From assembly GCA_030765065.1 (NCBI GenBank), contig CM060980.1:59442364-59506363 (forward strand): a stretch of 64,000 bases of DNA, in the 5' to 3' direction. The notes under the pieces are model-generated. The model was not told the origin of the DNA. It did no database searches and was given only the letters and a program-made list of their open reading frames with translations. This DNA is from Deroplatys truncata. Lineage: Eukaryota; Arthropoda; Insecta; Mantodea; Mantidae. The translations under genes were made by a program, and so were the position numbers. Each line of letters opens with the position of its first letter. Within the stretch, counting starts at the first letter, position 1. Of this stretch, positions 1-64,000 are shown piece by piece.

Positions 1-240
1 TTACCCCAGCCCCGATGGGAGTCGGGACTGGGAGTGTGGGACTCACCGAGGCGTCGGCATACCCACTAAAAACTCCTCCACCGGATTCAAAGGAAAGGTT
101 TGCTGCGGTACCGCCTAAAGCACCCGCGCAGTCCGAGGTGATGATTAGAACTGGGCCGCAGTGCGGTCGCCAGTGGAGTAAGGATGTGTGCTAGGAGACA
201 GGCTTGACCAAGGCCCAGCCTGCCCCCTAGCGAAGTGAAG
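1..240 (-). repeat. LINE-like 3' tail (tentative)
   Basis: This is GC-rich DNA unlike its AT-rich surroundings. Read on the minus strand it contains a TTTTTAGTGGGTATGCC motif followed by GAGTCCCAC, giving a GTGGG...CCCAC inverted pair. From memory, similar blocks occur near the 3' ends of some insect non-LTR retrotransposons. No reverse transcriptase is visible nearby, and the element would continue past the window start. It could instead be the 3' untranslated part of whatever gene holds the open frame at 274-921. The family is not assigned. Confidence 0.3.
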
Positions 241-273
241 GAGAAGATAGTTGGGATTCCTGGTGATAATGTG

Positions 274-921
274 TTAATGTCGTTTGGGTTTGCGGTGAGG
301 ATGAGGTTGGGAAGAGGATTGGGAGGGGTGTGGCATCACTTGGGATTCAAGGAAGTTTCGGATCAGGATGTATCCTTCCTGCAGGTGGTCGTAGTTGGCG
401 CTGAGCGTCTTGAAGTTCTCTGTGATGGAGTTCCTGGTGCTGGTATGCAGCTCTCGAATCCCTTCGACTGAGGCGCCGAGGGCGCCCAGTCTCGTGGACC
501 GGTCGTCGCTGCCGTCGGTGTATGGCTCGACAAGGTGGGACTCGATTCTTCCCAGCTTGCGCTGGGCCGACGCGAGAATCCCATCTTCGTCCTGCAGCTT
601 GTGGATCTTGTTGGTGAGCGTAGTTATCACCCTGGCCGAAGTTCGCTGCTTGGCCTCCACGGCCGAAAGGCGCGTGAAGGTTGCACGGCTCAGCTCAGCC
701 AGTTGTGAGGTGAAGTCCTGTATGCCTGCCTGTATAGCTGACAGGAGGCGTTGAATTCCGCGGTGCTCTTCATCAGTGATGCCGTGCTGAGCCCTCCCTG
801 AGGGCTGCGTCAGGTGGTCGTCTGAAGTAGCTGATGTCGTTGACGATGCTGGTGTCGCTGAAGTTGCTGGTGTTGGAAACGTGGCATGAGCTGGGTGTTC
901 CTTTCGTGGATATTTAGACCG
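274..921 (-). CDS. Unidentified 215-codon open frame, no ATG, coiled-coil-like
   Basis: This is the longest uninterrupted frame I found in the window. It is open from just after a TAA at 922-924 down to a TAA at 274-276 on the minus strand. It has no ATG; the only GTG lies near codon 88, so a normal start cannot be placed. It may be an internal or terminal exon, or the 3' part of a larger frame. The first 45 or so residues are rich in Ala, Thr, Ser and Pro. The middle, roughly residues 60-190, is rich in Leu, Glu, Gln, Arg and Ala, spaced as in a coiled coil (for example IQAGIQDFTSQLAELSR). The tail is basic and rich in Pro, His and Ser, ending HPHRKPKRH. Codons prefer G or C in third position, unlike the surrounding DNA. 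I do not recognise the family. It could be a host gene fragment or an accessory frame of a transposon whose 3' end lies at 1-240. Confidence 0.35.
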   Translation of the reverse strand, partial: RSKYPRKEHPAHATFPTPATSATPASSTTSATSDDHLTQPSGRAQHGITDEEHRGIQRLLSAIQAGIQDFTSQLAELSRATFTRLSAVEAKQRTSARVITTLTNKIHKLQDEDGILASAQRKLGRIESHLVEPYTDGSDDRSTRLGALGASVEGIRELHTSTRNSITENFKTLSANYDHLQEGYILIRNFLESQVMPHPSQSSSQPHPHRKPKRH

Positions 922-924
922 TTA

Positions 925-2940
925 CAATAATGTTGCTTCCCGACCCTTGCCACTTGCTTATTCGTAGTTGCCAGTTACACAACCGTGCACCTTTCTATTT
1001 CACTTTGGAATGAACAAGTGAACCCTGCAACAAGTAAAACACAACCTGCAACCTAAACACTCGTATATCAAGACCAACCATGTTTTAGTATACATCACGC
1101 CACCTCTTGAGTTGGTAGAGAACTTTCTCAATCTCTCTTGTGTTCGCCGGAAACTATAGATACAAACAACAGTTTTTTGTAATAACTCACAAGGGAGACA
1201 TTTCCAGACCAGGGTTCCTTATTTCAAATTAATCCATTTAACATTCTGCAACATCCCTATACGTTTGTAGCAGGTCACAAAAACATTCTGTGATCATAAG
1301 CAAGTATAGGAATTCTTAAGCAGTTGGCTTCAAGTTATGTACACTCCAACCATTATACCGCAAACAATCCTGTAATGATAATGGTTTGAATGTACATTGT
1401 ACATAACAGAGGCCAAGGATCAGAGACAGGCAAGTAAAAAGTTATCCGAATGCTGTCTGCAAACGCCAAAAGACTATGAGGAAACATAGAGGGAACAGTT
1501 TGTTATCTCCGACCTGCCATTGATACTTCAACATCATTTACTTCCATTCTCACATTAGTGCTTGGCCTGATCACTTAGCGAAGGATTTGCTACAAATTAA
1601 CAGTTGTTTGGAATGTCCATTATATGCTTTAAGCGGTAATTTCTACATCCTCGTTTTACGTTTGTGTTTAGATTGGCGAATTTTGAGGGAACTTTTGCAT
1701 TTTTTTAGGAAAGCTGTTGTAGACTGGAAAGACAGTATTATTTATTTATATGAAATGGTTAATCAGATTCAGATAAGAAAATATTGTATATCAGAGGGAC
1801 ATAGAATAGGGAAAGGAGCTGGAGGAGTTGCACTTCATCACCCACCTTATTCATTATCTACTAGGTGAAGAATAATTTTCATCACAAGGGAGGAGCGGTA
1901 ATAGCAGGAATACGAAGCACAATTTTTGGTGATGTGGTACAGCCAGAAAAGAAGGAACATACCTTAAAGGGTGTTCAAAATAGATGAGTGAAGATACTAA
2001 AGAAAATGTTATGAAATTGAATAAAACACAGGCAAATGGGTTTTGAAAAGGTACTTATGAATTCAGTGTAATAAAGTGAAGTAAGTGGATAAATTTGGAT
2101 ATTTGGAATTTACTGTAAGTAGTAGCATGAACACTTGCCAAGAAGTCAAGCAGAGGACAGCGATTCCAATAGGTTTCTTAAAAGCAAAATATGTATGTTT
2201 GGAATCTTGTAAAAGGAATTACTAAAAGTTTAGTGAAGTGTTTATATGAAGCATGGCATTGTGTAGTGAGGAAACTTTGGCGTTGCGAACTACAGATATG
2301 GAGAAAAACTGAGCGTTTGAACAGACAAAATAAGTAATGCTTTAAACGGACATGGAAAAGGAAGGAAAATACGGAAACTAATTAGAAACAGAAAGACAAA
2401 TGTCTGAGGCATTGGATGAGAAGACTCTACTTTCTGAGGGATACTTTGGACTAAAACTTTTTCGGGACAGAAGACACCAGATGGCAGAAAATATTACAAT
2501 CAACTGTTCATTTTCAGAGATAAATTGGAAAGTGGTACAGAGGATAGAATGGAGACAAGTGATTGCAGTAAATGGCTACCCTTGAAAGAGAAAATACGCT
2601 TTCCGGTTTCAAGCCCACGATATGACTTACATGTCAAATCATAAACTATTAATTACCAACACTAGCAGGTGATACAGGATACGCAGCATCAACTCATAAC
2701 GTTTGTGTTTCGTCAATAGCCAGTTGATAATACCATCTATGTAAAAAGCAGAATATCCGTAAGTCGAATCCCGACCGTCCCCCCGAGTTTCCAGATCTTA
2801 TTGTCCTTTTCAAATGTCACAACAAGCGTGAGTAAACATTTATATTTCAATAATGTGATGTAATTAATAAGTAACTAAATTAATTTTACCAAGTACGAGG
2901 ATAATCCAAGAATTCCCGTTGTGCAGATCACATTCGTGCT
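925..2940. other. AT-rich DNA, nothing recognised
   Basis: About 2 kb of AT-rich sequence. It contains only short frames (the longest, 93 codons at 1587-1868, has no recognisable motif). No terminal repeats, A/B boxes or reverse transcriptase motifs were found. Confidence 0.5.
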
Positions 2941-3044
2941 TGTATCTAAGGTCAAATGGTTTCCTCTACATATGTTGTGCTCTCAGTGTTGTGCGAGTGC
3001 CAGTCGAAATAAGTTATTACTGTGTCTTCTGCGATTGTTTAAAA

Positions 3045-3500
3045 TGAACTGTGTGATACAAGTTCCGCCACTGTGAGGAGAGAGGTGTCGGATTTTTTAA
3101 TGCTTGGGAGCTGAAACCTCCAGAAATTTACCGTCAAGTGAAGTAAGCGCATTGTGATACAATAATAAGCGAAAGAAATGTGAGAAAGAGGTGTGAAATA
3201 TTCAACAGTGGATGAAAAAATGTGCATGACGAAACTCAACCCAAACGTCCGTCACTTATCACAGATGACTTGAAGAATCATTTGAACAATAAAATCATGC
3301 AAGACAGACATGCAACCCTAGAAGAGTTACAGATTTCTTTCCCACACACTTCTCATTCTTTGTTTGATGAATTGTGTCCGAACAACTTGGTTTAATGAAC
3401 TGACGGTGGCCGACTACAAAACAAGAATGCTAAAGCTCGTTGAGATATATGACGAATGCTTAAACGGAGGTGATTGTGTGGAGAAACAAAGTATGTAAGC
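3045..3500 (+). mobile_element. Mariner-like transposase remnant, internally deleted
   Basis: The plus strand matches, across several frames, the N-terminal helix-turn-helix region of a mariner-type transposase: PPEIYRQVK, then NVRKRCEIFNSG, NVHDETQPKRPSLITDDL, and ATLEELQISFPHTSHSLFDEL. The match breaks near 3395. It then jumps directly to a C-terminal block, LKLVEIYDECLNGGDCVEK, with a stop near 3498. The catalytic DDD core between the two is missing, so this is a deletion derivative. Stops and frameshifts show it is long dead. Terminal inverted repeats were not identified. A related C-terminus lies near 18.5 kb on the other strand. Confidence 0.7.
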
Positions 3501-3541
3501 TTTAATTTTGTAAGTGGCAGGTTTTATTTTAATAATATATG

Positions 3542-4770
3542 TTTACTTTCTCTACAAAGTATATTAAGTAGGGGAAGTGCTGCATTCCACCGAAAAATTC
3601 GATACCGAGATTTCACAGGAAATATATGTTTGGAGGTGCACTGAATGCATATAAAGCATTTTTGGAAACCTGTCCGTGTGTCTGTATGCGTGTCTGGGAA
3701 CAGCATAACTCAGAAACGAACAGTCGGATAACACCAAACTTGGTATTTAGGTTCAGTATCTTCCAGATATGCGACACGAAGGTTTTCAAGAAAATTCCCC
3801 ATCCCAGATTACCCTTTACATGGAATTTTTCGAAAATTTCAATTTTCCCAAAAATGGCTCTAACGATTTTGAATAAAATATATGTTTAAGACGTTTTATG
3901 GCAAATGAATTGTATATTTTGACTTTTCTGGGAATGTATCCAAAAGTATTCTTCATTGTGAACGACTTTTGCATAACTGGTAAACCATAAGAGATACACA
4001 TAATTTTACTACATAAAAATGTAGATTGCGTTAAAATACACAATTTATGTCATATACAATTTTTGTTGTTGAGTGAACCATTTTCGAGATATTTCTTGTT
4101 ATTCCCTTAAATTTTTCAATACTTATACTTTTTCTCAAATGGGAATTCGTTATTCATTTTTTTGTCCTGGTAATCCAAAGAGAATTGAATACTCCACATA
4201 GCAACCAGCTCTTAAAATATTTGGCTATAGCTTAAAGTCTACCAATTCCCCTTGCATCTACAAGAAAATTAGCAATAAGATTAACATGTCGATATCTCGA
4301 TTAACATGAAGCATATAGAGAATAAAGGCGGCGCCGTGGCCGAGTGGTTAGACCGCTCGCCTTCCACCGAGGCAGCCCGGGTTCAATCCCAGGGACCTGC
4401 ATGTGGGATTTGTGGTGGACGAAGCGGCGTCTGGGCGGGTTTTCTCCAGGTTCTCCGGTTTCTCCCGCCATTCATTCCACCAACTGCTCCATCATCACCT
4501 TTCCTTTCATCCATTTCACCAACATTTCGTTTCATCTACTTCCTTCATCCCATACCAGACATCGGGCTGATCACCCATCCTGGAATGCTCTGTCTGATCC
4601 TCGACGGGCCTCTGACCCCAGGCACCCGCTTGTAAGTCCTGGGAGGTGTAAGTCCTACATAAGAGGAGGGTAAACAGATAATGAATGAATGAATATAGAG
4701 AATAAGCGTTTATAAAAATAGTTTGTAGAAGAGTAGAGAAAGTCATGTGAGTGTAACACATCAGATTTTT
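3542..4770 (+). repeat. Family K repeat, copy K1 (split by a SINE)
   Basis: A near full-length copy of the commonest repeat in the window. In this orientation it opens with TTACTTTCTCTAC, passes ATTCGATACCGAGATTTCAC, a CCGTGTGTCTG-rich tract, CAGCATAACTCAGAAACG, TTTTCGAAAATTT and GATATCTCGATTAACATGAAG, and closes with AGTAGAGAAAGTCATGTGAG followed by TGTAACACATCAGATTTTT. The two ends share the 12-base inverted motif ACTTTCTCTACT. Copies carry recurring short frames (for example VKSRYRIFGWN) but no known protein. SINE-A has inserted at 4326-4692. I could not assign a superfamily: end symmetry suggests a DNA element, but several copies are shortened from the same side, as retrotransposed copies are. 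Confidence 0.85.
4326..4692 (+). mobile_element. SINE-A, tRNA-derived, inserted in K1
   Basis: The head has a polymerase III A box (GTGGCCGAGTGGTTAGAC) and a B box (GGGTTCAATCCC), resembling a Leu/Ser-type tRNA. A body of about 290 bp with TCATCACCTTTCCTTTCATC and GACATCGGGCTGATCACCCA follows. The tail is AATGAATGAATGA. A perfect 13-bp target duplication, ATATAGAGAATAA, lies at 4313-4325 and 4693-4705, and the flanks rejoin as ordinary K sequence. The full-length copy and perfect duplication indicate recent insertion. Confidence 0.9.
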
Positions 4771-4917
4771 ATCGATACATTAACGCCAAAAGGTCGTTAC
4801 TTCGTGGATTATCCTCATACATATCGTTTTCTAAGCGTTTGTTATTAATGCAGACTAATCCATTCATACGCCGCGAATTTGATGTTCACCAATAACGTTT
4901 AGCAACGCCATGGATAT

Positions 4918-5212
4918 CGCCCTCCCTGGTGTAGTGTTTACCATGCTAGCCTCTCGTTCCCGAGGTCTCGGGTTCAAACCCTGCGCATGGTGATGGATTT
5001 TTTTCGGGCGTAAAAATCCTTAGCATGGCTTCCTTCGGAAGGAAAGTAAAGCCGGTGGTACCCTGTCGTAGATTTAAGGCACGTAAAAGAACCCAAGCCT
5101 GATAAGAGGCCTCCGAGGAAAATTTCCGGTCTTTCACGCCCAATATAGAATGGGACGCTAAGAACCATAGTAGTTAAAGAGCGTCCATAAATAAAACTCA
5201 ATTTATTTTAAT
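4918..5212 (+). mobile_element. SINE-B copy 1, tRNA-derived
   Basis: The head has a GTGTAGTGTTTACCATGC A-box region and a B box in GGGTTCAAACCC. The body has conserved blocks: TTTTTTTCGGGCGTAAAAATCC, CTTCCTTCGGAAGG, AAAGCCGGTGG, CACGTAAAAGAACC, TTTCACGCCCAATATAGAAT and a CATAAATAAAACTCAATTT tail. Flanking 13-bp duplications GCCATGGATAT / GCCATAGATAT (with two more bases) differ at two positions. Four copies occur in the window. The central block resembles domains shared among invertebrate SINEs; the exact superfamily is not assigned. Confidence 0.85.
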
Positions 5213-5240
5213 GCCATAGATATTATAATATGGTGAGTCG

Positions 5241-8200
5241 CTACGTTTTAATTCCCATCACATCTGCGCTTCGTGTTTTCTGAGTAGCGCTTTTAGGAGG
5301 CGTCTTTCTACCATCTTCAGCTAAAAGGCGACTTAGCTTATCGCTCACTCCCCTGAACCCCAAAAGTAACCCAGCAGGTGATTTTTCTATCCTCTGTTGG
5401 GAAAAGCTGTAATCTAGTTGTCTTGAAATTATGCCATCTGCAGTGAAGATTGTGAACTCTGTTGTCTTCTTTCTTCTCTCTTGCAATTTGATTGGATAAA
5501 CTGCATCAAGTAATCTGTTGGTGGGATTTCAAATTTCAAACTATTCTTGATGTTAAAAGGGAATTTTAAATCTTTTCCCAAATTTTCAGTTGTGAAGAAG
5601 TCTGTATAGGTTTTAATAATGTTATCTCTCGTCCTATTTCATGATTAACAGTTCAAAAATGATTAGCAACTGCTGATTTATCTGTTTCTTTTAATTTCAT
5701 ATTTCTTTGTTGTTCACTTAAATGTATTTTTAAATTTCTTTTTGTTCTACCAATATATGAACCTTGGCAATCCTGACGTGGAATCTAATAATTATGGGAT
5801 TTTTTTGTATTATCTATGTATTAGTCAAAGGTATATTCATTATATTCCTCAAATTATAAACATTCTGAGATCCAAGCTTGATATTAAATTTTCTGAATAT
5901 TTTTTCAAAATATTTAAACAACACAGGATGGTATGCAAATTTAATGTATATTAAGTCCTTTTTATTAGGGTTCTGTAAAGTGCTAGTTATATGTAAGTAT
6001 GTTTATTTTTGTACTCAGTAATAAAATGATTAATAAGCTGTGATTTAAAGCCATTTTCACCAGTCACATTCTTAAGGTATTTTAGCTGAGCAAAATAATC
6101 TTCTTTTTCCAAGGGAATACTGATAAGTCTGAAGACCTGCTTCTAAATACTGCATGTTGATGTGAAGCAGGGTTATAGAAATTATGTTTATACCAGGTGC
6201 TTCAGCTGCCCCTATTTATTTTTTAATTTATGCAACGTGCTAAGCGATATATTTGACTTATGCTTTTCTTGAATGTCTTTTAATGGCTGATTTGCATAAC
6301 ACTTTATAGAGGCGGGATAGATAACTCAGTGCATAAGTGTTTTACAGGAAAGGATGCAATCGCTATGTATGTCGAAACAAAAAACATTCCTCCTGACACT
6401 GGGAGCTGTAGTAGCGCTTTTAGCAAATTTTACAAATTTTTATTATTTGGTATACATCCATGCACACCTTTGAAAATGCTCCTGAAGGAACAATCTATCA
6501 CATGCATCGGTTGACAAAACGTTTGAAAACAAAATTGTATTGCGACCAATTGGATTTAAGCAGTCAGTCAACGTTGCACAGCCTTGTCAAAAAATGCTAA
6601 GTATTAGGTAGATAATTCAATTATATAACAAACTATGGCATATTTGAAATCATGCAGTAATTGTAATGACTGATGAAGTTTATTTCTTTGAATTAAAACT
6701 ACCAAACCGGGCTCAAAACACAGTATGACGCTGCAAAAAGCGGTCTAATTCTGCGAATAATAATTCGTATAGGAACCCCAGCTGACAAGGTAGCATTGGC
6801 CTAATGGTATTATCATGGTTGCTTTAACACTGTGCCACTTCAGTTCGGGTCCCAGTCCTTCTGGTTAAGTTCAAACTTTTTATTACCTTTTGTTTTATCT
6901 CTTTTGGCCTATAATTTTATATTACGATATAAATAACATACTTGATAACATTATAAGTGTGTACAAAATAGAATAATCGTCATGTTTTCCACCGCAAAGA
7001 AGAAGAACCGCAAAGCCCGAATCATCTACGGGCATACTCATACGTGAAGAATGCAGGCAGACTACATCGCGCATGCAAGAAGGTCTCTCCGGCAACGTAC
7101 ACAAATGTGCATTGATGAAGGGGGTCGTCACTTTGAACATTCACTTCGTTAATGAAATCCACGCGCTTTGACAATTTATTATTCTGTTTACCTGAACTTA
7201 GCACATTTACAACTCCTTTGTCAATAGAAGAACTGAAAATAAGGTTTAAACATGAACAACAACTGTTATATTTAATATCGTCGATATGCGCCCAAGACAA
7301 TGAAAGCTAACTACGTAACACGGTTTACAACACCAAATACGGTACAGATTATTAGGGTAAAATGATATACAATTATCTAATTGTAATTCTTGTGTCTTTG
7401 CCTAACAGGAACGCCAATAACAAAAATAAATAAATTAGTACACTAAATTAAAGAAAATAAACATAAGGAGAGAGTAAAGAAAAAGAAGCAATACAATTTG
7501 ATGTTTATATCAGATTCAAACTCCGAAACTAACCTTTGCTTCACCATATTCCGGCAGCTAACCTACTCTGCCAAACCCACGTAGTCTATCCCGCTCTTCG
7601 GGAAAACATTCCTCTATCTCCTTACAAGCATTAAATCCATGAAACGCCGTCTTTTTTTAAAGCTTTAGCATCTCTTTGGTTCTCATTCAGGCCTTTAATC
7701 ATTAATGCTAGTTGCGTATAGTACCGAATAGAAGGGCAGAGCTACAATAACGGTTTGTTTGCTAAAAGGGTCAATGTTTTCACATTAGACTATAAACTGC
7801 GGATTGCATAGATACGAATCCCTAGGGGCCGCTGACTCACCTGGTATAATTATCCACATGAGCAGGTTTTCTTTTTATAAATAAATCTAGAAAAGGTAAG
7901 GTATTATTTGTTTCTGTTTCCATGGTAAAATTAATATTTTTATCCTGCTCGTTCAAAATTTCCTATGTTAAATTTGCACAATGTTTAGTAATAAGATAAA
8001 AAGTGTCATCTAGATATATATACCAAATCTCGAAAATATGTGGATATGGTGTTGTAACAGCTTTTTCCAAAGAGCTCATATAAAGGTCTGCAAGAAGTGG
8101 ACACAGTGGATTGCCCATAGCCAGTCCATGTGTTTGCTTATAATAATTCTTATTGAAAGTAGAAAATACAGCAGGTTGTAACAGCAATCATATCTTGAAA

Positions 8201-8420
8201 GTAATTTTCTTGTAAATTAAGCGATAATAACCAGGTTTTTAGCAATGTTGGAATGCTATATGTAGGTAAATTAGTAAATAATGATGTAGTGTCAAAGGAT
8301 GCTAATAAATCTTCTTTACTATTGTGAAATTCTTAATATTATTGATTAATTGTGCAGAAATTTTCGTGCTTAAAATGGAAATGTTTCTAAAGATGAAAAA
8401 TCTTTATGATGCCTTGGATA
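5241..8420 (-). mobile_element. Penelope-like element (RT + GIY-YIG), broken, split by a TIR element
   Basis: A minus-strand Penelope-like retroelement. From 8420 downward the reverse transcriptase reads LLASFDTTSLFTNLPT, KQTHGLAMGNPLCPLLADLY, an active-site block WYIYLDDTF (YLDD where YVDD is usual) and PFLDLFIKRKPAHVDNY. The frame continues after a 1.65-kb insertion (6193-7844) with HNFYNPASHQHAVF. A GIY-YIG endonuclease block, SYIGRTKRNLKIHL, lies near 5730-5770. The 3' end reads LLAEDGRKTPPKSAT and ends at a stop at 5241, immediately before SINE-B. The order RT, then linker, then GIY-YIG is typical of endonuclease-bearing Penelope elements. It is inactive: several frameshifts and stops interrupt it. 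The 5' part of the element is missing or unrecognisable above 8420. Confidence 0.85.
6193..7844. mobile_element. 1.65-kb DNA transposon with TIRs and TATA target duplication
   Basis: The insertion lies within the Penelope-like element. The left end is CCAGGTGCTTCAGCTGCCCC; the right end read inward is CCAGGTGAGTCAGCGGCCCC, so the terminal inverted repeats match over about 22 bases with few differences. TATA is present on both sides (6189-6192 and 7845-7848). Removing the insert plus one TATA restores the Penelope reading frame (V-D-N-Y-K-H-N-F), which confirms the boundaries. Only short frames of up to 92 codons lie inside, and I recognise no transposase, so it is probably non-autonomous. A weak tRNA-like block (B box AGTTCGGGTCCCA near 6844) suggests an old SINE inside. 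The superfamily is unassigned; a 4-bp duplication fits only some DNA transposon groups. Confidence 0.75.
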
Positions 8421-8429
8421 TCGACCAAT

Positions 8430-10010
8430 CATTGTCGTTTATCCAATAATACGCATGAAAGGAAGCGGTTTTATCGGTTACAACGTTAGATCGTTACTGA
8501 TACCTAAAGGTATCAGCATGCACTGATCAATAGATTACGTTATCCAACTCGACAACAGTATCGAATTTGGCCTATCTTAATTTGGGGTAAACTATCTTCT
8601 CATCCCATTGTTGGTAGTGTTCCTTATTCCGTAACATATTTGATTGTTCATTCATTCAATATGCATGATCTGACTGCTGAAACAATGGTGATTTGATTTT
8701 AAACACTACTAAGAAAATAATTATTATTTATATAATCTGTTACGTTTGAATTCATGGCATAGTCTTAGTAATTCCCATTCAGTGTTACGAGTTTGATCAG
8801 ATTGATTCGTAACCACTCGTCGGATTATCTATGATAATTGTCCATCAAACATGCAAATCTCTGCGATAAATAGAAGAAGGTTTACCAGGAATATTAATTT
8901 TTCACTTCATATAAAATCTATGGTCCATACCAACTGCTGTTTCTCTTGGCAAATGAAGGGCATATTAAAGTTAGACTGCGTCACAAATACGGCGAAAGAA
9001 AACTTGTATAATGTTCCTCCCTTCCATTTCATTCTCTTTATCTCCCGCTTTTTCTACTCCTTCCCTCGTAATCTTCAATTCCTCATCTCCACCTCTCCGC
9101 TACATAACAATTTTCAATTCCAATCTAGTCTATATTATCATTTTCCTCGAGAATGAAAAACATCTCCAGTAATTTTGGTCACTTATTTTCCCATTAGACG
9201 AAGCAATGCGATCGTTAAATTTCTCATCACAAAATATAGCCCTTGGATACGAAACAAAGACTTTTTTCTTCATTTTCTTGATAATATATCATATCATCTT
9301 CCTAGCTGAACTACGTTTTAATACTCTGAAAATCAAATGAGTCATTAAAATCCAATAAGCGATATACTCTTTAAGTTCTTGATGGAAAAAAAGAGAGAGA
9401 GAAGAGCTCCATCGCTTCTTTTGCAGTCTGAAGATATTCCAATTTTTAGCAACAGCCAGCATCTTAAAGCAACTTTATACCTTAAGGGAAAGGAAGGGGA
9501 AAACGGTTTATAATATTTCATCTCCTATCCTCTCATGCTTAATTTTACATGATTTGACTATTTTAGCTAACCATACTATTAGATGCATACTGTGTTTTAA
9601 CTGAATGCGTCTAGGAATACCTTATTATATTTTTATTGAAACGTATTGATTTATTTCACCATAAGTTGAATTACTTAATATGCATTCTTTTTAAATAACT
9701 AGTATATTGTGATTTTTCGAGGCAAGAATTGCTATAAATAAGCTTTAAACCAAAGAGAAGTCTATCCATCGCTTCGTGTGATTTTAAGAAGTGGAAATTA
9801 GGTCTAAAATATTTCCACTGCGACGATTAAGCAAAATGATTCTAACAGAAGTCGAAATGTCAACAGTTTTCCCTGGTGGTTTTCTTTAAGTATTGTTTTG
9901 TAATACTTTTGGGAAAATAAGAAGGAATAGCATATCAGTTTTCCTCAATACATTTCATAAGGAAATAAATTTTTGACTCTACGTACCTTTTTATAGGACA
10001 GCAACAGAGA
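8430..10010. other. AT-rich DNA, nothing recognised
   Basis: No coding motif, tRNA-like box or repeat structure was recognised. A 101-codon frame at 8851-9156 is pyrimidine-rich and does not resemble a known protein. Confidence 0.5.
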
Positions 10011-10014
10011 TGAT

Positions 10015-10482
10015 TCGCGTTATTGCTCAGGCGGCAGCGTGTGTGACTCGCATTCGGGAGGTCCTGTGTTCGATTCCCACGGGCGACCTTCCTGACCAAT
10101 GAGATTTCTCGGGGTTTCCCCGGGTCGTTAGGCGAATGCTGGGAACATTAATTACATTCCCCGAATTTTCTATCCCTCCATTTCACCTCCTTTCTCCAAT
10201 CACTTCCTTTTATCTGCTTGGTTATTTCAGGGTTGCAAGTGTCTCGGCGTTGCATTGCAGGGAAGAAGATTGCTCTCTGTAACACTTCGTCCCTCGAAAT
10301 GGGGGTGGTCTCCGAGTCCCGGACCACCAGTGGCATGTGCAAGCCTGCAGGGATGGAGCGGAGCCGGTTATACCAGCTGCCACAGAGAGTTTCAACCTGG
10401 AACATGTAGGGACCCTGCCCTCTGCTCCGTCGTGCCACCTGATCCGGCCGCCCTCTTCTTCTCACACCTCGCCCCTCCCTCC
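10015..10482 (+). mobile_element. SINE-C, tRNA-derived
   Basis: The A-box-like TTGCTCAGGCGGCAGCG and B box TGTTCGATTCCCAC are about 35 bases apart. GTTTCCCCGGGTCGTTAGGC and a long body follow. It ends where SINE-B begins; the repeated CCTCCCTCC flanking SINE-B shows that SINE-B landed at or in its tail. A relative with the same CTCGCATTCGGGAGGTCCTG block occurs on the minus strand at 27.1-27.6 kb. The 3' boundary is approximate. Confidence 0.65.
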
Positions 10483-10782
10483 GCTTCGTCCTCCGTGGTG
10501 TAGTGGTTATCATGCTAACTTCTAGTTCCCGAGGTCGCGGGTTTAAACCCGGCAGAGGGCAATGATTTTTTTTCGGGCGTAAAAATCCTTAGCATGGCTT
10601 CCTTCGGAAGAGAAATAAAGCCGCTGGTCCCGTGTCGTAGATTTGCGGCACGTAAAAGAACCTCAAGCCTGATAGAGGCCTCTGAGCAAAATTATCGATC
10701 TTTCACGCCCAATATAGAATGGGACGCTAAGGACCACAGTAGTTAAGAAGGTCCATAAATAAAACTCAATTTCAATTCTTTT
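10483..10782 (+). mobile_element. SINE-B copy 2
   Basis: The A box is in GTGGTGTAGTGGTTATCATG and the B box in CGCGGGTTTAAACCC. The same central blocks as copy 1 are present (CACGTAAAAGAACCTC, CACGCCCAATATAGAATGGG) with the AAATAAAACTCAATTTC tail. A 9-bp duplication CCTCCCTCC lies at 10474-10482 and 10783-10791. Confidence 0.85.
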
Positions 10783-10791
10783 CCTCCCTCC

Positions 10792-11637
10792 ACCACGCGG
10801 GGGACTAGGCACAAAAGATCTCCTTAGGTCGAGATGCTAAGTCTCTTTCTGCTCCTAGTCATACGCCATTCATTCTTACAAGTTCAATAGAATATGTTAA
10901 TAATTTCAAAGAAATGGTGGTAAGTGAAATAATGCACAGATTCAAATTTGTGCCAAAGAGGGAAGGAATCTGCTTCTAACACATTTAACGTAACCTAACA
11001 ATACATAGGTACCATGTTTACTGGTATCCATAATTTCCGAATGTCTCTGCATTTCGTTTCATTGTTAACCTAAAATATAACATTTAGAAATTTATATATT
11101 CAAAATAATAGGGGACACTGATGCAATAAAAATAACCAGATTGTATTTCCTTATTCTTTGGAGAACATCTTTTAGAAATATAATCCAGTGTTAAACATAG
11201 AAATGCACATAAAACACTGAAACACATATAATGCCTTAGAACTCAGTTTAAAATACCTATTTCATTGGCCACCATGTTTGTCTTGCTTTTGCAATATTTC
11301 AACATAGTAGTTATTTTTAGACAGCTGACACTAAAGTCAGAGCTTTCAACACGAGGCACTCATACGAAATTGAAAATCATTACATTCAGTGGAATAAAAT
11401 TGTTATACGACCTGATAGATCTCGTTTCTTGGAATGAAAATTATATGTATATTAAGCGAGGCCTTGTATCAATTAATGTACTCATTTTAAAGAGTTGGAA
11501 ATGGATTTGGAAGAACCAGAAGGAATATTGAAAAGAGCCGACGCATAACATTAGAATTGTTATCAAACAAATCGAGCAAATAGTACGACATTGTCTGCAA
11601 CAGATTCTTCGATGGTGCAAGGTAAAAAACGTAAATT
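10792..11637. other. AT-rich DNA, nothing recognised
   Basis: About 850 bp. Short frames only, with no family recognised. Confidence 0.5.
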
Positions 11638-12075
11638 TTTACTTTCTCTATTACGTGCGTAGCAAAAATTCGATACTGAGATTTCACTGAAAATACATGT
11701 TTTGAGGTCCCCTGAAAATTGGAACAGCATTCTTATAAAATGTTGTGTGTGTGCTTGTATCTGTGTTTATTGTGTCTGTGTATGCGTGTTAATGTGTTTG
11801 TCTGTGTCTGTGAACAGTATAATTCAAAAACGAAAAGTCGTATAAATACGAAACTTGGTATTCAGGTTCAGTACCTCCAAAAATGCAACACGAAGATTTT
11901 GTAGAAAATTATCCCACCCTAAACTATACTTTACATGGAACATTTTTTCAAATTTTTGATTTTGTAAAAAATAGCTCTAACGATTTTTATTAAAGTGCCA
12001 TATATATTAAGGATATTTATGTGAAAAATTAAATGTATATCTTGAATTTTCTGGGAACATCTGTGAAGTCCTGTT
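11638..12075 (+). repeat. Family K repeat, copy K2 (partial)
   Basis: It opens with ACTTTCTCTATTACG and follows the K order through the TGTGTCTG-rich tract, TCAAAAACGAAAAGTCG and TTTACATGGAACATTTTTTC, then stops near 12075. The part that would hold the GATATCTCGATTAAC block and the other end is missing. Divergent from K1. Confidence 0.75.
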
Positions 12076-12079
12076 CTTT

Positions 12080-12540
12080 CGGTTAGAGCATTATTCTAAA
12101 ATCACAACCCACAACTCCGCTCTCATTTTTGGCTTAACTGGGAGATTCTTTTCTATCTTTCCCTTCTTCTATCTCTCTTATACTTTCCTTCTTCTTCCTC
12201 TTCCTCTCTCTCTTTGTGTGCGTGTGTGTAAGTTAAATTGAATGTGATGATTTGAAAACTTTAATAAAACATTTTTTTTCTAAGGCGTCAATAAAAATCA
12301 AAACATATAAGAGTTTCTCAGCATGTTTGTTTAAAGCTCGAATCGTTCTGTTTACCGTGGTAGTAAGAAAAATATTATAAATATCCATAAATGCCAATAA
12401 TAAGCGAAATATATTAAAGTTTCGACCACACGCCGTCTTTGTGAGACATAATGTAGTATAGAATATGAGTTTAATGACAGTCATTCTTGAGTGTACATAA
12501 ATAAAAACAAAATTGTAAGAATCTAACAAGAGTTATCTAA
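12080..12540. other. AT-rich DNA, nothing recognised
   Basis: It contains a pyrimidine-rich run at about 12150-12215 and a short GTGTGT stretch, but no recognised element. Confidence 0.45.
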
Positions 12541-12544
12541 TTCA

Positions 12545-12850
12545 GTGTGGCAGGGGAAAATGACGGTCTTGTAATGTCTCTCCATCCCTCAGCTTTCGGC
12601 TGGTTGCCGGGATATTAGAACCCACTTGCGGGACTTTGGATCCCCTCTATGTGGGACAGAGTCCGCGGTCTGCCTGCCCGTTTTCCGGGTTGTCTACTTC
12701 TGGAAAATAGGGATCCTGCCATTGCTGTACGGTCGCTCCTGGATCCGACCGCTCGGTTTCTCCTTTCACCTCATCGTTCCTTCCGTGGAATCCCCTCGTG
12801 GGACATGGGTACAATATCCCCTATGGATCAGTAGCGAGTCCTTCTGTTAA
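12545..12850. other. GC-rich island of unknown origin
   Basis: A sharply bounded block of about 300 bp, much richer in G and C than its flanks. It has repeated phrases such as GGATCCCCTCTATGTGGGAC and GGAATCCCCTCGTGGGAC. Frames of 61-74 codons cross it but match nothing I recognise. It may be an old transposon 3' end or SINE body. No A/B boxes or terminal repeats were found. Confidence 0.35.
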
Positions 12851-13321
12851 GGAAGATAAGATACACGTCAAGTTATTAGAATAGAGGTTAGAGGTATAAT
12901 TTCTATTAGAAGTTTTACTCCTTAAATACTTTTGAGGACTGTTGAGATTCAGATATATACATTTTAGAAAGCAAAATAATTTTTAGGTAAGGCATCATTA
13001 GATTAGATTTTAACAACTTTTTTCTAAGTTTCGAACCCATTGATTGCAGCTGGATTTTGAGTAATTTGAGATAAAACGTAGAAAAATATGTATGCAGTAG
13101 ATTCAGAATGTACTTTATGATAAAAAAATAGCTTTCACATTAATGCACACACAAATACTTTTTTTTAAATTGACTACTTCGAAAAAATAATACATAATGG
13201 AGTTAGATTTATTTTCCCATAAAGTGCCATTTTGGCGAAATGTGATGTGAATTAGGGCACCATTTATAAACAATATCTCGTATTTCAAAGACACTCAGGG
13301 CAGTTTTTTTGAAGATTATTG

Positions 13322-14168
13322 TTTCTTTCTCTATAACGCACCTAGTAGGGAGAGAAGGTATTGTATTCCACTCAAAAGTTCCATATTGAGATTCAATCGA
13401 AAATATATATTCTGAGTCACCCTGGATCCAAAAAGAAGTAATTTTTGGGAAAATTACATGCATGCTTCTTGTGTTTGCGTATGTGTATGTCTGTGTCTGT
13501 GAACAAAATGACTCAAAAACAAAAACTTGATATTTAAGTTCTATCTTTCAAAGATGCGACATGAAGATTATAAGAAAATCTCCCACCCCAAACTGCCCCC
13601 TACAAGGAAGATTTTAAAAGTTTGGATTTTCTTAAAAATCACTAAAATGTTTAAGATATTTAAGCGTAAAATAAAACGTATAAGTTGAATTTTTTGAGAA
13701 TAGTCTTTGTAGTCCTCTTCATTCGAAAGACTTCTATTTACTGGTAAACCATAAGAGATAGACAAAAAGTACTACACGAAAACTATACATCTCTTTAAAA
13801 CACGCTATTTATTTCAAATAACATTTTGGTGGCATCTGCCATTTCCAAGATATCCGTTAATATCGGTTTCTACTGTGTAATAATTTGTACGTTTTTTAAA
13901 TTCCTATCGTTATTCATGCAATGTCATGGAAAAGTATGGAATTTTAAAGCTATATTGAGTCGCTTTTCAACACTTTACTATCGATTCTGTTTTCTCTATC
14001 CCTCTTTTACCTGCAACGAAACGTGTAATTAATCCTATCTGCAAATGTTTTACCTCGATTAACGTGAAGCAGAAAGAGAAGTAAGCTTGCGTAATAGTTT
14101 GCACAAGTTATGAATATAAATGATATTGGGTAGAGAAAGTCATGTAAATGTAACACATCAGCATCTTT
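13322..14168 (+). repeat. Family K repeat, copy K3 (diverged, full-length)
   Basis: It runs from TTTCTTTCTCTATAACG to GGGTAGAGAAAGTCATGTAA then TGTAACACATCAGCATC. Internal K landmarks (TCGAAAATATATATTCTGAG, GGTAAACCATAAGAGATAG, TCGATTAACGTGAAG) are in the same order as K1 but with many substitutions, so this is an older copy. Confidence 0.8.
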
Positions 14169-14169
14169 T

Positions 14170-14894
14170 TAATGTCTTTTGTAAACAATGTTTATGCTGT
14201 CTGTCTTCTGTCCGTGTTGTTCATACAATTCTAGGGAATGATAAGTTCAGCTGTATCCTCAAAATGTGCATCTGGACAACGCCAGCCGGGGTGGCTTATA
14301 GACAGCTCTGGAACTTCAAACATGTACGAAACAAAGTATGGCTCTTTGAGAGCTTTTAACTCGCGTTGTTAAAGAAAGCAACTCAGCAGGAGGTGAGAAC
14401 AAAGCCTTGGGGTGGCTTTATTACCTCAGGGATTGAAACATACTAGACTCTGATTCACCATGGTCTGCTCTCCTTCTGAACGTCTTTCTCCAATACTGCT
14501 TCTTGCTCTATTTGGTATGACTGTATGTATGCGCAAGGGATTACGTTTGATTTATGGACGGAATTGCTTCTGAATAAAAAAGGTCCCCATTCGTTTGGGG
14601 ATTTAACTTAAAAAAAAAGGAAAGAAGAGCAGGATGAGGAAAGAAGGCAAGGGAACAGGAGAGTTTTGGGATTTGAACTCATACAAAGTGATAGAAGTGT
14701 GGGTGGGTGATAGAGGATAGCTACTTGCGTCTTACTTTTTTCCCTTTGTTTTTTTTCTTTTCTTTTCTTTTTTGTAATGTGAATATTTGTGATGGGGTAG
14801 TATTAATTTGTGTTAGGTAAAATAATCATGAATACTACTAGGATTTATTGCCATGAAATGTACGGTACAATGAAAATGTTAAGAAACTAATAAG

Positions 14895-14926
<32 letters not shown>

Positions 14927-16410
14927 GGATATTCCAATAATGATGGCTTATGCAATAGTTGGTTATATCTTTCTTTATGTATTCACAAAAAAGTTCACAT
15001 TTTCGTGCTATGTCCATATTCCATATGACCATTTTAATACAATGAACATTGGTTGGAAATGCATTGTTGTGGGTTTAAATATAATATTACACAGTACAAG
15101 GCACTTGCTTAGTGCGCTTGTTTGTGATAAGCTGTTCTATTGGTTATTTGTTTACATTCTGACTTATCTCCCTGCTTCGCAGTAAACAATTGAAGAGGGA
15201 GGGAATAACCCTCCTAATTTGTCTTCATAATCTTTTCATTTAGTTCATTCTCAACCACAATGACCGACATTTGCAACAATTTCCTTAAAACATATAATAC
15301 TTAAACCAACGTTAAAATTCAGAGACTGAAAACATCATTAGTAAGTAGTATTTGGCCGATATATGTGAGTAAACAAACTTTTATGGCATCCATAATACCT
15401 TGACTCATTATGATTTTAGCCGGCGACGCGTGCAGCTCAATAATGCAGCCTTTTAACGCCTTCAAAGCAGTAGTTCCAACTTCAAACATTCCACTGGGAT
15501 CCATTCCCAAGATAAACAATAAAATATGTGTATTTTAAATAAAATAAACTCTAATCATTATAATTTTAATATTCTAATAAATTGAGTTTTCATTTCCTTA
15601 GCTTCAATATGTGAAGCTTTCACGTTACCTGCAAAAAATCAATTAATACAGCATGGACTCAACAGTACTACCATTTGTTGCACTGCTCGCAAACACGCTC
15701 AAGGCCCTCCCATCAGTTTTGCCAACCAATCAGCGTTTAATTTCACACAATGAAAAGGGAATATCTTTTTGTAAAAACTAAAAGTTTTGAAATTATAGTG
15801 CGGTCGACCAAAAACAGTTGTTTGCAAATTGTCTATAATGGTAATGAAGATGGCCCTATGAAAATTATGAAACGACCGGTAGCGTCTTAATTACTACCAC
15901 ACATACTGCATTATAGTCTTGTTGCATAATATACTATTCTCAAATCAAAGCCCCCGATATCTTATAGAAGTTGAATTTATATTTTGTTTGTTATGTCATA
16001 TTTTACGCTTTGTTTTTTACAATTGATAACAGTTTCTGTTCAACAATTTGCTAATGCATATCACTGTTTACACTCAAGCATGCATTTGTGTCCCAAGGTT
16101 CATTGCATTAAAATACTCATAAGGAAGATTTCTACCGCTACGTGAGAAGTCTGCAGTCATTTTTGTGGACACCTGTATCATGGCAAATTATGTCATCGTA
16201 AGCTGACATTAAGGATGAAGTATGCATATTTTATTCTGATTTTGGAATACCTCCTCAAAACGCACTCTCTCACTATCATTCTATTCTAGAAGAACTAGAA
16301 GATCTCTTTCTTTTCCAGAACCTCCAGCACAAGATTCTCAATATTTATCACTGTCCACATTTTTGTCCCACAAACAATTAGCAGCTTTCCAAATTGTGCC
16401 ACAAATCAGT
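14170..16410. other. AT-rich DNA with an (AAT) microsatellite
   Basis: About 2.2 kb with no recognised gene. An (AAT)n tract of roughly 25 bases lies at 14898-14922. A phrase near 16160-16185, GTGGACACCTGTATCATG, resembles the inverse of some Tc1/mariner termini (ACAGGTGTCCAC), but no partner end was found. Confidence 0.45.
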
Positions 16411-16412
16411 TT

Positions 16413-17760
16413 GTGAAAATGTGCAATTTCATGTTCGAAGGTAAAGCGAATGATTTAATCTGCCCTTTCATATACGGAACATCTTTAAATACGCTCCGCA
16501 GAAACGATGGTAGATTTCATTCAGTTGCAATTGGTAATGCATTTGCTTTATTAACAGCTAAATTGGCTTATACATTCTTGGAAATGAATTACTGTTTTTT
16601 TATCCCCAGAAGCTTGATTTTGGTGCTGGCAAAGGATGGGACACTATTATTAGTTCCGTTTTCTCATCTGTATATACAAATTCTAGCCTTAATAATTTGA
16701 TTCCTAAAATACATTTTAAAAATGTTTTTAATTGCTTCGAAAAGGATTCGATGATAACTCTACGCTTTTTTATGGCAAGCTTGTGGGCAACCATGAGTTA
16801 TTTTGGTATACGACTGATTTTTTCTCATATTGGTGCTCAACAGGGAGATTCTATAGGACCATTAGTTTTCAGCCTTACTCAATCCTATCATTACAAAGTT
16901 AAAAGGCTGCCTTAAGCTTTTTTACTTAGATGACGGTACTTTGCGATGAACGGTGAACCTTAAAACGACTGACTGCAAGTGAATTGGCGTAGAAGTTATC
17001 CAAAACAAATGCCAAATATTTATTTGCTCAAAGGAAGTCGATTTGCTTCATAATTTAAATCTACACCGGGAATTAAAATCGTATCTAAGACAGAACTGTA
17101 ACTTCTTGGTTCACTTATCTTACTACAAGGTGTTTAATCTTATGATAAGAGTTTATAGGAAGTTTATTCTCATTTAATTCTCATACCGCTGTTTTTCCTT
17201 AAATCTGATTTGCAATTCCAAGGGTAATATGCTTTCTACGACAGCACCTTTCCATTACTGCTTGCAGAAGTTGATGTTTTGAACTCTTTGGAATCAGTTT
17301 CGAATCTCCCGTTGAAATACCAAAACTGACTTTGTCAAACCGCCTATTAATTGTGATGCTCTTGGCATTCGTACGCTGAAATACATTTGTTTATCTGTCT
17401 GGATTCGGGTTATGGTGTACTCGATTTCGTCAAGTCACAAGTATTTTCTTCCGGTGATAAATGGTGTTGCATCGTCTTTCCGATTCTTTACAGGCATGGT
17501 CCGCATTAAACGCCTTTGATGTGCCGAATCAAAAAGAGCTTTAGAAATATTGGGATATAACTAATATCACATGCATTCACAGCTCACTCATTAGTTCATG
17601 TAAGACTCCTGTAGACCAAATCCGTCTTCTTGCTATGCAAGAAAAAGAGGCCAGCTCACACCATCCACTCGTATTGGCACCTTTATGAACAATATTTCCT
17701 ATCGCATTTCATTAACCTAAGGCCTAGGGTGCAAAATGTGCCAAGAATATTTGCGAAGCT
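16413..17760 (+). mobile_element. LINE reverse transcriptase remnant
   Basis: Reverse transcriptase blocks appear in the expected order: SVAIGNAFALLTAKLAY (like RPIAVGN-RRL-AKL in active elements), IHFKNVFNCFEKDSM (finger/palm block), GAQQGDSIGPLVFSL (the QGD-LGP block) and LFYLDDGTL (catalytic YLDD). Downstream come QNKCQIFICS, INCDALGIRTL, VDQIRLLAMQEKEA and RISLT-GLGCKMC. Several frameshifts and stops break it, and the 5' part is absent. Family architecture says non-LTR retrotransposon of the YLDDGTL type; the clade is not assigned. Confidence 0.75.
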
Positions 17761-17764
17761 ATTA

Positions 17765-18420
17765 CCCTAAAAACTATGACTCATTTTCCAGACATTTATC
17801 TAAAAAGAGCTTGTACCAACTACGAGGTGTTTTTAAAGTAAGGGAACATTATTTCTCGCAAGTTCCATCTATAGCGCCTGAAAACCCTGAACCCTCTGTA
17901 CACTCAAGTTATCCTAGTTGCTTAACCACCCCTACCACTTAGAGAACAACAATCAGACTCACTATTGGATATGTCAGTGTGTATTTGTGACTGACGGATT
18001 GAACGGTTTGAACTTGTGTTTACAAACTATGGAAGGCAAAAAAGGAACATTTCCGACATCTTATGCTGTTTTACTATCGTAAGGGTAAAACCGCCTCACA
18101 ATGCCGGCAGAAACGTGGAAAGAATTCATGAAACGATAGTCAACAATCCACGACTTACAACTCGGGTGTTGGCATTGGAGCTCAATTTAGCTCGTGCTAC
18201 TGTAGCCAGGAACTTGGCAATATATTGTTGACAATAATGGTGTATACTGCAGGAAATAAATAGTTTGTTTAATAAATTTAACTGCCGTAGTTATTCATCT
18301 TTTGAACTACCTTGTGTATAAAGTTTGTAAACGGAAAGTTCGGCAACTACGCTGTCGTAGCTATGCTGCAGGTGAGGTGTGTTCCCAGGCGTTCATAGTG
18401 ATTGAAACGTAACGAAACGC
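17765..18420. other. Unassigned DNA, possible transposon HTH fragment
   Basis: A frame at 18016-18231 contains NVERIHETIVNNPRLTTRVL. This resembles the helix-turn-helix region of transposase-like proteins, in which NVERV-...-SPR-STR motifs occur. It is weak support for a fragment, and the rest is unrecognised. Confidence 0.3.
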
Positions 18421-18424
18421 GAAC

Positions 18425-18560
18425 GAACTTATGAGACAACCCTTATCATCATTCATTAACTTATACTACACTACTTCTCCACATAATCACCGCCGTTATT
18501 CAGGTACTTGTCGTAACGGGAAACCAGCTTTTGTATGCCTTTGTCAATGAATGATACCGC
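18425..18560 (-). mobile_element. Mariner-like transposase C-terminus
   Basis: Read on the minus strand, 18560 to 18475 encodes FIDKGIQKLVSRYDKYLNNG then GDYVEK and a stop, the usual C-terminus of a mariner transposase group. It is followed by a short tail and GGGTTGTCTCATAAGTTCGT near 18450-18430, which looks like a terminal inverted repeat. The rest of the transposase is not recognisable. It is related to the remnant at 3045-3500. Confidence 0.6.
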
Positions 18561-18561
18561 C

Positions 18562-18944
18562 TATGGCTAAAGTCAAGTCTGCGCTTCTTGTTTTACATCA
18601 TCATCGTCGTTGAAATGTTTTGCTTAGTTGTTACATTTTGACCACTTAATTGTGTCTTTAAATATAGGATGGTTGGTTATATTTCTAAACACAACGTTAA
18701 TAAGAAATCAAAACCGCCTGTAACTGTTTCAGTACGTTCATGCAGTACTTTTAAAGGGAGGAATGGTGAAAATTGTCAAAAAAATAATTTTTTTTTATTT
18801 TTGGGCAGCCCTATAAAATGAAATTTCTGCTTTAATTTGATATATACTTTATCACTGTAGATACAATACTTATATTTTAAATATATGTTTTATAATGTCA
18901 CTGTATCTGTCATTTTGGTACTGTGAATTCTGCACCACTTCACA
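18562..18944. other. AT-rich DNA, nothing recognised
   Basis: No motif recognised apart from a poly-T stretch near 18788. Confidence 0.45.
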
Positions 18945-19957
18945 GAAAAAATCTGATGCGTTACACTCACATAACTTTCTCTACTTTTGTACAAACTATT
19001 TTTACAAACGCTTATTCTCCATCTACTTCATGTTAATCGAGATAAACATTTGCAGACTCTATCGTATTGCTAATTCTCTTGCAGATGTAAGGGGACTTCG
19101 TATAGTAAGTAGAGAAAGTATTGTTTTCCACCCAAAAATTCGATACCGAAATTTCACCGGAAATACATGTTTTGAGACCCGTGAATCCAAAAAAAGCATT
19201 TTTGGAAACATGTCCGTGTGTGTGTGTCTGTGTGGCTGTGTGTCTGTCTGTGTGTGTCTGTGAACAGCATAACTCAGAAACGAACAGTCCGATAAACACC
19301 AAAATTGGTATTTAGGTTCAGTATCTTCCAGAGATGTGACACGAAGGTTTTCTAGAGAATTCCCCACCCCAGACTACTGTTTACATGGAACATTTTTCGA
19401 AAATTTTAATTTTCTCAAAAATGACTCTAACGATTTTGATTAAAATATCATATGTTTATGATATTTTCATGACAAATAAAATGTATATCTCGAATTTTCT
19501 GGGAATGTCTCCAAAAGTATTGTTAATTGTGAATGACTTTTGCATAACTGGTAAACCAGAAGAAATAGACAAAATTTTACTACAGAAAAAATATAGATCG
19601 CGTTAAAATACACACAATTTATGTCATACACATTTTTTTGTTGAGTGAACCATTTTCGGGATATTGCTTCTTATTCCCTTAAATTTTCCAATACATACTT
19701 TTTCTCAAATTCGTTATTCATTTTTTTGTCCTGGCAATGCAAAGAGAATGGAGTACTCCACATAGCAACCAGCTCTTAAAAGATTTGACTATCGCTTAAA
19801 GTCTACCAATTCCCCTTGCATCTACAACAAAATTAGCAATAAGATTGACATCTCGATATCTCGATTAACATGAAGCATATGGAGAATAAGCGTTTGTAAA
19901 AATAGTTTGTACAAGAGTAGAGAAAGTCATGTGAGTGTAACATGTCATATTTTTATT
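18945..19957 (+). repeat. Family K repeat, copy K4 with foldback end
   Basis: A well-preserved K copy runs 19091-19957. Its left side (18945-19090) is an inverted duplicate of its own right end. CTGATGCGTTACACTCACAT with ACTTTCTCTACTTTTGTAC at the left mirrors the right end at about 19805-19957, which contains GTACAAGAGTAGAGAAAGTC. The arms are about 145 bp with few differences. K1, K7 and K8 lack this extra arm, so it arose at this locus. Confidence 0.85.
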
Positions 19958-19959
19958 CA

Positions 19960-20343
19960 GTAATTGTTGTGGATTCACGCATTTGTAATGCCTAGCTAAA
20001 TATCTTAATGTTTGTTTATGTTTATGTCCGTTATCTTTTAAGATATACTTAAAATCCTACTAGCTCTAAGTCGTGGCAATATTGAATCTTATCTCAGGTT
20101 TTCCATGTTTGGAAGGTAAGATATTTATTATACAATTAATAAATCAAATATGTGAACCTTCACAATAATGTATTTTATTTCTGTGTGGTTTAACGACGAA
20201 CAATATATTACACTGAATCAAAGGTTTACTTACATATTTGCTTTAATTACTTGTAGACATTCTTTTGTTGTAATAATTCTTTGTTACTTCTCGTTGAAAA
20301 TATTTTATGGGATAAATAACAGATTCATAATAATAACATACTT
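19960..20343. other. AT-rich DNA, nothing recognised
   Basis: About 380 bp between K4 and SINE-E with no recognised motif. Confidence 0.45.
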
Positions 20344-20602
20344 AGAGGCTGGCCCCATAGCTCAGCCGGTAGAGCACCTGCTTGCTGTATGAGGCGTCCC
20401 GGTTTCGATTTCCGGCTGCAGGGGTGGTAATTTTTCTCTAACCAAGATTATTCCTTATCCTACCCAGAGTCTGGAAGTATGAATGAGAAGTGCAAGAAAC
20501 CCAACGACAAGAGATTACGAGTTAAAATCATTGCCAATAGGCAATAAGTTCCAAAGGAAAGACCAACATAGTTAAAGGCACCCCGCCTACATGGACTAAA
20601 AA
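20344..20602 (+). mobile_element. SINE-E, tRNA-derived
   Basis: The first 75 bases form a tRNA-like head: A box ATAGCTCAGCCGGTAGAGC and B box GGTTTCGATTTCC. A body follows, containing AACCCAACGACAAGAGATTA and ending CACCCCGCCTACATGGAC and a short A run. An imperfect 9-bp repeat, AACATACTT / AACATATTT, flanks it. I call it a SINE and not a tRNA gene because the head runs into a body and the acceptor stem is imperfect. Confidence 0.65.
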
Positions 20603-20611
20603 AACATATTT

Positions 20612-21710
20612 GTATCATATCATATATAAAACATATTACTGCTTGAACTTTCGGTTTTTGCTATATTTTGTATTATCACGATATTTTTATTGTAAAGTCA
20701 ATCTTTTTAAATCACTTTATTTAACGTACTTTCAACGTTATTCAATCTCGTTTATCTCTTGTTATAGCAATAAATACAATTGTAACTAATAACTTAAAAT
20801 ATATAAATGCTCAAGGCAAAATTGAGACACAAATGGTGTTTTAAAACAATAATGCATTAATAATTGTGATACACCATGCATATATAATTATACAATGTAT
20901 CAAATTTCGCCATCCATTCCATTGGATTTCCGTTTTACGATTCCTTAGTAAGATTTACAAATTATTTTCGATCCTTTTATAGTTTTCTTCATTTTTGCTT
21001 TGAACAGCTTTCTCTGTGAATTACATGTTCTGGCTTAAATGACCAGTTTTCTCTGAGAATATTGAAGACAGCTAAATTATATTTTTTGTGATTAAATAAC
21101 CTCTAAGTGTTATTTAGGAGCTACCTCGGTGTTAGTAGCATTGTTAGGTACTTGCTAAAAGCATAATTACTGATACATTTTAAATAAGTGGTGTAACTGA
21201 AAAAAATACTGCACTCGTTAGTAAACAACTTATCGGATAAAAGCAGGTCAGTCGACGTATAAGGCATTCATCCACATTCTGTAAACATTTCAATCCGATA
21301 TCTTCAATAGTCTGACACATAATGGGTAATAAATTTAGCAGATTTAACATTAATGAGACTGGGCTTTTATCTCTTCTTTAGTCCTTTAGACATTTTGAAA
21401 CTGAAGTAAAAGACAGTGAAGTACAGAAAAACGTTTAAATGTAATTTGTCTTTCACACGCATCATCCAAATGACAGATACAGTTACTGCTTTTCGGGTAT
21501 TAAAGCGTAATATCAACGAATTCTTAGTGAAGCAGCAATTACAGGGATAAATATTTCATTTAGGCATTTAAAAGTAAGCAGAAAAAATTGTCAGAGGATC
21601 ACACAGACAAAAAACTTGTTGAAGCATGGAAACCTGTAAACATAAGTTTAGAATGAAATCCTAGTGCTACCTCAACCAATTTTTTAAGCAACAAATGTAT
21701 ACACAAATCA
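20612..21710. other. AT-rich DNA, nothing recognised
   Basis: About 1.1 kb with no coding motif, tRNA-like box or terminal repeat recognised. Confidence 0.45.
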
Positions 21711-21711
21711 C

Positions 21712-21831
21712 AAAAAATTATGTTACATTCACATGACTTTCTCTACACATTCTTCAACAAACTATTATTAAAAAAATATGTTTTCCTGTCTACTTCGTGT
21801 TGATCGAAATAAAAATTTGCAAAAATAGTTT

Positions 21832-21879
<48 letters not shown>

Positions 21880-22408
21880 CTGTAGGTTCAGAGGGGTTAG
21901 GGGAATATAATAGTTTTAAGCGACAGTTAAATCCTTTAAGAGCAAGTTGCCATGTATTGGCTTTCAAATTCTCTTTACATGACCACGAGAGGGAAAGAGA
22001 GAGAGAGAGAAAGAAAGAAAGAATAGTAAGTTTACACTTGAAAAAAGTAACAACTTGAAGTTTAAATCAATAACAAAGAATATATCGGAAATTGTTAACA
22101 CAAAATATTTATTTTGGCATAAATTGTGTGCTTTACATTTTTTGTGTGTAGTAAGATTTTATCTATCTCCTATGGTTTACCAATTATACAGCAGGCATTC
22201 AGAATTAAGAGGACTATTCCCAGAGAATTCAAATACCCATCTTATTATTCGTAAACATATGGTATTTTAATATGAATCTTATTAGTTTAGATTGGGGAAT
22301 TTTCTTGAAAATATTTGTATCCATTTTGGAAGATACAGATCTTAAATCCCAAGTTGGGTATTTATCGGATTGTGGTTCATAGACACACATACCGCACGCG
22401 GACATTTC
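21712..22408 (-). repeat. Family K repeat, copy K5 (partial)
   Basis: It starts with TTACATTCACATGACTTTCT and carries a (TA)n tract of about 40 bases (21838-21877) and a GAGA-rich patch near 21990. It ends abruptly at ACCGCACGCGGACATTTC near 22408, where K6 begins. Its far end is missing. Older than K7-K9. Confidence 0.75.
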
Positions 22409-23122
22409 ATTAAAAATCTGATGTTTTACACTCACATGCCTTGTCAAACTATTTTTACAAACGCTTATTCTCCATCTACTTCATGTTAATCGATATAAAA
22501 GTTTGCAGAAACTATCATATTGCTAGTTTTCTTATAGGTGCAACGGGAATATGGTAGGCTTCAAGCGATAGTCAAACCATTTAATAGCTGGTTGCTATAT
22601 GGAGCATTTAGCAGGACAAAAAAAAGAAAGAAAAGGCTTGTGTGTTTTAACGAGATGTACATTTTTTGTGTAGTAAACTTTTGTCTAGTTCTTACGGTTT
22701 ACCAGTTATGCAAAATTCATTTAGAATGAAGACCTTCCTAGAACATTTGACATATGCATTTTATTTGCCATGAAATTATCTTAAACGTATATTTTAATCC
22801 AAATCTTTAGAACCATTTTTGAGAGAATAAAATTTTTGGAAAAATGTTCCATGTAAAGGATAGTCTGGGTTGAGGGATTTTCTTGAAAATCTTTGTGTCG
22901 CATCTTTTGAAAAATACTGAATCAAAATACCCAGTTTAGTATTCATCCAACCTTTCCTTTTTGAGTCATGCTATTCACAGACACACACACAGACCTTTTT
23001 CTAAAATTGCATTTTTAATTCAAGGGGCCTTAAAACATATATTTCCAGTGAAATCTCGATATCGAATTTTTGGATGGAATGCAATACTTCCCCTACTTAC
23101 TCTACGTAGTAGAAAACGAAAA
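22409..23122 (-). repeat. Family K repeat, copy K6
   Basis: It begins AAAAATCTGATGTTTTACAC and ends CCTACTTACTCTACGTAGTA. It is shortened internally relative to K8 and butts directly onto the end of K5, so one may have inserted into the other. Confidence 0.8.
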
Positions 23123-23149
23123 AATATTTTTGCTGGGATCAGTGATATA

Positions 23150-23240
23150 AACATATATTTATCAAAACATATATTTATGGTGAAATCTCTGTATAAAATT
23201 TTTTGGTGGATTACAACACTTCCTCTGCTTATTGTAAACA
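23150..23240 (-). repeat. Family K terminal fragment
   Basis: About 90 bp matching only the last part of K (GGTGAAATCTCTGTATAAAA, then GGTGGATTACAACACTTCC). It is strongly shortened from the ACTTTCTCTAC side. Confidence 0.6.
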
Positions 23241-23244
23241 CTGT

Positions 23245-24756
23245 ACACTTACTGTACAGAAGGTAATAATAGAAGTTTAGTTTCCTAATGAAAATTAAAT
23301 TTTCTCACGTGTAAATAATTTGCTTTGGAATTTACTGAATATGACCATGGGGAGGTGAGTTACATTTCGAGTGATAAATACTTTTATTTTTCAAATAGTA
23401 GCAGGGGTAATACAGTTTGTTTTGCAATCGTGTCACTTGTTTAAGCTATTTTGCTCTGTTTCCACCATGCGGCGCTAGCGAGGAATAGTGCAGCAGCATC
23501 GCGCAGGCGTGGTGCTCAATTCTCTCCTATAGGACCAGCAAACGAGCCATTGTTAGCACGCCGTAAATAACAATACGCTGAAGTATTTACATTTATTTCA
23601 GTCTTGTTAATTATTTTAATATACATATTACACGTATCTTTTGAACTGAAAACGCAATCCTTGTCCACAAACACTTAGCGAATGAAGAACAGTCAATAAA
23701 ACAGTTTAGTTTAACCATGGGATATAATTCCCTAGGGAACCCTTGCGATTATTCGAGCGTGGCTCCAGCACCAAGATTCATGTACATACACAACATTATT
23801 ACTGATCTACCCCGACGTGACCCTTCGCCTCGTACACACGCTAACGACTGTGGACTCCAAGGCTGCAAATCTAAGCGTGATATGACATGTGTAAACGATA
23901 TGGATTCCAGGTGACCGGGCGACGAATGGGGTAGCATCCCTCCATAAATCTCATCCCCCTTCTAACTCACCCCCTACCCCAGGTGCGAGGGCTACCCCCA
24001 TGCATCACCGGCACAGCACAGGAGACACACAATCGCGCAGATCTGCTTGCTGAACCCAGCCATAACAATAATTAAGATAGGGTCACGTGATACTGCTCAA
24101 CTTCACCGTTAACATAAATCATTAGCATTAGAATCCACGTTCCACAGTTTTATCGCTCGAGAACATCTTATGCCCTGCCTTTCCTTGTGATATCTTGTTA
24201 TCGACCTCGAGTTCCAATCAAAAGATAGTATGCCATGCTCAAGGATAGATGAAATATGAAGAGACAGTGAGTGTTTCTAATATTGGGCACGTTCTGCTTG
24301 TCAAGCAAGAATAGTCTTTTGGGTTTTCAGTTGACAAATATCTGCCCAAATTTCAAAACAGTTTTGAACTGCATTTTGGCATTAGTTATTTTTTCTAATT
24401 ACAATTGTATGAAATCCCGGAACCAAACTGGAAGTGACCACCAAAACAGGACAAAGAATCACTATGTTAATTTTTACAGCCTTCGACTGGTAAAACGTCT
24501 TGGTAGAAGATGAAGGCAGTATCCTTCAAAGAGATAAAGGAATTATGAGGTACAATTTTACTGAAAAGAAGCACAAAATTTAGAGACTCCCTCTGCAATG
24601 AAGTGCTCAACATAGTGTCTTCTCAATCAAGAGTTTCTGGACTCGAATTCTGTCTGGCTTGGGGAAATATTTCCTCAATTGGAACCATCGCTGTCCACTG
24701 CATAATTTGAAAGTGTGAATGTAGGAGCATTGAGAGTATGTTTTAGTAGAAAATGA
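23245..24756. other. Unassigned DNA with GC-richer parts
   Basis: Mostly AT-rich, with two GC-richer patches at about 23460-23540 and 23700-24060 (frames of 62-65 codons, no recognised motif). No tRNA-like boxes or terminal repeats were found. Confidence 0.4.
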
Positions 24757-24771
24757 ATAAAATCCAGTAAT

Positions 24772-25055
24772 GAAATTGAGTTTTATTTATGGACGCTCTT
24801 TAACTTCTATAGTTCTTCGCGTCTCATTCGATATTGGGCGTGAAGGATCGGAAATTGCGCTCAGAGGCCTCTTTATCGGGCTTGAGGATCTTTTACGTGC
24901 CATAAATCTACAACACGGGACCACCGGCTTTACTTCCCTTCCGAAGGAAGCCATGCTAAGTATTTTTACGCCCGAAAAAGAAATCCGTCGCCTTCCGCCG
25001 GGTTTGAACCCACGACCTCGGGAACCAGAGGTACAACTAGACCACGGAGTACGAC
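24772..25055 (-). mobile_element. SINE-B copy 3
   Basis: A full-length minus-strand copy. The tail (AATTGAGTTTTATTTATGGA) is at the left. The conserved blocks and the head (B box region CCGGGTTTGAACCCACGACC on the plus strand) are at the right. A 15-bp duplication with one difference, ATAAAATCCAGTAAT / ATAAAATCCAGTGAT, lies at 24757-24771 and 25056-25070. Confidence 0.9.
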
Positions 25056-25070
25056 ATAAAATCCAGTGAT

Positions 25071-25370
25071 AGCCTACAATGTCTGCGAGCGTCTAACACC
25101 AACATGATGGTAGAAGTTACAAATGAGGAAATAAAGGAAATTAAGAAAATATATAATACTAGTAGGTATCACATTTTCCTGCTTGAATTATAGCAGTTAT
25201 CAACGGAAACTGCAACATAATAGGTTAGTTATATCTGGGTACCAGAAGCGCGGTGCGTCACATGATAGCTTCAATATTGCCAGGTATCTACATTATCTTC
25301 TTAATTAAAATTATATCTTGTACATCTCATTTGGAGACGATTGTGCACTTTGCTGTAAAACTAATGCTGT
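25071..25370. other. AT-rich DNA, nothing recognised
   Basis: About 300 bp between two SINE-B copies of opposite orientation, with no recognised motif. Confidence 0.4.
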
Positions 25371-25375
25371 ACCTA

Positions 25376-25637
25376 CAACCATTGGTGGAAATAGGTCGCG
25401 GGTTCAAATCCAGCGGAGGGCGATGGCTTTTTCGGGCGTCAAATTCTTAGCATGGCTTCCTTCGGAGGGGAAGTAAAGCCGGTGGTCCCGTGTCGTAGAT
25501 TTACAGCACGTAAAAGAACCTCAAACCATATAAAGAGGCCTCTGAGCAAACTTGTCGGTCTTTCACGACCAGTATAGAATGGGACGCTAAGGATCAGTTA
25601 GAGAGCGTCCATAAATATACTCAATTTCATTTAATTT
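25376..25637 (+). mobile_element. SINE-B copy 4 (head degraded)
   Basis: The B box (GCGGGTTCAAATCC) and all central blocks are present (CTTCCTTCGGAGGGG, GTAAAGCCGGTGGTCCC, CACGTAAAAGAACCTC, CGTCCATAAATATACTCAAT). The A-box half of the head is unrecognisable, and no clear target duplication was seen. Confidence 0.75.
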
Positions 25638-25884
25638 TTAGGCGGAAATAACAGAATAGGGTTATGGTTGCGACGAATATAAAAAAAAGAGTAAAAAATT
25701 TGCTAGTGGGTATTTATCACATAATTAAAAGCCTACAGATACACAGCAAGAACCCATTAATTAGTCACCTTGTTATCCCTACCTCCGTCACGAAGTGCAG
25801 AAGGAGACGGTCGTCGATCTGTTTGTCATTATTTCAGGATTTCGATGGTCTATTAATCGATGGAAACCACATCGACATCGAGCC

Positions 25885-26040
25885 CTATGGTTGTTAGTAT
25901 CCATGCAATGTGATTAATTAATGAAAATGATAAAATTTTTCGCAAAGAAATTTGATTAAGACCTCCAATAGCCCCTATAAGTGCAGAAAGTATAATTGTA
26001 GTTTGAATGAAATAATTATTCTGCTCACTAGGCATGAATT
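25885..26040 (-). pseudogene. ND2: Nuclear mitochondrial insert (ND2 fragment)
   Basis: Minus-strand translation gives IILSALIGAIGGLNQISLRK, then a segment ending LSFSLINHIAW and a short LTT tail. This is the conserved central part of NADH dehydrogenase subunit 2. Two ATA codons read as Met in the invertebrate mitochondrial code, giving the usual W-M-L-T-T-M form. Only about 45 residues of the roughly 340-residue subunit are present. The frame runs on upstream to about 26145, but those residues (GYLGAHSVDFLRPIHLFGN) do not look like ND2, so the mitochondrial part probably starts near 26020-26040. Single-copy AT-rich DNA surrounds it. Confidence 0.7.
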
Positions 26041-26322
26041 GTGCTAAATAATTTCCAAATAAGTGAATAGGACGTAGGAAATCAACTGAATGAGCACCAA
26101 GATATCCGGATTTTATCCCTATAGATTTCTTCCCTAGACATGTTTATAACAAAAGGCTTTCACAAGAAGACCATGCGCTGTTGTGACACGATTCATATCA
26201 ATAGGCAGGTATGTAGAAAGTGCTACAAATAACGAATTGTGTAGTAAAATGCGTGAGTGTCAAATCTAGACTACAGCAGTGTGTAAATGCTGAAGACCAA
26301 CAGTTTAAATAATAAAAATCTG

Positions 26323-27120
26323 ATGTATTACAGTCACATGACTTTCTCTACTCTTGTACAAACTATTTTTACAAACGCTTATTCTCCATATGCTTCATGT
26401 TAATCGAGATATAGAGATGTTAATCTTATTGCTAATTTTCTTGTAGATGCAAGGGGAATTGGTAGGCTTTAAGCAATAGACAAATATTTTAAGAGCTGGT
26501 TGCTGTATGCAGTATTCCATTCTCTTTGTATTACCAGGACAAAAAAAAATTACTAACGAATTCACATTTGAGAAAAATTATTGGAAAATTTAAGGGAATA
26601 ACAAGCAACTTCTCGAAAATGGTTCACTCAACAAAAAAACGTATGTGACATAAATTTTGTATTTTAACGCGATTACATTTTTTGTGTAGTAAAATTTTGT
26701 CGTTCACAATGAAGAACACTTTTGGAGACATTCCCAGAAAATTCGAGATATACATTTCATTTGTCATGAAAATATCTTAAACATATGATATTTTAATCAA
26801 AATCGTTAGAGCCACTTTTGAGAAAATTAAAATTTTCAAAATATGTTCCATGTAAAGGGAAATATGGGGTGGGGGATTTTCTTGAAAACCTTCGTGTCGC
26901 ATCTCTGGAAGATACTGAGCCTAAATGCCAAATTTGGTGTTTATCCGACTTTTCGTTTCTGAGTTATGCTGTTCACAGACACACATACGGACATGTTTCC
27001 AAAAATGCTTTTTTGGTTTCGGGGGACCTCAAAACATGTATTTCCGGTGAAATCTCGGTATCGAATTTTTGGGTGGAATACAATACTTCCCCTACTTACT
27101 ATACGTAGTAGAGAAAGTAA
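26323..27120 (-). repeat. Family K repeat, copy K7
   Basis: A young copy running from AAAAATCTGATGTATTACAG to ATACGTAGTAGAGAAAGTAA. It has all landmarks and is close to K1, K4, K8 and K9 in sequence. Confidence 0.9.
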
Positions 27121-27139
27121 AAAAGGAAAATTCTAACAT

Positions 27140-27625
27140 TAGGCTACTTCATAGGGTATTCAACGGAGGGGCACATCTCGCGCGCTGCAATTTCATAGAT
27201 CTCTTGCGGCTACTACCTCCCAGGAGGAAGGAATGAAGTGAAGGAGCTACAGGAGGCTACATGCCGCAGGCATATAGGCCACAGAGAAGACCATGACATT
27301 TCCAAGCTCGAAGACCCGTCCCACTGCTGAATCTACCATCAACCAAGCAGCCTTCTGGTGTCCAGGGGCAGTACTCTTTCATTTGAGCATGCATCCGAGC
27401 CATCTTTCCGGGATTACCATACGCCAAGAAACCCAGAAGCACACCTCAAATATAAGAAGAGAACGGAATGAAAGGGAATGATGGAAAGGAAATCGCGATA
27501 GAGAAGAAGCCACCCCAGCATTGGCCTCAACCCGGCGAAACCATGAAAAACCCTTGGGTCAGAGTAGGTGTTTCCGGGGATCGAAACCAGGACCTCCCGA
27601 ATGCGAGTCGTACACTTATACGATT
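27140..27625 (-). mobile_element. SINE-C relative, tRNA-derived head
   Basis: On the minus strand, CGACTCGCATTCGGGAGGTC then GTTTCGATCCCCGG (B box) matches the SINE-C head at 10.0 kb. The body that follows differs (GGAAATGTCATGGTCTTCTC, GGAGGTAGTAGCCGC). The A box is not clear. The body may belong to a different SINE or to an older insertion. Confidence 0.5.
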
Positions 27626-27945
27626 TCTGTTATTCAAAACGTTTGCAACATCAGCAACACACAACAAAAGTTTAATTGAAACTATTGATATTAAAATTTA
27701 CGTAATATAAATTAGATTTTATCTGTTTCAACAATGATGTTGTAATGTCCAATAAACAAAGAAAGCCTTATTCAATTTCAGCATTATTTACTAAGCTAGA
27801 GATCTTAACTTTCTAGTAAGCCAAAGTTTACTTTTTTCATACGGCCCTACATTTTACGGACTGGGCGTTTTCTTGAAGGGGCATCTGTTCATAGTTATAT
27901 TAATTATGATAAACTGTTGATATTCAATCTTATTAGGTATATATA

Positions 27946-28305
27946 CAGGATGGAACATTTAATTTGTGACTGTAAAATATCTTCAAAACTAAGCTTTGTA
28001 GAAAGAAATGTCTTAAAGGTCAGAATTTTCGTTGTTAGTTACGTTGGTGTAAGAACAATTGCAAAGTGCTTTACAGAAATGTTGTTTAGTTTTTATGAGG
28101 AGTGAGAAAATAATATAAATAAGCTAGGCTCCCATTTAAAAAAAAAATAACCTTAAAATTACCATCGCAACGTCCTCCAAACAAAACATGACTAATGCCA
28201 TTTAGTTTCCCTCATAATATCAAGCAACTTTTATTCAAGACATCTCTTTCTACAACGCTTGGTTTTGGAGATGTTGCACAGTCTCAACTTAAATGGTCCA
28301 CCCTG
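27946..28305. mobile_element. 360-bp MITE with about 75-bp inverted repeats
   Basis: The left end is CAGGATGGAACATTTAATTT; the right end read inward is CAGGGTGGACCATTTAAGTT. The inverted match continues through AAAACTAAGCTTTGTAGAAA / AAAACCAAGCGTTGTAGAAA to about 75 bases. TATA lies on both outer sides (27942-27945, 28306-28309), so the target duplication is TA or TATA, as in Tc1/mariner-type MITEs. No coding capacity. Confidence 0.8.
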
Positions 28306-29500
28306 TATAACAGGACCGTGATGCATGGGGTATTCGGAACATAAGTATGTTTGTGCATATGGAAACTACTTTTCTAGTTTTGTAGGGGTATTCTTAATTA
28401 ATATTAGAAATGTTTGCATATGTGAACTACATTTCTCTCATCATTAGACTGTAGCATAATTTCATTAACCATTCAGTGAGTACTATGGCTTCAAATGAAA
28501 CATTCTCAGAAATTAAAAAAAAATAAAAATATTGCATTTTTAGGAGCATTATGATCTCACGGAAAAGAAATGCACAAATCTTAGTTAGTAACTATAGATA
28601 TTCCATAAAATGCACTCTTCTAAAACAAAAAAGTATTACAACAAAAATAAAATTATGGCTGGAACGCGTTTAAAGAACAATTAATGAATCATTTATTAAC
28701 AATAGTTATTAATTATTTCCTACATGATATGTTGCATCTTTCTTTCCTGCTATTTTCTTGTTGACAACTTCAGACCATTATTCGCTTGTTAAACTAGCAC
28801 AATTTCGAGCTGTGTCCCCTCTGTCCTATTTTATATACTAAACATATATAATGGCGTATAGGACAGGAGAGGATGTCCCTTTTCCTGGATGAGAGGATGC
28901 CTGCATTGTGCTCTACATATCACTTGCATAAACCGACCTGACTTTGAATTATAGCGGGTAATTATTCCAAGAATCAACATTAGGAGAAGACCCCATCGTG
29001 ATTTATGTATTCCGCATGGGTTTACTCAGTCACATAAAATATGTTGCTCTATTGCAATCGATAAATTTAGGTCTACTGCGTATGCTAAAAATCTTAAGTT
29101 TTCAATGCCACAACTCTGGAGATGTAAAGCAGAAATATTTGGAGGAAATTTTACACCACTACAAAGTTTAAGTCAGCATAGAATTCCTTTTATGAAGGCT
29201 AAATATTTTCAAAAATTATGTTTGAAATATTCGAAGTTGCTTAAGGGTTTGTTGACACGTAATGGTGAGAAAAACAGATATGACAGCAATCGCAACAAGC
29301 TAAAACAAGGACCTCACAATATAGTTTGGAAATAATATGTTCAACCAAAGGAGGTATACGATAAAAGGATGAATATAGACTTACAGTTCCGTATTATATT
29401 ACTTTATAAACATTTCTAAAAATATCATCTAATAGTTGGAGCATTCTGGGCCTCTTCATTAAAACTTAGCAGTTTGGTTCACAGAAAGCAATATAACGTA
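28306..29500. other. AT-rich DNA, nothing certain
   Basis: A 76-codon frame at 29105-29335 lies upstream of the Penelope-like remnant and could belong to its 5' part, but no diagnostic motif is present. Confidence 0.35.
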
Positions 29501-29509
29501 GAGGTATCA

Positions 29510-30720
29510 TATACATTCAGAGGCGTCATCTCTACAGTCAACAATGAAATGGAATCTTTAAACAAACCACAGGCCTAACTATGGGAAGCCCCCTTTCACC
29601 ATTCTTAGCAGAACTATATATGAGCAATTTTGAATGCCATATTACTAAATCTTTCCCACATATTCAAAACCTGGTATAGGTACGTAGATGATAATTTTGC
29701 TATTGTCCCCCCCCCCAAAAAAAAACTTACAGAAGATGCCTTGAAATTATTGAATGTACAAAACATATCTATAAAATTCACAATAGAAAGAGAAAAAATG
29801 GCCAATCAACTTACCTAGACATCAGGATCATCAGCAATAATGCACATAACAAACTAACGTTCGGTATTTACAGGAAACCAACTCACATAGAAAATTAAAT
29901 TAAAAACAATAGCTACAATTCTACAAGCTACAAACATGCAATTTTAAATAGCATTACTAACAGGTGAGTACATACACCATCGGAGAAAGAGGAATACGAG
30001 AAAGAATAACACACATTATCCACATAGCCACCATGAATGGATACCAGAAAAAAACAATAGATAAGAAGATAAAAAAGTTTGAAAGACAGAAACACATCCA
30101 ACGAACGACTGCTTTACTCAGACAACAAAAATTACAAACATATAGAAAGTTCACGTACCACCCTTGGACACATCATAAATTTCAAAGGGTTTTTCAATAA
30201 ATACATCACCCTGACTCCACAGAATAACCACAATATACATAAACTACTATGCAACAGAACAAAACACCCTATTCCCAACGATAAATCAGCTAGTATATAT
30301 CAAATAGTTTGTAGAGACTGAGACCTCGTATACATAGGAAGAACCAAAAGAAATCTTGAAATTAGGCTTAAAGACCATATGCGATACATTTACCAAAAAA
30401 CAGACGGAAAAATCAGCAGTAGCACATCATTTCTGGCTTTCAAACCATGAAATCAATCCAAACATAAAACTCTTAAAACCGGTCAACAGCAGCAATTAAT
30501 TGGACATTTGGAAAAAGTCATATCGTCAAACACAGGAATCTCCTAATGAATTTCGAACTACCGCCACCCAACAGCCTTTGGAGGTTCATCAACCCAGCAC
30601 CAGAGAACACCACTAACCGCACACATTCCCCAGACAATAATCGGCAAAATCAGTTGGAAACATGCTGACGATGGGAGCAAACTGTTCTCCCGAAACGCGT
30701 TCAAAGTAAGAACCTTTTAG
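29510..30720 (+). mobile_element. Penelope-like element remnant, second copy
   Basis: The plus strand encodes TGLTMGSPLSPFLAELYMSN, then TWYRYVDDNFAI (catalytic YVDD), LTFGIYRKPTHIE, ITHIIHIATMNGYQKKTIDK and a GIY-YIG block, SIYQIVCRD followed by DLVYIGRTKRNLEIRLKDHM. This is the RT-linker-endonuclease order of Penelope-like elements. Several stops and frameshifts break it, and the first RT blocks are missing. Only the motif order, not close sequence identity, is shared with the copy at 5241-8420, so it is a different lineage. Confidence 0.85.
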
Positions 30721-30829
30721 TGATGTAGTGTAACAACCTCCAACTCTCTTTATTTTAAAAAATGAAATGGAAGATTCATTATTATTATACAATATAGTAC
30801 GTCTAATTTTAGCTAATTGCTTTAATGCT

Positions 30830-31654
30830 ATTATCAGCTATCTGTAGTCGTAATCCTTATTAAGCTCTTTATGAAATGTATACATATGTAAAAACCAATC
30901 GTTGTTATTTCTTTACAATTATTTACCAACATCATCAGCTCTTCATGGATTAGTAAATATATCTCCTGTCCCGGCTTCATGTCTCTTTCCATGTTCCAAT
31001 ATCTTTTTTCCCTTACGGTTGATATTCGTGTGTTATTTTGAGATATCGGATTTCGTCCATCCTCTGCAAATGTTTTATCCATATTTCTCTATATTGCCTT
31101 ATTTTGTCATTTGTATGACCAATATATAATTCCTCTCTGAGTTTTTCAATTTGTATTTTATCCATTATTGTACACCCTTTAATATCTCTGAAGTATCTCA
31201 TTTCTGCCGTATTTATTTTATCCCATTCTTCTTTCTTTATAGTTCATGTCTCACAACCACACATTATGACTGGAATCGCTACCGTCTTTATAAGATGTTA
31301 AGCTAGTTGCTTTTCTTGCTCTTCTTTTTAATGTTCTTGCTAATGTTCCATAATTGTTTTGAAATTTATTTACTTTATTATTTAAATCTTGATTGACTAA
31401 ATACGCTATATTACCATTCTAAGTAATTCATTTTTACTTATTCTAGTTATGTTGTTTATTACTATTTTGGTTCTTAGGGGGTGCTTTCCTTAGAACGTTA
31501 TTACTTTTGTTTTATTAACTTATATCTTCAGTCCATATTTTGCTAGCACATTTCCTAGATCAAAAACATTTTTATGTAAATCATTTATTTTCTTCAATTA
31601 TTACAATATCGTCAGCATAGAGCAGCATATCCATTGGTTTATTCCTATTTATTT

Positions 31655-31691
<37 letters not shown>

Positions 31692-32130
31692 CATTTCAGG
31701 GACAAACCGCACCCTTGTCTTAAGCCGCTATTAACTTTCTTTTCCTCTGAAAATCTCCCACTTCCTAATCTAATCCTTATTTTAGTTGCTTTATATGTAT
31801 TTTGTAGTATTTTGGATAGATGTCTGGGGTATCTTTTCTTTTCTAATATTTCTCATAACAGTTTTAACTTTACTCTGTCGTATGCCTTTTCTAAATCTAC
31901 GAAGGCTATGTGTGTCTGAGAATTAATTCCCTGGTCTTTTAAATTCTTTGATTTTCTGAAAATATATTGTCTATATAACAATGTCCCTTTCTAAAACCAC
32001 TTCGGTTTTTATTAATATTAAATCTGTTGTTTTTTCTAATCTGTAATTGATTATTTTAGTGTATAATTTGTAAGCAGTTTTAGGAGACTAATGCCTCAGT
32101 ATTTCGAGATTATTTATGCAGTACATATTT
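30830..32130 (-). mobile_element. LINE with YADD reverse transcriptase (RTE/Jockey-like)
   Basis: Read from 32130 downward: HIAFVDLEKAYDRVKLKLL, IRIRLGSGRFSEEKKVNSGL, RQGCGLSLKCFNIYI, MLLYADDIVIIEE (catalytic YADD), FQNNYGTLARTLKRR, EWDKINTAEMRYFRDIKGC and IEKLREEL. The C-terminal series resembles the usual ending of insect endonuclease-reverse transcriptase LINEs. A (TA)n tract of about 25 bases (about 31655-31687) interrupts the RT core. Stops and frameshifts are frequent, and the endonuclease half is absent. Confidence 0.8.
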
Positions 32131-32593
32131 GTTTCTGCTTTATTGTATTACTGATTTTTTCTATCTTTCGCGAGGCAGCTAAAATATACAGAAAACTCTT
32201 ATTTATATTTTGACAAAGGTATATATAGTATTTATATATATATATATTACCTTTTAAAATTAAGGATCCTTGTGAGGAGGTAAATAAAATACATCTAAAT
32301 CTAAAATAATCAAAATAAAAGGAAATAGAAATTAGCAAAGCGCGACGCATAAAAAAGTAATAAAAATATATTTCACACTAAATTTGGCCCTTTTTCAGGG
32401 AAACAAAGATTCATTACAGTACGTGGTATATAAGTGATGGGAGCAGTGCCAACCTAGTAAGGTGAAACCATACAGCAAAGCAGTGGAGAGGTGTCCTATA
32501 AGGATGAGTTAGGCAATTTCTGCTAACGAGAGTGCATATCGTTAAGTTGGACTGAATATTAGATAGGAAAGAGTGTATACGCCAACTTTTGAA

Positions 32594-32638
<45 letters not shown>

Positions 32639-32762
32639 AAGAAGTACAGATTGAAACATTGAGTGAGCTCTGTCAATCTTCTTTCGTAAAATTTTGGGAA
32701 AAAATATTTTGAAAAATGGAGGAATTTGGTAACAGATGCTTTCCCCCGCAGGAGAGAAAGTC
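32131..32762. other. AT-rich DNA with a (GA) microsatellite
   Basis: A (GA)n tract of about 35 bases lies at 32598-32633. No recognised gene. Confidence 0.5.
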
Positions 32763-34028
32763 AAAAAAATCTGATGTGTTACATTCACATGACTTTCTCT
32801 ACTCTTGTACAAACTATTTTTACAAACGGTTATTCTCCATCTACTTCATGTTAATCGAGATAAACATTTGCAGACTCTATCTTATTACTAATTTTCTTGT
32901 AGATGTAAGAGGAATATATATAGAAATATGGCGGCGCCGTGGCCGAGTGGTTAGACCGCTCGCCTCTCATCGAGGTGGCCCGGGTTCAATCCCAGGGACC
33001 TGCATGTGGGATTTGTGGTGGACGAAGCGGCGTCTGGGCGGGTTTGTCCCGGGTTCTCCGGGTTCCCCCGCCATTCATTCCACCAACTGCTCCATCATCA
33101 CCTTTCCTTTCATCCATTTCACCGACATTTCGTTTCATCTACTTCCTTCATCCCATACCAGGCATCGGGCTGATCACCCATCCTGGATGTTCTGTCTGAT
33201 CCATGAGTGTCTGCTCCTCGACGGGCCTCTGACCCCAGGCACCCGTCTGTAAGTCCTGGGGGTGTAAGTCCTACATAAGAGGAGGGTAAACAGATAATGA
33301 ATGAATACAGAAATACAGTAGCCTTTAAGCACATACATATCTCTTAATCGCTGGTTGTCAGGTGCAGCACTATTCCCTTTGCCACAGATTAATACTCTTT
33401 GCATATCCAAGACAACAAAATTAATAACGAATTCCCATTTTTGCAAAAGTATTGAAAAATTTAAGGGAATAAAAAGCAATATCTCGAAAATGGTTCACTC
33501 AACAACAAAAATGTATATGACATAAATTGTGTATTTTAACGCGATCTACATCTTTTGTGCAGTAAAATTTTCTCTATCTCTTATGGTTTACCACTTTACC
33601 AAAAGTCGTTCACAATGAAGAATACTTTTGGAGACATTCCCAGAAAATTCAAGATATACATTTTATTTGTCATGAAAATATCTTAAACATATGATATTTT
33701 AATCAAAATCGTTACAGCCGTTTTTGAGAAAATTAAAATTTTCGAAAAATCTTCCATGTAAAGGGTAAATCTTCTTGAAAACCTTCGTGTCGCATCCTTG
33801 GAAGATACTGAACCTAAATACCAAGTTTGGTGTTTATCCGACAGTTCGTTTCTGAGGTATGCTGTCGACAGACAGACACACAGACACACACACGGACATG
33901 TTTCCAAAAATGCTTTTTTTTGGATTCAGGGGATCTCAAAACATGTATTTCTTGTGAAATCTCGGTATCGAATTTTTGGGTGGAATACAATACTTCCCCT
34001 ACTTACTATACGCAGTAGAGAAAGTAAG
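32763..34028 (-). repeat. Family K repeat, copy K8 (split by a SINE)
   Basis: The most complete K copy in this orientation, AAAAAAATCTGATGTGTTAC to ACGCAGTAGAGAAAGTAA, with SINE-A inserted near its start (32929-33305). K9 follows without a spacer. Confidence 0.9.
32929..33305 (+). mobile_element. SINE-A copy 2, inserted in K8
   Basis: The same head (A box GTGGCCGAGTGGTTAGAC, B box GGGTTCAATCCC), body and AATGAATG-type tail as the copy at 4326. An imperfect 10-bp duplication, TATAGAAATA / TACAGAAATA, flanks it. It has about 10 extra bases in the body (GATCCATGAGTGTCTGCTCC region). Confidence 0.9.
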
Positions 34029-34650
34029 AATAACGAATTTGAGAAAAAGTATAAGTATTGCAAAATTTAAGGGAATAACAAGCAATATCTCGAAAACGGT
34101 TCACTCAACAAAAGGAATGTATATGACATAAACTGTGTATTTTAACGCGATCTACATTTTTTGTGTAGTAAAATTTTGTCTATCTCTTATGGTTTACCAG
34201 TTATGCAAAAGTCGTTCACAATGAAGAATACTTTTGGAGACATTCCCAGAAAATTCGAGATATAAATTTCATTTCTCATGACAATATCTTAAACATATGA
34301 TATTTTAATCAAAATCGTTAGAGCCATTTTTGAGAAAATTAAAATTTTCGAAAAATGTTCCATGTAAAGGGTAGTCTGGGGTGGGGGGCTTTTCTTGAAA
34401 ACCTTCGTGTCGCATCTCTGGAAGATACTGAACCTAAATACCAAGTTTGGTGTTTATACGACTGTTCGTTTCTGAGTTATGATGTTCACAGACACACACA
34501 CACACATACACACACACGTACATGTTTCCAAAAATGCTTTTTTTGGATTCAGGGAGTCTCAAAACATGTATTTCCGGTGAAATCTCGGTATCGAATTTTT
34601 GGTTGGAATAAAATACTTCCCCTACTTACTATACGTAGTAGAGGAAGTAA
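34029..34650 (-). repeat. Family K repeat, copy K9 (shortened, tandem to K8)
   Basis: It begins inside K at GAATAACGAATTTGAGAAAA and runs to ATACGTAGTAGAGGAAGTAA. The first 230 or so bases of K are missing. Head-to-tail with K8 with no spacer. Confidence 0.9.
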
Positions 34651-34654
34651 AAAG

Positions 34655-36590
34655 ATAGGATACTCTGCCCCACAATAGAATGCTTGCTAATTGCTCGAAG
34701 CTGGCCGCGAATGTGTTACCGCATTACATGGTAGTATTGACTTTTGCTATTGTCATTTAATTCTCAATGCAATTATTCTGTGGACCACGGTTTTTGTTTT
34801 CTTTCTTGTTGATTTAGGCAACAAAGATAACGTTAGTTCAGGTTGTGTCTATACGCACAATCATCTCTTAAGCCAATAATATTTACGCCCTCTATATTTG
34901 GTATGTGTGTTTGTGGAGGCTTTTGACTATTACGAAAGTTAATAAAACCAAAGTCAAGAAGTAATGAGTCTATAGAAACAGAACTGTAGAAGTATCAGCA
35001 AAATTTAAATACCCTTTGGACTCAAAACAACACAAACTTATTAAAATCTATCTGATTAAGCTACTGTAACTAACATAATTATCATAGAGTGAAAATAATC
35101 TTAATATGGGAATAATTATGGGGATACAGATTAGACTCAAAATAGAATATGCTAATGCTGCAAGTAGAATCCCAAATAAGCTTCATGTTTGTATGCATGT
35201 ATCAAAATAGTACTTCTGCAACTTAAGAAGATTGGCTATTGTGTTAACAAAGCGCCTCTTTGAAAATGAATAGTGAAGCATTTTCTAATAGCTGTGCATC
35301 CTCCCTAGTGATGAGTCCAGTTCACAGAGGACTAATTTGCGGATATTTACAAAAGAAGTGAGTGACTGACTGCATACTGAACTGTGGCTAACATAGCTTA
35401 ACAACATAATGTTTATTTGTGAGTAACGGTTGTTTAATTTAAGTAAGCTTCAATAAATACTGAAAGTATTTTGGAAAACTGTACGTACTCACTGATTCAT
35501 TGTTAGCTGCGGCAAAATGTTTTCGATTTGCCTTCTTGAAATCCATAAATTGCCCACTTTTTCTGGAAAGATTAATACAGGTTCATTTGAACTTCCTTTA
35601 CTTCCAATGAACCACCTGTAGTGTGGCTCTTTCCCTAACTGACCGTTAAATTATTAATTTAATTGTGACCTTGAGGATTTGTCTACCATATTTTTTCTAA
35701 ATAATCTGGAACTTAAATTCACTTACACATGCAGCTGACTGTTTGCATTTAAGCTTGTTAGGTTGACAGCTGCTTCGAATTACGCTAAGGGGAAGGACCT
35801 AACCTAACATTAGTGTCCAAATAAAGTTACCTTGACCTGATAAATTATCACATTTGAGTAGCAGAATAGAGAACCTAAGCGAGGCGTAACCCACAGAAGA
35901 AAAGTCCCAGGACAGAAATCTGACGGAAGGACCTAAAGAAAAATGTATGTACTGAGCGCAACTCAGAATAAAACAAAGTATCTCTTTCTTGGGTTAATTT
36001 TCCTGTTTAAATTAGCTTTCTTTTTTTCCCTTTCCTTCCTTTTTTAATTGTTATAACAACTCAGGTCCGCAGAGATAATGAATGAAATGATGAAATAAAT
36101 GCATAAATAAGTATACGGTTATGAGCGGAGAATTGCCCGATAGAGCTCAGATGCCCTGGACTAGAAATCAACTCCCTACACTTCTTACTTCGTAAAAAGA
36201 CAGTGCTTAATGCCAAATGTTTTAGTATACACATAATTTTTATCGTAAGGAATTTTAATTGTTTTAATGCTTGAACTCTCATAAATTCACTTATCTGGAT
36301 CTCGTTAATCATTTTAAAACTTAAGACATCACCACTAAATTTGAAACCAGTTTACCTCACTTAGTGAGAAATAAATTACATGCACAGTATATCGGGAGTG
36401 AGTCAAAAATAATTTAATTCACGTCATATTTTAGGGAACCCTGCCAGAACTTATGGTTGAACTGCAATATTGCTTTTAAGGCATGTATGACTCGTAGTTC
36501 GATGAACGAGAAATAATTCTTCATTGTTTACTACCAGTAGAGTGCAGCAGCATCCCAAACATGGCCATAATGAATATTTTCTAACTTACC
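34655..36590. other. AT-rich DNA, nothing recognised
   Basis: About 1.9 kb. Short frames only; no terminal repeats or A/B boxes recognised. Confidence 0.45.
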
Positions 36591-36594
36591 TTTC

Positions 36595-36705
36595 TAAGAT
36601 TTATCCACCTTACTCAGCACATCTCACACCGTTTTATAATTTTTATAGGAATATCAGAAAATAAGAGTCTACCTCATTGAAGAACAAACGTCTTCAAAGT
36701 AAACA
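36595..36705 (+). mobile_element. Possible mariner-like fragment
   Basis: A short stretch reads YPPYSAHLTPFYNFYRNIRK, resembling the HPPYSPDLAPCDF(F/Y)LF block of mariner transposases. Fewer than 30 residues match, so this is weak. Confidence 0.3.
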
Positions 36706-36740
36706 TTCCAACAAATTCAGATAATGATAAGGAAATTTAA

Positions 36741-37580
36741 AAAAACCTGATATGTTGCATTCTCGTACTTTCCCTACTCACTCTGCTACAAACTGTTCGT
36801 ATATGTGTGTATATGTATAGGTACTTCTTGTTAAATCTTGTTAGTCTAAAGATAAATATTTATTACACATTTCAATATAGGTATAAGAGGAATACAGTAA
36901 ACTAAAGCAGCAGTCAAACATTTTAAAAGTGGGTCGTTATGTGATAAATAGTTTCTGCATGAACATGATAAAAAAAGGAATAGCGATTTGTAGTTGGAAA
37001 GCATATAAGTATTTGAAAATTCTAACTAATAACAAAGAATACCCCAGAAATGGTTAACGCCAAAGCAGTTTATAAAAATTTATTTCACATAAATTATGTG
37101 CTTTAAGAAGTTCTACAATTTTTGTTAGTGAGATTTTGTCTGTATCTTACGTTTACTAATCATATAAAGATTATTCAGAATGAAGAGGACTTCACAGGTT
37201 ATTTTATGAAAATTCAAGGTATACATTTTATTTAGCCTATGGTATTTTATTCAAAACAGTTAGAGCCATATTTGAGAAAATAAAAAATAACCAAAAATTG
37301 TAACGTAAAAGGTAATTTTAGGTATGGGAATTTTCTTGAAAATCTTCATGTTGAATCCTTGAAAAATGCTAAACTTAAACAACAAGTTTGGTATTAACTG
37401 ACTTTTTGTTTTTGAGTCATCCTATTCATAAACATAGACAGACACACTCACACAAACCTATTTCTAAGAATGTTCTTTTTGGAATCAAGGGATCTCGAAA
37501 ATATGTTTTCGATACCGATTTTTGGATGGAATGTAATACTTTCTCTACCCAGCTATTGGTAATTAATAGAGAGAGTAATA
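36741..37580 (-). repeat. Family K repeat, copy K10 (diverged)
   Basis: It runs from CCTGATATGTTGCATTCTCG to AATTAATAGAGAGAGTAATA. The CA-rich tract (GACAGACACACTCACACAAA) and ATGTTTTCGATACCGATTTT are in K order. Confidence 0.75.
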
Positions 37581-37584
37581 TGTT

Positions 37585-38880
37585 TCTGTTTCAGCGTCGT
37601 CTGGTTACTTCCACCACATGTTTCGATACCATCATCTATCTCATAAAATCATATTTAATTACAGTGGCTTTATTCCGATTAAAATAGCCAACTTCGGTAG
37701 TGAACGAGATACTGTTAAAAGGCATATAAATAATGAGGACATTAGCATTCAAAACAGTTGAAGAGAAATTCGACGGTTTTCATCATAGCAGAAAATGCAA
37801 AGAAATTCAATGAAGATTAGATTGAGGAAATTGAATTCGGTAGTGAAACTAGTTTGTGGAACTTTTATTATTTTGAAGAGATCTATCCGTCGATGGAGGC
37901 TTTTTGGAGTGGAAGATTTAGCGGCAGTTCAATTTTTTAACAATACTAAAACTTTTAACACTCGTTTTATAGACAGCAATAAAAAAGTAAGAAGTAAAGA
38001 GCACAAAAGCGACCAGTCGCAACCAATATCCCTGATATTCCTGAGAACGAAAGGAGGCAAAGATTTCTAAAGCTCCCACATCAAAAAAGAGAAAGAAGTC
38101 TTTCTGGAGATGAAAAGATTATGACAAGAAATAAGCCGCTGAAGAAAAGAATGCCACTTCTTCTCGGTTCTTTTCACTACTTAATCCACGAAATCGAAAC
38201 CCTTGCGGGTGTTATTTTTTTTTTTACTATAAGAGAACATTCCCCTCCACCCCCGCTTGATTTATCCCCCCACTCCTATCAATTCTTGTGTAGCTGGAGA
38301 ACCATCTGGACCAGCGCTCTGAAACGTTACACCTTTCGTTTATTATAGGTTCTTTACCTTCTATCGTATCCTCGAGAGTACAAAAGAAAAAGGTGACTGC
38401 GACTCTTTCTTCCAGGCAAGCCACCCCCGTAAATCTGTCAAAGACCTTCGAGAAATCCTTATACAGGCTCTAAAAAGAGTGCTCGAATTCCGTTCTTAAG
38501 TGTCTTTGTGGAAACCGTAGATCGGAAATGGCCGGAGATTTTTTAATGTCTATTGACGAAGCGAGAAATCTTTTGTCCCAATCAGGACCTAAGACCAGCC
38601 CATACAGTTACACTTTTAACGGATTTCGGAGACCTCTGTGTTAAAATAGATCTTATCACTACTTCTTATCTATTTATGTTAAGCTGAGAAATTCAGTGTC
38701 AGCAAAGCACCGTTGCACTACTCAGGTGACAACAAGAAACTAGATGTATCGATAAGAATGGGTTTGAGTTAATACAATTAATATAGAGTTGAACAAAATG
38801 CTTAAAATTTTATGATGATCAGAGAATTGCTAGGCTGAGGAGCTCCAGTGCTGTTCATATTCATTTATTGCTAAATAATA
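37585..38880. other. Unassigned DNA
   Basis: A 91-codon basic frame (37795-38070) and a GC-richer part at 38230-38640 have no recognised motif. Confidence 0.4.
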
Positions 38881-38884
38881 TATA

Positions 38885-39644
38885 CATTCACATGGGTTTC
38901 TATACCTCCTATCGTTTATTTATATATCTATAGCTTATACAAACTATTGTTACGAGAGCTTATTTTGCTATTTGCTTCATGTTAGTCGAGAAAAACCTTT
39001 TAGGAAATAATTCCATTACACATTTCTTTGATGTACAAGGGGAATACAGGAAACCCAACCAAGAGTCAGATGTTTAAGAACCGGATAGCTATATTGACCT
39101 AGAAATTACATTCTCTTTCCATTGCATCACGAGAAACAATTGAAACTACTATTAAATTATAAAAACATTTTGAAAAAATGACAAAAGCCTTCAAAAATTC
39201 AAATCAATAACAACGTGTATCTCGGAAATGCCTAATGTCACAAAAAATATACTGGAAATAAATTGTGTGTTTCATACAGATCTATATTTTCTTGTGTAGT
39301 GCGTCTTTGTCTGTCTCTTATAGCTTACCAATTATACAAAATAATATATATATGCCTTCCGAATGGAAGGCTATTCTCAAAAAATTCAATATATATATAT
39401 ATATATTTTATTTGTCACGCAATTCTCTTAAATACGCGGTATTTTAATTTAGATCATTACATGTAATTTTTGAGAAAATGAAAAATTTCGAAAAGTCTTT
39501 CATATAAAGAGTAGTTTGGCGTGGAAGGATTTTCATGAAACTCTCGTGTGGCATATTTGGAAAATACTGAACCTAAATACTAATTTTAGTGTTTATCGGG
39601 TTTTCGTTTTTACGTTATGCTGTTTACAAGCACACACGCACACA

Positions 39645-39678
<34 letters not shown>

Positions 39679-39852
39679 ATCTCTCACACATACACACACG
39701 GACTTTTTTCTAAAAGTGTTTTTTTGGTTTCAAGGTACCTCAAAAATATAACATTCCTCTATCAATTTTAGCGAACATCTTGATATGTAATTTGTGGTTG
39801 GAATGCAATACCTTCACTACCCACTAGATAGGTACGTTGTAAAAAAGTAATA
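38885..39852 (-). repeat. Family K repeat, copy K11 (older subfamily)
   Basis: It shares with K12-K16 a start containing CTATCGTTTATT and ATACAAACTATTGTTACGAG, absent from K7-K9. It holds a (CA)n(CT)n tract of about 50 bases at 39629-39678 at the same internal position as the CA run in other copies. Confidence 0.7.
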
Positions 39853-40161
39853 CAACAGCATCTTCTAAACAATTTTAATTCGAACAAAATTAACATCAAC
39901 CTGTATCTTTAATTAGAGATAATCAAGTTTATAAACGAAAATAACAACTTTAATTCCTGACCAGATTTTGCATTGAGGAAGTAACGCTGTGTTGTTATAT
40001 ATGCCAAATTAGTGTCTAAAATGTAAGCGTAGCTAGATGATGCTCCTGGCTGCATTTCTCTGTCACTGTTCATTGCATGAACTGAAGCAAAATATTCCTT
40101 CATGGTTACTACGAGGGATCCAAATCTTTTACTTTCTTCTCTCTGTTTTTAAGTTGTTTAA

Positions 40162-40734
40162 GGGTACCCATAGTTGAAATTTATCGTTTTCAAAAAATTA
40201 ACTTTGAATTTTAATACATACTTTGAATCTTTGGCTTCAATTAGATACTATCGCTTTTGCTCTCAAAGCCCTTTAAAGCTTCAACTTGGGACCATTTATA
40301 TGCCCAAGAATACAAGACCCAATTATCTATATTGACTTCCAATGTCTTTTACTCGACTTCGATTTTACTTACACTTTTGTGCATTAAAGATGTTCACGTG
40401 ATGTAGTTTGTAACTAATCTTGCTCAAATCTTCAGTACAAACTCAGAGAGAATATACTAAAAATTGTTATATGTGATTTGCTACACTTATAAATTGCTCA
40501 AGATATGACACAATTAATTTTTTATTTTTTCAAAATTCCGATTTGTGCATCGTGTTGAGCAGCTGATTAATTAGCATAATTAAAGTAAAGCATAATTCTT
40601 TTCCTCAAAAACATTAAAGATACCATCATGAAACTTAAAATATATTTATAATTTATGTAGACCAGTATGTAACAACACTTTGAAAACATTTGGATAAAAA
40701 CTTCAAAATTTAGAAATTTCGCCTATGGGTACCC
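40162..40734. mobile_element. 573-bp MITE with TTAA target duplication
   Basis: The left end is GGGTACCCATAGTTGAAATT; the right end read inward is GGGTACCCATAGGCGAAATT, so the inverted repeats match except for two bases over 21. TTAA flanks both ends (40158-40161, 40735-40738). This is the signature of TTAA-targeting elements (piggyBac or Kolobok type). AT-rich interior with no coding frame. Confidence 0.85.
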
Positions 40735-40739
40735 TTAAA

Positions 40740-41455
40740 CATGGCTTATCACAAGGAGAAAAATTAATGATGTCTTGTTGCACTTAAATTTTGACTGCAA
40801 GGGCCGAAGTGCGCAGAAGGTTCTTCCTTCAGGAGAAGACAGGTGTAGATGAGTGGGTGCTTAGTATTACAGTAGTGGTGCAAATACAAGCACAATTAAA
40901 CAACGATAAATTAGACGATTGTAAGTTGGTGTTTAAGTTTTCCTCGTGATGCTGGTCCAATTTGTTTTAAAGAAAGTAAAGGAGGACTTTAGTTAGATTT
41001 AAAGTCGTACATTTAAATCCATTGTTATAAAACTCACTACTGTATACACATATGTAATAAAACTGTAACCTAATTTGTTGTTAATTATCTATTTTTGGTG
41101 AATAATTGGTACTAAGATGTAACACCGGCTAACCAGAAGTTAGAAAGCGTATTTTTGTATCTGTGTGTGTATGTGTGTGTATATGTGCCTGTGTGTGCTT
41201 ATCTTTCCAAGCAGCAATGGCCAAACCAATTATTACGAAACTGGACATATGTACCTTAGGTTCCATTAGAAAGTAGGCTACAAGACTTCTTACTAACTTT
41301 CCATGAAGAAGGGTTACAAATGAGGTGCAAAAAATTTATAAACCTCACTTATTAGGCAGTTTTTTTAAATATTAGTATATGACAGAAATTCATAAGCATA
41401 ATATTTCTAGGAAGTTTTGATGTTTACACAGGATAGGATGGATGTTTAAGAGGTT
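40740..41455. other. Unassigned AT-rich DNA
   Basis: A GT-rich stretch (41158-41200) precedes CAATGGCCAAACCAATTATT. No family recognised. Confidence 0.4.
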
Positions 41456-41933
41456 AAATAGATTTTCATTGTTATTATGCGTGTACGTAAATCGGTTACT
41501 CAGAGAAACCTTATTGGTATAATCGCATTGAAAGACTAAGGGAGAGGCACACGTTTACTGTTATATCGTCCAATTATGTTTTGGTATTTATTTTTTTTTT
41601 AAAGTTTCCTTTCTACCCAGTTTATGATACAGTGTTTTTACTGTTTATTTTTTCGTTACCGCTCATTACCGCATTACACAATATACATACAGACACAAAC
41701 ACCATGCCTATGGGGGACTCGAAACCGCGACCCTCAGCTTGGCGGAGCGCCGGAGATATACACTCTAGTGACCACGGCTACGAGGGCCGGCTGAAAATAG
41801 ATTTTCATTGTTATTATGTGTGTACGTAAATCGGTTACTCACAGAAACCTTATTGATCTAATCGCATTGCAAGAATAAGGGAGAGGCACAAGTTTGTGTA
41901 CGACTATATCGTTAAATTACGTTTTGGTATGTA
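41456..41933. repeat. Pair of about 136-bp direct repeats around a SINE
   Basis: The sequence from AAATAGATTTTCATTGTTAT to TTTTGGTAT occurs at 41456-41590 and again at 41795-41931, roughly 90% alike with a few small gaps. The SINE at 41592-41794 lies exactly between them. Confidence 0.75.
41592..41794 (-). mobile_element. SINE-F, tRNA-derived
   Basis: On the minus strand the head reads GCCGGCCCTCGTAGCCGTGG, ending with B box GGTTTCGAGTCCCCC. A short body and an A-rich tail (a T run on the plus strand at about 41590-41600) follow. About 200 bp, flanked by the long direct repeats described separately. Confidence 0.65.
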
Positions 41934-41934
41934 T

Positions 41935-42974
41935 TAATTCTCCAGGAAAAAACATTATATTGCTAATTTTTAAAGCATTACGTGTCATGTGATTTGCGCA
42001 ATCGGGTGGGAAAGGGATGAGGGCGATTGAGGGAAGAGATTAACAGAAGGGGACAAACAGCTAGAAGAGGAGATGACAAAATCGAAGGTAGAGAATGAGA
42101 AACGGGGGAAAGAGAAAGATGAAGAGACAGAGTAAGAGATCGGGAAAGACTGAGAAAATGTTTATTTGACGCAGTAACGCAAACAGAGCTGAGGGTTTTA
42201 TTAATAGTATAAATTCCAAATATTTTATAGTACTATTTCTGCAAAAAGCAAGTATGCACAGCAAGCACCTAATGAATGGTCTTTTGTGTGTTTGTGTGCG
42301 CGTGTATGTGTGTTTAATAGAGTTTAGAATTTTAAAACGAGAAGCATTGACTGGTAATATTCGTTTATATCCCTCCTAGTTTGAGAAAGAGATTCGCTCA
42401 TGTTAATCGCCAGATTATGGGCCTTGTGTATCTTTCAAGGTTTATAAAGACGATGATTGTAGTGAAGACGATCAACCACCACCCAAATGAGGATTTCAAA
42501 GAGCTGAGAGTTACTTAATGTTTATTATTTTAGAATAAAGAAAACCGCCGAAAAATCCATATCCAAACAAAAGATCCAAAACAAAATTCAAACTCAGGCT
42601 TACTGGCAGTCAAGTTTGCTACAGTAACATTATACAGGCGAAACATTTTTGTTGACATAGGGCTTAACTGTACATCGAATTATTGTAAAAAGTGTTTTTA
42701 CAAGGAGAAAATTGTTGTTGAGTATTATTGATTATTTTCGAAAAGAAATTTTCAATTAAAAATAAAATAAATATTTTTCAACAGGTAATACGTGTCATAC
42801 CTTCAAAAAACCATAAAAAGTGAGAAAATTGCATTTAATATTTGAACACATTGTACTGATTACCATTTTCTCATAAATTAATATTTTGGGTTATTATGTA
42901 CCTCTCTCAGAAAATAAGAAGCCCGTGAACTGAAATTTCTATATAAAAATCTATATTATTGTTTCATAACATGT
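41935..42974. other. AT-rich DNA with a purine-rich tract
   Basis: 42010-42155 is strongly purine-rich on the plus strand. The rest is AT-rich with no recognised element. Confidence 0.4.
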
Positions 42975-43823
42975 TAATAAATCCGATGTGCTACATTCGC
43001 ATAACTTTCTCTACCATCTATCACTATACAAATAATTCTTACGTAAGTTTATTTTCCTATTTATTTTATTTTAATTGAGGTAAGCCTTTCCGGAAGTAGC
43101 TGCATTACACATTTCTTTATAAATACAAACAGAATAATGATAATAAAATTTTTAAGAACTGGATAATATATGCGGCCTTAAAATTCGTACTCTTTCCACG
43201 ACATCGCGAGAAGCAACTGAAAATTGGCAGGGACTAAGTATTGAACAATTCGAATCATTAATAACGGATATCTCGGAAATGGCTAATCCAACGAAAAAAT
43301 TATTTGTAATAATTTGTGTGTTTTAAATAGATCTACATTTTTTGTAGCACGTTTTCGCCTATCGCTTAACGTTTACCAGTTATGCTAGATTATATAAATT
43401 TCCTTCCGAATGAAGAGTACATCACAAGTCATTTCCAGAAAATTCAAGATATACACCTTATTGGCCATGTGAATATCTTTAATATATGATATTTAATCAA
43501 AATATTTAGTCATTTTTTTAGAAAATAAGGAATTTTGAAAAATGTTCCATGTAGGGTTGTTTGGGTTGTCTTTATGGCTCAATTTTGGACGATACTGAAC
43601 TTAGACAGCAAGTCTGGTATTTATCCTACATTTCGTTTTTGAGTCATGCTGTTTAAAGACAGACACAGAAAGAGAGAGAGAGAGACACGTTCTTTTTCTA
43701 AAAATGCCTTTTTGGATTCAGGGAGCCTCAAAACATGTATTTTTGGTTTAATCTCGGTATCAAAATTTTGGGTGGAATTCAACAGCTTCTCTCTACTACT
43801 ATGTTGGAGGTAGAAAAACTAAA
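42975..43823 (-). repeat. Family K repeat, copy K12 (older subfamily)
   Basis: It runs from AAATCCGATGTGCTACATTC to GTTGGAGGTAGAAAAACTAA. The CA position holds an (AG)n run (43669-43684). Similar in subfamily to K14-K16. Confidence 0.8.
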
Positions 43824-43824
43824 A

Positions 43825-45645
43825 ATAGTTTGCATTTTGAAATTAAAATTTGATTAAAATATATTATAACTTCTATTGTTTACAAAATTGCAGTATTAAC
43901 CAAGTCTAAATATTTTAAGCCGTTTGTATACACCTTAGAGTCTAATAAAATTAATTAATAATTGAACTTTACCCATATAGACTTTAAAGACCCCACTCAA
44001 TGACCTATGAGATTGAAAATAATCCATACAAGGGCATAAATAAAAGAATAAAATTTTTATTCTAAGGTTTTATGACAACTGAGGAGTTTTGAACACACCC
44101 AAAGGCTAATGTTGCTGTATGAACCTTCCAGAACATAGTTCTAAGAAATTAACTGCCATTACATTAAGAAGGCGAACAACAACCCATCACGGTTTTCCTA
44201 CCACGCCTCTCTCATCAAATTCAGGTTTCTCTCCACCAATATCCAAAACTCATCTCATTTCTAAAAAATACAAAACATTACCTGAATCAATCGTGTTACT
44301 CCCTCTCCAACTCCAGGAGGCGGGTTCTACAACGTCAAGCGATCACTCCAAACAACCAAGCAACGCCTTCCAAGATGCGTAATTGCCGGTAACCGATGTC
44401 AGTTGTTTTTATTATGAAAACATTCGACAGGCAGCGCTAAACTTTGTGTTTCACTGCATCCATCTTTGTGAACTTTAATGATCACCTTTCCTGATGCACC
44501 ATTAGGGAAACGTGGGTCTGCCCAGGAATGGGAGATACATGCTGTTTGTTCAGGGTTGACCACTGGTTGAGGTAGGTATTTCAACTGATATCATCTATAC
44601 TTTTCCATTAATCAAATTCAAATACGGTAAAGGAGTTTTAAAACATATGGTACTAAAAGTATGGGTGTTAACAAATGTTAATAACCTCAGAAATTAATTA
44701 TTATACACAGCGTACTAAGAGTTACTGCTTTATGCAATACTACCTTATGCGCAAGTTGTTACTGTATTGCATACCGTGCATAATTGGTCCATTATGACAC
44801 CGTGGCAATAATAGCAATGACGTATTCACTATAGCAATTACCATTTTGTGAAAATCTTTGCTCTGAACAACGAAGATTCTGTACCTCTGTACATTATTAA
44901 ACATAGAATAAATAAGATATGAAATTAAAATTCTTAGATACTGTAGCGGTAATAGGGTACACGCTCTTAAATGAAATCTATTATTGCAGGAATATATACT
45001 ATAGTAAACCACACTGTTAAGTTGCTTTAAATCTAATTTGAGGTAAATTTAATTCTTACAGGGAGACAGGGCGTTTGTTTTGTTTTCCTTACGCTGTCCG
45101 TTTTAAAAGGGATGCACCACTAATTTTAAAAGGCTATGTCAGCTATGAATTCAGAATTATTTCAGGATTTATTTGCAACAATTTATGAGGCTAAGATTGC
45201 ATAAAATGTCGTAACCAGCTCCTGGAAGACATTCGTACCAATAATCATCACTTGCTATATAAATTACTATTATCAAACAAATGATGAAGGCTGCATGTTC
45301 ATTAAAATAACTCTATCCTGCTAAAAGAAATTAAACACAACATTAAATGACGTGATTATACAAATATCTGATTATACAAATATTTAAATAAATAAAGTGT
45401 ATATACGTATGTATGAATGTGTGTGTGCTAATCCAGAAAACCAATGAAATCGATTTTGATAATCCTTTATCCATTAAAAATCACTGTTTTCCGACTATAG
45501 TATCCAATTTTAATTCCCAGATTAATGGAACGCTAAAAAAGCATTTACAAGTCCTGGATGTTAGAATATGAACATCTGGACTTACAAAAGTAGAATGCCA
45601 TGGAGTTCAAAAGAGCTTTGTTATTGTTGCGCCAAAGAAAGTGCA
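43825..45645. other. AT-rich DNA, nothing recognised
   Basis: Frames of 87 codons (44119-44382) and 90 codons (44740-45012, minus) show no recognised domain. No boxes or terminal repeats. Confidence 0.4.
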
Positions 45646-45647
45646 TG

Positions 45648-46545
45648 TAAAAATCCGATGTGCCACATTCACATGACTTTCTCTTCACATTGTCGTTTAT
45701 TTTATATTGCTTCTGAAAACTGTTCTTACGAAAGCTTATTTTTCTATCTATTCCATATTAATGGAGATGTACCTTTGCAGAAATAGTTTCATTATACAAG
45801 GGGGATATAGGAAACCAAATCGATAGTCAGATGTTTATATGCTAGGGTATCACATGCTAGTCGTCATATTCTGTTTCTTTGACATCACGAGAAACAACTG
45901 AATAGTAACAGCAGTTTAAAGTATTGAAACATTCAAATCAATAATAAAGGATATCTCGGAAGCAGTTGATAATACAAAAGTTTGAAGTATTAGAAATTTT
46001 TTGGCTTTTGAAATAAATTGTGTGTTTTAAAAATATCTAAGTGTTTTGATGTAGATAGCTTTTGAGTAGTGCGTTTTTGTTTATTGCTGAAGGTTAAAGT
46101 TAAACAAATTGTGCATAATTCCCTCCGAATAAAGAGAACATCATTAGCTATTCCCAGAGAACTCAAGATATAATTTATTTATCATGTAAATATTAAAATA
46201 TGGTATTTTAATAGAAATCGTTAGAGCCATTTTTGAGAAAGTAAACAATTTTGAAGAAAAATGTTCCGTTTAGAAGCTGGTTTGAGGTAGGGGGAATTTT
46301 CTTGAAAATGTTGATGTCACAGCTTTGGGACATACTGAACTTAAACACCAAGTATGGTGCTTATCCGACATTCTGAGCTATGCTGCTCTTCATACAAAGC
46401 AACCAACACACAGATCACAGATGCACTTATTTTTCGAATAATGGCTTTTTGGATTTAGGTAGCCTCAAAATATGTATATGTATATGTGAAGTCTCAGTAT
46501 CGAATGTTTTGGGAAGTACAATTCTTCGAAAAGAAAAACATTTGA
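45648..46545 (-). repeat. Family K repeat, copy K13
   Basis: It begins AAAATCCGATGTGCCACATT and fades out in GAAGTCTCAGTATCGAATGT. The first LTR cluster lies about 75 bp beyond, and the tail of K13 is part of the 144-bp repeat copied on the far side of that cluster. Confidence 0.75.
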
Positions 46546-46619
46546 AATCTAAACGGACTACTGGGTCCCAATCCTTCAGAATGGTGATATGTTATAGCTG
46601 CTGTTTTTGCAATTGATTA
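46476..46619 (+). repeat. 144-bp direct repeat, left copy
   Basis: From ATATGTATATGTGAAGTCTC to GCAATTGATTA. By eye it is identical, without gaps, to 51976-52119. The two copies exactly bracket the LTR cluster. Confidence 0.9.
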
Positions 46620-46913
46620 AAACAGTTACGGCAGTTCATCACCCTTTTGCGCAGTGTAGTGTGTCTGTGAACTAAGGCAGCGTGGTGTGTGCGTGTGCGG
46701 GATGCCAAAGCTAGTGCATTAACAATATTACGTCGACTGCACTTACATCGCTCTCGCTTCTCGTTATCGCCCAGCACCATTGTCGTCGGCTGGGTGCAAC
46801 CACAAATATGTATTGCTCTTTTATTTTACATCACACATTTCTATGTCATTTTTTTTTTTTTGGTATGTCTTTCTTTTGTTTTTTTTCCTGTATTTTGTAC
46901 TTATGTTCTTTCT

Positions 46914-46931
46914 GTCGACGAGGACGTCGAC
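46914..46931 (+). other. Hairpin upstream of polypurine tract
   Basis: GTCGACG-AGGA-CGTCGAC can fold into a 7-bp stem with a 4-base loop, 19 bases before the LTR. The same hairpin precedes four other LTRs in the window (50485, 58052, 61763, 62363). Confidence 0.7.
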
Positions 46932-46950
46932 TTGGGTGGCCAGGGGGAGA

Positions 46951-47445
46951 TGTGGCATGTGCACAGATTGTAGTAATAGCCGTGCCCTCTGGTTACTCAA
47001 GCTGAAGGTTGGCAGGTTATCCGAGGAGGGGCGTTTGAGGGGAAATAGTCTCATTGGAGGGGATATGGCGTTAGGACGCCAAGCTTAACGAGTTTTTTCA
47101 AGGGGAGTCAGTGTCTAGTCTTCGCGGTGTTGAGATGTACGGATAGTTGTGCAATGATAGGGCGTCCTCGTCCCGGCAGACACATGGGTAAGCATATTTA
47201 ATAAACCTTCTACTTATTCTTCTCCCTTGACTTTTAATTATGGTAGTATAGAATCCTTGCCTTTCCCTTCAGCCAGGAATTATGTGAGTGTAAGAATATC
47301 TGTGAGTTTAACTTTAGCTGCGTCCCTTTGTGTCGGTGCCTCTTAAAGTAAAGTTTCCTTAGTTTTGAATAACGATCCCTCTCACAGCGAGTAGCTCTCC
47401 TCTGAAAGTTAAATAATAAATTACAGATTATTGAGGTACGCGACA
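46951..47445 (+). repeat. LTR 1a (495 bp)
   Basis: TGTGGCATG...CGCGACA, preceded by a polypurine tract. It contains an AATAAA signal near its middle. It differs from LTRs 1b and 1c at several positions, so it is older or from a sister copy. Confidence 0.85.
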
Positions 47446-50197
47446 AATTCTTCCATATGTTTATTCTGCTTAAAAATCTTGGTATTGTGTCCAAGTGGCT
47501 TGTGTAGCCGTGTGTTAGTATAATTTTCTGATATTTCGCCGCGGGCGCTTAATTGTGTTCTTTCTGCAACTGTTTTATTTGGCTATGTTCTACTCTTGCT
47601 ATTTACATTCATGTGTTGCTATAAGTGTTTAGTGTGGTGTAATCTGAATTGCTTGGTCCTACGGTTTGTTTATTGGTTGTGTTATCTTTTGTGCTGCAAT
47701 CATGCATAAGCGCCGTCCTGCACAGAAAGTTGATATAGTAATTGCTCCAGTTGGCGAGCACAGTGTGGTGGAATCTGTCCAGTGTTGGTACGACTGTTAC
47801 TCAGTTATCAGCTGGCTGCCGCCGGTCATTGACCCCTCTCACATGGAGCATTCCAACGAGTTGTCGCCGTATGAGTTATTTTAGAATGTTGCAATGTTGG
47901 CTACTACTGCTATTGGCCGCTCTGAGAATGATGATAATTTTGCTTTACCATTGCCAAGTTTGGTTTAATTCCGTAATGTATATTTTTAAGGGAAGATCTT
48001 TCGCAGTTACTCATGTAAGTAAAAGTTTCAGGGACTACCAACCTTGCCAGTATCTACACCTAATTAGGTTTGATGTGCTTCTAATATGGACCAGTACGAT
48101 GTGGATGTTGATACACCAGCTGTACGTGTGTTACCAGATTTTGGACAATTTGCACGGGAATTTTGTGGTAAACGAGTAAGAGAAAAGAAAAAAATCACCT
48201 GTAAGTATGTAATCATTGTGAGTGCTAAAGTTTGGATGAATGAAACAGTTTTACGACTCACACAGGTATGCTAAATTTATTGTTTCAGTGACTGATGCTT
48301 AATTAAGCTTTGTTTTTCAGGAATATGTGATATGAATGTCTCTGCTAAATTATAAGTATATTGTTATTTTGGGTGTAACTTAAATTTTGAATTATGTTTT
48401 GGTAACTGCAAATCATTTGTTTTGTTGTTGTGTTATACTGCAGGAATGTGTTTTAGGTGTACAATATGCTTAATTAAGCTTTCATTTTCAGGAATGTTAT
48501 GTGACAATATTGTTTTGAATAATGATGTGATGTTGTTTTGTTGCATTCGATTTGATTTGATATGACATGATTTGATTTTGACTATTTGATTTCCATAATG
48601 ATGCTGTGATCTTTATTTGCAGAAAATTTGTTGCATGAATAGTGTTTGTATGTATGTGTGTATTTGAGGTTATGTGATATAGGTGAGATTTGCCTCGGTG
48701 GGAGTGCCAAGTGTAACCCCGATGGCGTGGTGTGAGGTTATGTGAGAGATAAGAGTTGAGATTTGCCTCGGTGGATGTGCGTAAGAGTAACCCCGACGGT
48801 GTTGATGAGGAGAGATGAGAAGAGATGAGATGTCAGCTTCGGTGGAGGTGCCACAGTGTAACCCCGATAGTTGAAGTGTATGAATGTGTTGATTTTTCAG
48901 GAGGGCTACATGTACCTGGAAAGTTGATGTGATGATTGTACTGATTTTGCTTATTGGTGTTGCTGTAACGTGCCCAGTATAGCGTGTGTGATGAATTCAC
49001 ACGAGAGATTAAATAGATGGAAGTGAATGTAATGAAAATAATTTTTTTTTCTCTGTTTATGCAACAAGTTTATTACCATCTTAGATAGCAAATGTTAATA
49101 CCACCTGTTTTCCAGCTTATTTCTTGATTTTGAGGATGTAGATGCAACATTATAATGTCATGTTATTTGTGTAATTCCTGAATTAATGTGATTTCTTGAA
49201 GGTTATGCCTATGTCAAATGTTTTGAATTTACAGCATGTTAAATGAGACACGTAAGTGCAGATGTTTTGTTTTGGAGAGAAAATTGAAAGATGATGATGA
49301 TTGAAGTAATGATTGAGATTGCACTATTACTGCTACTGATGATGATGATGATGATTATGGAAGATGATAGTTAAACTGCGATGAGAACAATAATGATGTG
49401 GATAAGAAGTTGTATTCATGACAAGAGTAGGACACTAGTAGTTGAAAGCATGTCACGTGGCGTAGTTTAGAAATGTATTGTGGATGTAGCTTGTAGTGAT
49501 GTATACACTAGTTTGAGTAGATAGTTAAGTCGCTGTTGTGTGTAATTTGGGGCCATGGTCAGTGTGAATGAGTTCATTTCATCGTCATGTGTGACTGTCT
49601 TGTAAGTGCACTTACTTTCTTTTGTTAGTGATACCAGCTGGTTATTGAGATGTAATATTGGGATCCCAAGATAAGGTTATGTTTCATTTCTGTCATGTTT
49701 ATGTGCTTTGAGTCTGTTTTACTGTTATTTGGATTATGACGCATTGTAAGTTCAATTTTCGATGGCAACTATGTAAAATTTCTTTCTTATGCCAATTTGT
49801 TCTAATTTCCTTTTCTCTTTACTTGCCCATGTCAAAAGAATTTTTTTTGTGTACACTTTTCATACTTTAAAATCTTTATTTGTAAAGGACATACCCTTCT
49901 TTTCTGTGTGATTCTTTGTGGGAGCATCCTGTTTATTGTGTCGTGGTTTTGTTTTAGAATTATGCTGTGGTAGAGAGCGAGAAAATCCAAGAGCATCCCC
50001 GGGGCACACCAGAAGTCAAGAAACACCACAGGGAAGCTGTCGGGCAGCCACTACACTGCCGTGGCATAAGGAGCCACCATGTCGGGGGGCAGTCCAAGCC
50101 AGCGACTGCCCACCCTGTTGTCATCACCAGAGACCTGCGGTGCTAATCCTACACCAGGACAAATCGTCGTTGTGGGCACTGTCTCAACCACCCACAA
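47446..50197 (+). mobile_element. Interior of LTR cluster 1, non-coding
   Basis: From about 47926 onward the sequence aligns with the interior of cluster 2 (60565 down to 58370, minus strand). 47446-47925 is specific to this copy and holds a 72-codon frame (47666-47884) I do not recognise. A short frame beginning MDQYDVDVD at 48086 runs into a good splice donor (CCTGTAAGTATG), and both are kept in cluster 2. Acceptor-like TTTTTCAGGAAT motifs occur at about 48310 and 48480. A degenerate tandem repeat of about 70 bp with GTAACCCCGA cores lies at 48680-48880, and a GATGAT tract lies near 49335. No reverse transcriptase, protease or integrase motif seen. Confidence 0.6.
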
Positions 50198-50484
50198 ACA
50201 GTTACGGCAGTTCATCACCCTTTTGCGCAGTGTAGTGTGCCTGTGAACTAAGGCAGCGTGGTGTGTGCGTGTGCGGGATGCCAAAGCTAGTGCATTAACA
50301 ATATTACGTCGACTGCACTTACATCGCTCTCGCTTCTCGTTATCGCCCAGCACCATTGTCGTCGGCTGGGTTCAACCACACATATGTTATGCTCTTTTAT
50401 TTTACATCACACATTTCTATGTCATTTCTTTTTTTGGTATGTCTTTCTTTTGTTTTTCCTGTATTTTGTACTTATGTTCTTTCT

Positions 50485-50502
50485 GTCGACGAGGACGTCG
50501 AC
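50485..50502 (+). other. Hairpin upstream of polypurine tract
   Basis: Identical to the hairpin at 46914, and again 19 bases before the LTR. Confidence 0.7.
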
Positions 50503-50521
50503 TTGGGTGGCCAGGGGGAGA

Positions 50522-51013
50522 TGCGGCATGTGCACAGATTGTAGTAATAGCCGTGCCCTCTGGTTACTCAAGCTGAAGGTTGGCAGGTTATCCGAGGAGG
50601 GGCGTTTGAGGGGAAATAGTCTCATTGGAGGGGATATGGCGTTAGGACGCCAAGCTTAACGAGTTTTTTCGAGAGTCAGTGTCTAGTCTTCGCGGTGTTG
50701 AGATGTACGGATAGTTGTGCAATGATAGGGCGTCCTCGTCCCGGCAGACACATGGGTAAGCATATTTAATAAACCTTCTACTTATTCTTCTCCCTTGACT
50801 TTTTAATTATGGTAGTATAGAATCCTTGCCTTTCCCTTCAGCCAGGAATTATGTGAGTGTAGAATATCTGTGAGTTTAACTTTAGCTGCGTCCCTTTGTG
50901 TCGGTGCCTCTTAAAGTAAAGTTTCCTTAGTTTTGAATAACGATCCCTCTCACAGCGAGTAGCTCTCCTCTGAAAGTTAAATAATAAATTACAGATTATC
51001 GAGGTACGCGACA
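50522..51013 (+). repeat. LTR 1b (492 bp)
   Basis: It starts TGCGGCATG and ends CGCGACA. It matches LTR 1c with a single difference seen by eye. Immediately after it, AATT leads into 25 bases of an inverted LTR end (TGTCGCGTACCTCAATAATT). Confidence 0.9.
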
Positions 51014-51483
51014 AATTTGTCGCGTACCTCAATAATTTGTAAACGGATAGCCAACACGTGACGAGCACATTTTGAAACAACACCTATATCACTCGTTTCT
51101 TCTGAAATTTCACAAAAACATTTTTTTTTTTTTAAAACAACCAGCACAAAGAACGGAACACAGTGATATAATTTAAAGGAAATGAAGCCAAAACAAGGGG
51201 AAAATGGAGTCAGAAGTTTTAGCGTCACCCGGCAGACAATGGGAAAATATGCAAAAATGAACTCAAAATTGAAATTTCGACACCAGACTTTCAGAAATGA
51301 TAGAAACAAAATTTAGAAGAAGAGAACCACAAATAAAAGTATAAAAATCCTTACCCTTCAGCCAGAAAGAACTTTACATTTTTCACGACCACGTGGAGGA
51401 CAAACCGTTACATTTGGAGGGAAAAAAAATTTTGCACTTAAAATCTCAAAACAATTCAATTCTACCTGGCGCCCCCGCCAATT
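51014..51483 (-). other. Reversed 5' leader of the LTR family
   Basis: 470 bp that reads, on the minus strand, as the segment downstream of a 5' LTR. It starts with primer-site-like TGGCGGGGGCGCC beside LTR 1c. It is related to the leader of cluster 2 (61267 down to about 60840): both have CCACGTGG, AACGGTTT and CCCATTGTCTG. No coding frame was recognised. Confidence 0.7.
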
Positions 51484-51975
51484 TGTCGCGTACCTCGATA
51501 ATCTGTAATTTATTATTTAACTTTCAGAGGAGAGCTACTCGCTGTGAGAGGGATCGTTATTCAAAACTAAGGAAACTTTACTTTAAGAGGCACCGACACA
51601 AAGGGACGCAGCTAAAGTTAAACTCACAGATATTCTACACTCACATAATTCCTGGCTGAAGGGAAAGGCAAGGATTCTATACTACCATAATTAAAAAGTC
51701 AAGGGAGAAGAATAAGTAGAAGGTTTATTAAATATGCTTACCCATGTGTCTGCCGGGACGAGGACGCCCTATCATTGCACAACTATCCGTACATCTCAAC
51801 ACCGCGAAGACTAGACACTGACTCTCGAAAAAACTCGTTAAGCTTGGCGTCCTAACGCCATATCCCCTCCAATGAGACTATTTCCCCTCAAACGCCCCTC
51901 CTCGGATAACCTGCCAACCTTCAGCTTGAGTAACCAGAGGGCACGGCTATTACTACAATCTGTGCACATGCCACA
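51484..51975 (-). repeat. LTR 1c (492 bp), inverted
   Basis: A complete LTR in reverse, TGTCGCGTACC...GCACATGCCACA on the plus strand. Its 5' end abuts the right 144-bp repeat directly, so it is the only LTR of cluster 1 joined to flanking DNA by its own end. Confidence 0.9.
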
Positions 51976-52119
51976 ATATGTATATGTGAAGTCTCAGTAT
52001 CGAATGTTTTGGGAAGTACAATTCTTCGAAAAGAAAAACATTTGAAATCTAAACGGACTACTGGGTCCCAATCCTTCAGAATGGTGATATGTTATAGCTG
52101 CTGTTTTTGCAATTGATTA
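51976..52119 (+). repeat. 144-bp direct repeat, right copy
   Basis: Identical by eye to 46476-46619. It continues into single-copy DNA beginning TAAGTATTCGTTCAGC. Confidence 0.9.
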
Positions 52120-52555
52120 TAAGTATTCGTTCAGCTAATTTGTACAATTAATATAGGTTGACAGATTACTGTAAATGCCAATTGTTTTTCTTTAAGTTAT
52201 ATTCGAATAGAATTAATTCTTCTCATTAAACGAATTTGAAGAAACCGTCTGTCTAAAAGTTTTCTTTAACTTAGAAATTAAAGTCTGTTTATCGACCATC
52301 ACTGGTAGTTGGTAACGTTGCCGATTAAACGCTATTACTTCAAACAAAATGAATAAACGCATGATACTGTGCAATAAGCAATTCAACTGAGGAAATCCAA
52401 CCACAAAAAGTTCATCTAACATGCCCACAAAACCATAAGTAGACGTAAATTTGTTGATTCAACTACGCAAGGGATTCAGTAGGTATGCTGTTAACCTATC
52501 TTCTAGAAATAGATAAGAGTTTTTAAATGGAGTTAGGGAGCGACAATAAATAAAA
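52120..52555. other. AT-rich DNA, nothing recognised
   Basis: About 430 bp with no motif. Confidence 0.4.
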
Positions 52556-53429
52556 CTTTTTTTCAGAAGGCTTTTCTACCCTCTATCCCATATTAATTGG
52601 TATACAAATTATTCTTACTAAAGCTTATTTTTTTATCTACTACAGTTTAATCCAAATAAACATTTGTAGAAATAGCTACATTACACACATAGTTGTAGAT
52701 ACAAGGACTGCATAGTCAAATGTTTAAGAACTGAACGCTACACATTGGTCTTAAAATTCCATAGTGTTTCAATGGAATCGCGAGGAAGAACTGGATGTTG
52801 ATAGGACTTTAAGAGGAAGACCAAGTAATGAACAATTAGTACCATTAATAATGCATATCTCAGAAATGGCTTATACAACAAAATAGGTTACCTATTTGAC
52901 ATAAATTTTTGTGTTCCAAATTGTGTGTTTTAAAGAATCTACATTTTTTGTGGAGTACGTTTTCGTCTATCGCTTAACGTTTACCAGTTATACAAGATTA
53001 TACCAAATTTCTTCCGAATGAAAAGGAATTCACAGACTGTTTCCAGAAAATTCAAGATATGTTTCATTTGTCACGAAAATATTCTTAATATATGATAGTT
53101 TAATCAAAATCGATAGAGCAATTTTTCAGAAAATAAAAAATTTTCAAAAATATTCCATCTAAAGGGTAGGTGGTTTGGGGAGATTTTCTTGAAAATATAT
53201 GTCGCATCTTTGGAAGATATTGTACCTAAACACCAAGTTTGGTATTTATGCGACGTTTTTGAGTTATGCTGTTTTTATACACTAACGCGCGCGCGGAACT
53301 TTTTCTAAACATTTTTGGGTTTAGAGGGCCTCAAAACAATATATTTCCAGTGAAATCTCTACATAGAATTTTTGGGTGGAATAGAATAGTTCTCCTACTT
53401 ACTGCCTATACATAGTAGAGAAAGTAAAA
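52556..53429 (-). repeat. Family K repeat, copy K14 (older subfamily)
   Basis: It runs from CTTTTCTACCCTCTATCCCA to ATACATAGTAGAGAAAGTAA, with AACGTTTACCAGTTATACAA and TTTCCAGTGAAATCTC as landmarks. Confidence 0.8.
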
Positions 53430-53660
53430 ATTACCTCAGTTATTTGGAACTCAATCTCAAAATCATGGAAGTACTTAAATACACTTTTATCAGAGCAGAA
53501 AAACCGATCTAACCAATTCCCAAACTTCCGTAAAGCAACTTTGACATCGACGAGAATATTTGGACACCCCGGTGCAATAGATTATAAACACAAATTTAAA
53601 AGTGAACTGAAAAAATCAAACAAAATATAGTAAACAGGAAGTGTGTAAACGGTCAAATAT

Positions 53661-54140
53661 TGTGACGTAGCTGCCACAGCCTAAACTTATCGGTAGGTCG
53701 GCGACGGGCAATCGGAGATAAAAATAAATAGCGCTCTCGCCAGCGTAAACACCGCTGGCGCGCTATCATCAGATAACCAGGATCTTCTGAAAGCTTCCCT
53801 TCTCGCTGCCTCCATACGTGCATCCAGGAAGTCTAGAATGCTCTGTGGAAGATTCCATTGGATATACAAGCGAGCGTTCTCGCGAGCGAGAATCCGTTTA
53901 GTTAGTGAGTCAGTTGATGAGCGAGTGCTGTTCTCCTTGACGTGCAGTGAATGCTGCTTCCGCGGGATATTGTAGAAGTCTTGTGTTCGACTCCCTAGTA
54001 GGTGAACCGTCCTGAATAAGCGTCTACGTCGTACGTATTTCATTACGCCGTTACGCCACGAAGAAAGTGAAGTGAGAGTGAGAACTTAGAGAAGTGACAA
54101 TGAAAATTAAACCAGTTAGACTGGACAAAGTTACAACATG
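53661..54140. repeat. Possible solo LTR (Gypsy-like, tentative)
   Basis: A GC-rich block in AT-rich DNA beginning TGTGACGTAGCTGCCAC, with a TATA-like AAAAATAAATAGCGC and repeated GCGAGCG / GAGCGAG phrases. A 118-codon minus-strand frame (53687-54043) crosses it, with no recognised domain. The start looks like a 5' LTR end. The 3' end and target duplication could not be placed, and no internal region is present. Confidence 0.3.
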
Positions 54141-54335
54141 CATAAGAATTGGAAGTATTATGCGAATTCTGTTTACAGTGTTCAGTTATGCCTAAACAGA
54201 AACTGGTGGTAAAAGTCAGCACTTTTAGGAGCTAAATGTCTATAAGCAGGGTTGTGATACATCTGTGATTATACCCATCGAACTTTTTTCTTCTAGTTCT
54301 AAATGATGATTGTAGTTTTAAATTTGACTTCATTT

Positions 54336-55174
54336 GATGATTTACATTTACATGGCTTTCTCTGCCATCTATCGCTTATTAGTGAGTATACAAATTATTC
54401 TTACGAAAGTTTATTTTCCAATCTACTTAATCTTAATCGAGATAAACTTTTCCGGATATAGCTACATTATACATTTCGCTATAGATACAAATGGTACAGC
54501 GATAGGCAGATATTTAAAAACTGGACGCTATATACTGGCCTTAAAATTCCACACTGTTTCCATGTAATTGCGAGAAATAATAACCGAAAATCGACAGCAC
54601 TTTAAAACAATGGCTGATTATTGAAAAATTCCCATAATTAATAACGGATATCTCAGAAATGACTGATGCCATATTTAAAATAAATTGTTTTTTTAAAAAG
54701 AGAACTACATTTCTTGTGTAGTGCATTTTCACTATCGCTTTACGTTTACCAGTTATATAAGATTATACAAAATGTCTTCCTAATGAAGAGCACTTTACAA
54801 GCTATTCCCAGAAGATTCAGGATATAGATTTTATTTGTCATGTAAATATCTTTAATATATGGTATTTTAATCAAACGCGCAGAGCCATATTTTATAAAAT
54901 AAAAAATTTCGAAAGGTCATCCATGCAAAGGGTAGTATGAGGAGGGGGATTTTCTTGAAAACATTCGTGTTGCTTTTTTGGAAGGTAACGAATCTAAATA
55001 CCAAGTTTGATATTTATGTGAGATTTTTTTTTTTTTTTTATGTTTTGCTGTTCATAAACACACGGAAGTTTGTTTAAAAATGCTTTATTTTGATTCAGAG
55101 GGCCTCAAAGCATATATTTTGAATTAAATCTATGTATGGAATTTTTTTGCGTACATAGTAGAGAAAGTAATAAA
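54336..55174 (-). repeat. Family K repeat, copy K15 (older subfamily)
   Basis: It runs from TTTACATTTACATGGCTTTC to GTACATAGTAGAGAAAGTAA. Close in structure to K14 and K16. Confidence 0.8.
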
Positions 55175-57088
55175 AACAAAACCTATATGGGGAATTAGAT
55201 TAAATTTCGTGGTAATTAAAATCTTTTATTGGGCTTCATACAGCTACTTCTATTGCACCTATACCGACACAACCAGTAGTTATACAATAAAACCGAGTTA
55301 ATCGTGCGCTATTGGCCGTTCTGTACTTGTCCATCCCTGAACACGGCAAGGGAGATGGAGATATGGCAATCATCGACTCTGTAGAACATCAGTTCGTTTC
55401 CATTACGCAATACAACAAACCCCTGGAGCAGAAGCGATCTAAATCTGCTTCATGATCAGCGTGAGCTGTGAGAGGTAACTTCAAGGTCATGTTAGGCTAA
55501 TGATCCTGGCTTCGTGTTTTTGCTTCAGAATGTATTAGGCGATTTCTTTTCCTTAAGAACATCAATGAGTTTTGCTTAAGAAAATAAACTGCAAACATAT
55601 ACATTGCTCTTAGAAATATCAAAACATAGGAACGTAAATGAGAATTAAATAATTACCAAGGGATCAATGCTACAAACGTGGACTGTTTTAATTCAGTCAG
55701 AATCATACATTATTATCTAAGGCAAACTCTAAAGTAAACGTCATTCATTGAAAGATTGCAGATGTTTCTTAGATCATGTTGGGTGATCTGTTATTGAGAG
55801 TGTTGTAGCCCATGTACGATACAAATTTTCCGGTGGCCTTTGCCCTACGTTTAAAAATCAACTTTGTATTTTAATGTTTATTTAAATATTATATGTGTAT
55901 GCCTCGGCTGCGTCAGCAGTAATTTGCAGAAACACGTATCTCTTAGAAGGGCTGGTGTGACTAAAGAACAAGGCTTCTAGAATTATAATTTGTATTCCAC
56001 TCCTTTTATTATTCCTTCACATGATTAAATAACACTTTATTGATATATCCTACTATAGAGCTCTGAGATTATTTTATTACACTTTTAAACACATAAACCT
56101 CATTTTATTCTCGCCGTAATGAATACGTATAAAATCGAACTGCTCGGGAACGCTACTTTGTAGCGTCTGGCGTCTACCGCCTAAATATTTCCACTATTTC
56201 AATTTATATTTGGCTAATCCTACTCCAATAGAATATTTTATTTAACTTTTAGCCTTTCTAGCTGCTGATTGGCTATTTATTAACTGTTTGATATATTACA
56301 TTATTGTTCCAAGAATTATTAGTAGCCTTTATTAAACTTTCCGATTCATTATTGCCTCAAGGTTACCTCATTGTTAGCAACTTTCGGCTTCTACTTTATA
56401 ATTCTCTTTATTACGGAAGGCAGCTTACTTTTATTCTCAAGTTCCTACGTTGTTAAATTACGTACTACATTCACATAACATTATTATACATGTACATAAT
56501 AATATAAACATAATACTATGACTATTACATACAGTTTATATATTATATAATACACATATTGCTTTAAGGCGGGCGGTTATTATATTTTATATTATATAAT
56601 TACACTGATATAATTTAAGTGTTAAAAATACTGCCTCAATATGTTTCTTAGATCATGTTAGGTGGTCTGTTGTATAGATATGTCCTAAAATAAGAATAAA
56701 GTCTCGAATTATTCTTCTGTAACATTTAAAGACACCTGTACTTGAACACCACTTTCAAATTCAGAAAACATAGAATCTAAGATAGGTAAACCAAGCTGTA
56801 ATGTTAGACTTGTGATGGATTAAGGTGAAATAGATATGGCTAATATTATGGCTGGAATTCTGCGAAAAGCAAAGTATAGGTCTGGTCAAAATTCTTTTTA
56901 ACAAATACGTTTTATCGCTGTATTTTCAAACTCTACACATCGAGGAGGAAAGTAAAATCTACTGATTAATGTCACTAAGAACGTTAATTAGGATAGAAAG
57001 AAAAGTAAACTCACAGAATTTGAACTTACGGTTCTCCTATTCCAAAGTTTGAGTGGAGTAATTTTAAATGCATTATAAACAAGCAAAC
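55175..57088. other. AT-rich DNA with a 33-bp direct repeat pair
   Basis: ATGTTTCTTAGATCATGTT and the next 14 bases occur at about 55764-55796 and 56640-56672, differing at two positions. The roughly 840 bp between them includes a GC-richer patch near 56145-56190 and very AT-rich DNA near 56460-56600. No coding motif. Confidence 0.5.
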
Positions 57089-57089
57089 A

Positions 57090-57562
57090 AAAATCTTATG
57101 TATTGCATTCCCATAACTTCCTCAACCCTCTATCGTTCATTAGTGGATATACAAATTATTCTTACGAATGTTTGTTTTTGTATCTACTTCATTTTATTTC
57201 AGATAAACCTTTGCGGAAATAGTTGCATTACACATTTCGTTAGGATACAAAGAGAGCGGTGATAGTCAAATGTTTAAGCTATATCCTTGCCTAAAATTCC
57301 ATAGTTTCCATGCAATCGCCAGAAAGAACTGAAAGTCGATGGGACTTAAAAATATTGACAAGTATTGAACAAATCGAACCATTAATAACGGATATTTCGA
57401 AAATGATTGTCTCAAAAAGTTAATTGAAATAAATTGAGTATTTTAAAGAGGTCTACATGTTTTGTGTGGTACATTTTCGTCTATAGCTTAACGTTTACCA
57501 ACTATACAATATTATGCAAAAGTCCTTCCGAAAAAAGAGGCCTTCACAGGCTATACCCAAGA
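57090..57562 (-). repeat. Family K repeat, copy K16, first part
   Basis: K sequence from TCTTATGTATTGCATTCCCA to CACAGGCTATACCCAAGA, interrupted by LTR cluster 2. The remainder resumes at 62878. Confidence 0.85.
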
Positions 57563-58032
57563 TGTCGTGGCCTCTAAACAAATGCTCAATGGGAGGTAGG
57601 CGACTCGCTAATAAGGTAGCAGGAAGTTAACAAATTTAATAAAGGCGAGGACACGACAAGGGACGCAGCTAATTGAATATGAAAAACATTATAGGATAAC
57701 TACTAAAACGGATACCTACATGGTTCAGAATAGAAGAAAGGAGCTTTATAATATGGTAAATGAAACAGGTAAGGCGTGGATGGTATTTTGTTGTATTACT
57801 GAAAAGTGTTACATTACCTCCTTGACCACGCGTCGAGGACGCCATACATTCCTGTATGGAGAGTACGTAATAAGACGACCTGTCCGGTGCGCTCCTACTC
57901 ACTGACTGACTAGCCAAAACAACCCAAGCCACGCTTACCGCGTGGGTACGCTATCTATGCTCTACCCCCACCACTCTTACATCATCCCCGATCCAAGCGA
58001 CCAACGGACACGTATGCACTAACAGTGCCACA
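57563..58032 (-). repeat. LTR 2a (470 bp)
   Basis: On the minus strand TGTGGCACTG...GGCCACGACA, preceded by a polypurine tract (CAGGGGGAGA). An AATAAA signal is absent, but TTTATTAAATTTG is present near the end. Nearest relative is LTR 2c. Confidence 0.85.
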
Positions 58033-60619
58033 TCTCCCCCTGGCCACCCAGATCGACGCCCTCGTCGATACAAGGACGATTTTGTTTATGGAGCAGAAAG
58101 AGAAAAAAAGTACAATACAGAAGAAAATATGACATACAGAAGGTTAGATAATTGGACAACAAGAAAGAATATCTGTGATTACATGCAGATTGGCATATTT
58201 GGAAGTCTCGAGTGTCTCTGACAATGTTTTTATTTTACAGATCACCTACGTACGACTACCCCGCACACTACACCATGCTGCCACTGTTACATGCACACTA
58301 CACTGCACTGGATGTTCTGAAGTAACTGTTTGTGGGTGGGATTTCCACATCACCCACAACGGCGAATTTTCAGCTGCAGTCTTTCAGGTGCTGCAGGTCG
58401 CTGAAGATGTGGGGGGAGTAATCGCTAGCTTGGACTGCCCCCCAAAATAGTGGCTCCTTATGCCACTGCAGTGTAGTGGATGAACGACAGCTCTCCTGTG
58501 GTGTCTCTGGAACCTCTGGCGTGACTATCCAGTGGGGGTACATTTTGACACTCGAGCTCCAGGATCAGCAAAGTCACTATAACAGAAATCACAGAAAGGT
58601 AAAAATGCTGCTCCAGAAGATCATCATAAATAAAAAAGTAGTATGTCATTTACAATAAAAAGATTTAAAATGCCAAAAAGGTTAACAATCAATCAATTCT
58701 TTTAGTAGGGGCAAAGAGAAAAAAAAAATGACTACACGTTGACATAAAAACTAAATTTTACAGAGGTTTACCATCCAAAATTTAACACAAAATGCTTTAG
58801 AATCCAAACACAAAAACACAAAAGGAACAGAATACATAAACATTACATCAGTGACATTCATTGTGTACATACAATAATATAACACAAATATAGCAACTTA
58901 TTTGGGATCCCAATATTATTTAATGACCAGCTGGTACTACTAGTGAAGAGAAATAAGTGCACTTACAATACATTCATACATGACCATGAAATGAAATCAT
59001 TCATACTGACCATGGCCCAAATTATACACAACACTCACTTAAATAACTACTCAAAGCTACTGTGTGCATTACTACAGACTTCAAAAATAAATCCACAGTA
59101 CATATTCAAACTACACGACATTACATTCTTTCAACTACAATACTCATACTCTACTGTCAAATAGAAATTCTCCTCTACATTACTATCTTATCCATCCCAT
59201 TATTATCCTCATCATCTCAATCATCATCATCACCATCATCATCATCATTATTTCAATCATCATCATCAGTATTTCAATCATCATCGTCTTAGCTTTCTAC
59301 TTTCTCGTAGACAGTAATTACTGAGAAAATAAAATATCTTCACTGACGTGTCTCATTCAACATGCTGCAAAGTCAAAAATACCTGACATAGGCATAAACT
59401 TAAAGAAATCACATTAACATTTCAGGAATGACACAAATAACATGACATTATACTGTTCCATCCACATCCTCCGAATCAAAATTAAGCTGGAAAATAGATG
59501 GTATTAAAACTCGCTATATAAGATGGTAATAAACTTGTAGCATAAACACACAAAAAAAATTATTCTCACTGCATTCAACTCATTACATTTACTCTCGTGT
59601 GAATACATCACACACGCATTACTGGGCACGTAACAGCAACACCAATAAGCAAAATCTCTCAAATCATCACATCAAATCGAATTTCCAGGTACATGTAGCC
59701 CTCCTGAAAATCAAAACATTTACACTTCAACTATCGGGGTTACTCTTTGCCACTTCCACCGAAGCTGACTTTATCTCATCTCATCTCTCACACTACACTG
59801 TCGGGGTTACTCTTAGGCACTTCCACCGAGGCAAATATTAACTCATATACTACCACATAACCTCAAAAACATACATACACTATTCATGCAACAATTTTCT
59901 GCAAATAAAAATCACAGCATCATAATGAAACCTAAAATCAAACCAAATCGAATTCAACAGAATAAAATCACATCATTACTCAAAACAATACTGTCACAGA
60001 ACATTCCTGAAAATCAAAGCTTAATTAAGCACACGGTACACATCAAACACATTCCTGCAGCTTAACATAACAAAACAAATGATTTGCAATGCCCAAAAAC
60101 AGAATTCAAAATTTAGGTTACACAAAATGATAATAAACTTTCAATTTAGCAGAGACATTCATAGCACACATTATTCCTGAAAAGCAAAGCTTAATTAAGC
60201 ATCAGTCAGTGAAACAATAAAAATTTAGCATACCTGTGTGAGTTGTGAAACTGTTTCATTCGTCTAAACTTTAGCACACACAATGTACACATACTTACAG
60301 GTTATGTTTTTTCTTTTTACCACAAAATTCCAGTGCAATTTTCCAAAATCTGGTAACACACATATAGCTGATCCATCAACATCCACGTCGTACTGGTCCA
60401 TATTAGAGGCACATTAAACCTAATTAGGTGAAGATACTGGCAAGGTTGGTAGTAGCTCCTGAAACGTTTACTTAAATGAGTCATTTTGAAACATTTTCCC
60501 CCAAAAATATGCATTGCGTAACTAGATAAACAAAAACATGGCAACGGTGAAGCAAAATTATCATAATTATTTTTACCACTATGCGTACCGCGAGTGTACA
60601 ATGCACAAATATGAATTTG

Positions 60620-60663
<44 letters not shown>

Positions 60664-61267
60664 TCTTGACTTATTTCGTTTTATTATTTTAAATATTTCA
60701 AACATATGCACCACACTTTTTATACACACGCAACACGTGAACTTTAAAATATTTGCTGCACTTTCGAGTCGGTAACACTTACAAGATGACGCAACCAATA
60801 AATGCAATGTTACGTAGATCAGCTAACACACGCAACTATATTATCAAAGTTACAAATATCGCCCAATTTTTCACAATTCACAAAAATCTATACTTTAAAA
60901 ATGACCAGCACGAATAATTTACCACAGTACCAGAATTTAGTGGAAATGAAACCAAAGTAAGGGAGAAAATGGAGCCAGGAGTTTTAGGGTCACGCCACCG
61001 ACAGACAATGGGAAAAATTTAAAAATGAACTTAAAATTGAAACTTAGACACGGGACTTTCAGAAAACAATGCAACAAGAATTTAGAATACAGAAACCACA
61101 AATTATACCATCGAAACCCTTACCCTTAAGCCAAGAAACAGATTTACGTTTTAACAACCACGTGGAGGAACAAAACCGTTACATTTTACAGAAAAAAAAA
61201 TTTGCACTTAAAAACCTCAGAAAAATTACATTATGCCAGCCAAAATACTCGGCGCCTCACGCCAATA
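58033..61267 (-). mobile_element. Interior of LTR cluster 2, non-coding
   Basis: About 3.2 kb. It starts after LTR 2b with the leader and ends in the 3' segment. It aligns with cluster 1 from the MDQYDVDVD frame (near 60397, minus) through the donor (CCTGTAAGTATG), the CAGGAAT motifs, two copies of the GTAACCCCGA tandem unit (59735-59835) and the ATCATC tract (59218-59287). A (TA)n run of about 42 bases lies at 60620-60661. No reverse transcriptase, protease or integrase recognised. Confidence 0.6.
58052..58069 (-). other. Hairpin upstream of polypurine tract
   Basis: On the minus strand ATCGACG-AGGG-CGTCGAT. The outermost pair is A-T here and G-C in other copies, a two-sided change that keeps the stem. 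19 bases from the LTR. Confidence 0.7.
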
Positions 61268-61743
61268 TGTCGTAGCCTCCAATCAAACACACTCAAGCGG
61301 CAGAGCACTCGCTAGAGAGGTATCAGGTAGTTAACAAATTGTAATAATTTAAATAAGGCGAGGCTACGACTAGGGACGCAGCTAAAGTGAAAGTGCAGAA
61401 ATATTATTAAAAACTGGCAAAAGGACACTTACATGGCTCAAAATAGGTAGAAGGAGCTTTACACTATCATAAATAAGACAATAAAGATCTGGATGGCAGT
61501 CTTTATTAGATAAAACTTACTACATACCCCATCTCCTTAGTTCCATGCCTGTCGGGCGAGGCCGCCATGCATTCCTGCATGGAGAGAGCGAACACTGGTC
61601 TGGTCTGGTTGACTTCTACACACTGACTCTCCCAGCCCCAAGCCAGCTTATCGCGTGGGGGCGCCAACTAAACTACCCCCACCTAAACTACAACCGCCAT
61701 CTACAATCCAGGTGACCAAAGGGGCGTATGCGCATACGGCACA
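61268..61743 (-). repeat. LTR 2b (476 bp)
   Basis: On the minus strand it starts TGTGCCGTATG and ends GGCTACGACA, followed by the primer-site-like TGGCGTGAGGCGCC and preceded by a 3' segment and polypurine tract. It therefore has features of both a 5' and a 3' LTR. Much more divergent from 2a and 2c than they are from each other. Confidence 0.8.
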
Positions 61744-61762
61744 TCTCCTCCTGGCCACCTAG

Positions 61763-61780
61763 ATCGACGCCCTCGTCGAC
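61763..61780 (-). other. Hairpin upstream of polypurine tract
   Basis: On the minus strand GTCGACG-AGGG-CGTCGAT, which has a G-U outermost pair, intermediate between the G-C and A-T versions. 19 bases from LTR 2b. Confidence 0.65.
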
Positions 61781-62044
61781 ATAAGGAGAATGTTGTTTGT
61801 GAAAAAAACAAAGAAGGAGAAAAAAATTACAAAATAGAATAAAACATGACATACAAAAAACAAGCAGTATCTGTGAACATATATAGAGCCTACATATCTG
61901 AGCAAACGCACATGCTGACTGACATATTTGTGAGTCTCGAGTGTCGGCGAATTATTTTTCTTCAGATCACTTATGCTCGAGTACCCCGCACACGCACACA
62001 CACCATGCTGCCACTGTCACATGCACACTACACTGCACCTGGAT

Positions 62045-62114
62045 GGATGTTCCGACGTAAGTGTTTGTGAGTGATGTGGAAATCCCACTCACAAACAGTT
62101 ACGTCGGAACATCC
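62045..62114. repeat. Palindrome joining two opposed 3' segments
   Basis: The 29-bp arms GGATGTTCCGACGTAA... match inverted with one difference, separated by a 12-base spacer (62074-62085). On a larger scale, 61744-62073 and 62086-62398 are diverged inverted copies of the 3' internal segment. Confidence 0.85.
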
Positions 62115-62362
62115 ATGTGCAGTGTAGTGTGCATGTAACAGTGGCAGCATGGTGTAGTGTGCGTGTGCGGGGTACTCGTACGTAGATGATCTGTAAAACA
62201 AAAACATTGTCAGAGACACTCGAGACTTCCAAATATGCCAATCTGCATGTAATCACAGATATTCTTTCTTGTTGTTCAATTATCTAACCTTCTGTATGTC
62301 ATATTTTATTCTGTATTGTACTTTTTTTTCTCTTTCTTCTCCATAAACAAAATCCTCCTTGT

Positions 62363-62380
62363 GTCGACGAGGGCGTCGAC
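62363..62380 (+). other. Hairpin upstream of polypurine tract
   Basis: GTCGACG-AGGG-CGTCGAC, 18 bases before LTR 2c, whose polypurine tract is one base shorter. Confidence 0.65.
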
Positions 62381-62398
62381 TTGGCTGGCCAGGGGAGA

Positions 62399-62877
62399 TG
62401 TGGCGTATGCAGGCATTGTTAGTGCATACGTGTCCGTTGGTCGCTTGGATCGGAGATAACGTAAGAGTGGTGGGGGTAGAGCATAGATAGCGTACCCACG
62501 CGGTAAGCGTGGCTTGGGTTGTTTTGGCTAGTCAGTCAGTGAGTAGGAGCGCACCGGACATGTCGTCTTATTACGTACTCTCCATACAGGAATGTATGGC
62601 GTCCTCGACGCGTGGTCAAGGAGGTAATGTAACACTTTTCAGTAATACAACATTATACCATCCACGCCTTACCTGTTTCATTTACCATATTATAAAGCTC
62701 ATTTCTTCTATTCTGAACTATGTAGGTATCCTTTTTAGTAGTTATCCTATAATGTTTTTCATATTCAATTAGCTGCGTCCCTTGTCGTGTCCACGCCTTT
62801 ATTAAATTTGTTAACTTCCTGCTACCTTATTAGCGAGTCGCCTACCTCCCATTGAGCATTTTTTAGAGGTCACGACA
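62399..62877 (+). repeat. LTR 2c (479 bp), inverted relative to 2a
   Basis: TGTGGCGTATG...GGTCACGACA, with polypurine tract AGGGGAGA before it. Sister of LTR 2a, with a few percent difference by eye. Its 3' end touches K16 sequence directly. Confidence 0.85.
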
Positions 62878-63223
62878 ATATATATATTGTGTTCTAATCG
62901 AAATCGTTAAAGCCATTCTTTAGAAAATAAACAATTGCGAAAAATGTTCTATGTAAAGAGTAGTTTGGGGCGTGAGAATGTTTCGTGTCGCGTCTTTGTT
63001 TGGTATTTATGTGACTTTTGTTTTTTAATTGTGCTCTTCACAGTCACACAGGCAGCAAGACCAGACAGACACACACATTCACATACACACCTTTTTCTAA
63101 AAATGATTTTTTTATTCATAGGGCCTCAGAACATGTACTTCTGGGTAAATCTCGATATCGAATTTTTGGGTGGATTGCATTACCTTCTCTACCTACTATG
63201 TACATACGTTGTAGAGAAAGTAA
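62878..63223 (-). repeat. Family K repeat, copy K16, second part
   Basis: It resumes with CTAATCGAAATCGTTAAAGC and runs to CGTTGTAGAGAAAGTAA. A CA-rich tract (63063-63090) is at the usual position. Confidence 0.85.
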
Positions 63224-63224
63224 T

Positions 63225-64000
63225 AACAATTCAAACTAATCTCTTCACCAATCAACTGTTTGCTGCCAAGGAGGAGGAATTCGAAGAAACATCTGATTCC
63301 TCATTGTTTCATCTAGCAATCTTATGTCTCACTACATTGTTCAATATTCCCGTATATGGAATTATTTCCCATGGAAAGTATCTCTCAAATACCTTTTAGC
63401 AGGCGAAATATTAAGAGGGTATAGTGGGTGCTCTGGGCATTTGAGCTTAGACCACGTTTGCCATTCATTTTATTTGAACGTGTACTCCGTTTTGTAGCGG
63501 GAAATTGTTGGTCAGTAGTTTCTGGAACGCGTCGTTCCTCTGGTTAATGCTATTTGCTGCAGTGTTCTTGTCCTCGGCTATGGATGCTCGCCGGCTGCTG
63601 TGTTTTCCATTCCTAATCTTTCGCTATATAGCTAATTCTTGGTTCTCAGAGTTATCGTGGGTGAGGCAAATTAAAAATGTACTGCATTTCCCTTAATAAA
63701 TGTGGTTTATTATCAATTTTAGTATTTATGGGCGGCTAGCTTTTCCCATTACACCAATCCCACCATTTGAATAAATCGGGAGCCTAAACTAACTGCATAC
63801 GCCTTCCCACCCATATGCACACAAGTGCATTTGTCGTCAAGAGCGTAGCACTTTGTGTCAACGAAATTCTAGAAGAGAGTGAAAATCTGGGGCCTTGTTC
63901 CCCCTTATATACCGGAGCCTAGTGACGCTTACCTCTGCGCCTCAAAATGTAACATTTCTATTTGGTCCTCAGACCGCGTTACCTTAACATGTATGAGAAT
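63225..64000. other. Unassigned DNA at window end
   Basis: Moderate GC content. An AATAAATG signal-like sequence lies near 63695 and a TATATA-like stretch near 63915. A 63-codon frame at 63505-63696 has no recognised domain. It could be part of a repeat extending past the window. Confidence 0.3.

Follow-up and report, generated by a model that had tools for sequence, protein, structure and literature searches.

LTR cluster 1 is a rearranged, non-autonomous Ty3/gypsy element, an insertion without known function. Our analysis indicates that it is probably a single recent insertion that arose through aberrant one-ended integration, in which pieces of cDNA completed the other end. The stretch analyzed, hereafter the window, comprises 64,000 nucleotides of Deroplatys truncata (assembly GCA_030765065.1, contig CM060980.1, 59,442,364 to 59,506,363, forward strand); all positions given below are those of the window.

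In the assembly the cluster extends from 46620 to 51975. The left copy of a host duplication (46476 to 46619, +), which starts ATATGTATATG, is identical at 144/144 positions to the right copy (51976 to 52119, +). Cluster 1 begins at AAACAGTTACGG, at a point internal to the element and with no LTR at 46620; this 3' internal end, which we call X (46620 to 46950, +; like 50196 to 50521), lies upstream of LTR 1a (46951 to 47445, +; 495 bases). The AATT that follows (47446 to 47449, +) is, by comparison with six relatives, the retained U5 tail of LTR 1a. It leads into the 3' part of the leader (47450 to 47926, +; 96.9 to 99.2% identity to 12 complete relatives), the internal region of the non-autonomous 4.4-kb element (47927 to 50195, +; same order in 12/12 complete relatives), and a further X (50196 to 50521, +), recognized by its likeness to the other X and to the relatives, in which GGGGGAGA adjoins LTR 1b (50522 to 51013, +; 492 bases). 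Sequence inspection identified a 30-base perfect palindrome (51001 to 51030, unstranded) at the tail-to-tail U5-AATT-U5 joint between LTR 1b and a 25-base U5 end from another LTR variant (51018 to 51042, −). The 5' part of the leader (51043 to 51483, −; 90 to 97% identity to the leader of relatives) comes next, its primer-binding-site-like TGGCGGGGGCGCC adjoining LTR 1c (51484 to 51975, −; 492 bases). A frame scan of cluster 1 found no coding capacity of its own: there is no stop-to-stop frame of at least 150 aa, and the 78-aa frame at 47648 to 47881 has no Pfam match at an E-value of 0.001.

What does the element look like in its normal form? All 12 complete 4.4-kb relatives have the order LTR-leader-internal-LTR with direct LTRs, and in 12/12 X-type sequence stands immediately 5' of the 3' LTR; 10 of the 12 were picked because their LTRs form a direct pair, so that they illustrate the normal form and not the rarity of the inverted one. 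The LTRs of the family read TGTGGC...GCGACA, with the TG...CA ends of Ty3/gypsy elements, and the family also has their short, fixed target site duplication (TSD). A 4-bp TSD was found in 19/21 family insertions examined, while cluster 1 itself has none; the duplicated target is ATAT in 16/19 and AATT in 0/19, and in these 19 copies the GACA of the LTR runs straight into the TSD. An 8.4-kb autonomous relative (n = 1), with matching LTRs, leader, and 3' region, has the Pfam domains Retrotrans_gag, RVP_2, RVT_1, RT_RNaseH, Integrase_H2C2, and rve in this order, with the integrase after RNase H as in Ty3/gypsy elements. Penelope and DIRS elements carry tandem or inverted terminal repeats; we dropped both identities, which had come up from the window alone, given the direct LTRs of the 12 complete relatives and the integrase core of the autonomous relative scanned.

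The original prediction, made by eye, had LTRs 1b (+) and 1c (−) one mismatch apart and LTR 1a several changes away, and alignment bears this out, coordinates included. LTRs 1b and 1c differ at 1/492 positions (C/T at 50524); LTR 1a differs from 1b by 3 indels and by 3 or 4 substitutions, depending on the alignment, and was assigned to a second cDNA. The outer LTRs, 1a and 1c, are separated by 3 substitutions and 3 indels. In the same genome, sister LTRs of a single element show 0 to 2 differences (11/11 aligned pairs), and LTRs from different elements show at least 2 (340/340 comparisons). Because a single difference fits the within-element range and lies below the between-element range, the pair resembles sister LTRs, probably of one cDNA as had been proposed. 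Many identical LTRs across the genome would have made the identity of 1b and 1c uninformative. This caveat was checked on part of the family, the best 40 of 1927 first-look candidates being scored, and none of the 27 other LTRs aligned is fewer than 6 differences from 1b. The best 40 of 1927 consist of the 3 LTRs in cluster 1, 28 LTRs in 14 same-strand pairs, and 9 that are alone in the list; no second inverted pair was seen among them.

Cluster 1 contains every part of the standard 4.4-kb element except about 410 leader bases. The segment at 51043 to 51483 (−) aligns with the 5' leader found in normal relatives, confirming that the leader beside 1c is reversed along with its LTR; in 2 of the 12 complete relatives the match starts only at position 25. 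In the relatives, the 3' part of the leader lies about 410 bases downstream of its 5' part. As judged from these alignments, LTR 1c with its leader and the leader-internal-LTR 1b segment are shown to make up a single standard 4.4-kb element, from which about 410 bases between the two are missing and whose 5' part is flipped. The 5' part (LTR 1c and leader) now stands tail-to-tail with LTR 1b, and the left side carries an additional 3' end that includes LTR 1a. Where LTR 1a meets the 3' part of the leader, the primer-binding site and about 850 leader bases (the 5' part and the middle) are missing.

LTR 1b ends in ...GCGACA and runs through AATT into the inverted 25-base LTR end, as first described, and the perfect palindrome forms the center of 27-base arms with 2 mismatches. 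An alignment of six relatives gives AATTGG as the native sequence after the LTR. The AAT is retained at two places, downstream of 1a and at the joint of 1b with the 25-base end, and it is absent from normal insertions; hence, two unprocessed ...GACAAAT ends that overlap at AT (or AATT) would produce the 1b joint as observed. By eye, short matches are present at the joints between leader and 25-base piece (TTnCAAAT), between the two U5 ends (AATT or AT), and after 1a (T or TT); the left joint with the host, GATTA|AAACAG, shows no microhomology. The 25-base piece is identical to 8/27 other LTR ends and differs at 1/25 positions from 1a and at 2/25 from 1b and 1c. We rejected a fold-back copy of 1b as its source because of these 2 differences; to account for the piece, one has to assume either a third variant of the LTR or a G-to-A difference within the leader.

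At the right edge (51975/51976), the exact TGTGGC start of U3 in LTR 1c meets host ATAT (ATAT|TGTGGC), as in most normal copies, and the edge resembles the joints that integrase normally makes in this family. ATAT occurs in nearby host flanks at about 0.01 per base, a figure that overstates how telling the ATAT at the joint is, because the stretch ATATGTATATGTATATG is rich in TATATG. A normal insertion would have direct LTRs and a 4-bp TSD at both ends; here, the sister LTRs are inverted and, in place of the usual 4 bases, 144 bases of host DNA are repeated exactly and in direct orientation on either side of the whole of cluster 1. One-ended integration predicts a single integrase-like end, which is seen at 51975/51976 in the locally ATAT-rich stretch, and a disordered other end, which is seen in the internal left end at 46620, the 144 duplicated base pairs, and the flipped 5' part.

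We hypothesize that integrase joined only the U3 end of the 1c-bearing cDNA to the host and that a polymerase, either the reverse transcriptase in the particle or a host repair polymerase, completed the other end by template switching at short matches combined with end joining. Synthesis would have left the leader for the U5 tip of a different LTR via the TTnCAAAT match and then continued, through the self-complementary AATT or AT of two unprocessed U5 ends, on the sister strand's 3' half. A third switch may have led onto a second cDNA (X-LTR 1a), and the last step would have been to host DNA, 144 bases beyond the first joint. Three origins had been offered for the inverted pair: a junction between two cDNA ends, self-integration, and an inversion just after insertion. 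The junction fits best, as a U5-U5 joint via AATT, and the other two are disfavored.

Self-integration by integrase is a rather unlikely alternative. It would start from a cDNA with LTRs 1c and 1b and an already recombined leader, in which the 5' part is followed by the 25-base U5 end, then AATT, then the 3' part. This AATT would be attacked in a concerted reaction by two U5 ends, one belonging to the same cDNA (1b) and one to a second cDNA (1a), leaving AATT on both sides, and the U3 end of 1c would then enter the host. Both buried U5 ends do read GACA|AATT, like a 4-bp target duplication in a family that duplicates 4 bp, and autointegration has been proposed in a preprint (PMC12132167) as the source of rearranged one-LTR circles of Drosophila elements. 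However, of the family's 19 duplicated targets 16 are ATAT and none is AATT, the target would have to adjoin the LTR end exactly, and AATT after GACA is the native leader sequence of the relatives. Self-integration also requires the prior recombination of the leader and by itself leaves the loss of about 410 bases and the 25-base piece, which is unlike 1a, 1b, and 1c, unexplained. It is the retained AAT at the buried U5 ends, together with the lost 410 bases, that makes it less likely.

Related elements are common in the genome (97 to 100% identity among the best 40 of 1927 matches), which speaks for a chromosomal inversion, or for nested insertion and recombination, after normal insertions. 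We nevertheless consider such a history very improbable, since 1b and 1c look like sisters and hence point to one event; recombination between inverted LTRs would not be expected to give the 25-base piece, the 410-base gap, the internal left end, or the identical 144-base repeat, and an inversion just after insertion likewise leaves the 25-base piece and the 144-base target duplication unexplained. Near-perfect inverted repeats are also a common form of assembly and read artifacts, and cluster 1 has one. Collapsed haplotypes or a palindromic read are, however, a highly unlikely source of the arrangement: 462 bases of element-specific sequence lie between the arms, outside the inverted repeat, the sequences beyond the two arms are unlike each other, one edge has the usual joint of the family, and the central palindrome has the 2 mismatches in its 27-base arms.

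A cousin, cluster 2 (57563 to 62877), lies about 5.6 kb from cluster 1 and has an internal region 74 to 80% alike. Its LTRs form an inverted near-identical pair (92 to 94%) plus one diverged direct copy (about 62 to 70%), and its inverted joint is at the start of X, no more than about 20 bases, in element coordinates, from the left edge of cluster 1. Could the lineage have a recurrent route to inverted LTRs, in which reverse transcription halts or turns at the X start and unprocessed AAT-ending U5 tips pair? We regard this as unlikely. When the X start was folded as RNA, the hairpin signal was strong for the joint of cluster 2 (z = −3.41), weak for its 3' copy (z = −1.34), and absent in cluster 1 (z = −0.15); because of this last value, we did not use hairpin pausing as a cause in cluster 1. 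An Rfam scan of 40000 to 64000 at E-values up to 1 gave 4 matches, all of them miRNA models, located on the palindrome of cluster 2 and below gathering scores.

Read as one-ended integration, cluster 1 is a natural, readable trace of how cDNA may get completed when integrase joins one end only, and the same genome offers young, almost identical normal copies as controls. If more such copies exist genome-wide, one could measure in a germline, without drugs or mutants, the rate at which integration fails and the types of joint that result.

Several known systems invite comparison. Among the literature matches listed (titles and abstract openings of open-licence papers), we saw no natural insertion with inverted sister LTRs. 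The template-switching complexes of cereals (Sabot and Schulman 2007, PMC1950507) also have three LTRs, and their proposed origin involves more than one RNA during reverse transcription, before insertion. In them, two elements share an internal LTR, the outer LTRs are highly similar, and the TSD is 5 bp long, whereas in cluster 1 the sister LTRs are inverted, one of them inner and the other outer, and a short TSD is lacking. In the rearranged one-LTR circles of Drosophila LTR retrotransposons, about half of the nomad circles according to the preprint (PMC12132167), cDNA was likewise broken and rejoined, with an LTR set against internal sequence; those circles are extrachromosomal, whereas cluster 1 is integrated and linear. 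By analogy, cluster 1 appears to be an accident of a kind already met in experiments with HIV. When integrase leaves one HIV-1 end unjoined, a 2016 Retrovirology article (PMC5041404) describes one normal end and another that is often truncated, the aberrant end being linked either to host DNA or, in either orientation, to viral DNA, with host duplications mostly far above 5 bp, "hundreds or thousands." Cluster 1 shares with the one-ended HIV-1 and ASLV integrations described there the normal end, the truncated end, element DNA in either orientation, and the long host duplication. Its 144 bases lie at the short end of the HIV-1 range, and its pieces probably come from at least two cDNAs. The HIV-1 and ASLV cases arose in cell culture when inhibitors were used, integrase was mutated, or viral ends were damaged, whereas cluster 1 is a natural Ty3/gypsy copy.

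Cluster 1, a rearranged Ty3/gypsy-type insertion at 46620-51975, contains three LTRs. One mismatch in 492 positions separates LTR 1b (+ strand, 50522-51013) from LTR 1c (- strand, 51484-51975). Between 1b and LTR 1a (+ strand, 46951-47445) there are 3 indel events, with 3 substitutions in one alignment and 4 in another. After the GCGACA that closes LTR 1b come AATT and the 25-base end of an LTR in inverted orientation; a 30-base perfect palindrome occupies the centre of this joint. Hence, alignment and joint sequence confirm the original prediction of a near-identical inverted pair, a more different 1a and an AATT joint.

The normal form is seen in 12 of 12 complete copies of the non-autonomous 4.4-kb element: LTR, leader 5' part, ~410 more leader bases, leader 3' part, internal region, X (the 3' internal end directly before the 3' LTR) and LTR. 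Because 10 of these 12 copies were picked for a direct LTR pair, they define the normal form and give no rarity of the inverted form. Alignment of six leaders places AAT directly after the 5' LTR, followed by a TGG start that resembles a primer-binding site, its putative role in this family. Cluster 1 has all parts of the 4.4-kb element except the ~410 middle leader bases. LTR 1c and the leader 5' part are inverted and placed past 1b, and an extra X-LTR 1a, taken to come from another element copy than 1b and 1c, runs directly into the leader 3' part, so that the primer-binding site and all leader before that point are missing.

Is the identity of 1b and 1c informative? A search of the 4.29-Gb genome with 1b gave 1927 first-look candidates, the best 40 of which were scored: 3 are cluster 1's own LTRs, 28 form 14 same-strand pairs at spacings of 4.3 to 11.7 kb, and the remaining 9 have no partner among the 40. 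Reading wider stretches around 7 of the 9 revealed a direct partner for two (L045 and L048) and a same-strand partial LTR adjoining a third (L047); a fourth (L046) has a leader, with no partner LTR seen within the stretch read, and three have no internal sequence alongside. No further inverted LTR pair was seen among these best 40 of 1927 candidates, with 10 of the 14 pairs read whole with 300-base flanks and the others checked by position or 1.5-kb flanks only. In an alignment of 27 LTRs from 16 elements, drawn from the best matches to 1b, the LTRs of one element differ at 0 to 2 positions (11 of 11 pairs), LTRs of different elements differ at 2 or more (340 of 340 pairs; median, 8), and 1b differs from each of the 27 at 6 or more. 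Judged by these counts, 1b and 1c behave like the LTR pair of a single cDNA, and their insertion is young.

Besides cluster 1, the scored list represents 23 insertions; L046 and L047 were set aside, and in the other 21 both edges could be read. A 4-bp target-site duplication (TSD) is present in 19 of the 21: 16 read ATAT, and one each reads ATAC, GTAT and ATAG. The two exceptions are L034 (C3:144637641-144643142), with one extra A between the 3' LTR and the ATAT duplication, which would fit a U5 end trimmed by two bases rather than three, and L036 (C1:846871-852402), a complete 4.4-kb copy with identical LTRs flanked by CTGA and CTAT, which is another candidate for abnormal integration. An 8.4-kb relative, matching in LTRs, leader and 3' region, encodes Ty3/gypsy-type gag, protease, RT, RNase H and integrase. 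Its gag and pol frames are long and open (L031, 1-2601; L032, 1-2600) and its LTRs show 0 differences (L006 versus L007), so the family has been active in the recent past. The internal region carries ~70-base tandem copies, three in cluster 1 (48681-48868) and at least two (59722-59846) in cluster 2, a cousin LTR cluster; split matches suggest that their number has changed in several relatives.

The outer edges of cluster 1 are asymmetric. On the right, the U3 start of 1c joins host ATAT, as in most normal copies, a likeness that is somewhat weaker as evidence because the edge lies in a TATATG-rich stretch. The left edge, at 46620, lies inside the element, is joined to host GATTA and is unlike the edges of normal copies. 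Host positions 46476-46619 are duplicated exactly at 51976-52119 (144 of 144 bases). At the internal joints AAT is retained, whereas the LTR's CA runs straight into the duplication in the 19 TSD-bearing copies. The U5-U5 joint, GACA-AATT-TGTC, is what would be expected from two unprocessed ...GACAAAT ends pairing once by their last AT (or by AATT, with one more base copied), and the joint after 1a reads GACAAAT-TCTTCC. The 25-base U5 end equals the ends of 8 of the 27 LTRs and has 1 difference from 1a and 2 from 1b and 1c; where it meets the leader, CCGTTTGCAAAT in relatives becomes CCGTTTACAAATTATTGAGG in cluster 1, and leader and LTR share an imperfect TTnCAAAT match. Accordingly, the internal joints resemble unprocessed ends that have been joined or copied, rather than integrase strand transfers. 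Self-integration by integrase is a less likely alternative, suggested by the AATT after both buried U5 ends; it would require a target unlike that of the family and a positional coincidence.

We infer that one cDNA was inserted by integrase at its U3 end and that joining of its other end failed. A polymerase would then have switched templates over short matches, copying the sister strand and a second cDNA and lastly host DNA close by, which completed the insertion and left the long host duplication. Some of the joints may stem from template switches inside the particle, ahead of integration, as proposed for three-LTR complexes in cereals (PMC1950507); the data do not separate this from switching at insertion.

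Cluster 2 (57563-62877) has a near-identical inverted LTR pair, A and C, 92-94% alike according to the range aligned, and a diverged direct copy, B (~62-70%). The inverted B/C joint lies at the start of X and forms a 13-bp-stem hairpin. No TSD was found at the cluster's edges, the right one reading GACA|ATAT, and some 25-35 host bases are apparently missing, judged against paralogous host repeats. The likeness to cluster 1 may be chance or a hint of a recurrent route. Both clusters lie within or adjoin a copy of a dispersed ~0.8-kb host repeat, many copies of which, 63-90% alike, occur on both strands of the window (3516-4325, 19095-19957, 26311-27123, 33391-34657, 42979-43827, 45651-46527, 52569-53434, 54335-55173, 57091-57559, 62861-63229 and others).

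In summary, cluster 1 is real and young, and an accident of a known kind, here in a natural setting, explains it well. The proposed mechanism corresponds to the picture put forward for aberrant integrations of HIV-1 and, before that, of ASLV (PMC5041404).
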